From assembly GCA_016213105.1 (NCBI GenBank), contig JACRBN010000025.1:310001-374000 (forward strand): a stretch of 64,000 nucleotides of DNA, read 5' to 3'. The stretch is from Chloroflexota bacterium (GTDB lineage: Bacteria > Chloroflexota > Anaerolineae > Anaerolineales > Villigracilaceae). The position numbers were made by a program, and so were the translations under genes. Below the pieces are notes generated by a model, which searched no databases, was not told where the DNA came from, and saw nothing but the letters and a program-made list of their open reading frames with translations. Positions 1 to 64,000 of the stretch are shown here, piece after piece (the stretch's first letter is position 1; each line of letters starts with the position of its first letter).

Positions 1-479
1 TAGGCCTTGAGCGTGCAGCCGTAATCGTGCAGGTGTACGCCTGTGACCTGCGAGATCAACCAGTTGGCGATGCGCGAGGGAAAGGTGCGGACGATGGCGT
101 TATCCTTGCGGTCCTTGCGCCAGCCGCTGACCAGGTCGTAGCCTTCGTCCAGTTTGGCGAGCAGCATGGGGATGTCAGCGGGATCGTTCTGCAGGTCGGC
201 ATCCAGCAGGATGATGGTTTCGCCCACGGCATGGTCGATACCCGCCGCGATGGCGGCCGTCTGCCCGAAGTTGCGGCGGAAGGATACGACCCGCACGTGC
301 GCTACATCCTGTGCGGCATACCCGCGCAGGACTTCGAGACTGCGGTCGCGGCTGCCATCATCCACGAGCACCACCTCCCACTGGGAGAGCAGCGGAGGCA
401 TTACGCTGTAGATCGCCTCGAACAATAATGGCAGGTTTTTCTCTTCATTATAGACAGGGATGATCAGGGAAAGATCCAT
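1..479 (-). CDS. GT2 family glycosyltransferase (DPM1/ArnC-like), C-terminus outside window
   Basis: The first 159 residues are present; the gene runs off the left edge of the window. It begins MDLSLIIPVYNEEKNL, the usual N-terminus of family-2 (GT-A fold) glycosyltransferases. It then shows the nucleotide-binding VVLVDDGS segment and the metal-binding LLDADLQNDP segment. The order of these motifs and the LHDYGCTLKA stretch match polyprenyl-phosphate mannosyl/glucosyl transferases of the DPM1/ArnC type, which charge a lipid carrier on the cytoplasmic face. The ATG directly follows the TGA of the upstream membrane glycosyltransferase, with AGGAA just before it, so the two are probably co-translated. 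Such a pair would make sense as lipid-linked sugar donor synthase plus GT-C transferase, but this is inference. Any C-terminal membrane segments cannot be seen. Confidence 0.9.
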   Translation of the reverse strand, partial: MDLSLIIPVYNEEKNLPLLFEAIYSVMPPLLSQWEVVLVDDGSRDRSLEVLRGYAAQDVAHVRVVSFRRNFGQTAAIAAGIDHAVGETIILLDADLQNDPADIPMLLAKLDEGYDLVSGWRKDRKDNAIVRTFPSRIANWLISQVTGVHLHDYGCTLKA

Positions 480-2336
480 TCATTTCCTTCGGAAAATGCG
501 CAGGTCGCTGCCTTCGATGCAGGAGGTCTGCACAGGAAAGCGCGGCAGTTCTTCGAACACGGATTCGGGCAGGTCTTCCTTCATCTTCGGATACCGCCAA
601 CTCTCGACCACGATGTAATCGGCTTCCTGTTTCCATTGCACCGCCAGGACATCGTTCCAGAGTCCATATTTTAGCAAGTCTTGCACATCCCCGCCAATCC
701 GATATGCGTAGCCGTCGTTGATCTGCGGCAGGTAGATGGCGATATGCGGGGCGTACAAGAGCGGCGCCACGGATAATCCGCCGTTCCAGTATACACGACT
801 GCCCGGCGGAATGACCTCGGCCAGGCGCCTGCCAACCTGCTCGTTGGCGGCAATTGTATCCTCGTCGGCGCAATCGGGGCGGCCTGCGCTGCCCGAGAGC
901 AGCGGTGAGACGACCAGGCCGATAATGATGATGGATACGGCCAGCAGGTATCCATAGTTGAGGCGCGGGAATTTCCAACGTTTGATGATGAAAGAGGCAA
1001 GAAGAAAGACCAGGCCAAGGAATGCGCCCGCCGCCGTGGAGACCGCTTTCTCGGCAAGGTTGCGCTCGGGGTTGAACTTGTTCGAGATCACATCCCAGAG
1101 CGTGGTGAAGCCAGGCTGGAACTGTCCATCGCGGACGCGCGGCACATCGAGGGCCAGCAACCCATCGCCGATATCCTCAAAGGCGGAGAAGCCGATGCCC
1201 GTGAAAATCACCAGCGCCGCCAGGACGATCAACGCCTGCCGAACGGGATGAGCATCCCGTTCGAGCGCGCGCAGGATCACGACCACGAACAGGATGGCGC
1301 TGACGTTGAAGAAGGATACGTAGGGCGTGAAGCAAAACACGCAGTAGTCGTTGCTTATCGAAGCCCACGAGTGCATGAGCAGCAGTCCCACGAACAGGGC
1401 CGCCAGGAAAACCGCCGCGCGGAACTCGGTCTGCGCCGCCCAGGCGCGCTGTTTGGGCCAGAGAAGCAGGCCCAGCCCCAGGCCGACCATCGCCACGAAG
1501 TGAAAGCGCATCCCCTGGAAAAAGGACAGGCTGCGCCCGCTCCAGTCGATCTGTGGATCCCACACGAGCTTGCCCGCCGAGGGAAGCGAATAGGCCTCGA
1601 ACCAGGTTCTGATCCCGTCTGAAAGCCAGGGCGTCCACAATTGGATGATGTACGGCCAATAGAGGAAGTGGAAATAAATCAATACCGCTGCACCCGCCAG
1701 ACCCGCATACAGGGCGGGTTTCCAGCCATATTCCCACCAGATGTACAGCGCCAGCAGGGGCAGGACGAGCAGCATGTTCTGCCGCACCATGATAACCGCG
1801 CCCGCCAGAAAACCCGCCAGGATCAACTGCCAAAGTGGACGTTTCCCGCCCAGCGACAGGGCCAGGATGAGCGCCATCAGGCAGGCGACCGTGCTCTGCG
1901 TGACGCCCATGCTGTATATCTTGATCACCGCCGGGCTCAGCGCCAGAGTCCAGACTGCCAGCGCCGCCAGCCACTTCCCGCCCAGGCGGCGGGCCGCCGT
2001 CCAAACGGCGACCAGGCTGAGGGTCCCGAAGAAGATCGCCAGGCCGCGCCCAGTCAGCAGGCCGGGGCCAAACACCGCCTGGACCGTCCCCGGGATGAGG
2101 AAGGCCAGCGGAGCCTTGTTGGTCTGCACGCCGAACGTCTCGAAGGGACGATGATCCTGCGTGGCGAACAGCAGACCCTTGTACAGGTAGGCGCCCTCGT
2201 CCAGGTCCGAGATGGAGGTGCGCGCAAACCAGGCGGCCTGCGCCAGGTAAACGACCAGTCCCAGAATTGCCAAGAGGCCCGCCAGCCAGGCGGGCCACTT
2301 TTCTGTAAGGGAGGGTCGTGCGGGAGTTGCAATCAT
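480..2336 (-). CDS. ArnT/PMT-like GT-C membrane glycosyltransferase
   Basis: A 618-residue polytopic membrane protein. After a first hydrophobic segment it has SDLDEGAYLYKG, the acidic first periplasmic loop typical of GT-C enzymes such as ArnT and protein O-mannosyltransferases. About ten more hydrophobic segments follow, then a soluble C-terminal part (about residues 480-618) rich in Trp and Tyr. The ATG at 2336 was chosen because the residues encoded upstream of it come from a dispersed intergenic repeat and look non-native. Family knowledge suggests transfer of a sugar from a polyprenyl-phosphate donor outside the membrane. The downstream GT2 gene could supply that donor. Substrate unknown. 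Confidence 0.82.
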   Translation of the reverse strand: MIATPARPSLTEKWPAWLAGLLAILGLVVYLAQAAWFARTSISDLDEGAYLYKGLLFATQDHRPFETFGVQTNKAPLAFLIPGTVQAVFGPGLLTGRGLAIFFGTLSLVAVWTAARRLGGKWLAALAVWTLALSPAVIKIYSMGVTQSTVACLMALILALSLGGKRPLWQLILAGFLAGAVIMVRQNMLLVLPLLALYIWWEYGWKPALYAGLAGAAVLIYFHFLYWPYIIQLWTPWLSDGIRTWFEAYSLPSAGKLVWDPQIDWSGRSLSFFQGMRFHFVAMVGLGLGLLLWPKQRAWAAQTEFRAAVFLAALFVGLLLMHSWASISNDYCVFCFTPYVSFFNVSAILFVVVILRALERDAHPVRQALIVLAALVIFTGIGFSAFEDIGDGLLALDVPRVRDGQFQPGFTTLWDVISNKFNPERNLAEKAVSTAAGAFLGLVFLLASFIIKRWKFPRLNYGYLLAVSIIIIGLVVSPLLSGSAGRPDCADEDTIAANEQVGRRLAEVIPPGSRVYWNGGLSVAPLLYAPHIAIYLPQINDGYAYRIGGDVQDLLKYGLWNDVLAVQWKQEADYIVVESWRYPKMKEDLPESVFEELPRFPVQTSCIEGSDLRIFRRK

Positions 2337-2342
2337 TGATGC

Positions 2343-2392
2343 GGAGCGCGGACTTTCATCCGCGAGAGATGGCAGACTGAAGCCTGCTCTCC
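2343..2392. repeat. Dispersed double-palindrome repeat, copy A
   Basis: About 50 bases between gmd and the membrane glycosyltransferase. It starts GGAGCGCGGACTT, has an imperfect palindrome, then a second one around GCAGACTGAAGCCTGC, and ends CTCC. The flanking GGAG and CTCC are themselves inverted. A near-identical copy is at 20575-20622, and half-copies are at 17571-17593 and 15881-15898. Confidence 0.7.
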
Positions 2393-2401
2393 GTGCCCGG
2401 G

Positions 2402-3373
2402 TTAGAGCAGGTTCTGCCTTCTCACGCGCTCCATATCCGAGTCGACCATCATCTCGACCAGTTCCCTGAAACTGACGGAGGGTTCCCATTGCAGGATGCC
2501 GCGCGCCTTCGAGGGGTCGGCCACCAACAGGTCCACTTCGGCGGGACGGTAGTAGCGCTCATCCTGCACCACGAAGTCCTTGTAATCCAGGCCCACGCGG
2601 CCAAAGGCGATCTCGCAAAATTCGCGCACCGAGTGCGTCTCGCCGGTGCCGACCACGAAGTTATCGGGCTGGGGCTGCTGCAGCATGCGGTACATGGCCT
2701 CGACGTAATCGCCCGCAAAGCCCCAGTCGCGGCGGGCTTCCAGGTTGCCAAGGCGTATATCCTTTGCCATATTGTGTTTGATGCGCGCCACGCCGTCCGT
2801 GATCTTGCGGGTCACGAATTCCAGGCCGCGGCGCGGGCTCTCGTGGTTGAAGAGGATGCCCGAGGCGGCGAACATATCGAACGACTCGCGATAGTTGATC
2901 GTGATCCAGTGCGCGTACACCTTGGCCACGCCATACGGGCTGCGCGGATAGAACGGGGTGGATTCGCGCTGCGGAACTTCCATCACCTTGCCGAACATCT
3001 CGCTCGACGAGGCCTGGTAGAACCTGATCTTCGGGTTGACGAAGCGGATGGCCTCCAGCAGGCGGGTGACGCCCAGGGCGGTCACCTCCCCCGTCAGCAC
3101 GGCCTGGCTCCACGAAACGGCCACGAAGGATTGCGCCGCCAGGTTGTACACTTCGGACGGCTCGTACTCTTCGAGCAGGGAGAGCAGGGAGCCCTGGTCG
3201 TGCAGGTCGCCCTGCACCACGGTAATATAGTCCAGTAAATGCTGGATGCGTTCGAAATTCTGCGTGCTCGAACGGCGCACCAGCCCCACCACGCGGTATC
3301 CTTTTTTCAGCAGATACTCAGCCAGGTATGAACCATCCTGGCCGTTGATGCCCGTAATCAATGCGGTCGGCAT
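2402..3373 (-). CDS. gmd: GDP-mannose 4,6-dehydratase
   Basis: A 323-residue extended short-chain dehydrogenase. It has the N-terminal NAD(P) loop [15 protein letters not shown], which is diagnostic of GDP-mannose 4,6-dehydratases, then LVRRSS, the catalytic SSSEMFG and YGVAK (Tyr-x-x-x-Lys) segments, and the NHESPRRG stretch. It converts GDP-mannose to GDP-4-keto-6-deoxymannose, the branch point to GDP-fucose, GDP-rhamnose and related sugars. No reductase for the next step (fucose synthase or RMD) lies in the window. AAGGAG stands 5 bases before the ATG, and a strong promoter lies just upstream (3406-3433). The neighbours are glycosyltransferases, so a role in surface polysaccharide is likely. 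Confidence 0.95.
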
Positions 3374-3405
3374 GTAATCTCCTTAATCCAAAATTCAACG
3401 ACTGA

Positions 3406-3433
3406 ATTATAAACTCACATCTGCCCGTGTCAA
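3406..3433 (-). promoter_or_regulatory. Near-consensus sigma-70-type promoter for gmd
   Basis: On the minus strand TTGACA (3428-3433) is followed after 16 bases by TATAAT (3406-3411). The -35 box overlaps the last codon and stop of the upstream membrane-protein gene. Expected start of transcription is near 3399, giving a leader of about 26 bases that contains AAGGAG at 3379-3384. Both hexamers match consensus; the 16-base spacer is one short of optimum. Confidence 0.8.
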
Positions 3434-5076
3434 GCACGGCGCCTGCGGTCCCACCACCAGCCCCCCACCCCGATCACGGCCCACAGTCCCAGAATCAAGC
3501 CTACCATACCACCAAAATCCATCTGCCCGCCCCAGTGAAAATAACGGCTGGCATACCACTGCGAAAATACCGCCAAAAAGACCAGTTCGCCCAGCAAAAC
3601 GCGCGTAACCCAGGCATTGCGTGTTTCCCTCCACCAAACCCAGGCCTGTCCCGCCAGCAAAGCCTGCCACAGGAACAGGATGGCCCGATAGCGTGGATTA
3701 TCCCACTGGTCACCGCCCCCGCGCAAGGCGGTGAAAAGCACCCAGCCCCAGGCGGCGGCCCACAGCCAGAGCCAGACCTTGCGATCCCGCGCGGACCCCG
3801 AGCCTGCTCCCGTTAAAGCGGCGAACAACAACGCTGGCAGCAGCGCATACCAGCCCGCCGCCCGCAGAATGCCGATGACCCGCCAGATGGGCGTGGTCGG
3901 CTCGACCAGCGCGGCCGGCAGGACCGGCTGGAAGACGCCATAGGCTATCATGAACGGCAGCCGCAGCCAGGCGGGCATCGCATCGAACAACTTCTGCACC
4001 CAGCCCGAGCCGCTCTCGAACTGGTGCAGCCCCCACTTGTTGACCTCGCGCATGAACGAACCCAAAATGCCGACCGGCGTGCCGCCGCCCAGGGTCCCCT
4101 CGCGATTGATGGCCGAAGACAGCAGGAACAGCCCCGCCGCGAAGATGACAAGCACCGCCGCAATGACCCACCACGGAACCTGTCCCTTCCCGCTGGAGAA
4201 GAACATCCAGCCTGCCAGGATGACCAGCGTCACCAACGCCGTGGGCGGCGAGACCAGCAGCATGCCCAACAAGCCGAGACCCAGCCAGACCCATGCGCTC
4301 CCTGGGACCGCCCGTGATTTGCTCAGCAAATCAGGCAGGTGTCGACTGCGCTCCCCATTCGGGTCGCTCCGCTCAGCGCGAAAATGCCAGGATACAAATC
4401 CCCACAATATAAAAGCGCTGAAGGTCATCAGGTACGGCTCGCGCATGGCCGCCCCGCCCAGCAGCACGGACTCGGGATACAGCGCAAAGATCCAGCCCGC
4501 GGCCAGGGCCACCTTCCCGCCCCATTGCAGGCTGGCCGCCTTCCATAAAAAGGGAATCCCCAGCGCGGCGATGAAGGCCGAGAGCAGCACCAGCAGCAGC
4601 GGACGCTGCACATCGGGCGAGAGATAGCGATAGACCAGCGCGCCGAAGGCCAGCAATCCGCCATATTGGTCATAGGCATACTTCTGGCTGAAGGCATTGA
4701 CGATCCTGCTCTCCGAACTCGCCAACTCCCAGGACTGGTTGTCGCGCCGATGCGCATCGGTGAAAATGTAGCCCGCATTATCGTCCGGCTCGTCATATCC
4801 ACCCACGGGCAGGACAACATATACCCCCACACTGATTGCCAGCCTCAGGAGAAAGGCAATGGCAACCATCCATAAAAGCGCTTGATTCGCGCTGAGCGGA
4901 GTCGAAGCGCCCCAGCGCACCGCCGCCAGCAGCAAGGAAAACGAAAGAAGGAAGAGGAAAGAAAAAGCCAGCCAGCCGATGACCCAATCCCCGGGCTGGA
5001 GGGCCGACATCCCCGCCCCGAGCACGAGGGAGAGCGGCGCGATCCAGAGCAAATCACGCAGGTTGAAGTATTTCAT
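3430..5076 (-). CDS. Polytopic membrane protein, GT-C glycosyltransferase-like
   Basis: A 548-residue protein with roughly twelve hydrophobic segments. The first outside loop reads GGYDEPDDNAGYIFTDAHRRD; its acidic residues resemble the D/E-rich catalytic loop of GT-C glycosyltransferases (GT39/GT83 group). The family is not certain. The ATG at 5076 was chosen because the protein then starts MKYFNLRDLLWIAPLSL, directly leading into the first membrane helix, with GTGGGG upstream. Two dispersed repeats lie in frame inside the gene: 4316-4380 encodes a hydrophilic loop of about 25 residues (RAERSDPNGERSRHLPDLL) and 4878-4910 encodes GASTPLSANQA. It is followed at once by the gmd promoter, so it may be co-expressed with, but is not required for, gmd transcription. 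Confidence 0.72.
   Translation of the reverse strand: MKYFNLRDLLWIAPLSLVLGAGMSALQPGDWVIGWLAFSFLFLLSFSLLLAAVRWGASTPLSANQALLWMVAIAFLLRLAISVGVYVVLPVGGYDEPDDNAGYIFTDAHRRDNQSWELASSESRIVNAFSQKYAYDQYGGLLAFGALVYRYLSPDVQRPLLLVLLSAFIAALGIPFLWKAASLQWGGKVALAAGWIFALYPESVLLGGAAMREPYLMTFSAFILWGFVSWHFRAERSDPNGERSRHLPDLLSKSRAVPGSAWVWLGLGLLGMLLVSPPTALVTLVILAGWMFFSSGKGQVPWWVIAAVLVIFAAGLFLLSSAINREGTLGGGTPVGILGSFMREVNKWGLHQFESGSGWVQKLFDAMPAWLRLPFMIAYGVFQPVLPAALVEPTTPIWRVIGILRAAGWYALLPALLFAALTGAGSGSARDRKVWLWLWAAAWGWVLFTALRGGGDQWDNPRYRAILFLWQALLAGQAWVWWRETRNAWVTRVLLGELVFLAVFSQWYASRYFHWGGQMDFGGMVGLILGLWAVIGVGGWWWDRRRRA
4316..4380. repeat. Dispersed repeat inserted in frame in a membrane-protein gene
   Basis: The left part is a palindrome with 8-base arms (GATTTGCT / AGCAAATC, centre 4324). 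The right part ends in CTCCGCTCAGCGCG (4367-4380), the inverse of CGCGCTGAGCGGAG at 4888-4901. Read on the minus strand it encodes a polar stretch that interrupts otherwise hydrophobic sequence, which suggests insertion of a mobile palindromic element without loss of the frame. Confidence 0.55.
4878..4910. repeat. Dispersed repeat sharing a 14-base core with 4367-4380
   Basis: It is bounded by GCGCTT (4878-4883) and AAGCGC (4905-4910) as inverted ends and contains CGCGCTGAGCGGAG (4888-4901), followed by TCGAAGCGC. The same 14-base core lies about 510 bases away in opposite orientation within the same gene. Confidence 0.5.
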
Positions 5077-5158
5077 ATCCCCACTTTTACCACGAAACGC
5101 CCTTCCTGATGGTCCCTTCCCACCAGAGAAGGCAGCCTGATGATCGATCCAGGAGTAC

Positions 5159-5167
5159 TGATACAAT
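5159..5167 (+). promoter_or_regulatory. Possible extended -10 promoter element
   Basis: TGATACAAT fits TGn plus a -10 hexamer (TACAAT, 5162-5167), about 68 bases upstream of the nucleotidyltransferase start. No convincing -35 box is present. Confidence 0.3.
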
Positions 5168-5235
5168 GCGATTTCTGACAGAATTAGAAATCGGCGTCAA
5201 TCATCACATTCCCCTTATCGGCAAGGACAAACGAC

Positions 5236-6024
5236 ATGAACAACCGCATTAAATTTCCAACCATCCTTCACGAACAAATGGCGGAAGTCGCCGCAGAGTT
5301 CTTCACGTCCCAGCCGCAAGTGGATACGATCCTGGTGGTCAACTCCTGCGCGCGCGGACAGGCCACGCCCGAGAGCGACCTGGATATGGCTGTGCTGGTC
5401 AAGCCCGAGGTCGCGCAGGAGGAAATCCGCGCGCTCGAAGGAGAGTGGGCAGGCCACCTCTCGGCGCACCCGTTGACGGCGGAATACAAAAAGAGCGGCC
5501 GCTTCGCCCAGGTCCACTTGGATATCATCACCGCGCAATATGTCCCCACGGTCTGGGACGATGGCGGCGGTCCCGATTATTTCGAGGTCGAGATCGGCAA
5601 CCAGATCGCCCATTCCGCGCCGTTGGGGGAGGTTGGGACATATTTCCAGGTGCTTAAAGCCAGGTGGCTGCCCTACTACGGCGACACTCTGCAACAGGAG
5701 CGAATGGAGATGGTCCGCGCGGCCTGTGAATACGACCTGGAGCATGTCCCATTCTTTGCAAAACGCGGATTGCCCTTCCAGGCTTTCGACCGCCTGTACA
5801 AGGCCCATCAGGAATTTTTGCAGGCGCTGTTCATCTCCCGCCGCACCTATCCCATCGCCTACAACAAGTGGATCCGCGAACAGGTGGCAGTATGGCTCGC
5901 TGCGCCGCAGTTGTATGCCCAGCTTCCCAGGATATTGTCGATCCATGATTTGGAGAATGTCTCTGAACTCGAGACAAAGGCGGCTTTCCTGCGCTCACTG
6001 GCAGGAGAGTGGCTGTCCCGTTAA
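5236..6024 (+). CDS. Nucleotidyltransferase-domain protein
   Basis: A 262-residue protein. Residues about 30-60 contain NSCARGQATPESDLDMAVL, the pol-beta-type nucleotidyltransferase signature (usually GSxxRG...SDxD); the two acidic residues SDLD would bind metal. The first position is Asn instead of the usual Gly. The remaining 200 residues are helical and resemble DUF4037/kanamycin-nucleotidyltransferase-like C-terminal domains, but no specific family is recognised. AAGGA precedes the ATG by about 9 bases. It stands alone and divergent from the membrane protein, and no HEPN partner is adjacent, so it is not an obvious MNT/HEPN toxin-antitoxin pair. Substrate unknown. Confidence 0.75.
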   Translation: MNNRIKFPTILHEQMAEVAAEFFTSQPQVDTILVVNSCARGQATPESDLDMAVLVKPEVAQEEIRALEGEWAGHLSAHPLTAEYKKSGRFAQVHLDIITAQYVPTVWDDGGGPDYFEVEIGNQIAHSAPLGEVGTYFQVLKARWLPYYGDTLQQERMEMVRAACEYDLEHVPFFAKRGLPFQAFDRLYKAHQEFLQALFISRRTYPIAYNKWIREQVAVWLAAPQLYAQLPRILSIHDLENVSELETKAAFLRSLAGEWLSR

Positions 6025-6041
6025 ATCCCTCCGCACACTTT

Positions 6042-7022
6042 TTACTTCGGCCAATCCAGCAGCAGCACCTCGGCCAGCAGGCGGGCGTTGACGTTGCGGT
6101 CCAGGCGCTCCTGGGCCAGTTCAATATCGGCCACCACGCGGCGGACGATGGGCAGGCTCAGTTTGGCGGCCAGCGCTTCGATCTCCACGGTGTGATCCAC
6201 GTTGGTGATGGAGGTGGCGGCTTTGGAGGTCTTCAACAACACGTCGCGCCAGTAGGACTGCCAGAACATCAGGGCCTGGCGCATGGCGTCCTTGTCCTTG
6301 GATAGTTTATCGGCGTAGCTAAATTTCTGGACGCGTGTACTCTTGAGCAGGGATTGCAGGTCGGCGATGCGTTCGGCACGGGTTTCGAGCAGGCTGGCAT
6401 CCCCGGTCAGACGGTTGGCGTAGCCCGGACGTCCGCCGCTGATGTGGGCCAGCAGGCGCGCGCGCTCCGCTTCCACGCCGCGGCTGAGCAGCATCGACTC
6501 AACTTCCGCGATCTTCAACGGGCGCAGGCGCAGGATCTCGCAGCGCGAAATGATGGTGGGCAGCAGCGCTTCGGGCGTATCCGCGGTCAACAACAGGATG
6601 GCGTGGGCGGGGGCTTCTTCGAGGGTCTTGAGCAGGGCGTTGGCAGCGTTGTCGTTGGCTTCCTGAAAGCGCAGGAAGAGCGCCACGCGATACCTGGACT
6701 GATAGGGCTTGAGCGCCAGCGCGTGTTGCACCGCGCGCACCTGGTCGACCTTGAGCGTCCCGCCTTCGGTTTCAGCCTGCACCACGCTCATATCGGGATG
6801 CTGCATGGCGTGGGTCTGGCGGCAGTCGCGGCACTCGCCGCAGAATTCGCCCGGGGCGGGCGGGTTGGTGCAGTTCAAGGCCTGGGCGAAGGCCAGCGCC
6901 AGGGAGCGGCGTCCCAGCCCGGGCGGGCCCGAGAAAAGATAGGCGTGGCGGGACTCGCCGTTCGCCACGTGGCGGCGCAGCATGTCCACTGCCCAGTTGT
7001 GCCCGATCAAATTCCAATTCAT
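6042..7022 (-). CDS. holB: DNA polymerase III delta-prime subunit
   Basis: A 326-residue AAA+ clamp-loader subunit. It shows a P-loop-like SGPPGLGRRS (residues 31-40), a zinc module with Cys51, Cys61, Cys64 and Cys67, the NALLKTLEEAP helix, and the sensor-1 ISRCEILRLRPL segment. The P-loop Lys is replaced by Arg, in line with delta-prime subunits that do not hydrolyse ATP. It loads the sliding clamp together with DnaX and delta. It follows rsgA with a 28-base gap in a minus-strand run maf, PBP, rsgA, holB. The companion alpha subunit dnaE lies at the other end of the window. Confidence 0.9.
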   Translation of the reverse strand: MNWNLIGHNWAVDMLRRHVANGESRHAYLFSGPPGLGRRSLALAFAQALNCTNPPAPGEFCGECRDCRQTHAMQHPDMSVVQAETEGGTLKVDQVRAVQHALALKPYQSRYRVALFLRFQEANDNAANALLKTLEEAPAHAILLLTADTPEALLPTIISRCEILRLRPLKIAEVESMLLSRGVEAERARLLAHISGGRPGYANRLTGDASLLETRAERIADLQSLLKSTRVQKFSYADKLSKDKDAMRQALMFWQSYWRDVLLKTSKAATSITNVDHTVEIEALAAKLSLPIVRRVVADIELAQERLDRNVNARLLAEVLLLDWPK

Positions 7023-7050
7023 GAGGTGTATTTTACACGCGAATTACAGG

Positions 7051-7950
7051 TCAGTTCGTGCGCAGGCGCAAGTAGGACTCGTAGCGCTCGGGGTGAATGG
7101 TGCCCGCTTCGAGGGCGGCCAGCACGGCGCAGTCCGGCTCGTGGGTGTGGGTGCAGTCGCTGAACTGGCAGGCGGCCACCAGCGGGGACAGCTCGGGGAA
7201 GTAGGCGTCGATCTCCTCGGGACGGGTGTCCCACAGGGCCAGGCTTTTCCAGCCGGGCGTGTCGGCCACGTACCCGCCGCCTTCGAGCGGAAAAAGCTGG
7301 CGCGAGACGGTGGTGTGCTGGCCCTTTTTCATGAACAGGCTGACCTCGTTAACAGCCAGTCCCAGACCGGGCTGCAAGGCGTTCAGCAGGCTGGACTTGC
7401 CCGCCCCGCTCGGCCCGGCCAGCGCGCTGATCTTCCCGTTGAGCGCCACGCGCAATTCCTCGATGCCGCGCGCTTCGCGGGCCGAGGTGTAAATGACGCG
7501 GTAGCCGATCTGGGAGTACATGCCGAAGATTTCCGCGGCGTTGTCCACCAGGTCGGTCTTGTTGGCAACGATGATCGGGGGCACCTTTTGCTTTTCGGCC
7601 ACCACTAGGAAACGGTCCAACATGCGCAGCTTTGGGGTCGGATCCGCGCAGGCGAAGACGAAGACGGCCTGGTCGGGGTTGGCCAGCAGAATCTGCTGGT
7701 AGATGCCGCGCGGACGAGGGTCCAGCCGCACCAAGACGCGCTCCCGCTCCTCGATCTCCTCAATCGACCCGGAGCCGTCCGCCGACAGGGTGATTTGCAC
7801 GCGGTCGCCCAGGGCGACGATGTCGCCGGTGGCGCGTCCACGCTTGAGCTTGCCGCGCAACTGGCAAATGACAAGGCCCTGCCCGGTCTCCACGAAGAAG
7901 AAACCAGACTGGGCCTTGACGATCAAACCGGTAATGGTTGTATTGGTCAA
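7051..7950 (-). CDS. rsgA: Ribosome small-subunit biogenesis GTPase RsgA
   Basis: A 299-residue circularly permuted GTPase. It has an N-terminal OB-fold (about 1-75), then the G4 motif NKTD (130-133), then G1 GPSGAGKSS (179-187) and G3 DTPG (230-233), and a C-terminal zinc cluster with Cys261, Cys266, His268/270 and Cys274. This order of motifs is diagnostic. It aids late maturation of the 30S subunit. The start is uncertain: no ATG or GTG is available between the upstream PBP stop (8025) and the OB-fold, so a TTG at 7950 is proposed, with GGAG about 14 bases upstream. A longer frame would overlap the PBP gene and a hairpin (7978-8017), which looks wrong. Confidence 0.88.
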   Translation of the reverse strand: MTNTTITGLIVKAQSGFFFVETGQGLVICQLRGKLKRGRATGDIVALGDRVQITLSADGSGSIEEIEERERVLVRLDPRPRGIYQQILLANPDQAVFVFACADPTPKLRMLDRFLVVAEKQKVPPIIVANKTDLVDNAAEIFGMYSQIGYRVIYTSAREARGIEELRVALNGKISALAGPSGAGKSSLLNALQPGLGLAVNEVSLFMKKGQHTTVSRQLFPLEGGGYVADTPGWKSLALWDTRPEEIDAYFPELSPLVAACQFSDCTHTHEPDCAVLAALEAGTIHPERYESYLRLRTN

Positions 7951-7977
7951 AGGATTACGGAAGTCTCCATCTTTCTG

Positions 7978-8017
7978 CTTTCCTCTTTCATCGTTTACGA
8001 AAGATGAAAGAGGAAAG
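7978..8017. terminator. Perfect 15-bp hairpin between PBP and rsgA
   Basis: CTTTCCTCTTTCATC (7978-7992) is exactly complementary to GATGAAAGAGGAAAG (8003-8017) around a 10-base loop. It sits 8 bases after the PBP stop codon on the minus strand and 28 bases before the proposed rsgA start. There is no T-run, so it may be an attenuator, mRNA-stability element or repeat instead of a full terminator. Confidence 0.45.
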
Positions 8018-8024
8018 GATGAGG

Positions 8025-10283
8025 TTACGGTCTCGGCGTGCGGGTCGGGATGCCGCCAAAGGGAGTCGGGGTGTAGGGGTCGCCGATGGGCCCAAACCAC
8101 GGCACGGACTGCGGTGTGCCGTAGATGTAGGTCTCGACCATCCAGCGGAAGATCGGCGCGGCGAAATCGGAGCCTTCGCCGACATTTTCGACGATGACCG
8201 CAACGGCGATGTCAGGCAGGCCTGTATCCCCTTCGGCCATGGTATAGCCTGCGAACCAGGCGTGCGGACGCAGGCCGCCGGTCTCGGCGGTGCCGGTCTT
8301 GCCCGCCACAGGCACGCTCAACCCGCGCAGGCGGAAGTTGGCCGTGCCGCGCGGATTTTCCACCACGCTGATCATGGCATCCTGGATCAATTTGAGGTTG
8401 TCCGTGCGCAGGGGCAGGGTGCCGCGCGCCTCGGGCTTGAAGGTCAACACGGGATTGCCGTTCACGTCCACGATCTTTTCGACCAATTGCGGACGATACA
8501 GGGTGCCGCCGTTGCCGATTGCGGCGATGAAGGTTGCCACTTGCAGCGGGGTGACCAGCGTATCGCCCTGGCCGATGGCCAGGCTGGTGGCCTGGATTTC
8601 ATCCGACGGGACGGGGATCTGCCCGGCGGATTCGGGGATCTGCTCGATACCGGTCGGCTGGCCGAGGCCGAAGGAACGCGCCATGTTGGCGATATCGTTG
8701 GCGCGGTTGAAGCGGAACAAGTCGAAACCGATATGATAGAAGAATGGGTTGCACGAGCGCATCAGGCCTTCGGGCAGGGTCAACAGGCCGGAGGGCAGTT
8801 CGGAACTGCCGTCGCAGGCTTCACCGGCCGCAATGGAATCCTGGCAGTGCGTCCAGGTCCAGTCGTGCAGGACCGGGCCGCCCAACGGGACCAGCTCGGT
8901 ATATTCGTACTGGCAGTCGTACGTTGTGTTGGATTCGTACAAGCCGCTTTCCAGCCCGGCCGACATGGTGATGATCTTGAAGACCGATCCCAGCGGATAT
9001 TGTTCCTGGGCGGCGCGATTGACCAGGGGCTGCTCCTGGTTGCTGAGCAGGGCGTTCAACAGCTCGCTGTTGGGAGTGTTGGGGTCGAACAGGTTGGGGT
9101 CGTAGTTGGGCGAGGAGGCCATCGCCAGCACGCGGCCGGTATCGCGCTCCAGCACCACCACCGCGCCGCGGAATCCCTTGAGGGCCTGCTCGGCATAGTA
9201 TTGAAGGTCGGTGTCGATGGTCAGGTAAACGGAGTTGGCCGCCTGCGGGGCGGTTTCACCCAGGCGGGTGACGATCTGGCCGTTGGCATCCACCACGTAG
9301 AGCGAGCCGCCGTGTTTGCCGCTCAGGTAATTCTCCGCCCATTGCTCGATGCCCTGCTGGCCGGTGCGTTCGTCGCCGCGGTACCCGAGACGGCGGTAGT
9401 CGTTCAATTGTTCGGCGCTGATCGAGAGCAGGTAGCCGGTGACCGGGGCGGCAAAGCCCTGGTTGGCATAATAGCGCGAAGTATACGAGGAGACGCTCAG
9501 TCCCCCAGGGTTGAGCGCCAGCAGGCGGGCGGCCTCTTCGCGGCTGCCTTCACACATCGGCAGATACCAGCCTGTGCCCGAGATGGCAATCAGGTCCTGG
9601 ATGTTCTGCTCATTCAGACTGCACAGGCGCGCCAGCTCGCCGGTCAATGTGTCGATGGTATCGTAGTTGATTGCGCCTGTGTCGATGCCGAACGCGAACA
9701 CTTCGGATTGGGTGGCCACCGGCAGCCCGGCACGGTCGTAGATGTCGCCGCGGGCGGGGATCTCGTAATCCATCTTGAGCGAGTTGCCGCCCGCCAGTTC
9801 GGGCAGGATCAGCGCGTCCTCCCACTGCACCCTCCACTGGCCGCTGTCGATGGCCAGGTTCATGAGGATGTCGCGCTGGATGTCGCCGACCAGGGCGGTG
9901 TGATAGGTCAGACGCACGTTGACCTGCGCAGTATACGGGCTGAGCAGGGAGGAGAGGATCTCGTAATCGAATTTGCCTGCGCCCATCTCGTTGAGCGCGT
10001 CGTTATAGCGCTTGGCGAAATTTTCCTGCGTGATCGTTTCCTGGCTGAGTTTGGTCAGCAGGGCATACATGCCGCCCAGATCGTTGACCTTCAACGCGTC
10101 GAAATAGGCGCTGACCGCCGCGCGCTCATCCGGCGCGGGCGTGAGGCCCATATGCGGCGTGGGCAGGCCGGGCGAGGCGGTGGCCGTCGGAAAGAGCGAT
10201 GGCCCGTCCCCGCCGTTCGCGCCGCACGCACCCAGCAGAAATGAGACGATCAATAGAACGCCAAGGGAACGATATAACTTCAT
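8025..10283 (-). CDS. Lipoprotein-type class B penicillin-binding protein (transpeptidase)
   Basis: A 752-residue protein. Residues 1-20 form a lipoprotein signal ending LLGAC (Cys20), followed by a Pro/Thr-rich linker. Residues about 50-165 resemble the NTF2-like MecA_N domain, and about 175-340 the PBP dimerisation domain (PARGDIYDRAGLPVA). The transpeptidase domain has SVFK (catalytic Ser433), SCN (510-512) and KTGT (662-665), all intact. It should cross-link peptidoglycan or make another D,D-peptide exchange outside the membrane. Lipid anchoring in place of the usual N-terminal membrane helix is notable. AAGGTGAAGA precedes the ATG. It lies 15 bases after maf. It could serve division (FtsI role) or elongation (PBP2 role); sequence alone does not decide. 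Confidence 0.88.
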   Translation of the reverse strand: MKLYRSLGVLLIVSFLLGACGANGGDGPSLFPTATASPGLPTPHMGLTPAPDERAAVSAYFDALKVNDLGGMYALLTKLSQETITQENFAKRYNDALNEMGAGKFDYEILSSLLSPYTAQVNVRLTYHTALVGDIQRDILMNLAIDSGQWRVQWEDALILPELAGGNSLKMDYEIPARGDIYDRAGLPVATQSEVFAFGIDTGAINYDTIDTLTGELARLCSLNEQNIQDLIAISGTGWYLPMCEGSREEAARLLALNPGGLSVSSYTSRYYANQGFAAPVTGYLLSISAEQLNDYRRLGYRGDERTGQQGIEQWAENYLSGKHGGSLYVVDANGQIVTRLGETAPQAANSVYLTIDTDLQYYAEQALKGFRGAVVVLERDTGRVLAMASSPNYDPNLFDPNTPNSELLNALLSNQEQPLVNRAAQEQYPLGSVFKIITMSAGLESGLYESNTTYDCQYEYTELVPLGGPVLHDWTWTHCQDSIAAGEACDGSSELPSGLLTLPEGLMRSCNPFFYHIGFDLFRFNRANDIANMARSFGLGQPTGIEQIPESAGQIPVPSDEIQATSLAIGQGDTLVTPLQVATFIAAIGNGGTLYRPQLVEKIVDVNGNPVLTFKPEARGTLPLRTDNLKLIQDAMISVVENPRGTANFRLRGLSVPVAGKTGTAETGGLRPHAWFAGYTMAEGDTGLPDIAVAVIVENVGEGSDFAAPIFRWMVETYIYGTPQSVPWFGPIGDPYTPTPFGGIPTRTPRP

Positions 10284-10298
10284 TCTTCACCTTTTTTA

Positions 10299-10970
10299 CT
10301 ATCCAACGTTTTCACCGCGCAGGATCGCGCGCGAGACGGGGCATTGATAATCGAGATGGGTTTGACAATTGTTGGGCACATCCGCCGCGGGGGGCAGGTC
10401 CAATTTGCGGAGGGTGCGCACCAGGTGACAGAGCGGCAGGCCCATGACGCCGGCGTAACACCCCATCAGTTTTTCCACTGGCTTGAAGCGTGAATGCTGG
10501 ATGGCGTAGGCGCCCGCCTTGTCGAGCGGGTCGCCGGTCAGGACGTAGCCATTGATCTCGGCGTCGGAGTAATCCCGCATCGGGACGTCGGTCAAGCACA
10601 GGTCGGTGACCAACTGCCCGTCGCGGACGCGCAGGGCCGCGATGCCCGTGTAAACTTGATGGGTGTGTCCCCGCAGGCGCTTGAGCATCTGCGCCGCTTC
10701 GGCCACATCCGCGGGTTTGCCGAGGATATCGCTCCCGTCCACCACGCTCGTGTCCGCGCCGATGACGATGTGCTCGGCGTGGGCGTTGGCCGCCACGGCG
10801 CGCGCCTTGGCCTCCGCCAGCCGCAGGACGTAATTGGCCGGGGCCTCATCAGGGAGCTTGGCTTCATCGACGTCGGAGACCATGACGGTGAACATCCAGC
10901 CCCCCAGGGAGATCAGTTGCCGCCGGCGCGGGGAATTGGACGCCAGCAGCAGGACGGTTTTTGAACTCAC
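10299..10970 (-). CDS. maf: Maf-family nucleotide pyrophosphatase
   Basis: A 223-residue Maf protein. It has LASNSPRRRQLI near the N-terminus, VIGADTSVV with the catalytic Asp, GKPADVAEA, and the FKPVEKLMGCYAGVMGLPL block. Maf enzymes hydrolyse non-canonical or canonical NTPs to NMPs and are often beside cell-division genes; here a PBP follows. The GTG at 10970 was chosen because it places the SNSPRR motif at residues 11-16 as in the family. TAGAAT (10978-10983) lies 7 bases upstream of this GTG, so the mRNA may be leaderless. The C-terminal tail after the Maf domain (about 25 residues, ending LRGENVG) is longer than usual and holds a Cys-containing NNCQTH segment. Confidence 0.85.
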   Translation of the reverse strand: MSSKTVLLLASNSPRRRQLISLGGWMFTVMVSDVDEAKLPDEAPANYVLRLAEAKARAVAANAHAEHIVIGADTSVVDGSDILGKPADVAEAAQMLKRLRGHTHQVYTGIAALRVRDGQLVTDLCLTDVPMRDYSDAEINGYVLTGDPLDKAGAYAIQHSRFKPVEKLMGCYAGVMGLPLCHLVRTLRKLDLPPAADVPNNCQTHLDYQCPVSRAILRGENVG

Positions 10971-11080
10971 GCGCGAGATTCTAACACAGTCTCTTTTCCT
11001 ACCCTGGACGGTCTCATCCCCCATTCAGTTCCAAATTCATGCCATTTCGTGGGGAGGATTGGCAATCCGCCTCACTCATG

Positions 11081-11118
11081 AAAAAGGCGTCCAAAGTCTG
11101 GAGACTCTGGACGCCTTT
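11081..11118 (-). terminator. Rho-independent terminator after the BioF2-like gene
   Basis: On the minus strand, just after the stop at 11126, AAAGGCGTCCA (minus strand of 11108-11118) pairs with TGGACGCCTTT (minus strand of 11083-11093). Further pairing AGTCT/AGACT lies inside, and the arm ends in TTTTT. It separates the acetyltransferase gene from the maf operon. Confidence 0.85.
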
Positions 11119-11125
11119 ACATTTT

Positions 11126-12139
11126 TTACGGCTTGATGGCCTGCACGCGCATGACATGGCGTTTGAGCGCGCCGAAGCGATACTTGTACTCCTCGTCGCC
11201 GCGCATGAAGTCGAACTCGGAGCGGCCGTTTTCGGCGGCCCATTCCAGCACGTAGGCCAGCAGCACCCAGCCCGGAGAGAGGTCCATGAAGCGGCGGTCA
11301 ACACCCGAGTTGTAGCCCCACAGGCGGTTGCGGTAATCGAAGTTCAAGGCAGCGGCGGCCTTCTGTCCGTCCACTTCGAGGAAGGCCAGCCACAGCCAGC
11401 CGTGACGGAAGGAGGTGTGGATGGTGGCGCGCATCTGCGAGCGCATCACGTCGCTGAGGAATTTGGCCTTGCTCTCGTCCATTTCCATCAGCGTCAGGAA
11501 GGCGTCGATCTCCGCATCCAGCGTGGCTTCGTCGCGGACGATGTACCAGCGCACGCCGCGTCCACTGTCTTCGGCGCGCCGCACCTTGCGGCGGATCTCG
11601 TGGCGCTGTTTCTTATCCACGGTGGTCAGGTAGGCTTCAAAGTTTCCTGGCAGCACCACCGTGGGTGTGGGATGGTAGATGTCCTCGGCGCAGGTCCAGC
11701 CGCGTTTGGCGGATTCCGCTTTCAGAGCGGGCAGGGTGGGCGAGACGTCGGGCAGGTTATACCAGTCGAGGCCGCGCCAATCCGCAGGGCGGAAGGTCGC
11801 GAGGAAATCCAGCAGGGCGGAGAGGAAACGGGACAGATCCGCGGGGCGCACGATCAGGTCCAGGTAATCTGAAATCTCGATGCTGCCCACCAGCAATAGC
11901 ACGGGACGCCCGTCATGCACGGAGAGGAAGAGCGGGGCAATGCCCACCAGGCGGCCCTCCTCGCGCGCCGAGAGCAGCGCCAGTTCGGCCTGGCTCCATT
12001 CGCCGCCGCCGCAGGTGTGCCACCAACTGCTGAGGTATTCGTAGCGCAAAAAAGGAACGTCGCTGATGCCCTCCTCCACAAGCGCGTTCCATTCGATCGG
12101 GTCGAACGATTCGAAATCCGTATGTACTTGAAACTCCAT
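11126..12139 (-). CDS. FemAB/BioF2-like GNAT acyltransferase (CelD/BcsL group)
   Basis: A 337-residue protein of the GNAT-fold group formerly called BioF2/CelD. The N-terminal half has SDVPFLRYEYLSSWW, and the C-terminal half has the signature run KKQRHEIRRKVRRAE, then ALNFDYRNRLWGYNSGVD and SPGWVLLAYVLEWA. It ends FDFMRGDEEYKYRFG, typical of this family. Members transfer acyl or aminoacyl groups and are often in exopolysaccharide or capsule loci; the substrate here is unknown. The ATG at 12139 has GGAG 9 bases upstream. It is a single-gene unit with its own promoter and terminator, divergent from the PP2C-like gene. Confidence 0.82.
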   Translation of the reverse strand: MEFQVHTDFESFDPIEWNALVEEGISDVPFLRYEYLSSWWHTCGGGEWSQAELALLSAREEGRLVGIAPLFLSVHDGRPVLLLVGSIEISDYLDLIVRPADLSRFLSALLDFLATFRPADWRGLDWYNLPDVSPTLPALKAESAKRGWTCAEDIYHPTPTVVLPGNFEAYLTTVDKKQRHEIRRKVRRAEDSGRGVRWYIVRDEATLDAEIDAFLTLMEMDESKAKFLSDVMRSQMRATIHTSFRHGWLWLAFLEVDGQKAAAALNFDYRNRLWGYNSGVDRRFMDLSPGWVLLAYVLEWAAENGRSEFDFMRGDEEYKYRFGALKRHVMRVQAIKP

Positions 12140-12199
12140 GCCAAGCTCCAACACGCAACCTGCGTGATGAAATCCCTTCCCAAAAATAATATGTGCCGA

Positions 12200-12229
12200 A
12201 TTGTACCAGCGATGCAGCGCGCCCTCCAA
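12200..12229 (-). promoter_or_regulatory. Probable promoter for the BioF2-like gene
   Basis: Minus-strand TTGGAG (12224-12229), an 18-base spacer and TACAAT (12200-12205), about 60 bases upstream of the ATG. It lies in the divergent interval 12140-12329. Confidence 0.45.
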
Positions 12230-12284
12230 AGGGCGGTTGGCTCAATCGAACCTTTGGGACGTTCTGCGCCGGGGCAATTACCAG

Positions 12285-12290
12285 TATAAT
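12285..12290 (+). promoter_or_regulatory. TATAAT -10 box upstream of the PP2C-like gene
   Basis: An exact TATAAT stands 39 bases before the proposed GTG. No good -35 box is seen at 16-18 bases, and no Shine-Dalgarno follows, so the assignment is tentative. Confidence 0.35.
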
Positions 12291-12329
12291 GATGGCAAGC
12301 TTTCCTCCTTTCTTACCTGCGTGACTGCC

Positions 12330-14738
12330 GTGTCCCTTGACCTGACCCTTACCCCGCTCTGCCGCACCCATGGACAGGAAACTGCCGTCCTGCCGGGCCT
12401 GCTGGCCCTCACCCCGCCGCGCAAAGCCGCGCGCGGACGTGAACAGGACCGCCTGGTGGTGTACCTGTTCCTGACCGGCAACGCCACATTCACCTCCGCT
12501 GAATACGTGCAACTCGCCAGCGACGCGGGCGCCTTGTTCCACCGCACCCCGGGCCCGCTCACTTCGGCCCTGCGCGCCGCGGCCAATGCCATCAACCAGG
12601 CCCTGCTGGAGCGCAACCAATCCACCAGCGGGCGCGGTCAATACGCGGTCGGCTGGCTGACCCTGATGGCCCTGCGCGATACGCAATGCACCTTCCTGCT
12701 CAGCGGCCCGATGCATGCCTTCGTGCTCGGCCCAACCCCCCGCCACATCTTCGAGCCCGACCTCTCGGGCAAGGGGCTGGGGATGAACCAGACCGCCCCG
12801 CATTACTTCACACAGCTCAACCTGACGGCCAACGACCGCCTCCTGCTGGCCAGCCGGGTGCCCTCCGCCTGGGATTCCACGCTGGCAGGCGCCACCACCT
12901 CCTCGCTGGAGGCCATACGCCGCCGCCTGATGACCCTGACGACCGAGGATCTGCACAGCGTGCTGATCCAGGCCACGGCAGGCGTGGGCGACCTGCACCT
13001 CCTGACGCACGCCGCCGAACGCCACGCGGAAATGGTGGAGATTCCGCGGGAGGCCCCTGCGCCTGTCATCATCCCCATCCCCACCCCCGCCCTGACCGAG
13101 AGCCTGCCTCCGTCCGAATTGACCGAATCCACGCCCGAGCCTGACCCCGTCGAACCGTACCCCGCGCACGTGATCGGACCGTCGGCCTACGCCATTCCAG
13201 CCCCTGCGCCCACCCCGGCACCCGTCCCAACTCCCCGCCCGATTCGCGCCGACGATTTCCCCGCTTCCATTCCGCGCGCGCGGCCAAAGGTGGAACCCAT
13301 CGTGGCCGAGCCTGCCGCAGCCCGGGAAGAACCCCTCCCCGCCCCGGTGGTGGAAGAGGAGGCCCGTCCCACCAAAAGGCGCAGGCGGCACCACGCGCCA
13401 CGGGAGACCTCCCCATTTACGCGCAATTTCGCCAAATCCATCCTGAACGGAATCGAGGCCTGGAGACGCGGCACGCGCCGTGCGGACGAGGGCATGCGCA
13501 AATTCCTGCCGCGCATGTTACCCGGCAACGAGGCCGGCGAATCCAAGCCCCTGCCCGACGCCACCCTGTTCTTCCTGGCCATCCTCATCCCGGTCATCGT
13601 TGCGACGATCGGCCTAGTGATGTTCCTGGGGTCGGGGCGCAGCAGCCAGTATGACAACTACATCGCCCAGGCCAAGACCGCGCGCGACCAGGCCGTCAGC
13701 CTGACCGACCCGGTCATGAGCCGCGACGCGTGGAACGAAGTCCTGATCAAGGTGGACATGGCCGAGGGCTACCGCAAAACGGAAGAAACCCGGCTGTTGC
13801 GCGGCGAAGCCAACCAACAGCTCGACCAGTTGCTGGGCGTGCTGCGCCTGAATTTCCAATCCGCATTTACCGGCAAACTCAACATCAAGATCAGCCGCCT
13901 GGCCGCCACTGAATCGGACCTGTACCTGCTCGACGCGGAAAAGGGCGAGGTGCTGCGCGCGCAATACATCACCACGCGCGGCTTCCAGATCGACACCACC
14001 TTCAACTGCAAGCCCGGGGAATACAACGGCTATCAGGTCGGCCCGCTGGTGGACATCCTGGCCCTGCCGTTGTACAACCTCGCCAACGCCGCGGTGCTGG
14101 GCGTGGACGCGGGCGGCACCCTGCTGTACTGCGCCCCCAACCTGGTACCCCAGGCCCGTCCGCTGCAAACCTCCAACACCAACTGGGGCCGCATCACCAG
14201 CATCACCATGGACGGCGGCAACCTGTACGTCTTGGACGCCCCTTCGCGCGCCGTGTGGGTCTATACGGGCAAGGACAGCGAGTTCATCGACCCGCCCTAC
14301 TTCTTCTTCGGCAACCAGGTGCCCGAGATCCAAAATGCCATCGACCTGGTGGCGAAGGATGACGAGCTGTACATGCTCCACTCGGACGGGCACCTGACGA
14401 CCTGCACCTACAGCCGCATCACCGTGCGACCCACCACCTGCCAGGAACCTCCGCTGGTCAATCCCTTCCCCGCCTTGCAGGGCAGCGACCTGTTCGCGCA
14501 GGCCAACCTCACGCAGATGATCTACTCCTCCCCGCCTGATTCCACCCTGCTCCTGCTGGGCGCGGATAACCAGGTGGTGCTGCGCTTCTCGCCCAGTACC
14601 TTCGAATTGCAAAACCAATTCCGCCCTGTTCTGGGCAGTCTGCCGGCCGGCTTCATCGGCGCGATGACGACCAGTCCCAACCACGTGCTATACCTGGCCG
14701 TGGGGGACCAGGTATATTTCTCGAACGAAATGCCATAA
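12330..14738 (+). CDS. PP2C-like domain / membrane segment / propeller-like protein
   Basis: An 802-residue protein in four parts. Residues 1-230 resemble a PP2C-type phosphatase (AINQALLERN, GQYAVGWLTLMALR, FLLSGPMHAFVL, NDRLLLASRVPSAW). The acidic metal-binding motifs of active PP2C enzymes (the DG and GDSR sites) are absent, so it is probably catalytically dead. Residues about 235-400 are a Pro/Ala-rich, then basic (KRRRRHH) linker. One membrane helix (FFLAILIPVIVATIGLVMFL) lies near 410-433. The outside part, 440-802, has repeated strand motifs (ESDLYLLDAEKGEVLR, GGNLYVLDAPSRAVWVY, DDELYMLHSDGHL) like a beta-propeller. Whether the start is this GTG or the one at 12321 is unsure; neither has a clear Shine-Dalgarno. 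The next gene starts 12 bases downstream. A signalling pseudo-phosphatase is a guess. Confidence 0.72.
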   Translation: MSLDLTLTPLCRTHGQETAVLPGLLALTPPRKAARGREQDRLVVYLFLTGNATFTSAEYVQLASDAGALFHRTPGPLTSALRAAANAINQALLERNQSTSGRGQYAVGWLTLMALRDTQCTFLLSGPMHAFVLGPTPRHIFEPDLSGKGLGMNQTAPHYFTQLNLTANDRLLLASRVPSAWDSTLAGATTSSLEAIRRRLMTLTTEDLHSVLIQATAGVGDLHLLTHAAERHAEMVEIPREAPAPVIIPIPTPALTESLPPSELTESTPEPDPVEPYPAHVIGPSAYAIPAPAPTPAPVPTPRPIRADDFPASIPRARPKVEPIVAEPAAAREEPLPAPVVEEEARPTKRRRRHHAPRETSPFTRNFAKSILNGIEAWRRGTRRADEGMRKFLPRMLPGNEAGESKPLPDATLFFLAILIPVIVATIGLVMFLGSGRSSQYDNYIAQAKTARDQAVSLTDPVMSRDAWNEVLIKVDMAEGYRKTEETRLLRGEANQQLDQLLGVLRLNFQSAFTGKLNIKISRLAATESDLYLLDAEKGEVLRAQYITTRGFQIDTTFNCKPGEYNGYQVGPLVDILALPLYNLANAAVLGVDAGGTLLYCAPNLVPQARPLQTSNTNWGRITSITMDGGNLYVLDAPSRAVWVYTGKDSEFIDPPYFFFGNQVPEIQNAIDLVAKDDELYMLHSDGHLTTCTYSRITVRPTTCQEPPLVNPFPALQGSDLFAQANLTQMIYSSPPDSTLLLLGADNQVVLRFSPSTFELQNQFRPVLGSLPAGFIGAMTTSPNHVLYLAVGDQVYFSNEMP

Positions 14739-14750
14739 AGGAGAGCCGCG

Positions 14751-15755
14751 ATGAACAAATTCTTCGAATATCTCTCGAAATTGTTCGGGACAAAAAAGCC
14801 ATCCCAGCCAACTCCCACCACCCCGGCCGCCAACAACAGCGATGAACCGGCCCAGATCAGCAACAGCCGCGTGCTGGTCATCGTCTACGATCCCATCGTC
14901 GACCCCGCGACGGGGAAGAAGCTCTCCGAACAACAGAACTGGTACCGCGTCGAGGATCTGGCCACGGGCTTCATGGCCGACATCCTGCAAAACAGCGGCG
15001 GGATGGCGCGCTACCAGATCGTCCAGCGCATCGACGTGAATGAATTCCCCGCCAAGACCGACGGGTTCCAGTACGATCCGCAAAGTTACCTGGCCGTGCT
15101 GCGCGGTGAAATCCAGCCGCACATCCCCCAGGAGGTGGACTACAACGCCATCCTGGCGCGCTTCAAGATTCTGGAACGCGTGGCAAGGAACGAGATCGAT
15201 GAAGTGTGGGTCTTCGGTTTCCCCCATGCAGGCTTTTACGAGTCGACCATGGGCGGGCCGGGCGCCTTCTGGTGCAATGCCCCGCCGATGAAGAATACCG
15301 AGGCCGCCAAACGCCGCTTCGTGTTGATGGGCTTTTCGTACGAGCGCGGCATCGGCGAGGCACTGGAGGCCTTCGGCCATCGTGCCGAGTCGATCATGGC
15401 CAAGGCCTGTGAGAAGTTGACCGGCGAGGCCAACCTGTGGGCGCGCTTCACCCGCTACGAGAAGATCACGCCCGGCAGGTCGGCGATTGGCACGATCCAC
15501 TTCGCGCCCAACAGCACCCGCGATTACGAGTGGGACAATACAACCGTGGTGAAAAGCGAGTGCTACGACTGGCTGAACAATTTCCCCAACTTCAAGGGCG
15601 ACTTCAAGGATGTCACCAACGCCACCTGGGGCGGCGGCGACATCCGCGCGCATCACCAATGGTGGTTCAATCACCTGCCGCGCGTGGCCGGCCGCCAGAA
15701 CGGCGTGCATAACAACTGGTGGCAGTACATCATCAACCCCAATCATGTGATCTAA
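14751..15755 (+). CDS. Unrecognised conserved-looking 334-aa protein
   Basis: Not assigned to a family. The first 35 residues are a Lys-rich, then Pro/Thr/Asn-rich tail. The rest looks like one globular domain beginning RVLVIVYDPIVDP, with IDEVWVFGFPHAGFYESTM, GPGAFWCNAPPM, GFSYERGIGEALEAFGHRAE, and a His/Trp-rich C-terminus (GGGDIRAHHQWWFNHLP). The clustered His, Glu and Asp could bind a metal, but no hydrolase signature is recognised. There is no signal peptide or membrane helix. AAGGAG sits 9 bases before the ATG, and the gene follows the PP2C-like gene by 12 bases, so the two are probably one operon. It is followed by palindromes at 15760-15947. Confidence 0.65.
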   Translation: MNKFFEYLSKLFGTKKPSQPTPTTPAANNSDEPAQISNSRVLVIVYDPIVDPATGKKLSEQQNWYRVEDLATGFMADILQNSGGMARYQIVQRIDVNEFPAKTDGFQYDPQSYLAVLRGEIQPHIPQEVDYNAILARFKILERVARNEIDEVWVFGFPHAGFYESTMGGPGAFWCNAPPMKNTEAAKRRFVLMGFSYERGIGEALEAFGHRAESIMAKACEKLTGEANLWARFTRYEKITPGRSAIGTIHFAPNSTRDYEWDNTTVVKSECYDWLNNFPNFKGDFKDVTNATWGGGDIRAHHQWWFNHLPRVAGRQNGVHNNWWQYIINPNHVI

Positions 15756-15759
15756 CGCT

Positions 15760-15784
15760 CGCGGCGGATTTTAAATCCGCCGCG
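15760..15784 (+). terminator. 12-bp-arm palindrome, probable terminator of the 334-aa gene
   Basis: CGCGGCGGATTT and AAATCCGCCGCG are perfect arms around a single T, followed by TTTTATTT. It begins 4 bases after the stop at 15755. It is also one of four palindromes in this interval and may be a dispersed repeat recruited as terminator. Confidence 0.65.
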
Positions 15785-15816
15785 TTTTATTTGAGGAGCG
15801 TCTCGATCCATGTCAT

Positions 15817-15839
15817 GCGCTGGATTGCAAATCCAGCGC
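15817..15839. repeat. Palindromic intergenic repeat
   Basis: GCGCTGGATT and AATCCAGCGC are perfect 10-base arms around GCA. A partial copy, AAATCCAGCG, follows at 15851-15860. Confidence 0.6.
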
Positions 15840-15880
15840 GAGCACCGGGGAAATCCAGCGGGAGCAATGATGAAACGGAG

Positions 15881-15898
15881 TGCGGACTAAAGTCCGCA
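15881..15898. repeat. Palindromic intergenic repeat
   Basis: TGCGGACT and AGTCCGCA around AA. The core GCGGACT..AGTCCGC matches the first half of the double-palindrome repeats at 2343-2392 and 20575-20622. Confidence 0.6.
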
Positions 15899-15902
15899 TT
15901 CC

Positions 15903-15957
15903 ACAAAACGCTTGCGGCGGATCTGAGATCCGCCGCAAGCGTTTTGTTTCCTTTTTT
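15903..15957. terminator. Perfect 22-bp hairpin, bidirectional terminator
   Basis: Arms 15903-15924 and 15926-15947 are exactly complementary over 22 bases (core CTTGCGGCGGATCT) around one G. On the plus strand TTTCCTTTTTT follows; on the minus strand the hairpin comes right after the AAC(3)-family stop at 15956 and ends in TTTTGT. It lies between two convergent genes. Confidence 0.8.
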
Positions 15958-16747
15958 AGATGGATTGTCGAATGGCGTTGCAGCGCTCGCAGTCGCTGCG
16001 CGGGCACAGCAGGTCGAGGGGATTTTTCTTCAGACGCTCCCGTACCACCTCGAAAACTCGTTTGAGCGGAACGGCCTGGGCGAGCGTCGTTCCCACACCC
16101 ACGCTGCGGGTATCCTGTGCGAGCGCGTCGGCGATTGCGCCGAATCCGCTCGAGTCGCCGGGAAAGCCCGGACATTCCACCGCGCGTTTGTGGGTCAGCG
16201 CCCAGCGCGTGAACTGCCTGCGACCCGCCAGCCTTTCGCCGTAGTGGATGCTGGTATTGACGGTGTGATCTACGCCGACCAGCAGCGCCCAGCCGTCCTG
16301 TTCGGCCAGCGCGCCGATGGGCGCCAGCGGGTTAAAGAGCGTCTGCGCATCCAGGGCGGCGTCGACGTTGATGCCCGCGAAGGATAGGATGGGATGCGCC
16401 GTGCGGCGCGCCGAGGGATGCAGGCGCACGGTCTCGGGGAACATGCCCATCATCGGGTCGGCGGGCATATCCTTGTGGAAGAACTCGGCCATGCAGTTAT
16501 GGTCCAGGTCGCCGCCGTAGCGGATGCCGTTGCACGGCGGTCCAAGCCCGGGCGTGATCATCGTTTTATAAGTGAAGGTGGGAACAAGGATGGCGGCGGT
16601 GCTTTCCAGCAGGGCGGCCAGGACCGTCTCCGCGCCGCCCAGCACGTGGCCCAGGGATTTGACTGACATGTGGACAATGACCGGCTGCCCGGACAATCCC
16701 AGTTCGAGAAAGCGGGCGCGCAGCCTGGTGAGATTCAGATCGGTCAT
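15956..16747 (-). CDS. AAC(3)-family N-acetyltransferase-like protein
   Basis: A 263-residue member of the aminoglycoside 3-N-acetyltransferase / YokD fold family. It has VIVHMSVKSLGHVLGGAETVLAAL, ILVPTFTYK, HPILSFAGIN, and LVGVDHTVNTSIHYGE. Many members outside resistance plasmids act on unknown substrates, so antibiotic resistance should not be assumed. The C-terminal tail DLLCPRSDCERC has three Cys and could hold a metal. The ATG at 16747 has AGGTGG 8 bases upstream and was preferred over the GTG at 16759. It lies 26 bases after the crotonase-family gene and probably shares its transcript. Confidence 0.8.
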   Translation of the reverse strand: MTDLNLTRLRARFLELGLSGQPVIVHMSVKSLGHVLGGAETVLAALLESTAAILVPTFTYKTMITPGLGPPCNGIRYGGDLDHNCMAEFFHKDMPADPMMGMFPETVRLHPSARRTAHPILSFAGINVDAALDAQTLFNPLAPIGALAEQDGWALLVGVDHTVNTSIHYGERLAGRRQFTRWALTHKRAVECPGFPGDSSGFGAIADALAQDTRSVGVGTTLAQAVPLKRVFEVVRERLKKNPLDLLCPRSDCERCNAIRQSI

Positions 16748-16773
16748 GGGCTTGTCCACCTGTCAGTTGCGAA

Positions 16774-17547
16774 TCATTGGCCTTGCCATTCGGGTTTGCG
16801 TTTTTCGAGGAAGGCGGCCATGCCTTCCTTCTGGTCATGGCTGGCAAAGAGATTATAGAACGTCTGGCGTTCCTCGTACATCCCATCCTGGAGCGGGCGT
16901 TCGTAGGCCTGATTGATCATCTGTTTGGCGGCCTGGATGGCGAGCGGGGCGCGGGAGGCGATTTCCGTGGCGAGCAGCAGGGCCTCGTCGAGGAAGCGCT
17001 CGGGCGGGACGACACGGTTGACCAGCCCGGCCTGGAGCGCCTCCGCCGCTGACAGGGTGCGGTTGTTGAGGATCATCTCCATCGCCAGGGCCTTGCCCAC
17101 CGCGCGCGGCAGCCGCTGGGTTCCGCCCGCGCCGGGGATCACGCCGATGGTCACCTCGGGCAGGCCGAAGCGGGCCGACTCGGAGGCCACGATCATGTCA
17201 CAGGACAGGGCCAGTTCACAGCCGCCGCCCAATGCCCAGCCCGAGACCGCCGCGATGACCGGCTTGCGGATGGTGCGGATGCGCCCAAAGACGGCGGTCG
17301 GGTCCGTGTCCAGCATCTGCTGAATGGATTTGTCGGCCATCTCCTTGATGTCAGCCCCGGCGGCGAAGGCGCGCTGACTGCCGGCGATGACCATGACGTT
17401 GATCCCTTCGTCCGCGTCGTAGGCGGCCAGCGCATCCATGAGTTCGGTGACCAGGGCATTGTTCAGCGCGTTCAAGGCCAGCGGACGGTTGAGCGTGAGC
17501 AGTCCCACGCGTCCGCGGGTTTCGGTCAGGATGTGGCTGTAGGTCAT
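16774..17547 (-). CDS. Enoyl-CoA hydratase/isomerase (crotonase) family protein
   Basis: A 257-residue crotonase-fold enzyme. It has RPLALNALNNAL, the oxyanion-hole AAGADIKEM, SGWALGGGCELALSCD with one catalytic Glu, and PEVTIGVIPGAGGTQRLPR with the second. Both Glu residues of hydratases are present, so hydration of enoyl-CoA thioesters in fatty-acid oxidation is the best guess. AGGAG lies before the ATG (7-base spacing). A half-copy of the dispersed palindrome (17571-17593) is in its 5' leader region. It is divergent from the small membrane protein. Confidence 0.9.
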   Translation of the reverse strand: MTYSHILTETRGRVGLLTLNRPLALNALNNALVTELMDALAAYDADEGINVMVIAGSQRAFAAGADIKEMADKSIQQMLDTDPTAVFGRIRTIRKPVIAAVSGWALGGGCELALSCDMIVASESARFGLPEVTIGVIPGAGGTQRLPRAVGKALAMEMILNNRTLSAAEALQAGLVNRVVPPERFLDEALLLATEIASRAPLAIQAAKQMINQAYERPLQDGMYEERQTFYNLFASHDQKEGMAAFLEKRKPEWQGQ

Positions 17548-17570
17548 TGTGATCTCCTCCAGTTTCAGGG

Positions 17571-17593
17571 GCGCGGACTGAAGCCCGCGTTCC
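17571..17593. repeat. Half-copy of the dispersed palindromic repeat
   Basis: On the minus strand it reads GGAACGCGGGCTTCAGTCCGCGC, matching the first half of the repeat at 20575-20622 with two changes. Confidence 0.5.
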
Positions 17594-17608
17594 GTCTGGT
17601 TGAATTAT

Positions 17609-17637
17609 TTTACATGAGAAACCAAGTGTGCTACCAT
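17609..17637 (+). promoter_or_regulatory. Promoter of the 132-aa membrane protein
   Basis: TTTACA (17609-17614), a 17-base spacer, and TACCAT (17632-17637) preceded by TGC, an extended -10. Transcription would start near 17644, leaving a leader of about 32 bases with AAGGAG before the ATG. Confidence 0.6.
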
Positions 17638-17675
17638 TGCCAGCGCAGCTGTATCAATTTTTCAAGGAGAATTCA

Positions 17676-18074
17676 ATGGACATTCTGCTCATGCTTCATT
17701 CCATCCTGCGCTGGCTGATCGTGATCGCGGCCTTCGCGGCGATCCTCAAATTCGGCATCGGCGCGTTCAGCGGCGCCGCATTCAAGCCCGTGGATCACGG
17801 CCTGTCTGCGGGTTTTAGCGGGCTGATGGATTTACAGGTATTGCTCGGCCTGGTTTATTTCCTCTGGTCGGGGATTGTTTCCTCGGCCTGGCCCGGCTAT
17901 CGCTTCGAGCACCTGACCGTGATGCTGGTGGCCGCGGCAGTGAGTCACCTGCCCGCCCGCTGGAAGATCGCGTCCGACCGCATGCGTTTCCGCAATGCGT
18001 TGTTCGCGGTGCTGTTCGCGCTGTTCTTCGTATACGTGGGCGTCATGCGACTGCCCGGCGGCTGGGCGCGGTAA
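17676..18074 (+). CDS. Small four-helix membrane protein
   Basis: A 132-residue protein with four likely membrane helices: ILLMLHSILRWLIVIAAFA, a second around GLMDLQVLLGLVYFLW, a third around HLTVMLVAAAVSHL, and a fourth, NALFAVLFALFFVYVGVM. His8 in the first helix, plus His38, His79 and His87 elsewhere, recall small heme-binding cytochrome-like or DoxX-like proteins, but no family is certain. The ATG at 17676 has AAGGAG 7 bases upstream. It is a single-gene unit with its own promoter and a terminator at 18101-18131. Confidence 0.8.
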   Translation: MDILLMLHSILRWLIVIAAFAAILKFGIGAFSGAAFKPVDHGLSAGFSGLMDLQVLLGLVYFLWSGIVSSAWPGYRFEHLTVMLVAAAVSHLPARWKIASDRMRFRNALFAVLFALFFVYVGVMRLPGGWAR

Positions 18075-18100
18075 TCCCCGCGTCCGTTGAGATGTAAAGC

Positions 18101-18131
18101 AAAACGCCTTTCCATTGGGAAGGGCGTTTTT
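18101..18131. terminator. Bidirectional terminator between convergent genes
   Basis: AAAACGCCTTTCC (18101-18113) pairs with GGAAGGGCGTTTT (18118-18130) with one G-T pair around ATTG, and is followed by T. The stem has A-rich and T-rich ends on both strands. Confidence 0.85.
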
Positions 18132-18133
18132 CG

Positions 18134-20506
18134 TTAAGCCATGACGATCACCGGCGCGGTCTCGGTCACCGTGGTCACGGCGCCGTTCGGGAAGGTCAGG
18201 GTGGTTTCTTCGAGGCCGCGCACAACCGTCAGGCCGCGATATTTGATGGTTACCGGCCAGGGGAAGGGATTTCGTCCCTCCAGGCGCACGCAGGTGGTGG
18301 AGTGGATGGTGACGCCCAGGGTTTGCAGGAACAGCCCCAGCGGGGCCAGTCCGTTCAGCGCGTTGCGTTCGCCGATGCCCGCGCCCAGTTCGGCGTGATA
18401 ACGCTGGGAGAAGGCGCGCATCTGCTTGAGGTTCAAGATGACGGCGTTCATCAGGTGCGCGGTCAGACGGGCGGCCTCGTCGCGGAATCCGTAGGCCAGC
18501 AGGCCTTCGCCGACCAGGTGGTTCCAGGGCAGATGAACGCTCATGCCCACGGTATCGGCCTCCGCGGAGGGCAGGGTGGGCAGGGCGGGCAGCCCGAAGG
18601 GACGGTCGAAGCGCTCCGCCGACAGGATGGTGCGGCCGATCAAAGCCTGGGCATGCTGGGGGTCCGACATCCCGGCCCAGAGCGGCAGGAGCAGGGTATG
18701 GTCCTCGCTGGTCAGGTCGACCGTGCGGACGATGACCTTGTCCTTGTCCTCCAGCCCGCGCACCTTGATACGGCCCACGCGGGTGTAGACCTTGCGGCTG
18801 GTGGCCACCAGTCCGCCGCTCTGCCATTGGAACTGGCTGCCTTCGATGATCTCGGGTTCGCCCTTGATGGGATATTCGCCGATCTCCACTTCGGGGCGCT
18901 TCGAGGTGTGACTCTTGGTCAGGATCTCAATTTGCAGGCGCAGCGGGTGTTCGAACTCGGCCTTGGGGCGGAAGGAGGCTGCGCCTCCCTTGCTGCGCAC
19001 CAATTCCCTGCCGGGCAGGCACAGGCAGGTTTCGTGATCCACGTAGCTGTACAGGGCGGTGCGCGCGTTCCACGTGGCTTCCACGCTGGAGTGCAGGGCC
19101 CTGGCCTGGAGTTCGAGCAGGCTGAGGTCATCCGTCGCTTCGAGCGTCTTGGCCATGCGCATCAGGCAGCGGGCCTCGCGGTAGAGCATCGCGCATAGGC
19201 CCGGGCTGTGGACGGTGGAAATGTCCACGCCCTGCGACCAGGGATGCCAGACGTCGAAGAGCGGGTTGTCCTCGAAGCCGGTCTGGAGCAGGTGCGTCCA
19301 CTCGGGGATGCCGTCGCGCTGCAGGTCGTGCGCGGGGGAAAACCATGACCAGAAGAATTTTTGCAATTTGGGGAAGACGCGCTGAAGGAAGTCCTCGTCA
19401 GGGATCCTCTGGTACAGGCTCCAGGCCAGGGAGGCCAGCATGGGGGCGGCCAGCAATTTGCCGCGCTGCCCGCCAGCCCCGGGTTTGTTATCGATTTCGC
19501 CGTTTTCAGTCTGGACGGCCAGGAAGTTGAGCAGGAAGTCCCGCCCGACCTGGGGCGCGCCCGGCAGCAGGCTGGCCAGGTAAAGGGCTTCGAGCGGAGT
19601 CTGTCCGCTCCAGGCGGGGGGATAGTCGGTGCCGTCGCCTTTGCGCGAGAAGCCGTGATCGGGCTGGCGCGCGGCGATGAACGTGGTGCGCGGGAGTTTT
19701 TCACCGCCGGGCAGGAGCAGGCCAAAGGCGGCGGTCTGGGTGAAGGCCAGGGCGGCATCCCAATCCACGTCGCCGGTGTGGATCTCGTAGGTGCTGGAAG
19801 CGTGCAGCAGTTCGATGCGGGCGCGTTCGGCCTCCCAGGGACGGGCGGCAATGCGGCGCGCCAGTTCGAAGGCCAGGGGCAGTTCCCCTTCGGCGGCCTG
19901 GGCAAAGGTGAATTGACGCGCAGCGCCGGGACCCAGCTCCAGGTCCAGGGACAGGGAGGGGTGCGGACCCGGCCCGGGCTTGGGTCCGCCGGTCATGAAG
20001 ATGACCGGGAAGAGTCCGCCGGTTCCGCCGGCCAGCACGTTGACCATTTGCTGCTGGATCGGCATCATGTTCTGCCCGTCGAGGTGGGCCAGGGCGGCGC
20101 ACACCTCGAACCGCACCTGGCGGGTGGTGCTACTGCGGTTGGCGAGGGTCACCCGCCCGGCCAGCGCGTGCGACTCGGGCACCCAATATTCCGTGGAGAC
20201 TTCCAGGTTTTCGAAGGGGGAGAATTCGAGCCAGAGAAAGTTCGGGTAAAAGCGTCTCAGGCGCGGCCCCACGGCGAACTCGGCGGGGTCGATGACGGCG
20301 CGCCCGTTTTCAGAGAAGCGCAGGAACAGGCGCATCGCGCGCGCGCGCAGCCCGTAGGTGGTGCGCAGCGAAAGAGCAACGGGTTCACCGCCGCCGGGTT
20401 CTAACTCCCAGATGTGATCGTTGACGTAATCGGGGGTGCTGAGGCGGGAATCTGCCGCAAGGGTGAGAAATAATGGATCGCCAGCCCGGAGTGACCAGTC
20501 ATGCAT
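18134..20506 (-). CDS. (alpha/alpha)6-barrel glycosidase-like protein (MGH1/GH63 type)
   Basis: A 790-residue protein without a signal peptide. The N-terminal 250 residues look like a beta-sandwich domain (NFLWLEFSPFENLEVSTEYWVPE, VRFEVCAALAH). Residues about 255-740 resemble the six-hairpin barrel of GH63/MGH1/GH37-type enzymes, with YPPAWSGQTPLEALYLA, RDGIPEWTHLLQTGFEDNP and GVDISTVHSPGL. Acidic residues in the barrel (DGIPEW; the Glu/Asp near HLVGEGLLAYGF) could be catalytic, but this was not established. It may act on alpha-glucans or other intracellular oligosaccharides; substrate unknown. It has a good promoter whose -10 box ends 6 bases before the ATG, so the mRNA is probably leaderless. 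It shares a terminator with the convergent small membrane protein. Confidence 0.75.
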   Translation of the reverse strand: MHDWSLRAGDPLFLTLAADSRLSTPDYVNDHIWELEPGGGEPVALSLRTTYGLRARAMRLFLRFSENGRAVIDPAEFAVGPRLRRFYPNFLWLEFSPFENLEVSTEYWVPESHALAGRVTLANRSSTTRQVRFEVCAALAHLDGQNMMPIQQQMVNVLAGGTGGLFPVIFMTGGPKPGPGPHPSLSLDLELGPGAARQFTFAQAAEGELPLAFELARRIAARPWEAERARIELLHASSTYEIHTGDVDWDAALAFTQTAAFGLLLPGGEKLPRTTFIAARQPDHGFSRKGDGTDYPPAWSGQTPLEALYLASLLPGAPQVGRDFLLNFLAVQTENGEIDNKPGAGGQRGKLLAAPMLASLAWSLYQRIPDEDFLQRVFPKLQKFFWSWFSPAHDLQRDGIPEWTHLLQTGFEDNPLFDVWHPWSQGVDISTVHSPGLCAMLYREARCLMRMAKTLEATDDLSLLELQARALHSSVEATWNARTALYSYVDHETCLCLPGRELVRSKGGAASFRPKAEFEHPLRLQIEILTKSHTSKRPEVEIGEYPIKGEPEIIEGSQFQWQSGGLVATSRKVYTRVGRIKVRGLEDKDKVIVRTVDLTSEDHTLLLPLWAGMSDPQHAQALIGRTILSAERFDRPFGLPALPTLPSAEADTVGMSVHLPWNHLVGEGLLAYGFRDEAARLTAHLMNAVILNLKQMRAFSQRYHAELGAGIGERNALNGLAPLGLFLQTLGVTIHSTTCVRLEGRNPFPWPVTIKYRGLTVVRGLEETTLTFPNGAVTTVTETAPVIVMA

Positions 20507-20512
20507 AAGTAT

Positions 20513-20541
20513 ATTGTACGGGCAGATGGGCGGAAGGTCAA
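20513..20541 (-). promoter_or_regulatory. Promoter giving a probable leaderless mRNA
   Basis: Minus-strand TTGACC (20536-20541), a 17-base spacer and TACAAT (20513-20518). The -10 box ends at 20513 and the ATG starts at 20506, so transcription should begin at or next to the ATG. Confidence 0.6.
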
Positions 20542-20574
20542 AGGGTATAATTTGGACACCATCCAGAAAAAATC

Positions 20575-20622
20575 GGAGCGCGGACTTCAGTCCGCATGTT
20601 TGCAGGCTGAAGCCTGCGCTCC
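20575..20622. repeat. Dispersed double-palindrome repeat, copy B
   Basis: GGAGCGCGGACTTCAGTCCGC is followed by ATGTTT and GCAGGCTGAAGCCTGCGCTCC. Each half is palindromic, and the outer GGAGCGC and GCGCTCC pair with each other. It lies in the 5' leader of the MaoC gene, downstream of a TATAAT at 20546-20551. Confidence 0.75.
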
Positions 20623-20643
20623 AGGAATCGTGAGGAGAAGAGC

Positions 20644-21093
20644 ATGACAGGTTTGTATTTCGAAGAATTTACCGTCGGCCAGAAGATTGTTACCGTGGGC
20701 CGCACCATCGCCGAGAGCGACATTTTTACCTTCGCCGGGCTCTCGGGTGATTTCAACCAGATTCACACCGACGCCGAATTTGCGAAGACCACCCCGTTCG
20801 GACAGCGCGTAGCGCACGGCCTGCTGGGCGTGGCCATCACCTCCGGGCTGGCCATGCGCACGGGCGTGCTCGAAGGCACCGTGATCGCCTTCCGCGAGAT
20901 CAGCGAGTGGAAGTTCAGCAAGCCGGTCTTCATCGGCGACACCATTCACGCCGAATTGACCATTACCGAGACCAAATCCCTGCCGCGCCTGGGGGGTGGA
21001 TCCGTCACCATCGTTTTCGACGTCAAAAACCAGAAGAACGAAACTGTCATGAAGGGAACCTGGGTGGTGCTTGTAGCGTCAAAACCACAGTGA
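20644..21093 (+). CDS. MaoC-like hotdog-fold hydratase
   Basis: A 149-residue single hotdog domain. It contains FAGLSGDFNQIHTD, the (R)-specific enoyl-CoA hydratase signature with Asp, Asn and His, then FGQRVAHGLLGVAI and FSKPVFIGDTIHAELTI. It probably hydrates an enoyl-CoA to the (R)-3-hydroxyacyl-CoA, though MaoC-like proteins vary in substrate. GAGGAGAAG precedes the ATG. Its stop overlaps a GTG of the next gene by two bases. Co-expression with a cell-wall synthase is unexpected and may be only convenient packing. Confidence 0.87.
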   Translation: MTGLYFEEFTVGQKIVTVGRTIAESDIFTFAGLSGDFNQIHTDAEFAKTTPFGQRVAHGLLGVAITSGLAMRTGVLEGTVIAFREISEWKFSKPVFIGDTIHAELTITETKSLPRLGGGSVTIVFDVKNQKNETVMKGTWVVLVASKPQ

Positions 21094-21098
21094 AACCC

Positions 21099-24000
21099 AT
21101 GACCCCATCCGATTCCGAAGACGCCCGCGTCCGTTTACGCCGCCTGCTGCGCTCCGAGGATGAGACGCTCCCCGAATTGCCGACCGGCTTCGAGCCAGCG
21201 CCCCCTCCCAAACCCGAGCCTGAGCCTGCGCCCCCTGCCGATCCAGTTCAGACCCTGGTCCCTGCGCCCATAAAAGTGGAGGAGCCTGCTCCCACGCCAA
21301 CGCCTACTCCCCCCGCGATGCCCGCCTCCACGCCGCTGACGCGCCCCGCGCTGGACCAGGACAACATGCCGCTGCCGAAGCGCGTCGACCAGATCGACAT
21401 GGCGGGCACGCGCGTTTCCCGCGCCGCCTACACGCCGCCCAGCACGGGACCGCGCGCCGCGCAAGCGCGTGTCTCCACGCCGCCGCCCCAATATGTCCCC
21501 CCGCCGGCGGACAACCCGCCTTCGCGTTTCGACCTGGGTAATTTCAACTGGCGAGGCAGCATGGGATGTTTTGTGCGCGGCCTGATCGTATCCGTTTTCC
21601 TGGCCGTCATCGTCGGCCTGTGCCTGGGGTCGATTGCGGTCTATGAGTATTATTCCATTGCGAGCACCCTGCCCGACGTGGAGGGCCTGAAGGATCGCGC
21701 CTCGCAATTCGAGACCACGCGCATTCTCGACCGCAATGGCAACCTGTTGTACGAGATCCTCGACCCGAACGCGGGCCGCCGCACCTACATCCCGCTCAGC
21801 AAAATTTCCCCCAACCTGGTGGCGGCCACCATCGCCACCGAGGACAGGGATTTCTACAGCCACCCCGGCTTCGACTTCTGGGCCATCGTGCGCGCCCTAT
21901 GGCAGAACTACGTCACAGGCGGACAGGGCGGCGGTGCCTCGACCATCACCCAGCAACTGGCGCGCGCGCTCCTGCTCTCGCCCGAGGAACGCACCCAGCG
22001 CACGGTCACACGCAAGGCGCGCGAGATCATCCTGGCCGCCGAGATCACGCGCCGTTATTCCAAGGACGAGATCCTCGAACTGTATCTTAACGAAATTTAC
22101 TACGGCAACCTGGCCTACGGCATTCAGGCCGCCTCCGAGACCTATTTCGGCAAGTCCGCCGACCAGTTGACCCTGGGTGAGGCCTCCTTCCTGGCCGGCC
22201 TGCCGCAATCCCCGGCCGTGTACGACATCTACACCAGCCGCGACATCACCCTCGCCCGCCACCAGCAGGTGCTGGTATTAATGTATGAAGCCAGCCAGTC
22301 GGGCTGTATCGCCGTCAGCAACAGCCCCACGCCGGTCTGTGTGGACGCGGTGTCCGTCACCGGCGCGGCCGATGCGATCATCAATTACACCTTCCAATCG
22401 CCCGACATCGACACACGCTATCCGCACTGGGTCACCTACGTGCGCTCCCTGCTGGAGGAACAATACGACGCGCAGACCATCTATCGCTCGGGCTTTACCA
22501 TCTACACCTCGCTCGATCCCACGCTCCAGGATGAGGCCCAGCGCCTTGTGACCGAGCAGGTCGCGACCCTGGTGGACAAGAACGCCCGCAACGGCGCGCT
22601 GGTGGCGATTCGTCCCTCGACCGGCGAGATTCTGGCCATGGTCGGCTCGCCCGATTTCTACAACGACGCCATCGCGGGCCAGGTCAACATGGCCACCAGC
22701 CCGACGCGCCAGCCAGGCTCCTCCATCAAGCCGATCACCTACGTGGCCGCCTTCGAAAAGGGCTGGACTCCCGCCACCCTGATCTGGGATGTGCCCTCCG
22801 AGTTCCCGCCCTCGGGCAACCCGGACGATACGCGCGACCCGTACATCCCGGTCAACTATGACGGCCGGTCGCACGGGCCGGTCACGGTGCGTGTGGCGCT
22901 CTCCAACTCGTTCAACATTCCCGCTGTCAAGGCGCTGGATTTCATCAGCGTCTACGGCCAGGGCGGCATGGTCGAGATGGCGAAACGCCTCGGCATCACC
23001 TCGCTGACCCGCGACGACTACGGCCTGGCGCTGACCCTGGGCGGCGGCGACGTGTCCCTGCTGGAGATGACGGGCGCGTTCTCCGTCTTCGCCAATGGCG
23101 GGCAGCGCGTGCCGCCGGTGGCGATCCTCAAGATCACCGATTACGCAGGCAATCCCATTTACGAATACAAGCCCGAGCCGGGCGAGCAGGCCCTGCGCGC
23201 GGAACATGCCTATCTGATCTCCTCGATCCTCTCGGACAACGAATCGCGTTCGTGGATGTTCGGGCGCAACTCCGTGCTCAGCCTGCCCTTCCCCGCCGCC
23301 GCCAAGACCGGCACCACCAACGACTTCCGCGACAACTGGACGATGGGCTACACCCCCGACCTGGTCACGGGCGTGTGGATCGGCAACGCCGATTACACGC
23401 CGATGGTCAACACCACCGGCCTGACCGGCGCGGCCCCGATCTGGTCGCAGTTCATGACCTTTGCCGTGCCTTACATAACCAACAACAACCCCAGTCCCTT
23501 CGTCCGCCCGCCCGGGGTGGTGGACTACGTGGTCTGTGCGCTTTCGGGCACCCAGCCCTCGAATACCTGCAAACAACAATACAGCGAAGTCTTCGCCTCG
23601 GACCAGCTCCCGCTGCCGGCCGGACAGGACCTGCTGCGCCGCATCAACCTGGACACGTGGACGCTGCTGGAAGCCTCGGAAGCCTGCAAGGATTTCACCG
23701 AAAGCGAGAACGTGCTCAACGTGACCGATCCGTGGGCGCGCCGCTGGTTGGACGGCGGCGAGGGCCGCGACTGGCTGGAGAATCACAACCTGCCGCGCAA
23801 CCCGCTCTACGCGCCCGAGCGCGAATGCCGCGCCGACGACCCGCACCCGGAGATTAACCTCGCGCTGGAGGATGGTCAGGTCATCACCTCGCCGATCCTG
23901 GAGATCAAGGGCACGGCCGATGCGACCGGCTATTTCGAATCCTGGAGACTGGAAATCGGCCTGGGCGCGGATCCCAACAACTGGGTCGTGCTGAACGGAG

Positions 24001-24344
24001 GCGGAAGCCCGGTCAGGAACGGTCTGCTGCACATGGTCGACCTCTCCAGCCTGGAGAATGGGATCGTCACCCTGCGCCTGACGGTGACGGGCAAGTATGG
24101 CGAGGTCACGAAGTCCGTGCGCCTGAACCTGAACATGCCCACCCCCACCGTCCCGCCGACCCTGACCCCCACGACCACGCCGACCCCGCCGCCGACGGAC
24201 ACCCCTCCGCCGCCATCCACGGATGTCCCGCCGCCCACAGACACCCCGCCTCCGACGCAGATCGACGAGACGCCCATCCCGCCGACCGAGGAGCCTCCGC
24301 CCAGTGAGACGCCCACGCCGGTCGAAATTCCCCTGGTGGAGTAG
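21099..24344 (+). CDS. Class A penicillin-binding protein (transglycosylase/transpeptidase)
   Basis: A 1081-residue bifunctional cell-wall synthase. Residues 1-155 are a cytoplasmic Pro/Ala-rich tail; a membrane helix is near 160-182. The GT51 domain has ATIATEDRDFYSHPGFD (catalytic Glu248), GGASTITQQLARALLL and YLNEIYYGNLAYGI. The transpeptidase has SSIK (Ser541), SFN (604-606) and KTGT (736-739). After it comes a beta-rich domain (about 930-1025) and a Pro/Thr-rich tail. All catalytic motifs are intact. The ATG at 21099 is used; an in-frame GTG at 21090 overlapping the MaoC stop is an alternative, and neither has a clear Shine-Dalgarno, which fits coupling to MaoC. The long Pro-rich cytoplasmic N-terminus and outer tail are longer than in typical PBP1A. 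Confidence 0.93.
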   Translation: MTPSDSEDARVRLRRLLRSEDETLPELPTGFEPAPPPKPEPEPAPPADPVQTLVPAPIKVEEPAPTPTPTPPAMPASTPLTRPALDQDNMPLPKRVDQIDMAGTRVSRAAYTPPSTGPRAAQARVSTPPPQYVPPPADNPPSRFDLGNFNWRGSMGCFVRGLIVSVFLAVIVGLCLGSIAVYEYYSIASTLPDVEGLKDRASQFETTRILDRNGNLLYEILDPNAGRRTYIPLSKISPNLVAATIATEDRDFYSHPGFDFWAIVRALWQNYVTGGQGGGASTITQQLARALLLSPEERTQRTVTRKAREIILAAEITRRYSKDEILELYLNEIYYGNLAYGIQAASETYFGKSADQLTLGEASFLAGLPQSPAVYDIYTSRDITLARHQQVLVLMYEASQSGCIAVSNSPTPVCVDAVSVTGAADAIINYTFQSPDIDTRYPHWVTYVRSLLEEQYDAQTIYRSGFTIYTSLDPTLQDEAQRLVTEQVATLVDKNARNGALVAIRPSTGEILAMVGSPDFYNDAIAGQVNMATSPTRQPGSSIKPITYVAAFEKGWTPATLIWDVPSEFPPSGNPDDTRDPYIPVNYDGRSHGPVTVRVALSNSFNIPAVKALDFISVYGQGGMVEMAKRLGITSLTRDDYGLALTLGGGDVSLLEMTGAFSVFANGGQRVPPVAILKITDYAGNPIYEYKPEPGEQALRAEHAYLISSILSDNESRSWMFGRNSVLSLPFPAAAKTGTTNDFRDNWTMGYTPDLVTGVWIGNADYTPMVNTTGLTGAAPIWSQFMTFAVPYITNNNPSPFVRPPGVVDYVVCALSGTQPSNTCKQQYSEVFASDQLPLPAGQDLLRRINLDTWTLLEASEACKDFTESENVLNVTDPWARRWLDGGEGRDWLENHNLPRNPLYAPERECRADDPHPEINLALEDGQVITSPILEIKGTADATGYFESWRLEIGLGADPNNWVVLNGGGSPVRNGLLHMVDLSSLENGIVTLRLTVTGKYGEVTKSVRLNLNMPTPTVPPTLTPTTTPTPPPTDTPPPPSTDVPPPTDTPPPTQIDETPIPPTEEPPPSETPTPVEIPLVE

Positions 24345-24348
24345 AACC

Positions 24349-25035
24349 ATGCGCCTCGAAGATCTGACCTGGATGGATGTGGAACGCTACCTCGAAGGGG
24401 ATGACCGCCTGATGCTGGTCATCGGCTCGACGGAACAGCACGCCACCCTCAGCCTGCTCACCGACGTGAAGATTCCCCTGGCCCTGGCCGACGCCGCCTC
24501 GCAGCAGACGGGTGTACCCGTCGCGCCGCCGTTGAACTTCGGGGTCTCGCCGTATTTCCTGGCGTACCCGGGCACGCTCAGCCTGCGCGTGAACACGCTC
24601 AACGCCGTGGTCGAGGACGTGGTGCGCTCGGCGGCCGGTCAGGGCTTTCGGCGCATCCTGGTGCTCAACGGCCACGGCGGCAACGCGCCTGCCAGGCATC
24701 ACCTGGGCCAGGTGATCAACGATCTTCCACGAGTCCAGTTTAACTGGTACGACTGGTGGACATCACACTCCATCGAGGCGGTGGCGGCGAAGCACAACCT
24801 CAAGCCGACCCACGCCAACTGGCTGGAAGCCTTCCCGTTCACCATCATCGAGGATCCGCCCGAGGAGCCGAAAGTGCCGCCCCAGGTCCCCAGCGCGATC
24901 ATGGACGCGAACACCGCCCGCGAAGTCTACGGCGACGGCTCCTTCGGCGGCCCCTACAAAGCCAGCGACGCGATCATGCACGAACTCTTCGCCGCCGCGC
25001 TGGAGGATATTTTATTGATGTTGAAGTTTGAGTAG
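24349..25035 (+). CDS. Creatininase-family amidohydrolase
   Basis: A 228-residue creatininase-fold protein. The metal site is visible as GSTEQHATLSLLTDV (Glu, His, Asp) and LVLNGHGGNAP (His). The usual later GE.ETS segment is replaced by THANWLEAFPF. Relatives include creatininase, FAPy deformylase ArfB, and MftE; substrate here cannot be told. It begins 4 bases after the PBP stop and ends the operon, which closes at the hairpin 25217-25250. Between stop and hairpin (25036-25216) no gene or RNA was recognised. Confidence 0.83.
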   Translation: MRLEDLTWMDVERYLEGDDRLMLVIGSTEQHATLSLLTDVKIPLALADAASQQTGVPVAPPLNFGVSPYFLAYPGTLSLRVNTLNAVVEDVVRSAAGQGFRRILVLNGHGGNAPARHHLGQVINDLPRVQFNWYDWWTSHSIEAVAAKHNLKPTHANWLEAFPFTIIEDPPEEPKVPPQVPSAIMDANTAREVYGDGSFGGPYKASDAIMHELFAAALEDILLMLKFE

Positions 25036-25216
25036 CGCAAGCTGCCTGTTTGCGTTGCGCGGCTGTGCCTGTCCCCAGCCTTCTCTAAAAACGCAATGCG
25101 AACTTCGGACGGTTGCAAAATTGTTTGGCGTGTTCCAGTGTTTCCCTGGTTCAAAATGGGCAGAGTGAATGGCTTGGTTTAATCGTTAATCCGCAAAAGT
25201 CCGCGCCTCAACAATG

Positions 25217-25250
25217 TGGCAGTCACCATGCAGGTGACTGCCATTTTTTT
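25217..25250 (+). terminator. Strong terminator overlapping the 3' end of the opposite gene
   Basis: TGGCAGTCACC (25217-25227) and GGTGACTGCCA (25233-25243) form an 11-bp stem with a 5-base loop, followed by seven T. It ends the creatininase operon. Read on the minus strand, the same bases encode the last nine codons (VKKWQSPAW) of the convergent gene. Confidence 0.85.
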
Positions 25251-26785
25251 ACGATCTTGCTGCGCAGCACCTGCACATCGATCACGGTCAGGTCCCCGGC
25301 GAAGTTGATCGTGTGCGAGGCAAGCAGGCCCCTTTGCAGCGGGTCGAGGGTCTCCACACAGGTTTCGCCATATTCGGTCATGGACAGTTTATCGATGCGC
25401 TGAAGGTGCAGGGCGCCCCCATATCGTCGCGAGGAATTCTGGGCGGGGCGCATCAGTGTCCCGCCGCGGCGGAAGGGGCGTCCCGCCGGGCGCGCGGAGC
25501 ACACATCCGCCACCACGGGGTTGAGCGGATGCGGAGTCCAGGTTTCGGAGAGCGGGCTGTCGGCGTAAAACAGGTGCAGCGAATCCCAGGTGTTGTGGTT
25601 TTCGTCGCCCGCCAGGCCGGTAAACAACCACCAGCGGCCCTCATATTCGACGAGGGTCGTGTCCACGGTAAGCAAGTCGCGCATCAGGGTCTTCTCGAAA
25701 ATCCACTGATCGGGGAAATGCGTACAGCGATAGAGTTCGATGGTGCGATTTCCGCTGGTTTCGGGGAGCATGTACCATTGTCCGCCATACTCGAACACAA
25801 AGGGGTAGGACAGATGATAGGGCCGCTCGAGGACGGTGGCTTTGGATCCGATGCGGTTGTTTTCATCCAACGTCAGGCAGGCAATGCTTCCGCGCCGGGC
25901 GGCGTAGCGCATCTCTTCCATGAAAATGTAGCGGCGGCCCTCGCGCTCGACCAGGAAGGGATCGGCCCACAGGCGGTCGCGCGGCGGCTGGAGCGGGGTG
26001 AAGCCCTCCCAGGTCAGGGGCGCGTCACTGTCACGTGGCGCAAGCATCAGCGCCCACTGGCCGTAGCTGTACAGTTTGGGGGCTTTGATGCGCAGCCACC
26101 GAACGGCTTGCATGATTCCCAGAGCGGCGAGTTGCAGCGGATTCGGCAGGCTGGCCGGCAGCAGGCAGGGAAGGCGGGTTGTGACAGAGAAGAAGTCCGC
26201 TTCACCGCGCGTGGACAGACGACGCAGCGCACGCGGGATCAATGCAGCCGAGCGCCAGAGCAGGTGCATCTGGTTGCGCGAGAGCGATTGCAAGTCGCTG
26301 GCCATCAGTGACTTATCCACGATGCAGGGTGGCTGGCCTGGGCGTTGCACTTCCAGGTGGCAGGGCGTGATGGGGTCGCCGTTCCACACCTGGAGCCAGC
26401 CTGGCTGGATGCCGACGCGCACATCGCGCACACTCCACACGCCGAAGCGGACCAAGGGCAGCATCTCGCTGGGGATTCTGTCCAGGCAAAGGTTGAGCAG
26501 CACATCCAACCGCAGGGCTTGCAGGTGAGCCAGGGTGTCGCCGCGCAGCAGGGGCAGATCGGGGGGCAGGGTGGACAGGGTCCACGGGCTGGGTTTAACG
26601 CGGAAGAGGATTCTGTCCAGCTCGAAGTGGGCGCGGAAGAAAGGGTTGTGCAGGGCGGGCTGCGGCAGGATCAGCGCCGCGGCCAGTTCGGTCTCGGGTT
26701 GGGCTTGGAGCCGTTCGATCAGGCGCGCAACCCAGGCCGGGATCGTTTCAGTGGGGAGGAGCAGGCCGACGCGCAGGGTGATCAT
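25223..26785 (-). CDS. Formyltransferase-like / five-bladed propeller glycosyltransferase-like protein
   Basis: A 520-residue protein. Residues 1-200 (MITLRVGLLLPTETIPAWV..., VRFGVWSVRDVRVGIQPGW) resemble the Rossmann-like domain of formyltransferases, without their usual N-H-D catalytic set being evident. Residues about 240-510 contain repeated blades WADPFLVEREGRRYIFMEEM, YPFVFEYGGQWYMLPE and DTTLVEYEGRWWLFTG, as in the glucosamine inositolphosphorylceramide transferase / GH43-like propeller family. Such proteins are likely glycan-modifying enzymes. Its ATG overlaps the TGA of the upstream GNAT gene (ATGA), so they are translationally coupled. The last codons lie within a terminator of the opposite operon. 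Confidence 0.72.
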   Translation of the reverse strand: MITLRVGLLLPTETIPAWVARLIERLQAQPETELAAALILPQPALHNPFFRAHFELDRILFRVKPSPWTLSTLPPDLPLLRGDTLAHLQALRLDVLLNLCLDRIPSEMLPLVRFGVWSVRDVRVGIQPGWLQVWNGDPITPCHLEVQRPGQPPCIVDKSLMASDLQSLSRNQMHLLWRSAALIPRALRRLSTRGEADFFSVTTRLPCLLPASLPNPLQLAALGIMQAVRWLRIKAPKLYSYGQWALMLAPRDSDAPLTWEGFTPLQPPRDRLWADPFLVEREGRRYIFMEEMRYAARRGSIACLTLDENNRIGSKATVLERPYHLSYPFVFEYGGQWYMLPETSGNRTIELYRCTHFPDQWIFEKTLMRDLLTVDTTLVEYEGRWWLFTGLAGDENHNTWDSLHLFYADSPLSETWTPHPLNPVVADVCSARPAGRPFRRGGTLMRPAQNSSRRYGGALHLQRIDKLSMTEYGETCVETLDPLQRGLLASHTINFAGDLTVIDVQVLRSKIVKKWQSPAW

Positions 26786-27660
26786 GACAGAATCTTCCCG
26801 AAGGGCGTCTCGCCGTGGGTGAGGACGTAGAAGCCGCGCGGGAAGCCGTCGGCGCGGTCGAAGACGTAATCGGTGACAAGGTAGCCTGCGGCAAAGGCTG
26901 TCTCGAAGAGTTCGCGCGAGAAGAAACGCCAGTCGCGGGCCAGGGAAAAATCCGCGTCCTTGAGGGCCAGGAAGTCCCCTGGGATTTCGGCCAGCAGCAG
27001 GTGTCCCCCCAGGGGCGGGACATGCTCGGGCGGACGGGGCCAGGCCGAAGGTCCAGCGGAAACGGGATAAAGCGGATGAAGCTCGGCCTCGGTAATGCTT
27101 TCCAGGCTGAGGGTCGGCCGGGCGCGTTTGCCGAGCCGCCTTTCCACGCGGCGGGTGTTGATCCACCAATCCACCTGGAAGCGGTCGGAGGGCAGGCCCA
27201 CGTTCAGTCCGTCGCGCATGTCGCCGTACTCCGAGCGGCGGTAGGTGTTGCAAACCGCACCGAGGCGGGCGATGTTGAGATAGGCGTTGCGGCTCATCAG
27301 CGGATCGTAGGTCCAAGTGACGTGGTCGAGTCCCTGGTGACGCACCATCTGCCATTGGGCGCGTTTGAGGGCGAAACCCAGGCCGCCGTCGCGGTACTGC
27401 GGGTGGATGCCCATCATGTGCGAGCAGTGTTTGGCGCGCGGGCCGTCGGGTGTGGTTTCGAGGCCCGGGAAGCCGAAGATGAAGCCGACCATTTGTTTTT
27501 CGAGGAAGGCGCCCAGCACCAGTCCTCCGTTATGAACGGCGGTGATGAGCAAGTGGGCGGGCACCACGTCGGTTTCGCTGCCAGGCCAGACGAGACGCTG
27601 GAGTTCTTCGACCAAACTCATTTCTTCAGGGGTTTCGATCAGTCGGATGATGGGAGGCAT
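26782..27660 (-). CDS. GNAT-family N-acetyltransferase (COG3375-like)
   Basis: A 292-residue protein. The N-terminal two thirds have GNAT features: LVLGAFLEKQMVGFIFGFPG (strands 2-4), HSHMMGIHPQYRDGGLGFALKRAQ with the acetyl-CoA-binding loop R/Q-x-x-G-x-G/A (YRDGGLG), and WTYDPLMSRNAYLNIARLGAV. The last matches a group of predicted acetyltransferases with unknown substrates. The C-terminal 100 residues are poorly recognised. It overlaps the next gene by 4 bases. Function unknown; coupling to a glycan-related protein hints at amino-sugar or surface modification. Confidence 0.82.
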   Translation of the reverse strand: MPPIIRLIETPEEMSLVEELQRLVWPGSETDVVPAHLLITAVHNGGLVLGAFLEKQMVGFIFGFPGLETTPDGPRAKHCSHMMGIHPQYRDGGLGFALKRAQWQMVRHQGLDHVTWTYDPLMSRNAYLNIARLGAVCNTYRRSEYGDMRDGLNVGLPSDRFQVDWWINTRRVERRLGKRARPTLSLESITEAELHPLYPVSAGPSAWPRPPEHVPPLGGHLLLAEIPGDFLALKDADFSLARDWRFFSRELFETAFAAGYLVTDYVFDRADGFPRGFYVLTHGETPFGKILS

Positions 27661-27693
27661 GGGGTTATGAGTTACGTGTTGCGAATTACGGAT

Positions 27694-27736
27694 TACCTGT
27701 CAACCTGTTTACGTGTGTACCTGTCTGCCTACCTGT
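27694..27736. repeat. Four spaced copies of (T/A)ACCTGT
   Basis: Copies start at 27694, 27702, 27718 and 27730 (offsets 8, 16 and 12). The cluster spans the epimerase stop codon and the short gap before the GNAT gene. It may be low-complexity repeat or a protein-binding cluster; nothing more can be said. Confidence 0.3.
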
Positions 27737-28682
27737 TCCCACGTCGCCGAGTAAACCATTCCGGGAAGCGCTGCCACCAGGGTTTGTGGATAAGGTAATC
27801 GAGGCGGTAGGTGAAGCGCGCGGGCATCAGGCCAAAAGCGCGCGAGGTGGCGTCGGCGGGACAGGTGCGGCTGACGTACAAATAGTCGATCCAGAACGAG
27901 GAGGCGGGGAAGCGTGGAATGATGCCTTCGAGGAAGATGGTCAGGGCGCGCAGCAGCAGGGGTGGGATTTCGATCAGCAGGCGCGGCGCGTGGATGGTGG
28001 ACATGACGATCTCGACCACCTGGCGCACGGTGAAGTATTCGCTGCCGCCCACCTCGTAGACCTGGTTGAGGGTTTCGGGATTCGCGTATGTCCACAGCAG
28101 GCAGGTTGCCAGATCCTCCACCCAGATGGGCTGGACCCTGGGCACGATGCGCGCCTCGTTGCTGGGGAGGAAGAAGATGCCCGGCGCCGCGCGCAGCATC
28201 CGCGCCAGGCCGTTGGTGAAGTGATCCTCGGGGCCGTAAACGATGGCGGAGCGCAGGATGGTGTAGGGGATGCCCGAACGGCGGATGGTTTCCTCGGCGA
28301 TGCCCTTGGCTTTGAAGACCGGGTAGGCCGAGGCGCGCGCCGCGTCCAGGTGGCTGAGATAGATGAAATGACGCACACCCGCGTCCTTCGCGGCCTCCAC
28401 CAGGTTGCGCGTGCCCTCGATGTCGGTGATGCGCAGATTGGCATCGCGTCCCTGCGATTCGGCGCCCGCCAGGTGGAAGATCACGTCCACGCCGTTGAGC
28501 GCGGCGCGCAAACCGCGCGTATCTGCCAGGCTGACCACCGCCACTTCCACGGGGACGCCTTTGGGCAGGCGCGGGGTGCGCCGCGAAGGGCGGATCAACA
28601 CCCGCATGGGGTGGCCCGCCTCGAACAGTTGGCGGATCAATGCGCGCCCGATGAACCCGGTGGCTCCCGTAACCAAAATCAT
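27729..28682 (-). CDS. NAD(P)-dependent epimerase/dehydratase, atypical SDR (NDUFA9-like)
   Basis: A 317-residue protein. It begins MILVTGATGFIGRALIRQL (Rossmann TGxxGFIG loop), followed by LIRPSRR, VDVIFHLAGAE, GVRHFIYLSHLDA and YTILRSAIVYGPEDHF. The canonical YxxxK catalytic pair is replaced by a YPVFKAKG segment, as in atypical SDRs of the NDUFA9/NmrA type. These may be reductases or NAD(P)H-binding chaperones or sensors; substrate unknown. The ATG at 28682 was chosen because the motif starts at residue 2; the upstream frame is Pro/Ala-rich without motif. Divergent from the large HD-GYP gene. Confidence 0.83.
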   Translation of the reverse strand: MILVTGATGFIGRALIRQLFEAGHPMRVLIRPSRRTPRLPKGVPVEVAVVSLADTRGLRAALNGVDVIFHLAGAESQGRDANLRITDIEGTRNLVEAAKDAGVRHFIYLSHLDAARASAYPVFKAKGIAEETIRRSGIPYTILRSAIVYGPEDHFTNGLARMLRAAPGIFFLPSNEARIVPRVQPIWVEDLATCLLWTYANPETLNQVYEVGGSEYFTVRQVVEIVMSTIHAPRLLIEIPPLLLRALTIFLEGIIPRFPASSFWIDYLYVSRTCPADATSRAFGLMPARFTYRLDYLIHKPWWQRFPEWFTRRRGNR

Positions 28683-28837
28683 GGCTGGGATTATAGCAGA
28701 GATGGCCTGCGGAAGATCGGCGCGGGAAGGGGGACGGGCGGCGGGCATGGGAAATATGGGTCATGGGATATGCACGGAAGTGCAATGATTTTGGTGGGCA
28801 ATGGTTGTAAAATCGAATTGTCAAATAAAGGATTGAC

Positions 28838-31800
28838 ATGCCCAGGGCCTTGAAAAAAGCAAAGGAAACTCACGGGGAAATCCCGGACAAAGGTGAAGCA
28901 GCGAGAGCGACTTCCCGTTCAGAGCCCCAGCCGGTGACTTCCCCCAGTGCGTCCGATTATTTCGATTTGTTCCTTGAGCAGCATAATGCGGTCATGCTGT
29001 TGATCGATCCTGAGTCGGGCAGGATTTTGCGCGCCAACCGCGCGGCGCGGGATTTTTACGGGTACACGGCGAAGCAATTCAGCCGCCTGAGTATTCATCG
29101 CATCAACATATTAAGCCAGGCCGAGGTCGAACGGGAAATGCAGGCGGCGGTTGCGCATCACCGCAACTACTTCACCTTCCGTCACCGCCTGGCCGGCGGG
29201 GACATCCGCGACGTGGAGGTGTTTTCCTCTCCCATCGAGTTCGAGAACAAAACCTGCCTGCTATCGATTGTCTCTGATATTGGCGAGCGCATTCGCGCGC
29301 AACAGTTCGGGCAAAGGCTCGAAGAGGAGTACCACGCGCTGTTCGACCATGTGCCGGATGGGCTGTACCGCTCCACACCGGAGGGCCGTCTGCTGGCGGT
29401 CAACCCTTCCCTGGTGAAAATGCTGGGATATGACTCTGCCGAAGAACTTCTCAAAGTGGATATTGCGCGCGACCTGTATGTGGACAGTCTCGACCGACAA
29501 AAATTCAAACGACAACTGGGACGCCTGGGAAATGTGCATAACTCAACCATCCGCCTTCGCCGCAAGGATGGGAGCATCATCTACGGGCTTGATAATGCCC
29601 GTGCGGTGCGGAATGAGCGCGGGAAGGTTGTGTATTACGAGGGCACGCTGACCGATATTACCGAACTGCACCAGGCCGAGGAAGCCTTGCAGCGCAGTGA
29701 GGAGCGTTACCGCCAGACCTTCGAACACGCCGCGGTCGGCGTCGCCGAAACGGGCATGGATGGCCGCTGCCTGCGCGTGAACGACAAGCTTTGCGAGATC
29801 ACGGGTTATTCACGCCGCGAGTTATTGAATAAGACCTTCATGGAGATCACCCATCCCGACGACCTGGATGAGGACCTGCGGCAGATGCAGGAACTCCTGG
29901 AGGGCAGACGCCCGTCGTTTTCGATGGAGAAGCGTTACATCCGCAAGGACGGGAATATCGTGTGGGTGGCCCTCTCGGTGGGCTTGATCCGCAATGTGGA
30001 TGACAAGCCGCAATATACCATCGCCGTGATCCAGGATATTCAGGATCGCAAACGGATCAGCGAGACCCTGGCCCGCCACGTCAACGAACTGGAGATGCTG
30101 TACGAACACGGACTGACCGCTTCGATGACCCTCGAACCGCGCCAGGTCGCCAACCAGTTGATCGGTCTGATGGACAAGAAGATGAACTGGCATCACGTGG
30201 CCATCCGGCTGTATAGCCCAGAAACGAACCACCTGGAACTGCTGGCGCTTAATATTCCCGGCAGGGATGAGGAGTACATCCGGCGCGAGATGGAGCGATT
30301 GAATCAATTGATCTCCCGGCCGGGTCACGGGTTGAGCGGCTGGGTGATCCAACACGGGGAAACGGTGCGCAGCGGCGCCGTCCAGGATGATACACGCTAT
30401 ACAGATACCTATCCCGGCCTGCAATCGGGATTGTATGTCCCCATGAAGATCGGTGAGCGGGTCATTGGCTCCATTGCCGTCGAGAGTGAAACCCCCAATG
30501 CCTTCGATGAAAGCGATGAACGCCTGCTGGCGACGCTGGCCGCCCAGGCTGGGGTGGCGCTCGACAATGCGCGCCTCTTCATGGAATTGCAGGAGCGGGC
30601 AAGCGAATTTGCTGTGTTGTACGAAACCACGCGCGACCTGATGACCTACAAGGATTTTCGCGCGCTATTGGATGCAGTCTCTGAACGGGCGGCCCGCCTG
30701 CTCAACGTCAGCGGCGGTGGGATTTACCTGTACGATTCCCAGTCCCGTGAAATGGAATTGGTCAGCTTGCCGGATGGCAGCGCTCCGCTGGGCCTAAGGT
30801 TAAAGCTGGGACAGGGTGTGTCCGGGCGGGTTGCCGAGACCCGTGAGCCCCTGGTGGTGGATGATTACACTCACTGGGCCGGCCGTTCCCCTTTATACGA
30901 GGGAACCCGGTATCGTTCCGTCCTGGCCGTGCCGATGCTGTATGGCGGCGAACTGGTGGGCGTCCTGGATGTGTATGACGTCCACAGGGAAAATGCCCAG
31001 CCCGCCTCACCGCACATTTTCGACGAGGCCGATATCCGCCTGGTGTCGCTGTTTGCCAGCGCGGCGGCCGGGGCTGTGTATGGGGCGCGCCTGTTCGAGC
31101 AGGTCAACCGCCGCGCCGAGGAATTGGGCGCCCTGACGCGCGTCTCCTCCGCCCTGCGTCTGGCGTCCACCCGCGTGCAGATGATGCCGGTCATTCTCGA
31201 TCAACTGCTGGATCTGCTGCCGGCCGATGGGGCCTTCCTGGCATTTGTCCAGCCGCCCAATGATGACCTGTTGATCGAGCTTGCGCGCGGCAGCGTATCC
31301 GGGCTGACTGCGTACATTCTGCCCGCCCATAAGGGCCTGAGTGGAAAGGTGATTGCAACGCGCCAGCCAATCACTTCCAATAATTTGCAGCAGGAGGATA
31401 GCTTCTTTCGGCTGGAAGGCACCCAAAATGTGTGCGCCGCCATGGCCATTCCGCTCATGGCCCAGGAGCGCGTCATGGGCGTGTTGGGGGTGGGACGCGA
31501 CTTCCGCCCGGATGGCGCCCTGTCCGAACCATTCTCCGAACGACAGCAGCGCCTGGCGATTGCCATCGCCGATATGGCTGCCAATGCCCTGCATCGCGCG
31601 GCGCTCCACGAGCAAACCGCCCTGCATGCCGAGCAGATGGCTGCGGTAAGCCGCCTCGGGCGTATGCTGGCTGAGACCACGAATCTGGATACCATCTACA
31701 GCCGCCTGGCGGAGGGGATCTATGCCCTGCTTCCCGACATTTGCGGCCTGTTCTTTTCATCGTATGACGTGGAGAGCCGGTTGATCCGCTGCGTCTACGG

Positions 31801-33247
31801 GCACATCGACAGCATGGAATTGGATGTGTCGCAACTGTCCCCGCTCCCGTTCGACCCGGCCGCGGGCGGAAAACAAAGCCGTGTGATCGACAGCCATCAG
31901 CCTTTGATCGTCAACAACATCGAGCCGCCCAGGGAGGGGGCCATCCGCCAGTTCGTCGGCAGGCCCGATAAGGTAACCGCTGCCACGCTGTATGTACCGA
32001 TGTTGACGGACGGCAAGGTCATCGGTCTGCTCCAGGTCATGAGCTACACTCCGGGCCGCTTTGACCAAAAGGATGTCGAACTGCTCACAGTGGTGTCGAA
32101 CACCGCCGCCGTGGAAATCGAAAACGCCGGCCTGATTGCCCGCTACGAACGCCACGTGCAGCGCCTGACCGCCCTGCATGCCATCGACACAGCCATCAAT
32201 TCCAGCACCGACATGCGTCTCAGTCTGCGGGTCGCGCTGGAGCAGGCCACGCGCCTGCTGAACGTGGATGCCGCCTCCGTGCTGCTGCTTAACCCCGTTA
32301 CGCTCAGCCTCGACTTTACGGTTGGAAGCGGGTTCCCGCTCTCCAAGCTGTCGCATGTCTCCGTCCGATTGGGGGAGGGCCTGGCTGGCAGGACCGCCTT
32401 GCAGCGCAGCCTCGTCCAGTCTTCCAACGCGGATGAGATTGCCGCCTGTTTCGCGCCGGGGCAGTTCGACCAGGCCTACTTCCAGGGGTGTGTCGCCCTG
32501 CCCCTGATCTCCAAAGGGAAGGTGAGCGGCGTCCTGCAATTCTTCAACCGCACGCCCATCCTGGCCGACCAGGAATGGTTCGATTTTCTTTACGTGCTGG
32601 GCGACCAGGTGTCTCTGGCGGTCAACAATGCCAACCTGTTCGAAGGGCTGGAACGCGCCAACATCGAATTGACCATGGCCTATGATGCCACCATCGAGGG
32701 CTGGTCGCGCGCGCTCGACCTGCGCGATCGTGAAACCGAGGGCCATACCCAGCGCGTCACCGAGTTGACCGTGTCCCTGGCCCGCGTCATGGGACTGCCC
32801 GAACAGTCCATTCCGCACATCCGCCGCGGCGCCCTGCTGCACGACATCGGCAAGATGGGTGTCCCGGACGAGATCCTGCGCAAGCCCGGGTCGTTGACCG
32901 AGGAGGAATGGCGCATCATGCGCCAGCATCCGCGCCATGCCTACGATCTGCTTTCGCCCATCGTGTACCTGCGGCCCGCCCTCGACATCCCGTATTCCCA
33001 TCACGAAAAATGGGACGGCAGCGGCTATCCCCAGGGTTTGAAAGGGGAGGCGATCCCGTTGGCGGCGCGCCTCTTCGCAGTGGTGGATGTGTTCGACGCG
33101 CTGACCTCCAACCGCCCCTATCGCTCCGCCTGGGCGCTCGACCGGACGCTGGAGTTCATCCAGGAACAGTCGGGCGCGCATTTCGACCCGCAGGTGACGG
33201 AAGTTTTCCTGCGTTTTATACGGGAACGGCCCCTGCCTTTTCACTAA
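28838..33247 (+). CDS. Multi-PAS/GAF HD-GYP phosphodiesterase
   Basis: A 1469-residue soluble signalling protein. After a charged N-terminus come three PAS domains (about 40-155, 165-280 and 285-400), then five GAF-like domains (about 410-1270). The C-terminal HD-GYP domain (about 1285-1465) has LLHDIGKMGVPD (His1335, Asp1336), RQHPRHAYDLL, SHHEKWDGSGYPQGL (Gly1396-Tyr-Pro) and VVDVFDALTSNRPYR. All HD-GYP signature residues are present, so hydrolysis of cyclic di-GMP (or a related dinucleotide) under control of many sensory inputs is likely. AAAGGA precedes the ATG by 6 bases. No cyclase (GGDEF) is found in the window. Stop at 33247 is followed by a repeat (33268-33318). Confidence 0.92.
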   Translation: MPRALKKAKETHGEIPDKGEAARATSRSEPQPVTSPSASDYFDLFLEQHNAVMLLIDPESGRILRANRAARDFYGYTAKQFSRLSIHRINILSQAEVEREMQAAVAHHRNYFTFRHRLAGGDIRDVEVFSSPIEFENKTCLLSIVSDIGERIRAQQFGQRLEEEYHALFDHVPDGLYRSTPEGRLLAVNPSLVKMLGYDSAEELLKVDIARDLYVDSLDRQKFKRQLGRLGNVHNSTIRLRRKDGSIIYGLDNARAVRNERGKVVYYEGTLTDITELHQAEEALQRSEERYRQTFEHAAVGVAETGMDGRCLRVNDKLCEITGYSRRELLNKTFMEITHPDDLDEDLRQMQELLEGRRPSFSMEKRYIRKDGNIVWVALSVGLIRNVDDKPQYTIAVIQDIQDRKRISETLARHVNELEMLYEHGLTASMTLEPRQVANQLIGLMDKKMNWHHVAIRLYSPETNHLELLALNIPGRDEEYIRREMERLNQLISRPGHGLSGWVIQHGETVRSGAVQDDTRYTDTYPGLQSGLYVPMKIGERVIGSIAVESETPNAFDESDERLLATLAAQAGVALDNARLFMELQERASEFAVLYETTRDLMTYKDFRALLDAVSERAARLLNVSGGGIYLYDSQSREMELVSLPDGSAPLGLRLKLGQGVSGRVAETREPLVVDDYTHWAGRSPLYEGTRYRSVLAVPMLYGGELVGVLDVYDVHRENAQPASPHIFDEADIRLVSLFASAAAGAVYGARLFEQVNRRAEELGALTRVSSALRLASTRVQMMPVILDQLLDLLPADGAFLAFVQPPNDDLLIELARGSVSGLTAYILPAHKGLSGKVIATRQPITSNNLQQEDSFFRLEGTQNVCAAMAIPLMAQERVMGVLGVGRDFRPDGALSEPFSERQQRLAIAIADMAANALHRAALHEQTALHAEQMAAVSRLGRMLAETTNLDTIYSRLAEGIYALLPDICGLFFSSYDVESRLIRCVYGHIDSMELDVSQLSPLPFDPAAGGKQSRVIDSHQPLIVNNIEPPREGAIRQFVGRPDKVTAATLYVPMLTDGKVIGLLQVMSYTPGRFDQKDVELLTVVSNTAAVEIENAGLIARYERHVQRLTALHAIDTAINSSTDMRLSLRVALEQATRLLNVDAASVLLLNPVTLSLDFTVGSGFPLSKLSHVSVRLGEGLAGRTALQRSLVQSSNADEIAACFAPGQFDQAYFQGCVALPLISKGKVSGVLQFFNRTPILADQEWFDFLYVLGDQVSLAVNNANLFEGLERANIELTMAYDATIEGWSRALDLRDRETEGHTQRVTELTVSLARVMGLPEQSIPHIRRGALLHDIGKMGVPDEILRKPGSLTEEEWRIMRQHPRHAYDLLSPIVYLRPALDIPYSHHEKWDGSGYPQGLKGEAIPLAARLFAVVDVFDALTSNRPYRSAWALDRTLEFIQEQSGAHFDPQVTEVFLRFIRERPLPFH

Positions 33248-33267
33248 GTGCCGTTACCGGATGAAGT

Positions 33268-33318
33268 TGTAGCGCAATTTGTTACATTGCGCCTGGCAAA
33301 TTGACAATTTGCCCTACA
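33268..33318. repeat. Nested bipartite palindromic repeat
   Basis: The element is bounded by TGTAG and CTACA. Inside are two palindromes: GCGCAAT.7.ATTGCGC (33272-33292) and GGCAAATT.3.AATTTGCC (33295-33313). It lies after the HD-GYP stop and is AT-richer than its surroundings. Confidence 0.6.
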
Positions 33319-33368
33319 GATTTAACTTATCGAACTAGTGTGAATGCAAAGCCAGCTTTTCATTCTAC

Positions 33369-33377
33369 TGATATAAA
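33369..33377 (+). promoter_or_regulatory. Extended -10 element for the membrane histidine kinase operon
   Basis: TGATATAAA fits TGn plus TATAAA (33372-33377), 55 bases upstream of the TTG start. No clear -35 box is seen, as is common with extended -10 promoters. Confidence 0.4.
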
Positions 33378-33432
33378 TTCCGCCTTTGCAATTATCAGGC
33401 CGTCAAAGAAACCAAAAGTAAAGGATTAGCCT

Positions 33433-36072
33433 TTGGATAACCACCCACGAATATTGTATATCCTGGAATTGATTGCGACGCGAAGAGCAAGCCGTCTGCA
33501 TCCTTGGATTCTTGCCGGCATTGTCCTGCTTTATCTGGTTACTTTCCCAATCCTGAAATCACCGATCCTGGTGGCTGTGCCAGCGGCAATTGCCGGGTGG
33601 TTCTATTATCGAAGAGGGGGGGTTATTGGATCCTTTTTCGCCTTGCTCATCAACCTGTTCCTGACAGAACTGTTTTTTCATGAATTAAGTTTTGAATATC
33701 TTCTTCAGTTATCCAATGGCGTCCTGATCGGGCACATCTTTGTGTTGGTCAGTAGTGTCAGCACAGGGTATCTGCGTGAGGAGATTGAATTTTTTTACCG
33801 TATTGAGCAAAAACTCCGCTCAAGAGATCGTCACATCACTCTTGTAAACATTGCGACTAGAGACATTCTGGAAATGAAGAATTCCGAGGGTGTATATTTT
33901 CAATTATTGGCCCACTTGACGAACTTATTTGTAGCCGATTACGCTTATCTTACCCATTGGGACGCCGGTTTTCAACAAGTAAGCCTGGTTGCCGCCACCG
34001 GCAGCATGGAATACCCGTTCCCCATCAGGGTTCTTACCTCTGACGAGGCGACTGTCACTTTATCCGTTCTGGACAGCAGGCATACCCTCTTCATTGAGGA
34101 TGTGCAAAGCTCCTCTTACATGGTATATCCGGCCGCATTTCAGAAACATCATCTATCGGCAAAATCTGCAATTATCTTCCCCCTGGCGACCAGGGAATAC
34201 AAGTTCGGTGCAGTCATCCTTATCTTCGATTCTACACAGAATTTCAATCGTGAAGATATCTCATATCTCGAATTAGCCAGTGTTCAGATTACGCTGGCCT
34301 TGAACAGCATTCTTCAGGAAAGCAGGATAGAAAAACAACTCAGGGAAACCCAGGCGCTTTCCTCCATCGAACGCGCATTGAGCGAGTCGGAAAGAATCGG
34401 CCTGGACGCCGTGCTTCAACTTATTGTCAATTCAGCCAGGGAATTGATACCAAACGCCACGCATGCCGTCCTGCATTTATTGGATGAGGAACGGCAGGTC
34501 CTTGTTCCACGGGAAGCGACCGAATTGGCCGACAGGTCAAAACCCAATCTCAACATGCGCATGGGCGAAGGCGTTGCCGGCCAGGTGATTGCCTTTGGGG
34601 AAACCGTTGCCATTGCCGATATTTGGGCCGATCCACGCTTCCTACATCAAACTCAACCTGTCAGCTATCGTTCCCTGATCGTTGCCCCCGTCCAAATCAA
34701 CGACCGTCGCCTGGGAACGATCAGTGTTCATCGTGAGGAGGCGGGCAGGTTCCACCCGGACGAGATCGATTTACTGGCCTCGCTTGGCGTGCAGGCTGCC
34801 ATTGCCATCGAGAATGCGCATCTATTGGAGAACACCCGACAAGCGCTAAAGGAAACGAACGCGCTCTACCGCATCAACCGCGAACTGCTCGCCACCCTTG
34901 ATCCGCAGGAATTGATGCAGGATGTGGTCGAGCTGTTGCAACAGAACTTTGGGTATTCCTATGTGCAAATCTATGTGGCAGACCCGCTGACTGGCGATTT
35001 CATCATGCAAGCTGGCAGCGGCAGGATCGGGCAGGAATTGAAGGCCCAGAGGTATCATTTACGCGCAGGCGAAGGAATCGTCGGGTACACAGCCGAAACG
35101 GGTGCGCCCTTCTTCACCAACAATGTGGACGAAATGGTTACGTTCACTCGCAACCCCTTGCTGCCTGAGATCAAATCTGAACTTGCAATTCCTGTAAAGA
35201 TCAATAAACGCATCCTGGGTTTGCTGGATATCCAACAGGTTCCGCCTGCCCAACTCACCCAGCGCGACCTGCAACTGGTCAGTGCTGTGGCAGACCAGTT
35301 GGCCCTGGCCCTTCAAACAGCAAGCCTGTATGCGGACCTACAGACCGCCCTTCAGGCCGAACAAGCTGTCCGCAACCAACTGCTGCTGACCGACCGCCTG
35401 GCGACGATGGGCCGTTTGCTGGCTTCTGTCTCTCACGAATTGAACAATCCTCTGCAGGCCATTCAAAATGCGCTCTTCCTCTTGCGCGAGGAAACAGGCA
35501 TCTCCCTCCAGGGACGCCAGGATCTTGACATCGTGCTTTCTGAAGCAGAACGCATGGCGGCCCTGATCGCCCGCCTGCGCGCCACCTATCGCCCCGTTCA
35601 GACTGAAGATTTCCAGCCGATGCAGGTCAACGACATCATCGAGGATGTCTACGCCTTGATCGCCACCCACCTGCGACACAACGAAATCTCCTTTGAGTTC
35701 CATCCCGACCCGGAATTGCCCATCATCCCCGGCCTGACAGACCAGATCCGACAGGTGATCCTCAATCTTCTGATGAATGCCGTGGAGGCCATGAGGGAGG
35801 GTGGGCGCCTGACCGTAACCACGCAATACCTGCACGTCGAACACGAGGTTCTTCTACGCGTTTCGGATATCGGACCGGGCATAGATCCGTCTATCCTGCC
35901 CAACATCTTCGATGCCTTCGTAACCAACAAGGAGCATGGCACCGGCCTGGGGTTGACCATCACTTACGACATCATCAACAAACATCGTGGCCGCATCCGG
36001 GCGGAGAATAACCCGGAGGCCGGGGCGACGTTCAGTGTCTGGCTTCCTGACGGAAAATTGAGTCACCTATGA
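33433..36072 (+). CDS. Membrane sensor histidine kinase with three GAF domains
   Basis: An 879-residue kinase. Four closely spaced membrane helices lie within residues 22-112 with little extracellular sequence. Three GAF domains follow (about 140-290, 310-470 and 480-635), the last with the NPLLPEIKSELAIPV segment shared by other sensors in this window. HisKA has SHELNNPLQAIQNAL with His668 as phospho-acceptor. The ATPase domain has LNLLMNAVEAM (N box), DIGPGID (G1) and GTGLGLTI (G2). The start is TTG with AAAGGA 7 bases upstream. It overlaps the following response regulator by 4 bases (ATGA), so the two form a kinase-regulator pair. The first half of the gene is AT-richer than the second. 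Confidence 0.9.
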   Translation: MDNHPRILYILELIATRRASRLHPWILAGIVLLYLVTFPILKSPILVAVPAAIAGWFYYRRGGVIGSFFALLINLFLTELFFHELSFEYLLQLSNGVLIGHIFVLVSSVSTGYLREEIEFFYRIEQKLRSRDRHITLVNIATRDILEMKNSEGVYFQLLAHLTNLFVADYAYLTHWDAGFQQVSLVAATGSMEYPFPIRVLTSDEATVTLSVLDSRHTLFIEDVQSSSYMVYPAAFQKHHLSAKSAIIFPLATREYKFGAVILIFDSTQNFNREDISYLELASVQITLALNSILQESRIEKQLRETQALSSIERALSESERIGLDAVLQLIVNSARELIPNATHAVLHLLDEERQVLVPREATELADRSKPNLNMRMGEGVAGQVIAFGETVAIADIWADPRFLHQTQPVSYRSLIVAPVQINDRRLGTISVHREEAGRFHPDEIDLLASLGVQAAIAIENAHLLENTRQALKETNALYRINRELLATLDPQELMQDVVELLQQNFGYSYVQIYVADPLTGDFIMQAGSGRIGQELKAQRYHLRAGEGIVGYTAETGAPFFTNNVDEMVTFTRNPLLPEIKSELAIPVKINKRILGLLDIQQVPPAQLTQRDLQLVSAVADQLALALQTASLYADLQTALQAEQAVRNQLLLTDRLATMGRLLASVSHELNNPLQAIQNALFLLREETGISLQGRQDLDIVLSEAERMAALIARLRATYRPVQTEDFQPMQVNDIIEDVYALIATHLRHNEISFEFHPDPELPIIPGLTDQIRQVILNLLMNAVEAMREGGRLTVTTQYLHVEHEVLLRVSDIGPGIDPSILPNIFDAFVTNKEHGTGLGLTITYDIINKHRGRIRAENNPEAGATFSVWLPDGKLSHL

Positions 36073-36869
36073 AAATCAATGGACACATCCTGATCATCGA
36101 CGATGAAGCGTCTGTGCGCCAGACCCTGGCCCGCATCCTGCAACATGCGGGACTGGAGGTGACCACCGCCGAAAGCGGCAAACAAGGCCTGGCCTTCCTC
36201 GAAAGCGCGGACTTCGACCTGGTGTACATGGACCTGCGCATGCCCGGGCTGCCCGGATTGGATGTGCTCAACCTTGTCCATACCCGCCACCCAAACCTGC
36301 CGGTTGTTCTCTTTACCGCCCAGCCCGACGTCAACTCGGCGGTCGAAGCCCTGCGGCGCGGCGCCATCGATTACCTGCTCAAGCCGCTCAAGCCCGACCT
36401 TATCATCGAACGCACCCGCGCCATCCTGTTGGGCCAGCAAAAGGAAAGGCGCAAGCGCGAGATCCTGATGCAGATCGAAGCCTTGCAGACCGAACTGCGC
36501 AGCCTCGAAGGCGACGGAACCGCCGAGGTTTTGCCCGCATCGTCCAGCCCCTCGACGGAGCGCTTCCTCAAACGCGGCGCACTTGTCCTTGATCTGCACA
36601 CGCACCGCATTTCCGTTGGCGAGCGCGCCATCAACCTGACCCCCACCTCCTTCGATTATCTGCTCGTGCTGGCGCGCCACTCGCCCGACGTGGTGGACTT
36701 TCGAACCCTGGTGGCCGAGGCCCAAGGCTACCAGGCCGAACTGCGGGATGCCCAGGAACTCACCAAGTGGCACATTCATCAGTTGCGCCAAGCCATCGAG
36801 GAGGATGCCCACAGCCCCTCCCGCCTCATCACCGTGCGCGGGATGGGCTACCGCCTCGTGATGGATTAA
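36069..36869 (+). CDS. Response regulator, receiver plus winged helix
   Basis: A 266-residue regulator. The receiver (about 5-120) has IIDDE (acidic pair), YMDLRMPG with phospho-acceptor Asp55, and LLKPLKP with the conserved Lys. After a coiled linker (KERRKREILMQIEALQTELR) comes an OmpR/PhoB-like winged helix (about 165-266: LTPTSFDYLLVLARHSPDVV, WHIHQLRQAIEE, RLITVRGMGYRLV). It should bind DNA when phosphorylated by the kinase encoded just upstream, with which it overlaps by 4 bases. Target genes unknown. Confidence 0.92.
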   Translation: MKINGHILIIDDEASVRQTLARILQHAGLEVTTAESGKQGLAFLESADFDLVYMDLRMPGLPGLDVLNLVHTRHPNLPVVLFTAQPDVNSAVEALRRGAIDYLLKPLKPDLIIERTRAILLGQQKERRKREILMQIEALQTELRSLEGDGTAEVLPASSSPSTERFLKRGALVLDLHTHRISVGERAINLTPTSFDYLLVLARHSPDVVDFRTLVAEAQGYQAELRDAQELTKWHIHQLRQAIEEDAHSPSRLITVRGMGYRLVMD

Positions 36870-36892
36870 CCTCTCGCGCCGATTTGGCTTGC

Positions 36893-36945
36893 GAAACGGA
36901 ACCCGCCTCCGGTCCTGGACCGAGGGCGGGTTCCGTTTCCTGTTT
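36893..36945 (+). terminator. Long hairpin terminator after the response regulator
   Basis: GAAACGGAACCCGCC (36893-36907) pairs over 15 bases with GGCGGGTTCCGTTTC (36925-36939), with an inner GGTCC/GGACC stem, and CTGTTTTCC follows. It separates the kinase-regulator pair from the hybrid kinase. Confidence 0.8.
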
Positions 36946-37025
36946 TCCCCCTCCTGCCAACTTTTACCAACCTTTACGGACTCTCCCTAACCGCCTGCAG
37001 CCGGAAAACGCGGAAAATAGGATGT

Positions 37026-39353
37026 ATGGACATGTCACCCAATGTTCCCTCCTATGTTCGCATCCTGGTGGTGGACGATCACCCGGGGACTGCTACGACC
37101 CTGGCGCGCGCCATCTCCCAACTTGGGCCGCACGTCGAGGTCATCTCTGCAAGTAACGGCAGGGAAGCTCTCGAACGGGTGGCCGGTGATTCGGTGGATG
37201 TGCTCATCACCGACATGATGATGCCCGGCATGAACGGCCTCGAATTGATCGAAAGGATGCAGTCCAATCCCGGGGGACGCCCGGCGCACATCCTGTTGAT
37301 TACCGCCTATGATGTGCCCGGCTTGAAGGAGACCGCCCGCCGCCTAAAGGTGGATGAGACCATCATCAAGCCGGTGCGCCCCGAGCGCATTTGCCAGATC
37401 GTGAACAATATCATTCATTCCATCGGGCCGTCGCACACGCGGCCGGTGGCCGAAGTCAAGGCGCAGCCGTTCAAGATCCTGATCGCCGACGATGTGGCCG
37501 ACAATGTCCTGCTCCTCTCGCGTTACATGCAGAGCGACGGCTATGCCTACGTCACGGCTTCCAACGGTCAGGAGACGCTCGAAAAGACCCGCGCCGAAAT
37601 GCCCGATCTGGTGCTGCTGGACGTGAACATGCCCGACAAGGATGGTTTCGCTGTGCTGGAGGAAATGCGCGCCGACCCGGCCCTCGAACACATCCCGGTC
37701 ATTATCCTGACCGCGGCAAGACTGCATCCCGACGACGTGCAGGCCGGCCTGAACCTGGGCGCGGACGATTACATCACCAAGCCCTTCGACCGCCGCGAAT
37801 TGTTCGCGCGCATCCGCGCCAAGCTGCGCACCAAATCCTTCGAGGATGCCATTCGCAGCCGCAACCGCCAGTTGAGCATGCTGCCCGAGATGGGCAAGGA
37901 ATTGAGCGCCCGCCTCGACCTGGATGAACTGGCCGCTGTCGTGCTGCGCCGCACGGTGGAAACCCTGGGGGCGATCCTGGGACACATCATTTTATTTGAT
38001 CCGCGCCATGCCATGCAGCGGACGCATCACGCCTCCTCCGTGAATACGTCCGCTGCGGGCATTCCGAACCTGGATGCCTTCCTGGCGGAGATCACCGAAT
38101 CCCGCAACAGCCTGATCGTGAGTGACGTGAAGGCCGAGCCGCGCTGGCCGGTGCTCGAGGGCGACCCCACCCGTTCGGCGGTCATCGTGCCGATGTTTGG
38201 GCGGGAGCATTTGCTGGGCATCCTGGTGCTGGCCCACGAGCGGACGGGGTATTTCCAGATCGAGCATCTCCTGCTGCTGCAGGCCATCGCCAGCCAGGCG
38301 GCCATTGCGATGGAAAATGCGCTGTTGTACGAGGACATGTCCCGCCAGCAAAGGCAGTTGTCTGTGGTGCTGGATAGCGCCGCCGACGCCATCATCGTGT
38401 TCGACGCCAGGGGACGGCTGAACTTGATCAACCCGGCCGGCAAAAAATTATTCACCGCCTTTGCCAGTATTGACCGTCTGTCTGATGGCAGCCAGTGCAA
38501 GGATCCGCTGATCGAATTGCTGGACCAGGCCCGCGGGTCCGAGGGGGTGAAGAGCGGCGAGATTGCCTGTCCCGACGGGCGCACCTTTGCGGCGCTGATC
38601 ACGCCCATCGAGGACGGCGGGCTGGTGGCCGTGCTGCACGACGTGACCTCCTTCAAGCAGGTCGAACGGGTCAAGAACGAATTCATCGCCACGGTTTCGC
38701 ACGATCTCAAGAATCCCATTATGGCTGTCTCGGGGTACGGCGACCTGCTCAGTCACGCGGGACCGTTGAACGAGGTGCAGGCCGGTTTTATCAAGCACAT
38801 TCAGAATTCCGCGAAGGCCATGAGCGAACTGGTTCAGAATATGCTGCAACTGGCGCAGGCCGACCTGAGCCTCACGCAAAGATTCGAAACCGTGGAAATG
38901 AGCATGCTGCTGGCCGAGATCGTGGACGAGTTCGCCGGGCAATTCCTGGTGCGCGAACAATCGCTGCGTTTCGACCCGTCGCCTGATCCCATGTACGTGA
39001 ACGGGGACGCACTGCAACTGCGCCAGTTGTTCCGCAACCTGGTCAGTAATGCGGTCAAGTACACGCCGCGGGGCGGGAAGATTCAGGTGAGCGCGCGGGT
39101 GGAGGGTGGGAGTGTGCTCATTCAGGTGCAGGATGACGGCTACGGCATCCCCTCCACGGACCTGCCGTTCATCTTCGACCGTTTTTATCGCGTGCGTCGC
39201 GACGGCGATGCAGTGGAAGGCAATGGGCTGGGACTGGCCATCGTTAAGTCCATTGTGGAACAGCACGGCGGCAGCGTGAATGTGGAAAGTGAAGTAGAAA
39301 AGGGAGCCTGCTTCAGTATTCTATTGCCACTTTTGGCGCATATTCAAGAATAG
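37026..39353 (+). CDS. Hybrid histidine kinase with two N-terminal receivers
   Basis: A 775-residue soluble protein. Receiver 1 (about 10-130) has VVDDHPG and TDMMMPG (Asp63). Receiver 2 (about 148-270) has IADDVAD and LLDVNMPDKDG (Asp199), YITKPFD. A GAF domain (about 290-450), a PAS-like domain (about 455-545), HisKA (FIATVSHDLKNPIMAVSGY, His559) and an ATPase domain (NLVSNAVKYTP, DDGYGIP, GNGLGLAI) follow. Two receivers in front of a kinase suggest that it is controlled by other kinases and passes the signal on. No histidine phosphotransfer domain is visible. ATG at 37026 or 37032 are both possible; AGGA lies close upstream. The next gene starts 12 bases downstream and may be co-transcribed. 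Confidence 0.9.
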   Translation: MDMSPNVPSYVRILVVDDHPGTATTLARAISQLGPHVEVISASNGREALERVAGDSVDVLITDMMMPGMNGLELIERMQSNPGGRPAHILLITAYDVPGLKETARRLKVDETIIKPVRPERICQIVNNIIHSIGPSHTRPVAEVKAQPFKILIADDVADNVLLLSRYMQSDGYAYVTASNGQETLEKTRAEMPDLVLLDVNMPDKDGFAVLEEMRADPALEHIPVIILTAARLHPDDVQAGLNLGADDYITKPFDRRELFARIRAKLRTKSFEDAIRSRNRQLSMLPEMGKELSARLDLDELAAVVLRRTVETLGAILGHIILFDPRHAMQRTHHASSVNTSAAGIPNLDAFLAEITESRNSLIVSDVKAEPRWPVLEGDPTRSAVIVPMFGREHLLGILVLAHERTGYFQIEHLLLLQAIASQAAIAMENALLYEDMSRQQRQLSVVLDSAADAIIVFDARGRLNLINPAGKKLFTAFASIDRLSDGSQCKDPLIELLDQARGSEGVKSGEIACPDGRTFAALITPIEDGGLVAVLHDVTSFKQVERVKNEFIATVSHDLKNPIMAVSGYGDLLSHAGPLNEVQAGFIKHIQNSAKAMSELVQNMLQLAQADLSLTQRFETVEMSMLLAEIVDEFAGQFLVREQSLRFDPSPDPMYVNGDALQLRQLFRNLVSNAVKYTPRGGKIQVSARVEGGSVLIQVQDDGYGIPSTDLPFIFDRFYRVRRDGDAVEGNGLGLAIVKSIVEQHGGSVNVESEVEKGACFSILLPLLAHIQE

Positions 39354-39365
39354 GAGTTTGAACAG

Positions 39366-41789
39366 ATGACTCTAAACAATCGAAAATTCAACGGGACAAG
39401 AAGTCTCCTGTTCAAAATCAGATCGGCCGACTCCACTCCCATTCAACCAGAGGACACAAGCATGAACCTCACCAAAACAAAAAAAGCAGCGCATAAATTT
39501 GCGCTTATTATTTTATCTTTAAGCCTGTTATTAGCGTTCTTCCCAATTGACGGCAATGCAAATTTAGCACAGGCCCAGGGCGAGCGCAAACAAGTTCTGT
39601 ATATCAATTCATACCATCCGGGATATAAATTTTCAGATGATATTCAAAAAGGTATTACAACAGCATTCCTGGAACAAGGCAATATCACCCTGCGCGTTGA
39701 ATACCTGGACACTAAACGCCTTAACAGCCCGGAATACCTAGAAGAAATCAATCAACTTTTCAAACTTAAATACAAGGACGCCAATCTCGATCTGGTTATA
39801 TCGTCAGACGACGCGGCATTAAATTTCTTATTTCAAAATGCCGACACCTTGTTCCCGGATGTCCCTGTTGTTTTTGTCGGCGCGAACTACTTTGACGAAA
39901 CCAGGCTAAAAGGCTACGAGCGTTTTACAGGCATCAGCGAAGAAGCAGACATCCGTGGCACCATCGATCTTGCATTGGGACTTCATCCCACCGTACGCAA
40001 GATCGTTGTTGTCAATGACATATCTGTTACAGGGCAAAATATCCATCGGGCTTTTGATACCCTCATTCTAGAATATCCGCAGATCACTTTTGAGTTTCTC
40101 GAAGATGTGACGATGGATGAAATTCGTCAACGAATTGGAACCCTGCCACAGGACAGCCTGGTACTCCTCACAATCTTCTCCAAAGACAAAGCTGGATCAT
40201 TATTCGAATATGATCAATTTACTTCTTTGATCGCAGAGAGCAGTTCTGTCCCAGTCTATGGGACATGGGATTTCAGCCTGGGCTATGGCATCGTAGGCGG
40301 CAAATTAACCAGCGGTTATACAGAAGGGGAACGAGGGGCAAACCTGGCGCTCCGTATTCTTGCCGGGGAAGACCCCGCCAGTATTCCAGTTGACAAGCAG
40401 GTGAAAAGTCAGTATATGTTTGATTACAAGGTCATGGAGAAGTGGGGAGTTGAAGTATCCAGCCTGCCCAAAGACAGCATCGTCCTGGATCGCCCGGTCT
40501 CCTTCTACGAAGAGAACATGGGGGCAATCTGGGGTGTTCTGATCGGGTTCATTGTACTGTTCTCCATCATTGTATTCCTCGCCATCAACAACAACCAGCG
40601 CCGTATGGCACAAATCGATTTGGCAGCAAGCAACCGTGACTTAAAGGCTGTCCAGGGTTCTCTTGAGCAGCGTGTGGCTGAGCGCACCAAGGCGCTGACC
40701 ACCTCCACGGAAGTCAGCCGCCGCCTGTCCACCATCCTCGACCGGAAGCAGTTGGTTTCCGAGGTGGTGAATCAGGTCAGAAATGCCTTTGGTTACTATC
40801 ACACCCAAATTTATTTTTACGATGATGCCAGGCAAAATTTGGTCATGGCAGGCGGCACGGGCGAAGCCGGTGAAATGATGCTGGCGCAATTCCACAAGGT
40901 CGCCACGGGGCGCGGCCTGGTGGGACGCGCCGCCGAGACCAATGAACCTGTGCTGGTGTCGAATACGTTTCTAAGCCCGGAGTGGCTGCCCAACTCCCTG
41001 TTGCCTGAAACCAAATCTGAGCTGGCCATCCCGATCTCCATCGGCGACCAGGTGCTGGGCGTGCTGGATGTGCAGCATGACGTGATCGACGGCTTGCAGC
41101 GGGAGGATGTCGAGGCGCTCGTGTCGATTGCGAACCAGGTCGCGATTGCCGTGCAAAACGCCCAGTCGTACACGGAAATTCAACGCAGCCAGGCGCTTTT
41201 GTCCGAGGCGCTCAGGGCTGCACGCCTTGGAAACTGGGAATACGATTTTGAAAAAGACCTCTTCACCTTCACCGATGACTTTTATTCGATTTTCCGAACT
41301 ACCGTTGAAAAAGTAGGCGGATACAAGATATCCTCCGCTGACTACTCCAAAAATTTTGTCCACCCCGATGATGCGGCACTTGTGGGCATCGAGATTCAAA
41401 AAGTTCTTGAATCCAAAGAGCGTTTTTTCACTACGCGCCTGGAACACCGCATTATTTTTTCAGACGGCGAAATAGGTTACATTGCAGTGAACATCAATGT
41501 GGAACGCGACGAGAACGGAAAAATCACCCGCTGGTACGGCGCGAACCAGGATATTACCGAACGCCGCGCGTTGGAAGAAATTAATCGTAAACGCGCCAAC
41601 CAACAGGAAGCCATCAACTTGATTACCCAGAAGATACAGGGCACCACCAGCATCGAGTCGGCGCTGCAGATTGCTGTGCGCGAGTTGGGCCATGCCCTGG
41701 GTATGCGGGCTACCATGGTTGCGCTTGAACCAACCGTATCGGCCGGTGAACGCACACCGATTCATGCTGATGGAGTAGACCATGAATAG
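39366..41789 (+). CDS. Kinase-less sensor: ABC-substrate-binding-like domain, TM, GAF, PAS
   Basis: An 807-residue membrane sensor. A signal-anchor is followed by a periplasmic domain (about 75-370) of the ABC_sub_bind/TrpX type ([37 protein letters not shown]). A membrane helix lies near 385-407, then a coiled stretch ([11 protein letters not shown]), a GAF domain (about 445-600) and a PAS domain (about 612-738). The protein ends with the QKIQGTTS...RELGHALG module (about 747-790). No HisKA, ATPase, GGDEF or other output domain is present. The ATG at 39366 has AGGAG 9 bases upstream; the ATG at 39462 would give a more ordinary signal peptide and also has GAGG. It overlaps the next gene by 8 bases. 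Likely ligand: an amino acid or small organic solute, by family analogy only. Confidence 0.85.
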
Positions 41790-43713
41790 CTCATCCACCA
41801 CCAATTCCGCAAACCCCGTCAATTCACCGGAGAACCTGCATTTCGGTTTTTGGGGCAACCTGCCTCTCTCACGAAAAATCCTGCTGGCCTTTGGTGTGTT
41901 GTTTATCCTGACCGTGGTCATCGCCATTGTCACCTTGTGGGGCATGAATAGAACCACCATTGCCTACGAAGAAGCCCTGACGAAAGGCAATGAGATACGC
42001 AGAATATCCGATCTGTTGGCTATCGATCTTTTACAAGCCCGCCGCGCCGAGAAGAACTTCCTCCTGCGCTGGAAGGAGGAGGGCTTCGATACGGCGTACG
42101 CAAACTACATAACCACTGAAACAGAGGATGCCGCGTCCACGCGCGGGCCTGCCTATATTCAAAATATTACAGCCATTCGCGAAGATCTCAAGTTACTTGC
42201 CCCTTTCGGACCTGTGGCGGAGACGGTTTCAACGGGCGATATGACACGAACCCAATATGAAGCGGACATCGCCTCCCTGTCCCAAAATGTAGACACGTAC
42301 GATAAAAACTTTACCGCTCTCGTAGATACGCTCCGAAAAAAGGGCTACGATGAGAATACAGGTTTTGAAGGCGAGTTTCGAACTGCGGTTCGCGACATTG
42401 AAGCGAAAATCTCTGGTCAAGCCGGCTTGGAACAATTGGAGATCACCCTCCTCCAGATTCGCCGCAACGAAAAAGATTACCTGGCGCGTGGCGGCCAACA
42501 GTATGTCGATAATGTTCACACATTTATGGCCCAGTTGAAAACCCAGATTGCGGCAACTGACTTGCTTGAGCCTGCTGTGAAAACCGAATTACGCACTCAG
42601 GCAGATACCTATCTGGTAGCGTTCGACGCTCTGGTAGAGTTGGATAAAGAAATCGCCATTCACAATGAGGAATTGATCGCCGCCGCGCGCGCGGTGGAAC
42701 CGTTGGCGGCAAAACTGCAGAGCCTGGGCGAACAACTTGCCGTGGATAGCACCAATGAGGCGCGCGCCAACAACACGCGAACGTTTACGATTTCCATTAT
42801 CGTCATCCTCGTTGTCATGGCCATTTCCTTCGTTCTGGCAATTGCGCTGTCGCGGCAAATCACCCGCCCAGTCACATCGTTGACCAACACTGCCGAGCAG
42901 ATCGCTTCGGGCAACTTCGAGGTGCAGGCTGAGATGACATCCGCCGATGAAATCGGAACCCTTGCGCAGGCATTTAACTCCATGACAAGCCGCCTGCAGC
43001 AAGCCTTCAAGGAGGTCGCCGACCGCTCCAGAGACCTGGCAACGGTGGCGGAGATCAGCACAAGGACAACCACCATTCGGGACCCATACCAAATGCTGGC
43101 GACCATGGTACACCTGACCCAGCGCGGTTTCAACCTTTACCATGCGCACGTATTTACCTATCACAAGGATGAAGACAAACTGGAGATCGTAGCCTGCGGC
43201 TACAAGGAAGGCGACGAACACGAGGGTACGCATGGCACGGCAGTCATTCCATTACAGCAGGAACAATCGCTGGTGGCGCGCGCGGGGCGCACCAGAAAAT
43301 CCGTTATCGTCAACGATGTGCGCAGCGATCCGGGCTGGCTTCCCAACCCGCTTCTGCCGGATACACACGCGGAGCTGGCTGTGCCGATGATCGTGGGCGA
43401 TGAACTGGTGGGCGTGCTGGACGTGCAGGCGGATCACACGGATGCCTTCACGATGGAGGATGCCAATATCCAAATGACCCTCGCTTCGGAAATCGCCACC
43501 GCTTATCAAAACGCGCTTAGCTATGAGCGATCCAAAGAAGAGGCGGATCTGGAATCGCTGGTCAACACCATCGGCCAAAAAATCCAGCGCGCCACCACCC
43601 TGGAGGATACCCTGCAGACCGCCATCCGCGAACTTGGCTCGGCGCTTGGGGCCTCGCGTGTCAGCGCAAATATTCAGGCCGCCCGCGTTGACGATATTAC
43701 CGGTGAAAACTAA
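41782..43713 (+). CDS. Kinase-less sensor: HBM-like helical domain, HAMP, GAF
   Basis: A 643-residue membrane sensor. Helix 1 is near 33-55, and an outside helical domain (about 56-335) follows. It carries the paired motifs [15 protein letters not shown] and [15 protein letters not shown], as in helical bimodular (HBM) or related four-helix ligand-binding domains of chemoreceptors. Helix 2 is near 335-357, then HAMP ([20 protein letters not shown]), a GAF domain (about 425-580) with [17 protein letters not shown], and the C-terminal QKIQRATT...RELGSALG module (about 592-630). There is no kinase or methyl-accepting domain. It overlaps the previous gene by 8 bases, and its stop is 10 bases before the next ATG. 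Confidence 0.87.
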
Positions 43714-43723
43714 GGAGTTGAAG

Positions 43724-46700
43724 ATGAGCATCTCGAATGATTCACCGACCAAGGCAATGATCATGAATGAAAAAAGCTCCAGCGGAGCTGATCTCCCGGA
43801 AAAACGGGCAGCACAAAACGCAACCCTGGGATCAATCTTCCTGATCGTCTTTGGGCTGTTTTCCTCTGTGGGCGGTTTTTTGAAAGGCAACATCGTCTCC
43901 TGGCAGGATTACGTTCTGCTTGTCACACCCATCGTTGTATTTATACTTGGGTTGACCAGTCTTGTGCTGTTGCAGCGTGGAAAATCCCTCCAGGGCAGCA
44001 GCCTTGTTTTTATCACCAATTTGATGCTGCCGATCGTGGCAGTCCTGCTCCAAACAGGGCTGGGCTGGGCGGTTTTTGTTTACGCCCTGACCTCATCCAT
44101 TATGCTGATCTGGCGGGCAATGCCCAAAGCCACACGCAATTGGGCTTTCATCATTACCGCCCTGTCCCTGGCTTTGATCGTGGCTATGGAATGGTTCAGT
44201 CCATCCATACGAGTGGCCGCAGGCAATGAATTGTCCATCTTTTTCTATAGTGCAAGTGCAATTCTGGTGGCAATCTTTCTTGTTCAGTCCGCGCGTCAGG
44301 CCTGGGGCGGCAGTCTTCGCGCCAAATTATTGACCAGCTTCCTTTTATCTATCATCTTGGCGGTTGCGACTATCAGCCTCTTTTCATTCTACAGCGCCAA
44401 TCAATCCCAAACCTTTATGTTCGACCAGTTGGAAACCGCTGTGCGCACCCAGTCGAAGACACAACTTAGCAGCACAACACAGACCGAAACACAAAATGCT
44501 GAAGAGACATTTTCAGAAATTGTTGAGGAAGTTGGGAAACTGGCGGAGTACCAAGCGACGCTTTACACTCAGTCCCCCACTCTGGGACAGGGCACCTACT
44601 GGGATGCAAATACGCAGCTCACCATTCGGTCAGGTGGGCAGTATGGGAATTCGCAATCCGATCCTGCCTCGGTTGTCGTCCCTTCCACTGTCACCCTTGA
44701 TGAAGCGATGATCTCGGAAATAAATACCAATATTTATCTGAACTTTACCGTACCGACCATTTTAGCGTCCAACCCGGATATCGTCGCCATATATTCCATC
44801 AGCACAAGTGGCGTTAGTATCTATTACCCGAATATCAACCTGTCTGAAGTTACACCACCCGATTTTGACCCCCGCGCGCAATCTTTTTACAGGGTTGCCA
44901 CTCCTCAGAACAACCCGGAACGCAAAGTGGTCTGGACGGAACCTTATCAGGATCCGGCTGGACAAGGCTTGTTGGTAACAAGCGTAGCACCAGTCTATGA
45001 CCAGACAGGCAGGTTTAAAGGTGTGGTCGCAGCAGATGTTCGGCTGATAGATATTAGTAATGCCATCTCAGCAGTAAAAATTGGACAGAGTGGTTTTGCT
45101 TTTCTGATCGATCCAGCAGGGCATGTGATCGGTATGCCGGTGACGGGGTATAAATTATTCAACCTGTCTGCAGAACTCGTACCTTTTAACGAAAAACCAA
45201 AACAGACCATTTTGGGAATGGGCCCAATAGAACTACAGGCAGTGACACGTAAAATGACAACCGGCGAAACGGGTCTGGAAACGATTACCATCCAGGATGA
45301 AAAATTCTATGTTTCTTATGCTCCCTTGCCCAGCGTTGGATACAGCCTCGGTGTTGTGGCGCCAGTTGCTGAATTGGATGCGCCCTACCTGACAGCCCGT
45401 GACCAGGTCGAAAACGAAACACAAGATTCAAACCGTCTGTTCTTGATTATTCTGGTCTTTATCGTACTGGGAGCCATCGGGTCAAGTCTTTTATTCAGCC
45501 AATTCCTTTCGGGTCCGATCGTACGCCTTACCAAAGTTGCAGAACAAGTGACGGCGGGCGATTTGGGTGCGCAGGCAAAGGTTGAATCGGCCGATGAAAC
45601 TGGCGCATTGGCAAACGTCTTTAACCGTATGACCGCCCAATTACGTGAATTCATCGGCACGCTCGAATCCCGTGTGGCAGACCGTACCCGCAACCTCGAA
45701 CTCGCGGCTGAAGTCGGGCGCACCGTGTCGCAGGTGCGCGCCCTCGACATCATGTTAACCGACGCCGCGGAACTCATCCGCAAACAATTCGACCTGTATT
45801 ACGTGCAGGTGTACCTGACCGACCCCAGGCGGGAAAACCTCAACCTGCAGGCAGGCACAGGGCAGGTGGGTAAACAATTACTGGAGCGCAGTCACCGCCT
45901 GCCATTCAACGCCGACTCCATTAATGGTCGCGCCGCTGTTGGCAAAAAATCGGTGGTCATCTCTGATACGACAGCCAGCGCCACCTTCAAGCCCAATCCG
46001 CTCCTGCCAAACACGCGCTCTGAAATGGCCGTGCCGCTTCTCATCGGTGAAAAGGTGGTGGGTGTGCTGGACATGCAAAGCGAACGCCCTGGCGCACTCA
46101 GCCAGGAAATCCTCCCCGCCTTCGAGGCTCTGGCTGGTCAGATGGCCATCGCCATTCAGAACGCAAGCCTGCTGGCCGAGGCGGAGGAAGCCCGCAGGGA
46201 AGTGGAGGCGCAGGCGCGCAGGCTTTCCCGTTCGAACTGGGCGGAATACCTGGATGCCATCCACAAGCCCGAGGAGAGCGGGTTTATCTTTGAACAGAAT
46301 AAAATCGCCCCGCTGGCCCAGGCAGATGAACCCTCGGCGGAGGGCGCCCTGGTCGCCCCCATTACAGTGACCGGAGAGATGCTTGGAAACCTGGTGGTGG
46401 AAATGGAAGGACGGTCGTCCATCGCACGGGCGGAGGAATTGGTCAACACGGTCGCGCGCCAGGTGGCGCAGCAGATCGAAAACCTGCGCCTGCTGGATAG
46501 CGCCGAACGCTACCGCGCCGAAGCGGAACAGGCCTCCCGCCGCCTGACCCACGAGGGCTGGCAGGACTACCTGGACCAAAAGTCGGTCAACGGCCTGGGG
46601 TATGTGTATGACTTGAAGGAAGTCCGCCCCTGCAGCGCAGAGGAAGTCGGGCGGGTACAGGATGCGTCCTTCAGCCTGCCGCTTAAGGTCCGCGATGAAA

Positions 46701-47104
46701 CGGTTGGCAAACTCTCCATCCAGGGCCTTGGAAGCGGCGACGAAGAGGCTGCCGGCCTTGCCGCGGCCGTTGCCGAACGCCTTGGCGCGCACATCGAAGG
46801 CTTGCGTCTCTCCTTGCAGACGGAACAGGCCCTGGCGACCACCCAAAAGCAGGCCCGGCGCGAACAGGCCCTGCGTCAGATTACCAGCGCCGTGCGCGGC
46901 TCCACCGACCCGGCCGTCATCCTGCGAACTGCCGCGCGCGAGTTGGGGAACATTCTGGGAAGGCAGACCGTTGTCCGCCTGGCAACTGCCAAGGAAACAC
47001 AAACCAATCAGGCAGATCGTCCTGCTGATATTGCTGGAGAGGCCGTCGCAAACGAATCAGTCTCACCTGCGGAATCGCCAAAAGCAGATGGAGGTAACGA
47101 ATGA
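43724..47104 (+). CDS. Kinase-less sensor: membrane domain, dCache-like domain, HAMP, GAF
   Basis: An 1126-residue protein. Residues about 35-200 hold five or six membrane helices, and another helix follows near 205-228. A large outside domain (about 245-560) with FLIDPAGHVIGMPV and a YYPNINLSEV stretch resembles dCache_1. Then come a helix (LFLIILVFIVLGAIGSSLLF), HAMP (GPIVRLTKVAEQVTAGDLG) and GAF (about 665-805). Two partial-GAF modules with SRSNWAEYL and THEGWQDYL follow (about 820-1045), then the C-terminal module (RQITSAVRGSTD...RELGNILG). No kinase domain. AAGGAG lies 7 bases before the ATG; the stop overlaps the next ATG by 4 bases. The membrane and outside portions are AT-richer than the cytoplasmic portion. 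Confidence 0.86.
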   Translation: MSISNDSPTKAMIMNEKSSSGADLPEKRAAQNATLGSIFLIVFGLFSSVGGFLKGNIVSWQDYVLLVTPIVVFILGLTSLVLLQRGKSLQGSSLVFITNLMLPIVAVLLQTGLGWAVFVYALTSSIMLIWRAMPKATRNWAFIITALSLALIVAMEWFSPSIRVAAGNELSIFFYSASAILVAIFLVQSARQAWGGSLRAKLLTSFLLSIILAVATISLFSFYSANQSQTFMFDQLETAVRTQSKTQLSSTTQTETQNAEETFSEIVEEVGKLAEYQATLYTQSPTLGQGTYWDANTQLTIRSGGQYGNSQSDPASVVVPSTVTLDEAMISEINTNIYLNFTVPTILASNPDIVAIYSISTSGVSIYYPNINLSEVTPPDFDPRAQSFYRVATPQNNPERKVVWTEPYQDPAGQGLLVTSVAPVYDQTGRFKGVVAADVRLIDISNAISAVKIGQSGFAFLIDPAGHVIGMPVTGYKLFNLSAELVPFNEKPKQTILGMGPIELQAVTRKMTTGETGLETITIQDEKFYVSYAPLPSVGYSLGVVAPVAELDAPYLTARDQVENETQDSNRLFLIILVFIVLGAIGSSLLFSQFLSGPIVRLTKVAEQVTAGDLGAQAKVESADETGALANVFNRMTAQLREFIGTLESRVADRTRNLELAAEVGRTVSQVRALDIMLTDAAELIRKQFDLYYVQVYLTDPRRENLNLQAGTGQVGKQLLERSHRLPFNADSINGRAAVGKKSVVISDTTASATFKPNPLLPNTRSEMAVPLLIGEKVVGVLDMQSERPGALSQEILPAFEALAGQMAIAIQNASLLAEAEEARREVEAQARRLSRSNWAEYLDAIHKPEESGFIFEQNKIAPLAQADEPSAEGALVAPITVTGEMLGNLVVEMEGRSSIARAEELVNTVARQVAQQIENLRLLDSAERYRAEAEQASRRLTHEGWQDYLDQKSVNGLGYVYDLKEVRPCSAEEVGRVQDASFSLPLKVRDETVGKLSIQGLGSGDEEAAGLAAAVAERLGAHIEGLRLSLQTEQALATTQKQARREQALRQITSAVRGSTDPAVILRTAARELGNILGRQTVVRLATAKETQTNQADRPADIAGEAVANESVSPAESPKADGGNE

Positions 47105-50100
47105 ACACTTCAAGAAACAATAACCTAACGGGCAACGACCAGAAGCAAAATGACCTGGTTATGCAAACCAGTTTGCAATTGCTCCCGTTGATCATGAACA
47201 ACATTCCCCAGGCTGTATTTTGGAAGGATCGTAACCTGGTCTATTTGGGGTGTAACAAGGCTTTTGCAGACGATGCCGGTTTCTCCTCTCCGGAAGATGT
47301 TGTTGGCAAAACCGATTTCGATATGCCCTGGAAGGCTCAAGCTGAACTGTATCGCGCGGACGACAGTCTGGTCATGGAAAAAGGCGAGCCCAAGATCAAT
47401 TACGAAGAGCCCCAGACCACACCTGACGGTTCCACCATCTGGCTAAGCACCAGCAAGATCCCGGTCCGTGAGAATGGTCAGGTTGTTGCCGTATTGGGAA
47501 TGTACGAAGACGTCACCGCCCGCAAACAGGTGGAAAAGGAACTCCTGCTTCGTGACCGCGCTCTGGCTTCCTCCCTCAATGCAGTGGTCATCCTTAACCT
47601 ACAGGATAGCAAGCCCATCTATGTCAATGATGCCATCCTCAAAATGACCGGCTACACCCGCGAGGAAGTCATGCGGGTCGGATTGTCGGACATCACCGGC
47701 AATCCGGCAGCGCCCAAGGAAATTCGCGCAGCCATCCAAACTCAAGGTTTCTTCGTTGGCGAGGAACTCATCCAGCGTAAGGACGGCTCTGTTTTTCCCG
47801 CAAACTTCTTCAGTTCTTTGATCACTGACGACAAAGGACAACCCATTGCCGTACAATCCACCTTCTTCGATATCACCGAACACAGACAGGCACAGGAAGC
47901 GGTCAGGCAAAGTCAAGCACGCTTCCAGGGGCTGGTGGAAACACTGGGTGAGTGGGTTTGGGAAGTGGACAGCCAAGGAACCTATACCTACATCAGCCCG
48001 AACATCAAAAAGCTATTGGGATACGAACCGGAAGAAGTATTGGGCAAGACGCCATTTGACCTGATGCCTCCCGAAGAGGCCCAACGCGTAGCAGGTGTGT
48101 TTGGCCCTCTGCTCTCAACCCAGCAACCGCTGGTGGGGCTGGAAAACATAAACCGCCACAAAGACGGTCGCCTGGTTGTTTTGGAGACCAACGGTGTTCC
48201 CTTCTTCGATGCCAATGGACAACTCGAGGGTTATCGCGGCACGGACCGCGATATTACTGAGCGCAAACGGGCAGAGGATAAACTTAAACAGAACGTCAAC
48301 TTCACCAGCGCGCTGCTGGATGCAGTTCCAACGCCTGTTTTCTACAAGGATAACAAGGGAATATACCAGGGTTGCAATCGCTCATTCACCGATATTATGG
48401 GCGTGACGTCAGAAGAAATTAAGGGTAAGACAGTCCACCAACTCTGGCCCAGTGAAAATGCGGAAATATATCACCAGAAAGACATGGATCTGATGCGTAA
48501 AGTGGAACATCAGGTGTATGAAGCTACAATAAAAGACAAGGATGGAATTATCCGCCCTGTGATCTTTGCCAAGGATGTTTTCTATGACGAAAGCGGCAAT
48601 GTGGCTGGTTTGGTCGGCGCTTTTCTCGACATCACCGAGCGAAAATATACAGAGCAGGCACTGCGCGAAAATCAACAACTTTTGCAGTTGGTGATGGACA
48701 ATATTCCCCAGTCTGTTTTCTGGAAGGATAAGAATTTGACCTATCTGGGCGTGAATCAGGCTTTCGCCGAAGACGCCGGTTTTACTTCGCCTCAGGAAAT
48801 TGTGGGCAGGAATGATTTCGACATGCCTTGGAAGGAACAAGCCGAACTCTACCGCGCCGATGATCAACGGGTGCTGGAAGGTGGGGAACCGAAACTCAAT
48901 TATGAAGAACCACAGACTGGTCCCGCCGGACAAGTAACCTGGTTGCGCACCAGCAAGATTCCCATGCGAGAGGCTAATGGGAATATATTTGCGGTACTGG
49001 GAATGTATGAAGATATTACCGAACGCAAGAAGGTGGAGGAGCAGATTCGCATTTTCCAAGCGATGGCCGAAGCTTCTACCGATGCGATCTTTATGGCCGA
49101 TCCGAACACCACCGAACTGCTTTACGCGAACGCGGCAGCGCTCCAGGTTTACCAGATGCCGGAGATGGTCGGCACCCTGGGTGTCAAGCTTTGGCCGGAA
49201 GAAAATGTGCCCTACCTCCAGCAGGTCGCGCTTCCCCAAATTTTGGATACAGGATGGAAAGGCGAGGCGCCACAAGTACGCGGGAACGGCAGTGTATTCG
49301 ATACGGATGTCACGGCTTTTGCGCTCCGCGACGCCACGGACACTCCCACACACCTGGTAGTGATGGTCCGCGATGTCACCGAACGCAAACGATTGGAGCG
49401 CGAAGTACAGGAAGCCTTCGAACGTCGCGGTTATCAGGTACAGGTCAGTACCGAAGTTTCGCAGGAAATTGCTGCGGCAACTGAAACAAATGAACTCTTC
49501 GATCGCGTCGTCAACCTTACCAAGGAACGTTTTGGTTATTACCACACACAATTATTACGCTATGACCCCGCACAGGACGCCGTGGTGCTGATCAACGGTT
49601 ATGGCGCAACAGGTCGGAAGATGCTTGCTGCCGGTCACAAGATGGTCATGGGTGAAGGCCTAATTGGTACCGCCGCCGCCACAGGTGAGACCGTGATGCG
49701 CCCCACGCTGGCAGATGACCCCGACTGGCTGCCCAATCCCCTCCTGCCCGAGACCAAAGGTGAGATCGCAGTGCCGATCAAATGGCAGGACACCGTGTTG
49801 GGTGTGCTCGATGTGCAAAGCGACCAGGCTGGGGCTCTCACCGAAGACGACCGCCTGCTGCTGGAAGGCCTGTGCGGACAAATCGCCATCGCCATACGCA
49901 GCACCGAACTGCTGGAGACCATCCGCCAGAATGAAACCCGCCTGGCCGAAGCTGCTACCATTGCCCAATTGGGTTATTGGGAATTTGATGCGCTGACTGA
50001 TATGTACACCTTCACCGACCAATTTTACGCCCTGCTGCGTACCACTGCAGAACGGGAAGGTGGCTACCAAATGTCATCCAGGGAATATGCCCGGAGATTT

Positions 50101-52143
50101 ATGCATCCCGATGACAGGCATTTGGTGAACAGCGAAATCCAGAAATCGATCGAAACCACCGACACCGACCACATCGAAAAATTTGAAAATCGGTTTATTC
50201 GAGCCGACGGCAGTGAAGGTTACGTCACCGGGCGTTCCCGAGTGGTGAAGGATGCCGAGGGCCGAACAGTAAAAACGGTTGGATTTAACCAGGATATTAC
50301 CGAACGCAAGCAGGCGGAAGCGGCGTTACAGCGCTCCGAACAGTTGATGCGCACAGTGATTGATTCGACCCCCGACTGGATTTTCATCAAAGACCAGGAC
50401 CATCGTTATCAGTTAGCCAACAAAGGCTATGCAGATGCCCTGCACATCGCTTCTGAAAACTTTATTGGCAAGAACGATCTTGATTTAGGGTTTCCCGAAG
50501 AGTTGGTTAAAGGCAACCCGGAAAAAGGTATTCGCGGCTTCTGGACTGATGACCGTCTGGTAATGGATAAAAATGAAACGCAAATCTATCCTGACGATCC
50601 CGCCACAATCGATGGCGTGGTTCATAATTTTCATACCATCAAAATCCCTCTGCAGAATCCTGACGGGAAGGTCTGGGGTGTCCTTGCCTTTGCCCGCGAC
50701 ATCACCGAACGCAAACAAGCCGAAGCCCGCCTGGCGGAGGCGCTCAGAACTGCCCGTCTTGCCAACTGGGAATATGATGTCGAGAAAGACCTGTTCACGT
50801 TCAATGATCAGTTCTATGCCATCTTCCACGCCACTGCCGAACAGGCGGGTGGATACCAAATCTCGTCCGCCCGATATGCAGAGTTGTTCGTGCATCCCGA
50901 AGATGTTCATCTCGTGGGCGCGGAGATCGGAAAGGCGCTGAGCTCAACAGAAAGGATGTATACCGTCGCCCTCGACCATCGCATCCTGTATGCGGACGGC
51001 GGCGTCGGTTTCATCACGGTCAAGGTGACGGTCGAACGGGATGAGAATGGAAAAATCACCCGCTTCTACGGTGCCAACCAGGATATTACCGAGCGCAAGG
51101 CGGCAGAGGAAGCCCTCCGCCGCAGCCAGCAGGAAATGGCGGATCGCCTCGAAGAGATCAACCGCCTGTACCAGGCCATGAGCCGTGAAGGTTGGAAGAC
51201 GTATCGTCAAACGAAAAACCTGCCCACAGGCTTCATGTTCGACCGCAACGGCATCCAGCCGGCGGATCCTGCCTGGGCGGTGGAAGGTTTCACTCACATC
51301 CCCATGAAGGTGCTGGGCGGGGAAGTGGTTGGAAACCTGGCCGTCGCCGACGACCCCGAGCGCCCCATCAGCAAGGATGACCTCGACTTCCTCCAGCAGG
51401 TCTCGGAGCAGGTGGCCCTGGCGCTGGAAGGCGCGCGCCTCTCGGCCCAAACCCAATCCGCGCTGGCGCAAACCGAGAAATTGTCTGAAGCCGGCTTGCA
51501 ATTTACGCGGGCATCGGATTTGCAGGAACTGGTGAAAATCGCGGCCGAAGCGCTGGACATCCCCTCGGTCAATCGCGCCGCCCTGGAGACCTTCACCTAC
51601 AACGCGGAGAACGAAGTGGTCGGCATGGACGTCATCGCCAACTGGTGGAGCGGAACAGGACACCAGCCAACGGCCGTTGGAACACACTACACCGCCGAGA
51701 TCCTGCCCCTCCTCAAGTTGTTCCTTACTTCCAGCCCCAATTTCATCCAGGATGCATTTACTGATGAACGTGTGGATGAAATATCCATGCAGATCATCAA
51801 GATGCTGAACGTCCGCGCCGTGGCGGTGCTGCCGCTCTTCCTGGCCGACAGGCAGCTGGGCGTTCTGTTATTAGAGGCAGAACAGCCCCACAACTTCACC
51901 CAGGATGAGGTTCGTCTATTCACCGCCATGGGCCCGCAGATATCCACTGTGTTGGAAAACCGCCGCCAGTTCGAACGCGCGCAGAAACAGGCCGAACGCG
52001 AAAGCACCCTGAACGTCATCAGCCAGAAGATCCAAAGCGCCACCACCGTGGAGGCCGTGCTCCAAATAGCCGCGCGTGAATTGGGACACGCCCTGGGCGC
52101 TCCCATGACCATCGCCCAACTAAGCATGAAAGATAAGAAATAG
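47101..52143 (+). CDS. Kinase-less soluble sensor with nine PAS and two GAF-like domains
   Basis: A 1680-residue soluble protein. Six PAS domains fill about 20-765, then GAF (about 770-930), three more PAS (about 940-1330), a partial-GAF module with SREGWKTYRQ (about 1335-1460), a second GAF-like domain (about 1465-1620) and the C-terminal QKIQSATT...RELGHALG module (about 1630-1672). PAS boundaries are marked by recurrent DITERK. PAS1 and PAS5 are near copies (NNIPQAVFWKDRNLVYLG and DNIPQSVFWKDKNLTYLG). PAS9 closely matches the PAS of the sensor at 39366. No output domain is present. It starts at an ATGA overlap with the previous gene. It probably integrates cytoplasmic signals (redox, small ligands), which cannot be specified. 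Confidence 0.88.
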   Translation: MNTSRNNNLTGNDQKQNDLVMQTSLQLLPLIMNNIPQAVFWKDRNLVYLGCNKAFADDAGFSSPEDVVGKTDFDMPWKAQAELYRADDSLVMEKGEPKINYEEPQTTPDGSTIWLSTSKIPVRENGQVVAVLGMYEDVTARKQVEKELLLRDRALASSLNAVVILNLQDSKPIYVNDAILKMTGYTREEVMRVGLSDITGNPAAPKEIRAAIQTQGFFVGEELIQRKDGSVFPANFFSSLITDDKGQPIAVQSTFFDITEHRQAQEAVRQSQARFQGLVETLGEWVWEVDSQGTYTYISPNIKKLLGYEPEEVLGKTPFDLMPPEEAQRVAGVFGPLLSTQQPLVGLENINRHKDGRLVVLETNGVPFFDANGQLEGYRGTDRDITERKRAEDKLKQNVNFTSALLDAVPTPVFYKDNKGIYQGCNRSFTDIMGVTSEEIKGKTVHQLWPSENAEIYHQKDMDLMRKVEHQVYEATIKDKDGIIRPVIFAKDVFYDESGNVAGLVGAFLDITERKYTEQALRENQQLLQLVMDNIPQSVFWKDKNLTYLGVNQAFAEDAGFTSPQEIVGRNDFDMPWKEQAELYRADDQRVLEGGEPKLNYEEPQTGPAGQVTWLRTSKIPMREANGNIFAVLGMYEDITERKKVEEQIRIFQAMAEASTDAIFMADPNTTELLYANAAALQVYQMPEMVGTLGVKLWPEENVPYLQQVALPQILDTGWKGEAPQVRGNGSVFDTDVTAFALRDATDTPTHLVVMVRDVTERKRLEREVQEAFERRGYQVQVSTEVSQEIAAATETNELFDRVVNLTKERFGYYHTQLLRYDPAQDAVVLINGYGATGRKMLAAGHKMVMGEGLIGTAAATGETVMRPTLADDPDWLPNPLLPETKGEIAVPIKWQDTVLGVLDVQSDQAGALTEDDRLLLEGLCGQIAIAIRSTELLETIRQNETRLAEAATIAQLGYWEFDALTDMYTFTDQFYALLRTTAEREGGYQMSSREYARRFMHPDDRHLVNSEIQKSIETTDTDHIEKFENRFIRADGSEGYVTGRSRVVKDAEGRTVKTVGFNQDITERKQAEAALQRSEQLMRTVIDSTPDWIFIKDQDHRYQLANKGYADALHIASENFIGKNDLDLGFPEELVKGNPEKGIRGFWTDDRLVMDKNETQIYPDDPATIDGVVHNFHTIKIPLQNPDGKVWGVLAFARDITERKQAEARLAEALRTARLANWEYDVEKDLFTFNDQFYAIFHATAEQAGGYQISSARYAELFVHPEDVHLVGAEIGKALSSTERMYTVALDHRILYADGGVGFITVKVTVERDENGKITRFYGANQDITERKAAEEALRRSQQEMADRLEEINRLYQAMSREGWKTYRQTKNLPTGFMFDRNGIQPADPAWAVEGFTHIPMKVLGGEVVGNLAVADDPERPISKDDLDFLQQVSEQVALALEGARLSAQTQSALAQTEKLSEAGLQFTRASDLQELVKIAAEALDIPSVNRAALETFTYNAENEVVGMDVIANWWSGTGHQPTAVGTHYTAEILPLLKLFLTSSPNFIQDAFTDERVDEISMQIIKMLNVRAVAVLPLFLADRQLGVLLLEAEQPHNFTQDEVRLFTAMGPQISTVLENRRQFERAQKQAERESTLNVISQKIQSATTVEAVLQIAARELGHALGAPMTIAQLSMKDKK

Positions 52144-52170
52144 CGGCGCAGTCCCAGGAGACGTATCCAA

Positions 52171-54591
52171 ATGCCACCCGATGAATCACAAAAACGGGTT
52201 GAAAAACTCTTTTCCGAACTGGAGCGAATCGCCAGGCAGCCGCTCTCAGCGCAGGAGGGCGCGTCTGCGGACCTGCCCACGGGGAACGACTCCATGCTCC
52301 TCGGCGAGATCGAGGCGTTGAATGCGCGCCTCTGCGCCCTGGAAGCGCAGCTCAGGGAAACCGAGGAACGTGCCGCGGCGGCCGAGGCCGAACTCGCCGC
52401 TCGCGTGCAGGATAAAAATCCGCTTCCCGGACAGAACATCGTGTATGAAAAGGAAGAGGTCGGTTTTGCCTATCACGATGACCGTCTGCTTCCGTTCCAA
52501 TTGGGCAATATCCAGTCCGAAAACCTGGACAGTCTCATCGAAACCCCGTTGACGGCGGGCGGCCAAAAGATCGGCGGTCTGAAGGTCAAGCCCGCTTCGG
52601 AACGCGAATGGACCGCGGATGAGGAGGCGCTTGCGCAGGCCGTTGCCCGTCAGGTCTCGCTGCAGGTTCAGAACCTGCGCCTGCTGAACGCAACCGAGCG
52701 TGCGCGCGCCGAGGCGCAGGCCGCCACCCGCCGTTTCACGCATGAAAGCTGGCAGGAATTCCTGGACGGCATCCACAACAGCGAGCGCATCGGTTATGCC
52801 TACAACCAGGCCGAGGTCGCGCCCATGGACGGAACGCAGGCCGATGGGCACGATCTGCGCGAAACCATCGACGTGCTCGACGAGCAGGTCGGCGACATTC
52901 TCCTGAAGACCGATCCTGCGCGTCCGTTGACCGAGGAAGATAAAACGCTGGTCTCGACCGTGGCGCGCCAGGTCGCGCAACAGGTGGAAAGCCTGCGCCT
53001 GCTGGCCGAAGCCTCCCGCGCTCGCGCCGACGCGGAGGAGGCCACCCGCCGCCTGAGCCGCGAAAGCTGGCAGACCTATGCACAGCGCGCGCAATCGACG
53101 CTTGGCTATGTGTATGATTCAAACCGGGTCAGTCCGCTCGAAGGGACTTCCAGCCTGGGCAGCGTCAGTTTTGTCCAGCCGCTCACCGTGCGCGGCGAAA
53201 CCATCGGGCGGCTTGCCATGCTGGATGTGGAACACGTCACGCCCGAGGCGGCCGAACTGGCCGGGGCGATTGCCGAACGCGTCAGCGCCCAACTGGAGCG
53301 GCTGCGCCTCACCGAGGAAATCGAAAGGCGCGCGGCCGAACTCGCGACCGTGGCCACCGTCTCCACAACGGCATCGACTGTGCTCGACCCTGACGAGCTA
53401 CTGCAACAGGTGGTGAACCTGACCCGGGAGAGCTTCAATCTGTACCACGTTCACATCTACCTGGCGGACGATTCCTGGCAGACCCTTCTGCTCGCCGCCG
53501 GCGCGGGGGAGATCGGGCAGCAGATGGTCGCTTCAGGCCATGCCATCCCGATGGACGCGGAACGCTCCCTGGTGGCGCGCGCTTTGCGCGAACGCACGGC
53601 CCTGATCGTGAACGACGTGCGCACGGAGCCTGATTTCCTGCCCAATCCGTTCCTGCCCGAGACCCGCGCGGAGCTGGCCGTGCCGATGCTATCCGGCGAA
53701 AAGGCCATCGGCGTGTTCGACGTGCAATCGGAAGTCATCGGCCGTTTCACCGACGAGGACGCCAAAATCTATTCCACCCTGGCCGCCCAGGTCGCCATTG
53801 CCCTGCAAAACGCCCGCCTGTACATGGAGCAATCCGCGACGGTGACCCAACTGCGCGAACTGGACCGCCTGAAATCCTCCTTCCTCGCCAACATGTCGCA
53901 TGAACTGCGCACGCCGCTCAACTCCATCCTGGGTTTCTCGGATGTGATGCTCGAAGAGTTGGACGGGCCGCTGACCGCGAACATGGACAACGACCTGCGC
54001 CTGATCCGCAAGAATGGCCAGCACCTGCTGCACCTGATCAACGACGTGCTCGACATGGCCAAGATCGAATCCGGGCGCATGAACCTGAACCTCGAAAAAT
54101 TCAGGGTGCATGAGACCCTCGAAGAAGTCACCAGCATCACGTCCACGCTGGCGAGTGAAAAGAATCTGGCCCTGTTCATCGAAGACAGTTCCGACCAGGA
54201 GGTCGAGATCCTGGCCGACCGCACCCGCATCCGCCAGGTGATGATCAACCTCGTGAACAACGCCATCAAATTCACCGAAACCGGTAAAATATCGATCCAG
54301 GCCAAACGCAAAGAGGATCTTGTGCTGATCTCCGTCCGCGATACCGGCATCGGCATCCCGCCAGACAAGCTGGAGGCGGTCTTCCAGGAGTTCACGCAGG
54401 TCGACACCTCCACCACGCGCAAAGCGGGCGGCACCGGCCTGGGTCTGCCTATCAGCCGCCGCCTCGTGGAAATGCACGGCGGCCGCCTGTGGGCCGAAAG
54501 CAGCGGCATCGACGGCGAAGGCTGCATCTTCTACGTGGAACTTCCGCTGGAAGCCCGCACAGACGAATCCATCGAAAAGACGGAACGATAA
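52171..54591 (+). CDS. Soluble histidine kinase, sole kinase of the sensor operon
   Basis: An 806-residue cytoplasmic kinase without membrane helices. An N-terminal coiled coil (about 40-85) is followed by three partial-GAF modules (about 90-395) with THESWQEFL and SRESWQTYA, as in the neighbouring sensors, then a full GAF (about 405-555; LPNPFLPETRAELAVP). HisKA has FLANMSHELRTPLNSILGF (His577); the ATPase domain has MINLVNNAIKFT, DTGIGIPPDKL and GTGLGLPISRRL. All catalytic motifs are intact. It is the only kinase in the eight-gene run and shares coiled and GAF architecture with the four kinase-less sensors, suggesting association. Its TAA shares one base with the ATG of the enzyme-receiver fusion (TAATG), a strong sign of coupled translation. 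Confidence 0.92.
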   Translation: MPPDESQKRVEKLFSELERIARQPLSAQEGASADLPTGNDSMLLGEIEALNARLCALEAQLRETEERAAAAEAELAARVQDKNPLPGQNIVYEKEEVGFAYHDDRLLPFQLGNIQSENLDSLIETPLTAGGQKIGGLKVKPASEREWTADEEALAQAVARQVSLQVQNLRLLNATERARAEAQAATRRFTHESWQEFLDGIHNSERIGYAYNQAEVAPMDGTQADGHDLRETIDVLDEQVGDILLKTDPARPLTEEDKTLVSTVARQVAQQVESLRLLAEASRARADAEEATRRLSRESWQTYAQRAQSTLGYVYDSNRVSPLEGTSSLGSVSFVQPLTVRGETIGRLAMLDVEHVTPEAAELAGAIAERVSAQLERLRLTEEIERRAAELATVATVSTTASTVLDPDELLQQVVNLTRESFNLYHVHIYLADDSWQTLLLAAGAGEIGQQMVASGHAIPMDAERSLVARALRERTALIVNDVRTEPDFLPNPFLPETRAELAVPMLSGEKAIGVFDVQSEVIGRFTDEDAKIYSTLAAQVAIALQNARLYMEQSATVTQLRELDRLKSSFLANMSHELRTPLNSILGFSDVMLEELDGPLTANMDNDLRLIRKNGQHLLHLINDVLDMAKIESGRMNLNLEKFRVHETLEEVTSITSTLASEKNLALFIEDSSDQEVEILADRTRIRQVMINLVNNAIKFTETGKISIQAKRKEDLVLISVRDTGIGIPPDKLEAVFQEFTQVDTSTTRKAGGTGLGLPISRRLVEMHGGRLWAESSGIDGEGCIFYVELPLEARTDESIEKTER

Positions 54592-56234
54592 TGGCCATCC
54601 CCCTGCATCTCGAATGTAACAGCTGCGGCGCGCAGCAGCCCTACGAACCCTTCGTCCCGCCGCTGTGCGCGAAGTGCGGATCGCAATGGATGGAAGCCCG
54701 CTACGATTACGCCGCCTTCAAACGCGAGATCCTGCGCGGGCTGCCCGGCCGCCCTGCCAACATGTGGCGCTATGCGGATGTCCTGCCGCTGCGGGATCCC
54801 ACCTCCCTGGATCTGTACCCCGCAGGCGGGACGCCGCTCTGGCTGTCCCAGCGCTACGCACCCGCCCTCGGGCATGACTCCGTTTACATCAAGGACGAAC
54901 GCTACGGGCCGACCAGTTCCTTCAAGGACAGGCAGGCTGCCGGCGCCGTGGCCGCCATGCTCGAAGGCGGCATCCGCGAGGCGGTCATCGCCTCCACGGG
55001 CAATGCCGCGGTGGCCTACGCCGCCGCCTGTGCCCGCGCGGGCATCAAGCTGTGGGTCTTCATGACCAGCCTCGTCCCCCAGGAGAAATTGCGCGAGGCG
55101 GCCCTCTTCGGCGCGGAGGTCATCCGCGTCAGCGGCAACTACGACCAGACCAAGCAGATCGCGGCCCAGTTCGCCCAGCGCAAACATCTGTGGCTCGACC
55201 GCGGCTCCAACTCCATCCCCGCGCGCGAATCGATGAAGGTCATCGCCTACGAGATCGTCGAACAGCTCGGCTGGCGCGCGCCCGATTGGTACATCCAATC
55301 CGTCAGCGGCGGACTGGGGCCGCTGGGCGTCTATCAGGGCTTCGCCGAACTCCAGCGCATGGGACTGATCGAGCGCATCCCCAAGCTGGCGGTCATCCAG
55401 GCCGAGGGTTGCTCGCCGATGGTGCAGGCCTTCAAGGCCGGGAAGGATGTCGCCGACGCGGTCATCCCCGACACACGCATCATCATTCTGTCCACCGGTG
55501 ACCCCGGGAAGACGTATACTTATCTGTGGAAGCTCACCCAGCAATACGGCGGCACCATGGAAGCGGTGACGGATGCCGAGGCCTTTGCCGCCATGCGCGC
55601 GCTGGCCAAGAGCGAGGGCATGGCCGTGGAACCGGCCACCGCCGTGGCCTTCGCCGGCCTGGAGAAGATGCTGCGCAATGGGACGATCTCGAAGAATGAA
55701 CTGGTGGTCGTCAACTGCACCGGGCACACCTTCCCGGTCGAGAAGCACGTGCTCGAAGACCAGTTCGCCGTGGACGTGCATTTGAGCGAGACCCAGGCGC
55801 CCGCGCCGCGCGAAGGCCTGCAAGCCGCGCTCGAAAACCTGGACGAGAAGACCACCACCGTCCTGTTGATCGACGACAACCCCGATGATGCCCTGCTCAT
55901 CCGCCGCCTGCTGGAGGGCAAGAAATCCTACCGCGTCCTGCACGCCAAGGACGGCTGGGAGGGTCTCTCGATGGCGCGGCAAAGCCTGCCCGACCTGATC
56001 GTCAGCGACCTGACCATGCCCGGCATCGATGGCTTCGGCCTGGTCGAGGAACTCAAACTCGACCCGCGCACGAAGGACATCCCCGTGGTGGTGGTCAGCG
56101 CCAAGGACATCACCCCCGAGGAGCGCAAGCGCCTGAACGGCTACGTCGAGGCGTTATATCAAAAAGGTTCATTGCCCACACGGAAATTTGTCGACCAGGT
56201 CATCCAGACCATTGAAGATAAAAATGGCGTATAA
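54591..56234 (+). CDS. Threonine-synthase-like PLP enzyme fused to a receiver domain
   Basis: A 547-residue fusion. Residues 1-400 are a fold-type II PLP enzyme of the threonine synthase group: an N-terminal zinc ribbon (Cys9, Cys12, Cys26, Cys29), the PLP-lysine motif TSSFKDRQ (Lys112), STGNAAVAYAAACARAG, SVSGGLGPLGVYQG and VVVNCTGHTF. After a 20-residue linker, residues about 422-547 form a complete CheY-like receiver: Asp428/Asp429, phospho-acceptor Asp473 (VSDLTMPGIDG), Ser503 and Lys525. The frame is continuous and the linker is plain, so this is a real fusion and not a missed stop. The gene starts at the last base of the kinase stop codon. Phosphorylation by that kinase is the obvious hypothesis. 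Whether the enzyme makes threonine from O-phosphohomoserine or acts on another substrate is open. Confidence 0.93.
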   Translation: MAIPLHLECNSCGAQQPYEPFVPPLCAKCGSQWMEARYDYAAFKREILRGLPGRPANMWRYADVLPLRDPTSLDLYPAGGTPLWLSQRYAPALGHDSVYIKDERYGPTSSFKDRQAAGAVAAMLEGGIREAVIASTGNAAVAYAAACARAGIKLWVFMTSLVPQEKLREAALFGAEVIRVSGNYDQTKQIAAQFAQRKHLWLDRGSNSIPARESMKVIAYEIVEQLGWRAPDWYIQSVSGGLGPLGVYQGFAELQRMGLIERIPKLAVIQAEGCSPMVQAFKAGKDVADAVIPDTRIIILSTGDPGKTYTYLWKLTQQYGGTMEAVTDAEAFAAMRALAKSEGMAVEPATAVAFAGLEKMLRNGTISKNELVVVNCTGHTFPVEKHVLEDQFAVDVHLSETQAPAPREGLQAALENLDEKTTTVLLIDDNPDDALLIRRLLEGKKSYRVLHAKDGWEGLSMARQSLPDLIVSDLTMPGIDGFGLVEELKLDPRTKDIPVVVVSAKDITPEERKRLNGYVEALYQKGSLPTRKFVDQVIQTIEDKNGV

Positions 56235-56245
56235 GGAGTTCACTC

Positions 56246-56644
56246 ATGGGAAGTAATGTTTTATACATCGAAGATAATCCCGATAACATGGTGCTGGTGA
56301 AGCGTGCCCTGGAAGCGCGTGGTTACACCCTGCTCGAAGCCGTCAATGGCCTGAGCGGAGTGACCATGGCTGAAACCAGGGAGATCGACCTGGTCCTGCT
56401 GGATATCAACCTGCCCGACATCGACGGCTACGAGGTGGCCCGCCGCATCCGCAACAGCGGCAAATCCAGGCTGACCTACATGCCGATCATCGCCATCACC
56501 GCCAACGCCCTGAAAGGCGACGCGGAAAAGGCCCTGGCCGCCGGCTGCGACGTGTACATGTCCAAGCCGATCAACATCCGCGAATTGTGGGCGCGTGTCG
56601 AGGCCTTTGTGCCTTCGCCGAATGCCCCGGAAAATTCGGTATGA
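56246..56644 (+). CDS. Stand-alone receiver-domain response regulator
   Basis: A 132-residue single receiver domain. It has LYIEDNPDN (acidic pair Glu9/Asp10), LLDINLPDIDGYE with phospho-acceptor Asp53, IIAITANA (Thr) and YMSKPINI (Lys). It resembles DivK/CheY-type regulators that act through protein contacts and not DNA. AAGGAG lies 7-8 bases before the ATG, 11 bases after the fusion gene. Its stop overlaps the ATG of the second threonine synthase (ATGA), so receiver and enzyme are probably made in step. Confidence 0.93.
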   Translation: MGSNVLYIEDNPDNMVLVKRALEARGYTLLEAVNGLSGVTMAETREIDLVLLDINLPDIDGYEVARRIRNSGKSRLTYMPIIAITANALKGDAEKALAAGCDVYMSKPINIRELWARVEAFVPSPNAPENSV

Positions 56645-57864
56645 TCGCCAAACCGCAAGATTCCCTGCCCGCTTCTGTCATATCCACACAGGCGATCTCC
56701 TACCTGACCCATCTCGAATGTGCGGATTGCGGGGCGCAGTATTCCGCTTCGGAGGTTCACACCTTCTGTCCCGATTGCCAGGCGCCGCTGCTGGTGAAAT
56801 ATGACCTGGAAGCCGCCGCGCGAAACGTCGACCGCGAACGCATCCACAAACGTCTCAAGGGCATGTGGCGCTGGCATGAACTGCTGCCCGTGCTGGACCC
56901 GCAAAACATGGTGACGCTTGGCGAAGGGGACACGGCCCTGTTGAAACTGCCCCGCGTGGGCGAAATGCTCGGCCTGACCCAGCTTTATACAAAGGATGAA
57001 AGCAGCAACCCGACCGGTTCCTTCAAGGCGCGCGGACTCTCCGCGGCCGTCTCCAAGGCAAAGGAACTGGGCATCCAAAAGGTCATCATTCCCACCGCGG
57101 GCAATGCGGGCGGAGCCATGGCGGCCTATGCGGCGCGCGCCGGCATGCAGGCGCTCATCTACATGCCCAGGGATACGCCCACGGCCAACATCCAGGAAAG
57201 CCGCATCGCGGGCGCCGAAGTGGTGCTGGTGGATGGCCTGATCAGCGACGCAGCCGGCATGGCGGGCCTCAAGGCGCGCGAGGAAGGCTGGTTCGATGTC
57301 TCGACCTTCAAGGAGCCCTACCGCATGGAGGGCAAGAAGGTCATGGGCTACGAACTGGCCGAATCCTTCGAGTGGGAACTGCCCGATGTCATCGTCTATC
57401 CCACCGGCGGCGGCACGGGCCTGGTCGGAATGTGGAAGGCTTTCGATGAATTGGAGCGGATGGGCTGGCTGAAGAATACCAAGCGTCCGCGCATGGTCTC
57501 CGTCCAGGCCGAGGGCTGCGCCCCGGTGGTCAAGGCCTTTTTGACGGGCGCTGATTTTTGCGATTTCTGGCTGGGCGCGCACACCGTGGCCTCGGGCCTG
57601 CGCGTGCCCAAGAGCTTCGCCGACCGCCTGATCCTCTCCGCCATTCGCGAGAGCCAGGGCACGGCCGTGGCGGTCAGCGACGAAGCCCTGCTGGATTATC
57701 AAAAGAAGCTGGCCGCGCTCGAAGGCATCTTCGCCGCCCCCGAAGGTGCCGCCACCCTGGCCGCCGTGCATACGCTCGTCGAACAAAAATGGATCCACCC
57801 CGACGAGCGCGTCGTCATCTTCAACACAGGCTCGGGGTTGAAATATCTCGACTACACGGGATAG
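56641..57864 (+). CDS. thrC: Threonine synthase
   Basis: A 407-residue PLP enzyme. The zinc ribbon is Cys27, Cys30, Cys43, Cys46. The PLP lysine is Lys129 in NPTGSFKARGLS, followed by PTAGNAGGAMAAYAARAG, VYPTGGGTGLVGMWKAF and IFNTGSGLKYLD. This matches threonine synthases of the SFKARG type and is the more canonical of the two copies here. It should convert O-phosphohomoserine to threonine. It shares little more than fold with the copy at 54591, so the two are paralogues and not a recent duplication. It overlaps the receiver gene by 4 bases and ends the operon at a strong terminator. Other threonine-pathway genes (hom, thrB) are absent from the window. Confidence 0.9.
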   Translation: MIAKPQDSLPASVISTQAISYLTHLECADCGAQYSASEVHTFCPDCQAPLLVKYDLEAAARNVDRERIHKRLKGMWRWHELLPVLDPQNMVTLGEGDTALLKLPRVGEMLGLTQLYTKDESSNPTGSFKARGLSAAVSKAKELGIQKVIIPTAGNAGGAMAAYAARAGMQALIYMPRDTPTANIQESRIAGAEVVLVDGLISDAAGMAGLKAREEGWFDVSTFKEPYRMEGKKVMGYELAESFEWELPDVIVYPTGGGTGLVGMWKAFDELERMGWLKNTKRPRMVSVQAEGCAPVVKAFLTGADFCDFWLGAHTVASGLRVPKSFADRLILSAIRESQGTAVAVSDEALLDYQKKLAALEGIFAAPEGAATLAAVHTLVEQKWIHPDERVVIFNTGSGLKYLDYTG

Positions 57865-57869
57865 AAAAT

Positions 57870-57905
57870 AAAAACTGGCGAAGGTTCTCACCTTCGCCAG
57901 TTTTT
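57870..57905. terminator. Strong bidirectional terminator closing the sensor operon
   Basis: AAAAACTGGCGAAGG (57870-57884) and CCTTCGCCAGTTTTT (57891-57905) are perfect 15-base arms around TTCTCA. A- and T-rich ends make it work both ways, between thrC and the convergent lipoprotein gene. Confidence 0.92.
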
Positions 57906-57921
57906 ATGAGTGCATAATCTT

Positions 57922-60102
57922 TCAGGGTTTTCTAACACCCCAGACGTGAATAAAACCATCCGTGCCGCCCATAACGATTAATTGTCCATCCGGGCTGAAT
58001 TGGACGTCTGTGATTTTAAAGGGAGTGGATACCTCTGTAATCAACTTGCCACTTTGAATGTCCCAGATACCCAGCCTTGTGCGCAGATAGGACAAGGAGT
58101 AAACCGACGCCAGTATGCGATTGTCAGGCGAGATTGTTAAATCCCGTCCAAACGTACCGTAAATGCTTTGGATCGGCAGATTACTTTGAAAGTTCCACAG
58201 GTCAACATTTTTTGTCACATAGTCATAGGTCAGGAAAGAATTCCCTTGGTCTATAAAGCCATAAGTTCTATTTTCCAAAGGCACCTTGAAAAGCTCCTTT
58301 CCGGTCTGCAGATCGATTCTTTTCAAATATGTGGTATCACCGTTAATATAAAACACAGCGCAACTTTCGCCCTTTGTATCCACATAAAACCCATATACCG
58401 ATTGAATAGCATCAGAAATCGATATGGATTTCAATGGTTTCCCGGTACTTAGATCGAACAGAGTGATGGTATTTCGCGCTCCTTGTAGAAGTATCCATAC
58501 GCTATCACCCTCAGGGCTTACTACAAAGTTCGCTGCTGGAAAAGAAGATATTTTTTTACCAGTTTCAATATTCCAGAATGTGAGCATATTTGTATTCACT
58601 GCGGCAACTATATCAGGATCAGGAGTGGAGACTAGACTGGTTGGGGAGAACCAGGTTTTTATAGTGGTGATCAGTGACCCTGCTTGCGTATCCCAAACTT
58701 CGAGAGAATGGAACATATATTTTTGGCCACCCTGATTACCTTGTTGCGTTGCTCCTATGATTAGACGAGATCCATCTTTGTTAAAGGTATAGGCATCAAT
58801 TGAAAGCTTGCTGGAAGTACTATGACCAGCAAATTGCAGTTGATTGGTTGTTGTGTCCCACATTTCCACACCATCCCCGCTTGGTATGGCAAATAATGTG
58901 CCGCCAGGGCTAAATTTACCCATGCCGCTATAATACTGAGCAAACGAAACCCGTTTTGACAATTCACAGTCGTTTATATTCCATAGTTCAATTGCTAAGA
59001 AGCGACCATTCTTTACGAGCAATGAGACTGTATCTTTCTCAGTGAATATTTCTTCATATTGCATTCCACTATTTGGAAGGACAACGCAACTGGAGATGTC
59101 AGAGTTGAGAGGACTTTTTCCCATTTGAAGCCACGTATAAGCTCCATCTTGCGCCGATACAAAGGTGATGAAAGGTTCTTCTATGGTTTGTAGTACATTC
59201 CCTGTTCTGGCGTCGATGAGATTTGTTACCTGACCACTATCTTTAAGCTCTATCGACGCAAAAACTTTCTCATCCGGGCTTATGTCGTAGACAGTCCTTA
59301 GCGGATCATCGGTATTATCATCAAATGAAACGTTTTTAGTAAGCCTTCCTGTACCTAAATCTACAATATCCATTTGATAGGGGTAAAGATTGAGAGCGCT
59401 CCATAAGAAAAAATAGAGGTGATTGCCTGTTGTAAATCGAAAACGCGAAATATCAGGCGCACAAACGTACCGATCAAAAAGCAATTTTCCGCGTTCCGCA
59501 GTGATGTCGTACAGGGCAAGGTTCTTTCCCGCGCCATCGCAATAGGCGGAAAGTGTCTGTGAGACGACGACAGCATGACGGTTATCGGGGCTGATCTCGA
59601 CATCAGAAATATGGGTGTCATCTAGGTCGCCAGGAAGCCGGGAAGAGATTCTTTTTTCGCGTTCCCCTGTGGCCAGGTTGATGATGGATACAGCATAATT
59701 TCCAGAAGCTGCCAAATATTTCCCATCTGGACTATACGAGACAGAGAAATAACGGTCAGCCGTGTAATCACTGTTTGCCTCAATATAATTGACTTCTTCC
59801 AGAGTCTGGCTGTCGTAGAAATGAATCCCATCGACGGTTCTTGCAGCTATCGTTTTTCGATCTGGCGCAATGGCAATATCGTAGACAATGCTTTCTCCCC
59901 ATTTACCAAGTTCCTCCAGACGGTCGACGTTCTCAGGAGAGATGATTTCCAAGCCGGGGTGGATTGACTCCACTTCAGGGATGGGCAACTCGGTCGGTGT
60001 GGGAGCGACAGTGCTGGTTGGCGTTTCTGCAATAGGCGTCACGCCAACGCATCCAGCCATAAGCATTGTACAAAGAAGAAGGCTTAAAAGAGATTTTTTC
60101 AT
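57922..60102 (-). CDS. WD40/propeller-like lipoprotein
   Basis: A 726-residue exported lipoprotein. The signal is MKKSLLSLLLCTMLMAGC (Cys18 lipobox), then a Pro/Thr-rich linker. The rest consists of propeller blades with repeated SVSYSPDGKYLAASG, DVEISPDNRHAVVVS, LEVWDTQAGSLI and DVQFSPDGQLIVMGG motifs, about 12-14 in all, enough for two propellers. It probably binds proteins or glycans at the cell surface. The ATG at 60102 has AGGAGG 5 bases upstream. The gene is strikingly AT-richer than dnaE and thrC beside it, which suggests separate origin or relaxed codon selection. It follows dnaE on the same strand with a weak hairpin between. Confidence 0.85.
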   Translation of the reverse strand: MKKSLLSLLLCTMLMAGCVGVTPIAETPTSTVAPTPTELPIPEVESIHPGLEIISPENVDRLEELGKWGESIVYDIAIAPDRKTIAARTVDGIHFYDSQTLEEVNYIEANSDYTADRYFSVSYSPDGKYLAASGNYAVSIINLATGEREKRISSRLPGDLDDTHISDVEISPDNRHAVVVSQTLSAYCDGAGKNLALYDITAERGKLLFDRYVCAPDISRFRFTTGNHLYFFLWSALNLYPYQMDIVDLGTGRLTKNVSFDDNTDDPLRTVYDISPDEKVFASIELKDSGQVTNLIDARTGNVLQTIEEPFITFVSAQDGAYTWLQMGKSPLNSDISSCVVLPNSGMQYEEIFTEKDTVSLLVKNGRFLAIELWNINDCELSKRVSFAQYYSGMGKFSPGGTLFAIPSGDGVEMWDTTTNQLQFAGHSTSSKLSIDAYTFNKDGSRLIIGATQQGNQGGQKYMFHSLEVWDTQAGSLITTIKTWFSPTSLVSTPDPDIVAAVNTNMLTFWNIETGKKISSFPAANFVVSPEGDSVWILLQGARNTITLFDLSTGKPLKSISISDAIQSVYGFYVDTKGESCAVFYINGDTTYLKRIDLQTGKELFKVPLENRTYGFIDQGNSFLTYDYVTKNVDLWNFQSNLPIQSIYGTFGRDLTISPDNRILASVYSLSYLRTRLGIWDIQSGKLITEVSTPFKITDVQFSPDGQLIVMGGTDGFIHVWGVRKP

Positions 60103-60118
60103 ATTTCCTCCTAACATA

Positions 60119-60142
60119 AACGCCAAGGGTGCCCCTGGCGTT
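60119..60142 (-). terminator. Imperfect hairpin after dnaE
   Basis: AACGCCAAGGG (60119-60129) pairs with CCCCTGGCGTT (60132-60142) apart from one A-C mismatch. On the minus strand it follows the dnaE stop and precedes the lipoprotein Shine-Dalgarno. No T-run, so termination is likely partial. Confidence 0.4.
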
Positions 60143-60146
60143 CCAA

Positions 60147-63100
60147 TTACTGAAACACGATCGGCTCGATACTCCAGGTCTCTTCGCCGAGCACGATCTT
60201 CAGTCGGTTGAGCAGGTCCGAGCAGATGCGCGTCGAATCGCTGGGGAAATCGATCAGGTGGCCCTTGCCCCCTTCAAAAATCTGGAGCGAGAAGCGGTCC
60301 TTGCCGTGGAAGGAGATCAGCGTGCCGTACACCACCTTGATGCGGCGGCGGTCGAGATCCTTGTCGCCGGTCGGGCGCAGGGTGATGGTGATCTGCTGCG
60401 GCGCGTGGTCCGATTCCTCTTTTTGCGTGGGCGGAGCGGGGATCAGCGGGACGCGCGGCGCGCTGGTCGGGATGGGAGTCGCGTCCACGGGGGCGACGGC
60501 CAGCTTCGGCCCTTCTTTGACGGGCGCTGAACCTGGGGCTGGTTCCGTGACCGCATCCTCGGGCTCCACCTCGACCTCGGGCCTGGCCTCGATGCGCGGC
60601 GGCGTGATGGCCGCAGTGGACGGCGAACGCTTCGGCTCGGGGCGCGCGGCGACCTCCGCAACCTCGAAGGAGGGCTGCCATTCCATCTCCCAGCCGGCGG
60701 GGAAGTTGTCGGGCGGGGGCGGCATGTCGTCGTCCCAGTCAGCGTGGGGCGGGGTGGTGTAGGCGGGCGCTGGCTCCGCGATCTTTTTGGCTGGAACGGG
60801 TGCCGCCGCTTTGGGGGCAGGCGGAGTCGGCTTGGGCGTGGGCGGGACCACTTTGGCGGGGGCAGGCTTGGGGGCGGGTGGGTTTGCGTTGGGCCGCCGC
60901 GGGGACTCCTCCTCGCCGCGCGGCTTCAATCCCACGGGCGCGGAAGGCACCTGTGCCGCCGCATCCGCAGAGACGAGATACTTAAACTCGGTCTTGATCG
61001 CGTCCACCAGAATCTTGGGCGGCGCGGCCTGGGCATCCACCTTGCCTTCGACCAGGATGACCTTGCCCACCTCAAGCACGGGCTGGAACTGCGTCCAGGT
61101 CTTGGGGAAGAGCACCAGTTCGATGACGCCCTGAATATCCTCGATGGTGGCGAAGCCCATCGGCTTGCCCTGCTTGGTGACGTAGGGCCGCACGACCGTG
61201 ACCAGACCCGCCACGCGCACCTTTTCCTCGTGCTGGGCCTCGGGCAGCTGCGCCGAGAAGTACGAGACCAACTGCGCCAGGGTGGTCTGATACTCGGAAA
61301 GCGGGTGGTCGGAAATGTACAGGCCGATCAGCTCCCGCTCCCAGTTGAGCATTTCGCGCTTTTCGATCTTGGAATTTTTGACCAGGCGGATCTCGTCGAC
61401 CACGCCGGTCGAGCCGCCGAACAGAGACATCTGCCCCGCATCGGCAGCGCGGAAGTGGCTGGCGCTGGAGGCGGTGATGGTGTCGAGCGAGTCGAGCAGG
61501 GCAGCGCGGTCGCCGAACGCGTCCATGGAGCCGACTTTGATGAGACATTCCAGGGCGCGCTTGCCCACGCTGCGCAAATCCACGCGGCGGGCGAAGTCGT
61601 TCAGGTCGGTGAAGCGGGCCTGCTTGCGCGCTTCGATGATCGGCGTGACGGCATTCTCGCCGACATTCTTGATCGCGCCAAAGCCGAAGCGGATGGAGGT
61701 CTTGCCTTCGCTGTCGATGGGATCCTCGATGGCGAAATCCCACTCGGAGGCGTTCACGTCGGGGGCCAGCACGGGCACGCCCAGTGAGCGCGCATCGGCG
61801 ATGTAGAGCGCCACCTTGTCGGTCTCGGTGCGCGTGACCGACATGAGCGCGCTCATGTATTCAGCGGGGTAATGTGACTTGAGGTAGGCCGTCTGCACGG
61901 CAATCACGCCGTAATCGGCCGCATGAGATTTGTTGAAGCCGTACCGCGCGAACTCTTCCCAGTCCGAGAAGATCAATCCAGCAGTTTCGCTGGGCATGCC
62001 CTTCTTGCTGGCGCCCTCCATAAACTTGTTGCGATGCTTCTGGATCTTGTCCGCGATCTTCTTCGAGATGGCCTTGCGCAGGTCGTCCGCCTCAGACTGG
62101 GTGTAGCCCGCCAACTGCACGGCAGCGTTCATCAGTTGTTCCTGATAGACGGGGATGCCGTAGGTATCCTGGAAGATGGGTTTGAGCGCCTCGTGACGGT
62201 ATTCCACTTCGGCCTCGCCATGCATGCGCGCGATGTAATCGGGAATGAAGGCCATCGGGCCCGGGCGATAGAGCGCCACCATCGCGATGACGTTGTCCAG
62301 CGTCTGCGGTTTCATCTGGACCAGCCAGCGGGTCATGCCGCCGCCTTCGAGTTGGAACACTCCCAGGGTCTGACCAACGCCCATCAGATCGAAGGCCTTC
62401 CGGTCGTCGAGCGGAATGTTGCTCAGGTCAAAGTGGATGCCGTGCCGCTTCTCGATCAGGTCGCAGGCGCGCGCCATCACGGACAGGGTCGCCAGGCCGA
62501 GGAAGTCCACCTTCAGCATGCCGAGCGAGTCGAGGATGCCCATTTCGAACTGGGTCACCGATTTGACAGCCGTGTCCTCCGAGCCCGAGGTGGGGCGGTG
62601 CAGCGGCAGATACTCCACCAGCGATTTGTCGGCGATGACCACGCCCGCGGCGTGCGTGCCAGCGTTGCGGACCGTGCCTTCCATCTTGGCGGCGGTGTCG
62701 ATCAACTCGTGAATGTGCGGGGTCGAATCGTAGATTTGTTTGAACTCGGGCACGGCCAGAGCGTCATCCATGGTGGTGGTGCGGCCCGAGACGAACGGCA
62801 CCAGCTTGGCGACGCGGTCCACTTCCGAGAGCGGGATGTCCATCACGCGCGCCACGTCGCGCAGGGCGGCTTTGGTGCCCATCGTGCCGAAGGTGATGAT
62901 CTGCGCCACCTTGTCGTCACCGTATTTGCGCGCGCAATATTCGAGCATCTCGGCGCGACGGTCGTCGCGGAAGTCGAGGTCGATATCGGGCATCGAGATG
63001 CGGCCCGGGTTGAGGAAGCGCTCGAAGATCAGGTCATGTTCGATGGGGTCGACCATCGTAATGCCAAGACAGTACGCCACGATGGAACCTGCCGCCGACC

Positions 63101-64000
63101 CGCGCGCATTGAACCAGATGTTGTGCTGGGCGGCGTGCTGGCACAGGTCCCACACGATCAGGAAGTAGGCATCGAATCCCATCGTGTGGATGACGCCCAA
63201 CTCGTAGTCCAGCCGCTCACGCACCCTGGGACTGGTCGCTCGATCCTGATAGCGCCTCTGCAAGCCCTGCTCGCACAGGTGGCGCAGATAGGTTTCAGCC
63301 GTATAGCCCTCGGGGACGGGGAATTCGGGCAGGTGATAGCCCTTGAAGGACAAATCCACGTTGCAGCGTTCGGCGATCAGCAGGGTGTTGCTGAGCGACT
63401 CGGGCACCTCCGCGAACAGGGTGGACATCTCCTGCGGCGTGCGCAGGTAATACGAGTCGTCCGTCATGCGCATGCGGTCGGGGTCGGTCAATAACGTGTT
63501 GGTCTGGATCGCCAGCAGGATGTCCTGCAAACGCGAGTCGGACTGGTTGATGTAATGCACATCGTTGGTGGCGACGTAGCGCGACTCATAGCGCACGCCC
63601 AATTCCATCAGGCGGCGGTTCAGGTCGGTGATCTCTTTAATGTTGTGCTGTTGCAGTTCGACAAAGAAACGATCCTTGCCGAAGACATCGTAGTACCAGT
63701 TCATGCGCCGCACGGCTTCCTGCGGATTCTCGTCCAGCAGGGCGCGCGGGATTTCGGCCGACATGCAGCCCGAGGTGCAGATCAGCCCCTCCGAGTGGGC
63801 AGCCAGGAAGTCGTGGTCGATGCGCGGATAGTAGTAGAAGCCGTTCAACTGCGCCGCCGAGGCGATGCTCAACAGGTTGCGATAGCCGACTTCATTCTCG
63901 GCCAGCAGCAGCAAATGGAAGGATTTTTTGTCGAGCTTGGGGTCGCGGTCGGTCATGCCGCGCGCCGCCATGTAGGCTTCCAGCCCGATGATGGGCTTGA
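60147..64000 (-). CDS. dnaE: DNA polymerase III alpha subunit, N-terminus outside window
   Basis: 1284 residues are visible; the gene starts beyond 64000, and the frame continues upstream as KPIIGLEAYMAARG, part of the PHP domain. The PHP domain is followed by the polymerase core with FNARGSAAGSIVAY and PDIDLDFRDDRR (catalytic acidic residues), helix-hairpin-helix sequence (FTDLNDFARR..VGKRALECLI), and an OB-fold (VRVAGLVTVVRPYVTKQGKP). No intein is seen. After the OB-fold comes a Pro/Ala-rich linker of about 185 residues (roughly 60400-60965), then a last domain of about 80 residues (ITITLRPTGDKDLDRRRIKV...GEETWSIEPIVFQ) that resembles the C-terminal ssDNA/tau-binding part seen in many DnaE proteins. 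It is the replicative polymerase. Confidence 0.95.
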   Translation of the reverse strand, partial: KPIIGLEAYMAARGMTDRDPKLDKKSFHLLLLAENEVGYRNLLSIASAAQLNGFYYYPRIDHDFLAAHSEGLICTSGCMSAEIPRALLDENPQEAVRRMNWYYDVFGKDRFFVELQQHNIKEITDLNRRLMELGVRYESRYVATNDVHYINQSDSRLQDILLAIQTNTLLTDPDRMRMTDDSYYLRTPQEMSTLFAEVPESLSNTLLIAERCNVDLSFKGYHLPEFPVPEGYTAETYLRHLCEQGLQRRYQDRATSPRVRERLDYELGVIHTMGFDAYFLIVWDLCQHAAQHNIWFNARGSAAGSIVAYCLGITMVDPIEHDLIFERFLNPGRISMPDIDLDFRDDRRAEMLEYCARKYGDDKVAQIITFGTMGTKAALRDVARVMDIPLSEVDRVAKLVPFVSGRTTTMDDALAVPEFKQIYDSTPHIHELIDTAAKMEGTVRNAGTHAAGVVIADKSLVEYLPLHRPTSGSEDTAVKSVTQFEMGILDSLGMLKVDFLGLATLSVMARACDLIEKRHGIHFDLSNIPLDDRKAFDLMGVGQTLGVFQLEGGGMTRWLVQMKPQTLDNVIAMVALYRPGPMAFIPDYIARMHGEAEVEYRHEALKPIFQDTYGIPVYQEQLMNAAVQLAGYTQSEADDLRKAISKKIADKIQKHRNKFMEGASKKGMPSETAGLIFSDWEEFARYGFNKSHAADYGVIAVQTAYLKSHYPAEYMSALMSVTRTETDKVALYIADARSLGVPVLAPDVNASEWDFAIEDPIDSEGKTSIRFGFGAIKNVGENAVTPIIEARKQARFTDLNDFARRVDLRSVGKRALECLIKVGSMDAFGDRAALLDSLDTITASSASHFRAADAGQMSLFGGSTGVVDEIRLVKNSKIEKREMLNWERELIGLYISDHPLSEYQTTLAQLVSYFSAQLPEAQHEEKVRVAGLVTVVRPYVTKQGKPMGFATIEDIQGVIELVLFPKTWTQFQPVLEVGKVILVEGKVDAQAAPPKILVDAIKTEFKYLVSADAAAQVPSAPVGLKPRGEEESPRRPNANPPAPKPAPAKVVPPTPKPTPPAPKAAAPVPAKKIAEPAPAYTTPPHADWDDDMPPPPDNFPAGWEMEWQPSFEVAEVAARPEPKRSPSTAAITPPRIEARPEVEVEPEDAVTEPAPGSAPVKEGPKLAVAPVDATPIPTSAPRVPLIPAPPTQKEESDHAPQQITITLRPTGDKDLDRRRIKVVYGTLISFHGKDRFSLQIFEGGKGHLIDFPSDSTRICSDLLNRLKIVLGEETWSIEPIVFQ

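What the first reader, a model, noticed from the sequence alone, without database searches (positions are those of the whole stretch)
41605..52130. Shared C-terminal module on four kinase-less sensors
All four sensors end in a similar stretch of about 40 residues: [22 protein letters not shown] (41.6 kb), [21 protein letters not shown] (43.6 kb), RQITSAVRGSTD..RTAARELGNILG (46.9 kb), [21 protein letters not shown] (52.0 kb). It looks like the first helix and strand of a GAF domain, cut off there. A truncated domain kept in the same terminal place on four different proteins suggests a docking or dimerisation element, possibly for the kinase encoded next.
Basis: partly seen in the sequence, partly recalled or inferred. 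Interest (0 to 1): 0.78.

Follow-up and report, generated by a model that had tools for sequence, protein, structure and literature searches.

The report
Shared half-domain plug on bacterial sensors
Many different sensor proteins in one class of bacteria end in the same leftover first piece of a common sensing domain, apparently a plug that lets several interchangeable sensors feed one shared signalling kinase, whose gene often sits between a partitioning-motor gene and a switchable amino-acid enzyme.

Summary
Confirmed and wider than reported. The four sensors end in the same ~45-residue module: the first two helices and first strand of a GAF domain, then stop. The genome holds exactly 12 strong copies: these four and eight in a second operon. 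Across the class Anaerolineae strong copies are nearly always C-terminal (439 unique against 6 internal in the clusters read). A histidine kinase was found beside the sensors in every cluster read far enough. The commonest order is sensors, ParA-like ATPase, kinase, threonine synthase fused to a receiver; the window operon is a ParA-less sister type. Weak hits in other lineages include ordinary GAF starts, so the module is a truncated GAF. ParA-type kinases begin with a ParB/PomX-like basic peptide, a loose linker and the complementary last piece of a GAF. In both pieces one face of the strands stays hydrophobic and the other is polar. AlphaFold folds head plus body as one GAF-like unit, but leaves the strand unpaired in the sensor alone. 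Best explanation: a split-GAF plug joining many sensors to one kinase. Binding is not shown, covariation was inconclusive, and kinases of distant families, and partly of the window, lack the headless body.

The parts
39366..41789 (+). Sensor S1: ABC substrate-binding-like, GAF, PAS, then C-terminal module
   Evidence: (Pfam)
41586..41738 (+). C-terminal GAF-head module of S1
   Evidence: 74.9 bits
41782..43713 (+). Sensor S2: HAMP, GAF, then C-terminal module
43537..43686 (+). C-terminal GAF-head module of S2
   Evidence: 72.6 bits
43724..47104 (+). Sensor S3: dCache, HAMP, GAF, two short GAFs, then C-terminal module
46844..46996 (+). C-terminal GAF-head module of S3; predicted in its native setting as helices without the strand
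   Evidence: (68.1 bits)
47101..52143 (+). Sensor S4: several PAS and GAF domains, then C-terminal module
51982..52134 (+). C-terminal GAF-head module of S4
   Evidence: 79.6 bits
52171..54591 (+). Histidine kinase: N-terminal RVEKLF peptide, coiled-coil-like stretch, short GAFs, full GAF, HisKA, HATPase
   Evidence: (Pfam)
52171..52230 (+). N-terminal peptide of the kinase (QKRVEKLF), counterpart of the KRLDxLF peptide of ParA-type kinases
52435..52689 (+). First short GAF of the kinase (matches GAF profile 97-156 only, but has a hairpin-like stretch of its own before that)
54591..56234 (+). Threonine synthase fused to a C-terminal receiver domain
   Evidence: PF00291 + PF00072; TIGR00260 168.8 bits, cut-off 167.1
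56246..56644 (+). Stand-alone receiver domain

Best explanation
The module is the detached head (helix N, helix 1, strand 1) of a GAF domain, kept as a C-terminal plug on otherwise different kinase-less sensors so that several of them can feed one kinase. In ParA-type operons the socket is most likely the headless GAF body (last hairpin and last helix) near the kinase N-terminus: strand 1 of the sensor adds to the body sheet, its helices continue as a coiled coil into the kinase, and sensor movement is passed on to the phosphorylation domain, which acts on the receiver fused to threonine synthase and on other receivers. The ParA-like ATPase, activated by the basic peptide at the very start of the kinase, would position the assembly. 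In the window's ParA-less sister operon the plug is the same, but the kinase's first short GAF already has a hairpin-like stretch, so the contact there must differ in part. Shown: truncation, C-terminal placement, conserved gene order, GAF descent, strand pattern. Inferred: docking, its partner, signal transfer, positioning, output.
For: Only 12 strong copies in the genome, all C-terminal, in two operons, each with a kinase and a threonine synthase-receiver fusion. 439 unique C-terminal copies against 6 internal. Of 80 named loci fetched with the enzyme, 80 carry the fusion, 67 reach a ParA gene, 66 of 67 have a module gene directly before ParA and 66 of 67 a kinase between ParA and the enzyme. 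Kinase N-terminal motif by pattern in 61 of 66, 4 of the 5 misses being close variants and one a shortened frame. Among 82 complete, unique kinases the first GAF match is only the C-terminal part (profile start 90 or later of 157) in 74 of 79 outside the window type and 2 of 3 of the window type. Module strand 1: helix-facing positions 0.95 and 0.93 hydrophobic, as in full GAFs (0.99, 0.94), pocket-facing 0.19 and 0.00 against 0.76 and 0.84 (up to 460 unique modules); 70 unique kinase bodies alternate strictly too. AlphaFold: head plus body in one natural fused sensor gives pLDDT about 90 in both parts with strand 1 formed, and listed PDB matches span both parts, Z 11.6-14.9; in sensor S3 alone no strand 1 forms. 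Modules are operon-type specific: 32 of 32 window-type modules have a window-type nearest neighbour in another genome; within-genome permutation p 0.0025-0.012 in 6 of 6 genomes with at least three window-type modules, about 0.2 in 2 genomes with one.
Against: No binding evidence of any kind. The paired covariation test was inconclusive: correlation 0.031, 6 of 60 shuffled pairings as high. The AlphaFold alignment of head plus body held 30 full GAF rows, which favours the GAF fold, and head and body were in one chain. In 13 of the 22 ParA-less clusters with a kinase (12 from other families of the class, and L185 from the same genus) the kinase shows no headless body at its start, although the sensors keep the plug; nor does L176, which has ParA. 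Kinases in G129 and G259 are of another type. The window kinase keeps a hairpin-like stretch in its first short GAF. ParA is missing from the window operon. Operon-type specificity could partly reflect descent.
Confidence: 0.5

Rival explanations
1. The module is a sensor-to-sensor assembly element: helix N and helix 1 extend the coiled coil so that different sensors form mixed dimers or arrays, and the kinase joins through its other GAF or coiled-coil parts.
For: One continuous predicted helix of 53 residues leads into helix 1; the 28 clusters first read hold 2-12 module sensors each; modules are more alike within an operon than between the two operons of a genome; many distant kinases lack a headless body.
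Against: Does not explain why strand 1 is kept with one hydrophobic face nor why ParA-type kinases begin with the missing piece.
Confidence: 0.25
2. The module folds back on its own sensor and closes the preceding short GAF in cis, a circularly permuted GAF.
For: In most sensors of the three ParA-type clusters printed it follows directly on a short GAF.
Against: The predicted S3 C-terminus leaves strand 1 unpaired; S1 has a PAS and S2 a full GAF before it instead.
Confidence: 0.08
3. A relic: one ancestral gene was truncated in a GAF domain and the end spread by gene duplication, without function.
For: Sensors of an operon look like duplicated genes; the module is homologous to ordinary GAF starts.
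Against: Conserved at about the level of the preceding domain while the stretch right behind it is not; the same end sits on PAS, GAF and short-GAF proteins; E at 93% and a face-specific pattern over some 460 copies; found in 98 of 298 class genomes.
Confidence: 0.07
4. The module is a handle for the ParA-like ATPase or for another cell component rather than for the kinase.
For: In 66 of 67 named ParA loci the gene directly before ParA carries the module.
Against: ParA is missing from the window-type operons and from most distant clusters read, while the module stays; the kinase carries the ParA-activator-like peptide.
Confidence: 0.06

Closest known systems
GAF domain (Pfam PF01590, PF13185)
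   Same: Module aligns in register with GAF profile positions 1-41 of 157; the head plus body model matches GAF-containing structures over both parts; 8 of 16 weak hits are ordinary GAF starts.
   Different: Only helix N, helix 1 and strand 1 are present; no ligand pocket; not matched by the Pfam GAF models in S1 and S2.
Chemoreceptor arrays (MCP-CheW-CheA), in particular the cytoplasmic R. sphaeroides cluster with TlpT and the ParA-like PpfA
   Same: Many receptors, one kinase, and a ParA-like ATPase with a partner that has a basic N-terminus (PMC7993993, passages seen; array details recalled).
   Different: No MCP signalling domain in the sensors scanned; the kinase is an ordinary HisKA enzyme; the connector is a GAF piece; the output includes a biosynthetic enzyme.
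ParA/MinD ATPase-activating proteins (ParB/Spo0J, PomX, McdB)
   Same: Short basic N-terminal peptide followed by a Pro/Ala-rich loose region ahead of an interaction domain (PMC7993993 passages).
   Different: Here grafted on a histidine kinase; activation not tested.
Two-component systems with separate auxiliary sensors
   Same: HisKA-HATPase kinase and receiver domains.
   Different: A common truncated-domain connector on many sensors, and threonine synthase as receiver-linked output.

Membership tests
GAF domain | Homologous N-terminal helix-helix-strand | tested here: met
   in-register alignment, and ordinary GAF starts among the weak hits of the same profile
GAF domain | Complete fold with the middle strands, pocket and C-terminal helix | tested here: not met
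   proteins stop 2-35 residues after the match in the window; not matched by Pfam GAF models in S1 and S2
Split GAF (head on sensor, body on kinase) | Kinase begins with a GAF body lacking the head | tested here: inconclusive
   74 of 79 complete unique kinases outside the window type and 2 of 3 of the window type begin with a partial GAF, but window-type kinases have a hairpin-like stretch before it and 13 of 22 ParA-less clusters lack it
Split GAF (head on sensor, body on kinase) | Head and body can form one fold | tested here: met
   AlphaFold on a natural fusion, matches over both parts; a prediction only, and its alignment held full GAF rows
Split GAF (head on sensor, body on kinase) | Physical binding of the two proteins | not testable with these tools
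   paired covariation tried instead, inconclusive
Chemoreceptor array | MCP signalling domain in the receptors | tested here: not met
   no such Pfam match in the 4 window sensors or in the 8 sensors of the second operon that were scanned
ParA/MinD ATPase-activating protein | Basic N-terminal peptide followed by an unstructured linker | tested here: met
   61 of 66 kinases next to ParA by pattern, 4 more close variants; linker Pro-rich and unconserved by sequence
ParA/MinD ATPase-activating protein | Stimulation of the ATPase | not testable with these tools
   needs biochemistry
Threonine synthase | Match above the curated threonine synthase cut-off | tested here: met
   TIGR00260 168.8 bits, cut-off 167.1, in the window protein; below the cut-offs of the five other threonine synthase models listed there

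The most novel reading that the evidence does not exclude
A previously undescribed sensory machine of Anaerolineae: a split GAF domain serves as a universal plug-and-socket between up to a dozen interchangeable sensors and one kinase, the assembly is positioned by a ParA motor through a ParB-like peptide on the kinase itself, and the kinase switches threonine synthase through a fused receiver.
Probability: 0.33. Interest if true: 0.9.

Novelty: new variant of a known kind. Interest (0 to 1): 0.8.

Why it matters
It would be another way, besides chemoreceptor arrays, for bacteria to let many receptors share one kinase, with a connector simple enough to graft onto other sensors. It would also link two-component signalling directly to an amino-acid biosynthetic enzyme and extend ParA positioning to histidine kinases. 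The conserved ends give small constructs for direct binding tests.

Tried and rejected
Chance or frameshift as the cause of the truncation: rejected, since hundreds of copies stop at the same place in many genomes. A generic GAF start picked out by eye: rejected for strong hits, although 8 of 16 weak hits are ordinary GAF starts. The module occurring without a kinase: two distant clusters (G129, G259) gave no hit to my kinase probe; Pfam shows a HisKA_2 kinase as the next gene in both. In L158 a kinase fragment and ParA lie before the sensors and none in the roughly 6 kb behind. Clusters whose sequence ends at or soon after the last sensor were not counted either way. Covariation between module and kinase body against full-GAF covariation: inconclusive. 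Structure search of the S3 C-terminus: best Z 4.8, no clear match. First alignments for AlphaFold stacked the rows on one copy and were not used. A read-through of the S4 stop into the kinase, considered as a fold test, was not run. Paper searches (Anaerolineae with GAF domain, histidine kinase and ParA; threonine synthase with receiver domain; split, truncated, partial or half GAF; sensors lacking kinases with ParA and GAF) gave nothing on this system in the listings seen; the library holds only open-licence papers, and of these I opened one (PMC7993993, passages only, found).

Rows dropped before counts and recounts: module hits under 25 or 30 bits as named. A first count of kinases (88 of 96 with a partial GAF first) held 8 kinases cut at their start and repeats of one genome; one search leaves 82 complete unique ones and its numbers are used. 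Of the 82 kinase bodies, 74 are unique and four are cut or of the window type; one search repeats the strand pattern on the 70 left. In one search modules of distant families were left out (369 kept, 334 unique); for its ParA-type sample (60 of 60) a neighbour may come from the same genome under another locus name, so I lean on the 32 of 32 only. In one search the 282 pairs come from 72 operons.

Full report
What is in the window. Four adjacent genes (39366-41789, 41782-43713, about 43724-47104, 47101-52143) encode sensors without kinase domains and end in the same module. A kinase with GAF, HisKA and HATPase domains follows (52171-54591), then a threonine synthase fused to a receiver domain (54591-56234) and a separate receiver. 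The pattern for the module core occurs 4 times in the window against 0.06 expected.

How special it is. A profile of 12 copies finds 12 strong hits in the genome, 68-80 bits, the next at 21 bits. Eight lie in a second operon on another contig, where the sensors are followed by a ParA-like ATPase, a hybrid kinase and again a threonine synthase-receiver fusion. With E at most 1e-4, 49 of 61 genomes (own plus 60 relatives) have it; at 1e-8, 98 of 298 genomes drawn from the class; at 1e-6, 34 of 301 drawn from the phylum, 7 of them outside the class, and 5 of the 6 of those looked at closer are ordinary internal GAF starts or, for L213, likewise internal; none of the 6 is C-terminal.

Placement. 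In 28 clusters 171 copies above 30 bits end 0-52 residues before the stop, median 9, never two in one gene. In 38 further regions, distant families and second loci of relatives, 121 of 121 are C-terminal. Over these sets and the 80 named loci, at 25 bits or more, 439 unique copies are C-terminal and 6 internal: five score 25.7-30.6 bits and end 177-181 residues before the stop, which in the two looked at (G008, G003) is the start of the last full GAF; one is a natural fusion in L099. Of 16 weak hits looked at one by one, 8 are C-terminal and 8 are ordinary GAF starts followed by the full domain. So the module descends from an ordinary GAF start and is a separate, truncated form.

Neighbourhood. 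ParA is present in 25 of 28 clusters; the three without it, the window among them, have closely related synthase genes (74-85% identical to the window's) and form a sister type. Of 80 named loci found through the fused synthase, 80 carry the receiver fusion; 67 reach a ParA gene; 66 of 67 have a module gene directly before ParA and 66 of 67 a kinase between ParA and the synthase; of the 13 loci without ParA, 12 begin less than 6 kb before the enzyme and one (L134) does not. These loci were found by the enzyme, so its presence is by construction; the rest is not. In the distant families a ParA gene was seen in 3 clusters (L158, L159, L176) and is absent between sensors and kinase in 12. A kinase was found beside the sensors in each cluster read far enough; in G129 and G259 it is of the HisKA_2 type, and in L158 it lies before the sensors.

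The kinase end. ParA-type kinases begin with a conserved basic peptide around KRLDxLF (61 of 66 by pattern, 4 more close variants), then a Pro-rich unconserved linker, then a GAF body made of the last two strands and the last helix. Among 82 complete unique kinases the first GAF match begins at profile position 90 or later in 74 of 79 outside the window type; the five others are L123, L139 and G049 with a longer partial match and L134 and G025 with a full one. Of the window type it does so in 2 of 3, but with a hairpin-like stretch before it. Basic peptide, loose linker and interaction domain is the layout described for ParA/MinD activating proteins, and basic N-termini are noted there for TlpT and McdB (PMC7993993, passages seen). 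In G025 the gene after ParA carries this start and ends in the module, with a separate kinase behind it, which accounts for that exception.

Why a partner in another molecule is likely. In up to 460 unique modules the strand keeps hydrophobic residues on the helix-facing side (0.95, 0.93) and has polar ones on the pocket-facing side (0.19, 0.00), against 0.99, 0.94 and 0.76, 0.84 in about 890 full GAFs. Seventy unique kinase bodies show a strict alternation in their first strand (1.0, 0.81, 1.0 against 0, 0, 0). Which side faces helices or pocket is recalled from GAF structures. The pattern fits two complementary pieces of a pocketless GAF. A natural fusion in L099 has module, linker and body in one chain; AlphaFold gives pTM 0.71, pLDDT about 90 in both parts, a disordered linker and strand 1 formed. 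The listed PDB matches span both parts, Z 11.6-14.9; most are named as GAF domains, phytochrome chromophore modules or phosphodiesterases, while the top ones (DosP) do not name the domain. The S3 C-terminus alone gives a long helix, helix 1 and no strand 1. The two runs are not a clean pair, because the first alignment held 30 full GAF rows and the second none. That strand 1 neighbours the last strand in GAF sheets is recalled too.

Specificity. 32 of 32 window-type modules have their nearest neighbour in another genome among window-type modules. Within genomes that have both operons, modules are more alike inside an operon than between, p 0.0025-0.012 in 6 genomes, about 0.2 in 2 with a single window-type copy. 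Descent may account for part of this.

Against. No binding data. The covariation test gave 0.031, reached by 6 of 60 shuffled pairings. In 13 of 22 ParA-less clusters the kinase lacks the headless body although the sensors have the module, and L176 lacks it with ParA present. The window kinase has a hairpin-like stretch there. The plug is therefore better supported than this particular socket.

Verdict. I hold the docking reading at about one half, the split-GAF version somewhat lower, and the full machine with ParA positioning and enzyme output at one third.

Noticed in passing
window 54591-56234; L011:5144-6811: Threonine synthase fused to a receiver domain, in both operons of this genome and in the 80 loci fetched with it: a biosynthetic enzyme apparently wired to two-component signalling.
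   Followed up: partly
L011:340-1131 and 1067-5128: ParA-like ATPase directly before a kinase whose first residues look like a ParB/PomX-type activating peptide.
   Followed up: partly
window 52171-52230: The window kinase keeps a related N-terminal peptide (QKRVEKLF) although its operon has no ParA; the ParA of the second operon might serve both.
   Followed up: no
window 56587-57864: A second threonine synthase-like gene without receiver lies just behind; the same holds in L180, L184, L186 and G018.
   Followed up: no
L099:3477-6722: Natural fusion of two sensor ends: module, linker, GAF body, module in one chain.
   Followed up: yes
L010:9109-10083: A lipoprotein-like, probably substrate-binding protein of 324 residues sits among the sensors of the second operon; ORFs of similar length occur in several other clusters. 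Not scanned.
   Followed up: no
L011:6854-7888: EamA-type transporter directly after the synthase-receiver gene; ORFs of about 313-350 residues stand there in most ParA-type clusters (not scanned).
   Followed up: no
L080: Record titled Blastopirellula marina carries a locus 78% identical in the synthase; probably a mislabelled Chloroflexota MAG.
   Followed up: no
L201-L204, L212-L215: Ordinary full GAF domains start with a sequence that the module profile recognises; L201-L204, L212 and L213 lie outside the class, L214 and L215 inside it. Possibly close to the ancestor of the truncated form.
   Followed up: partly
L196:14755-17754 and L199:3-1334: In two distant genomes the kinase behind the module sensors is a HisKA_2 type instead of HisKA, so the plug goes with more than one kinase class.
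   Followed up: partly
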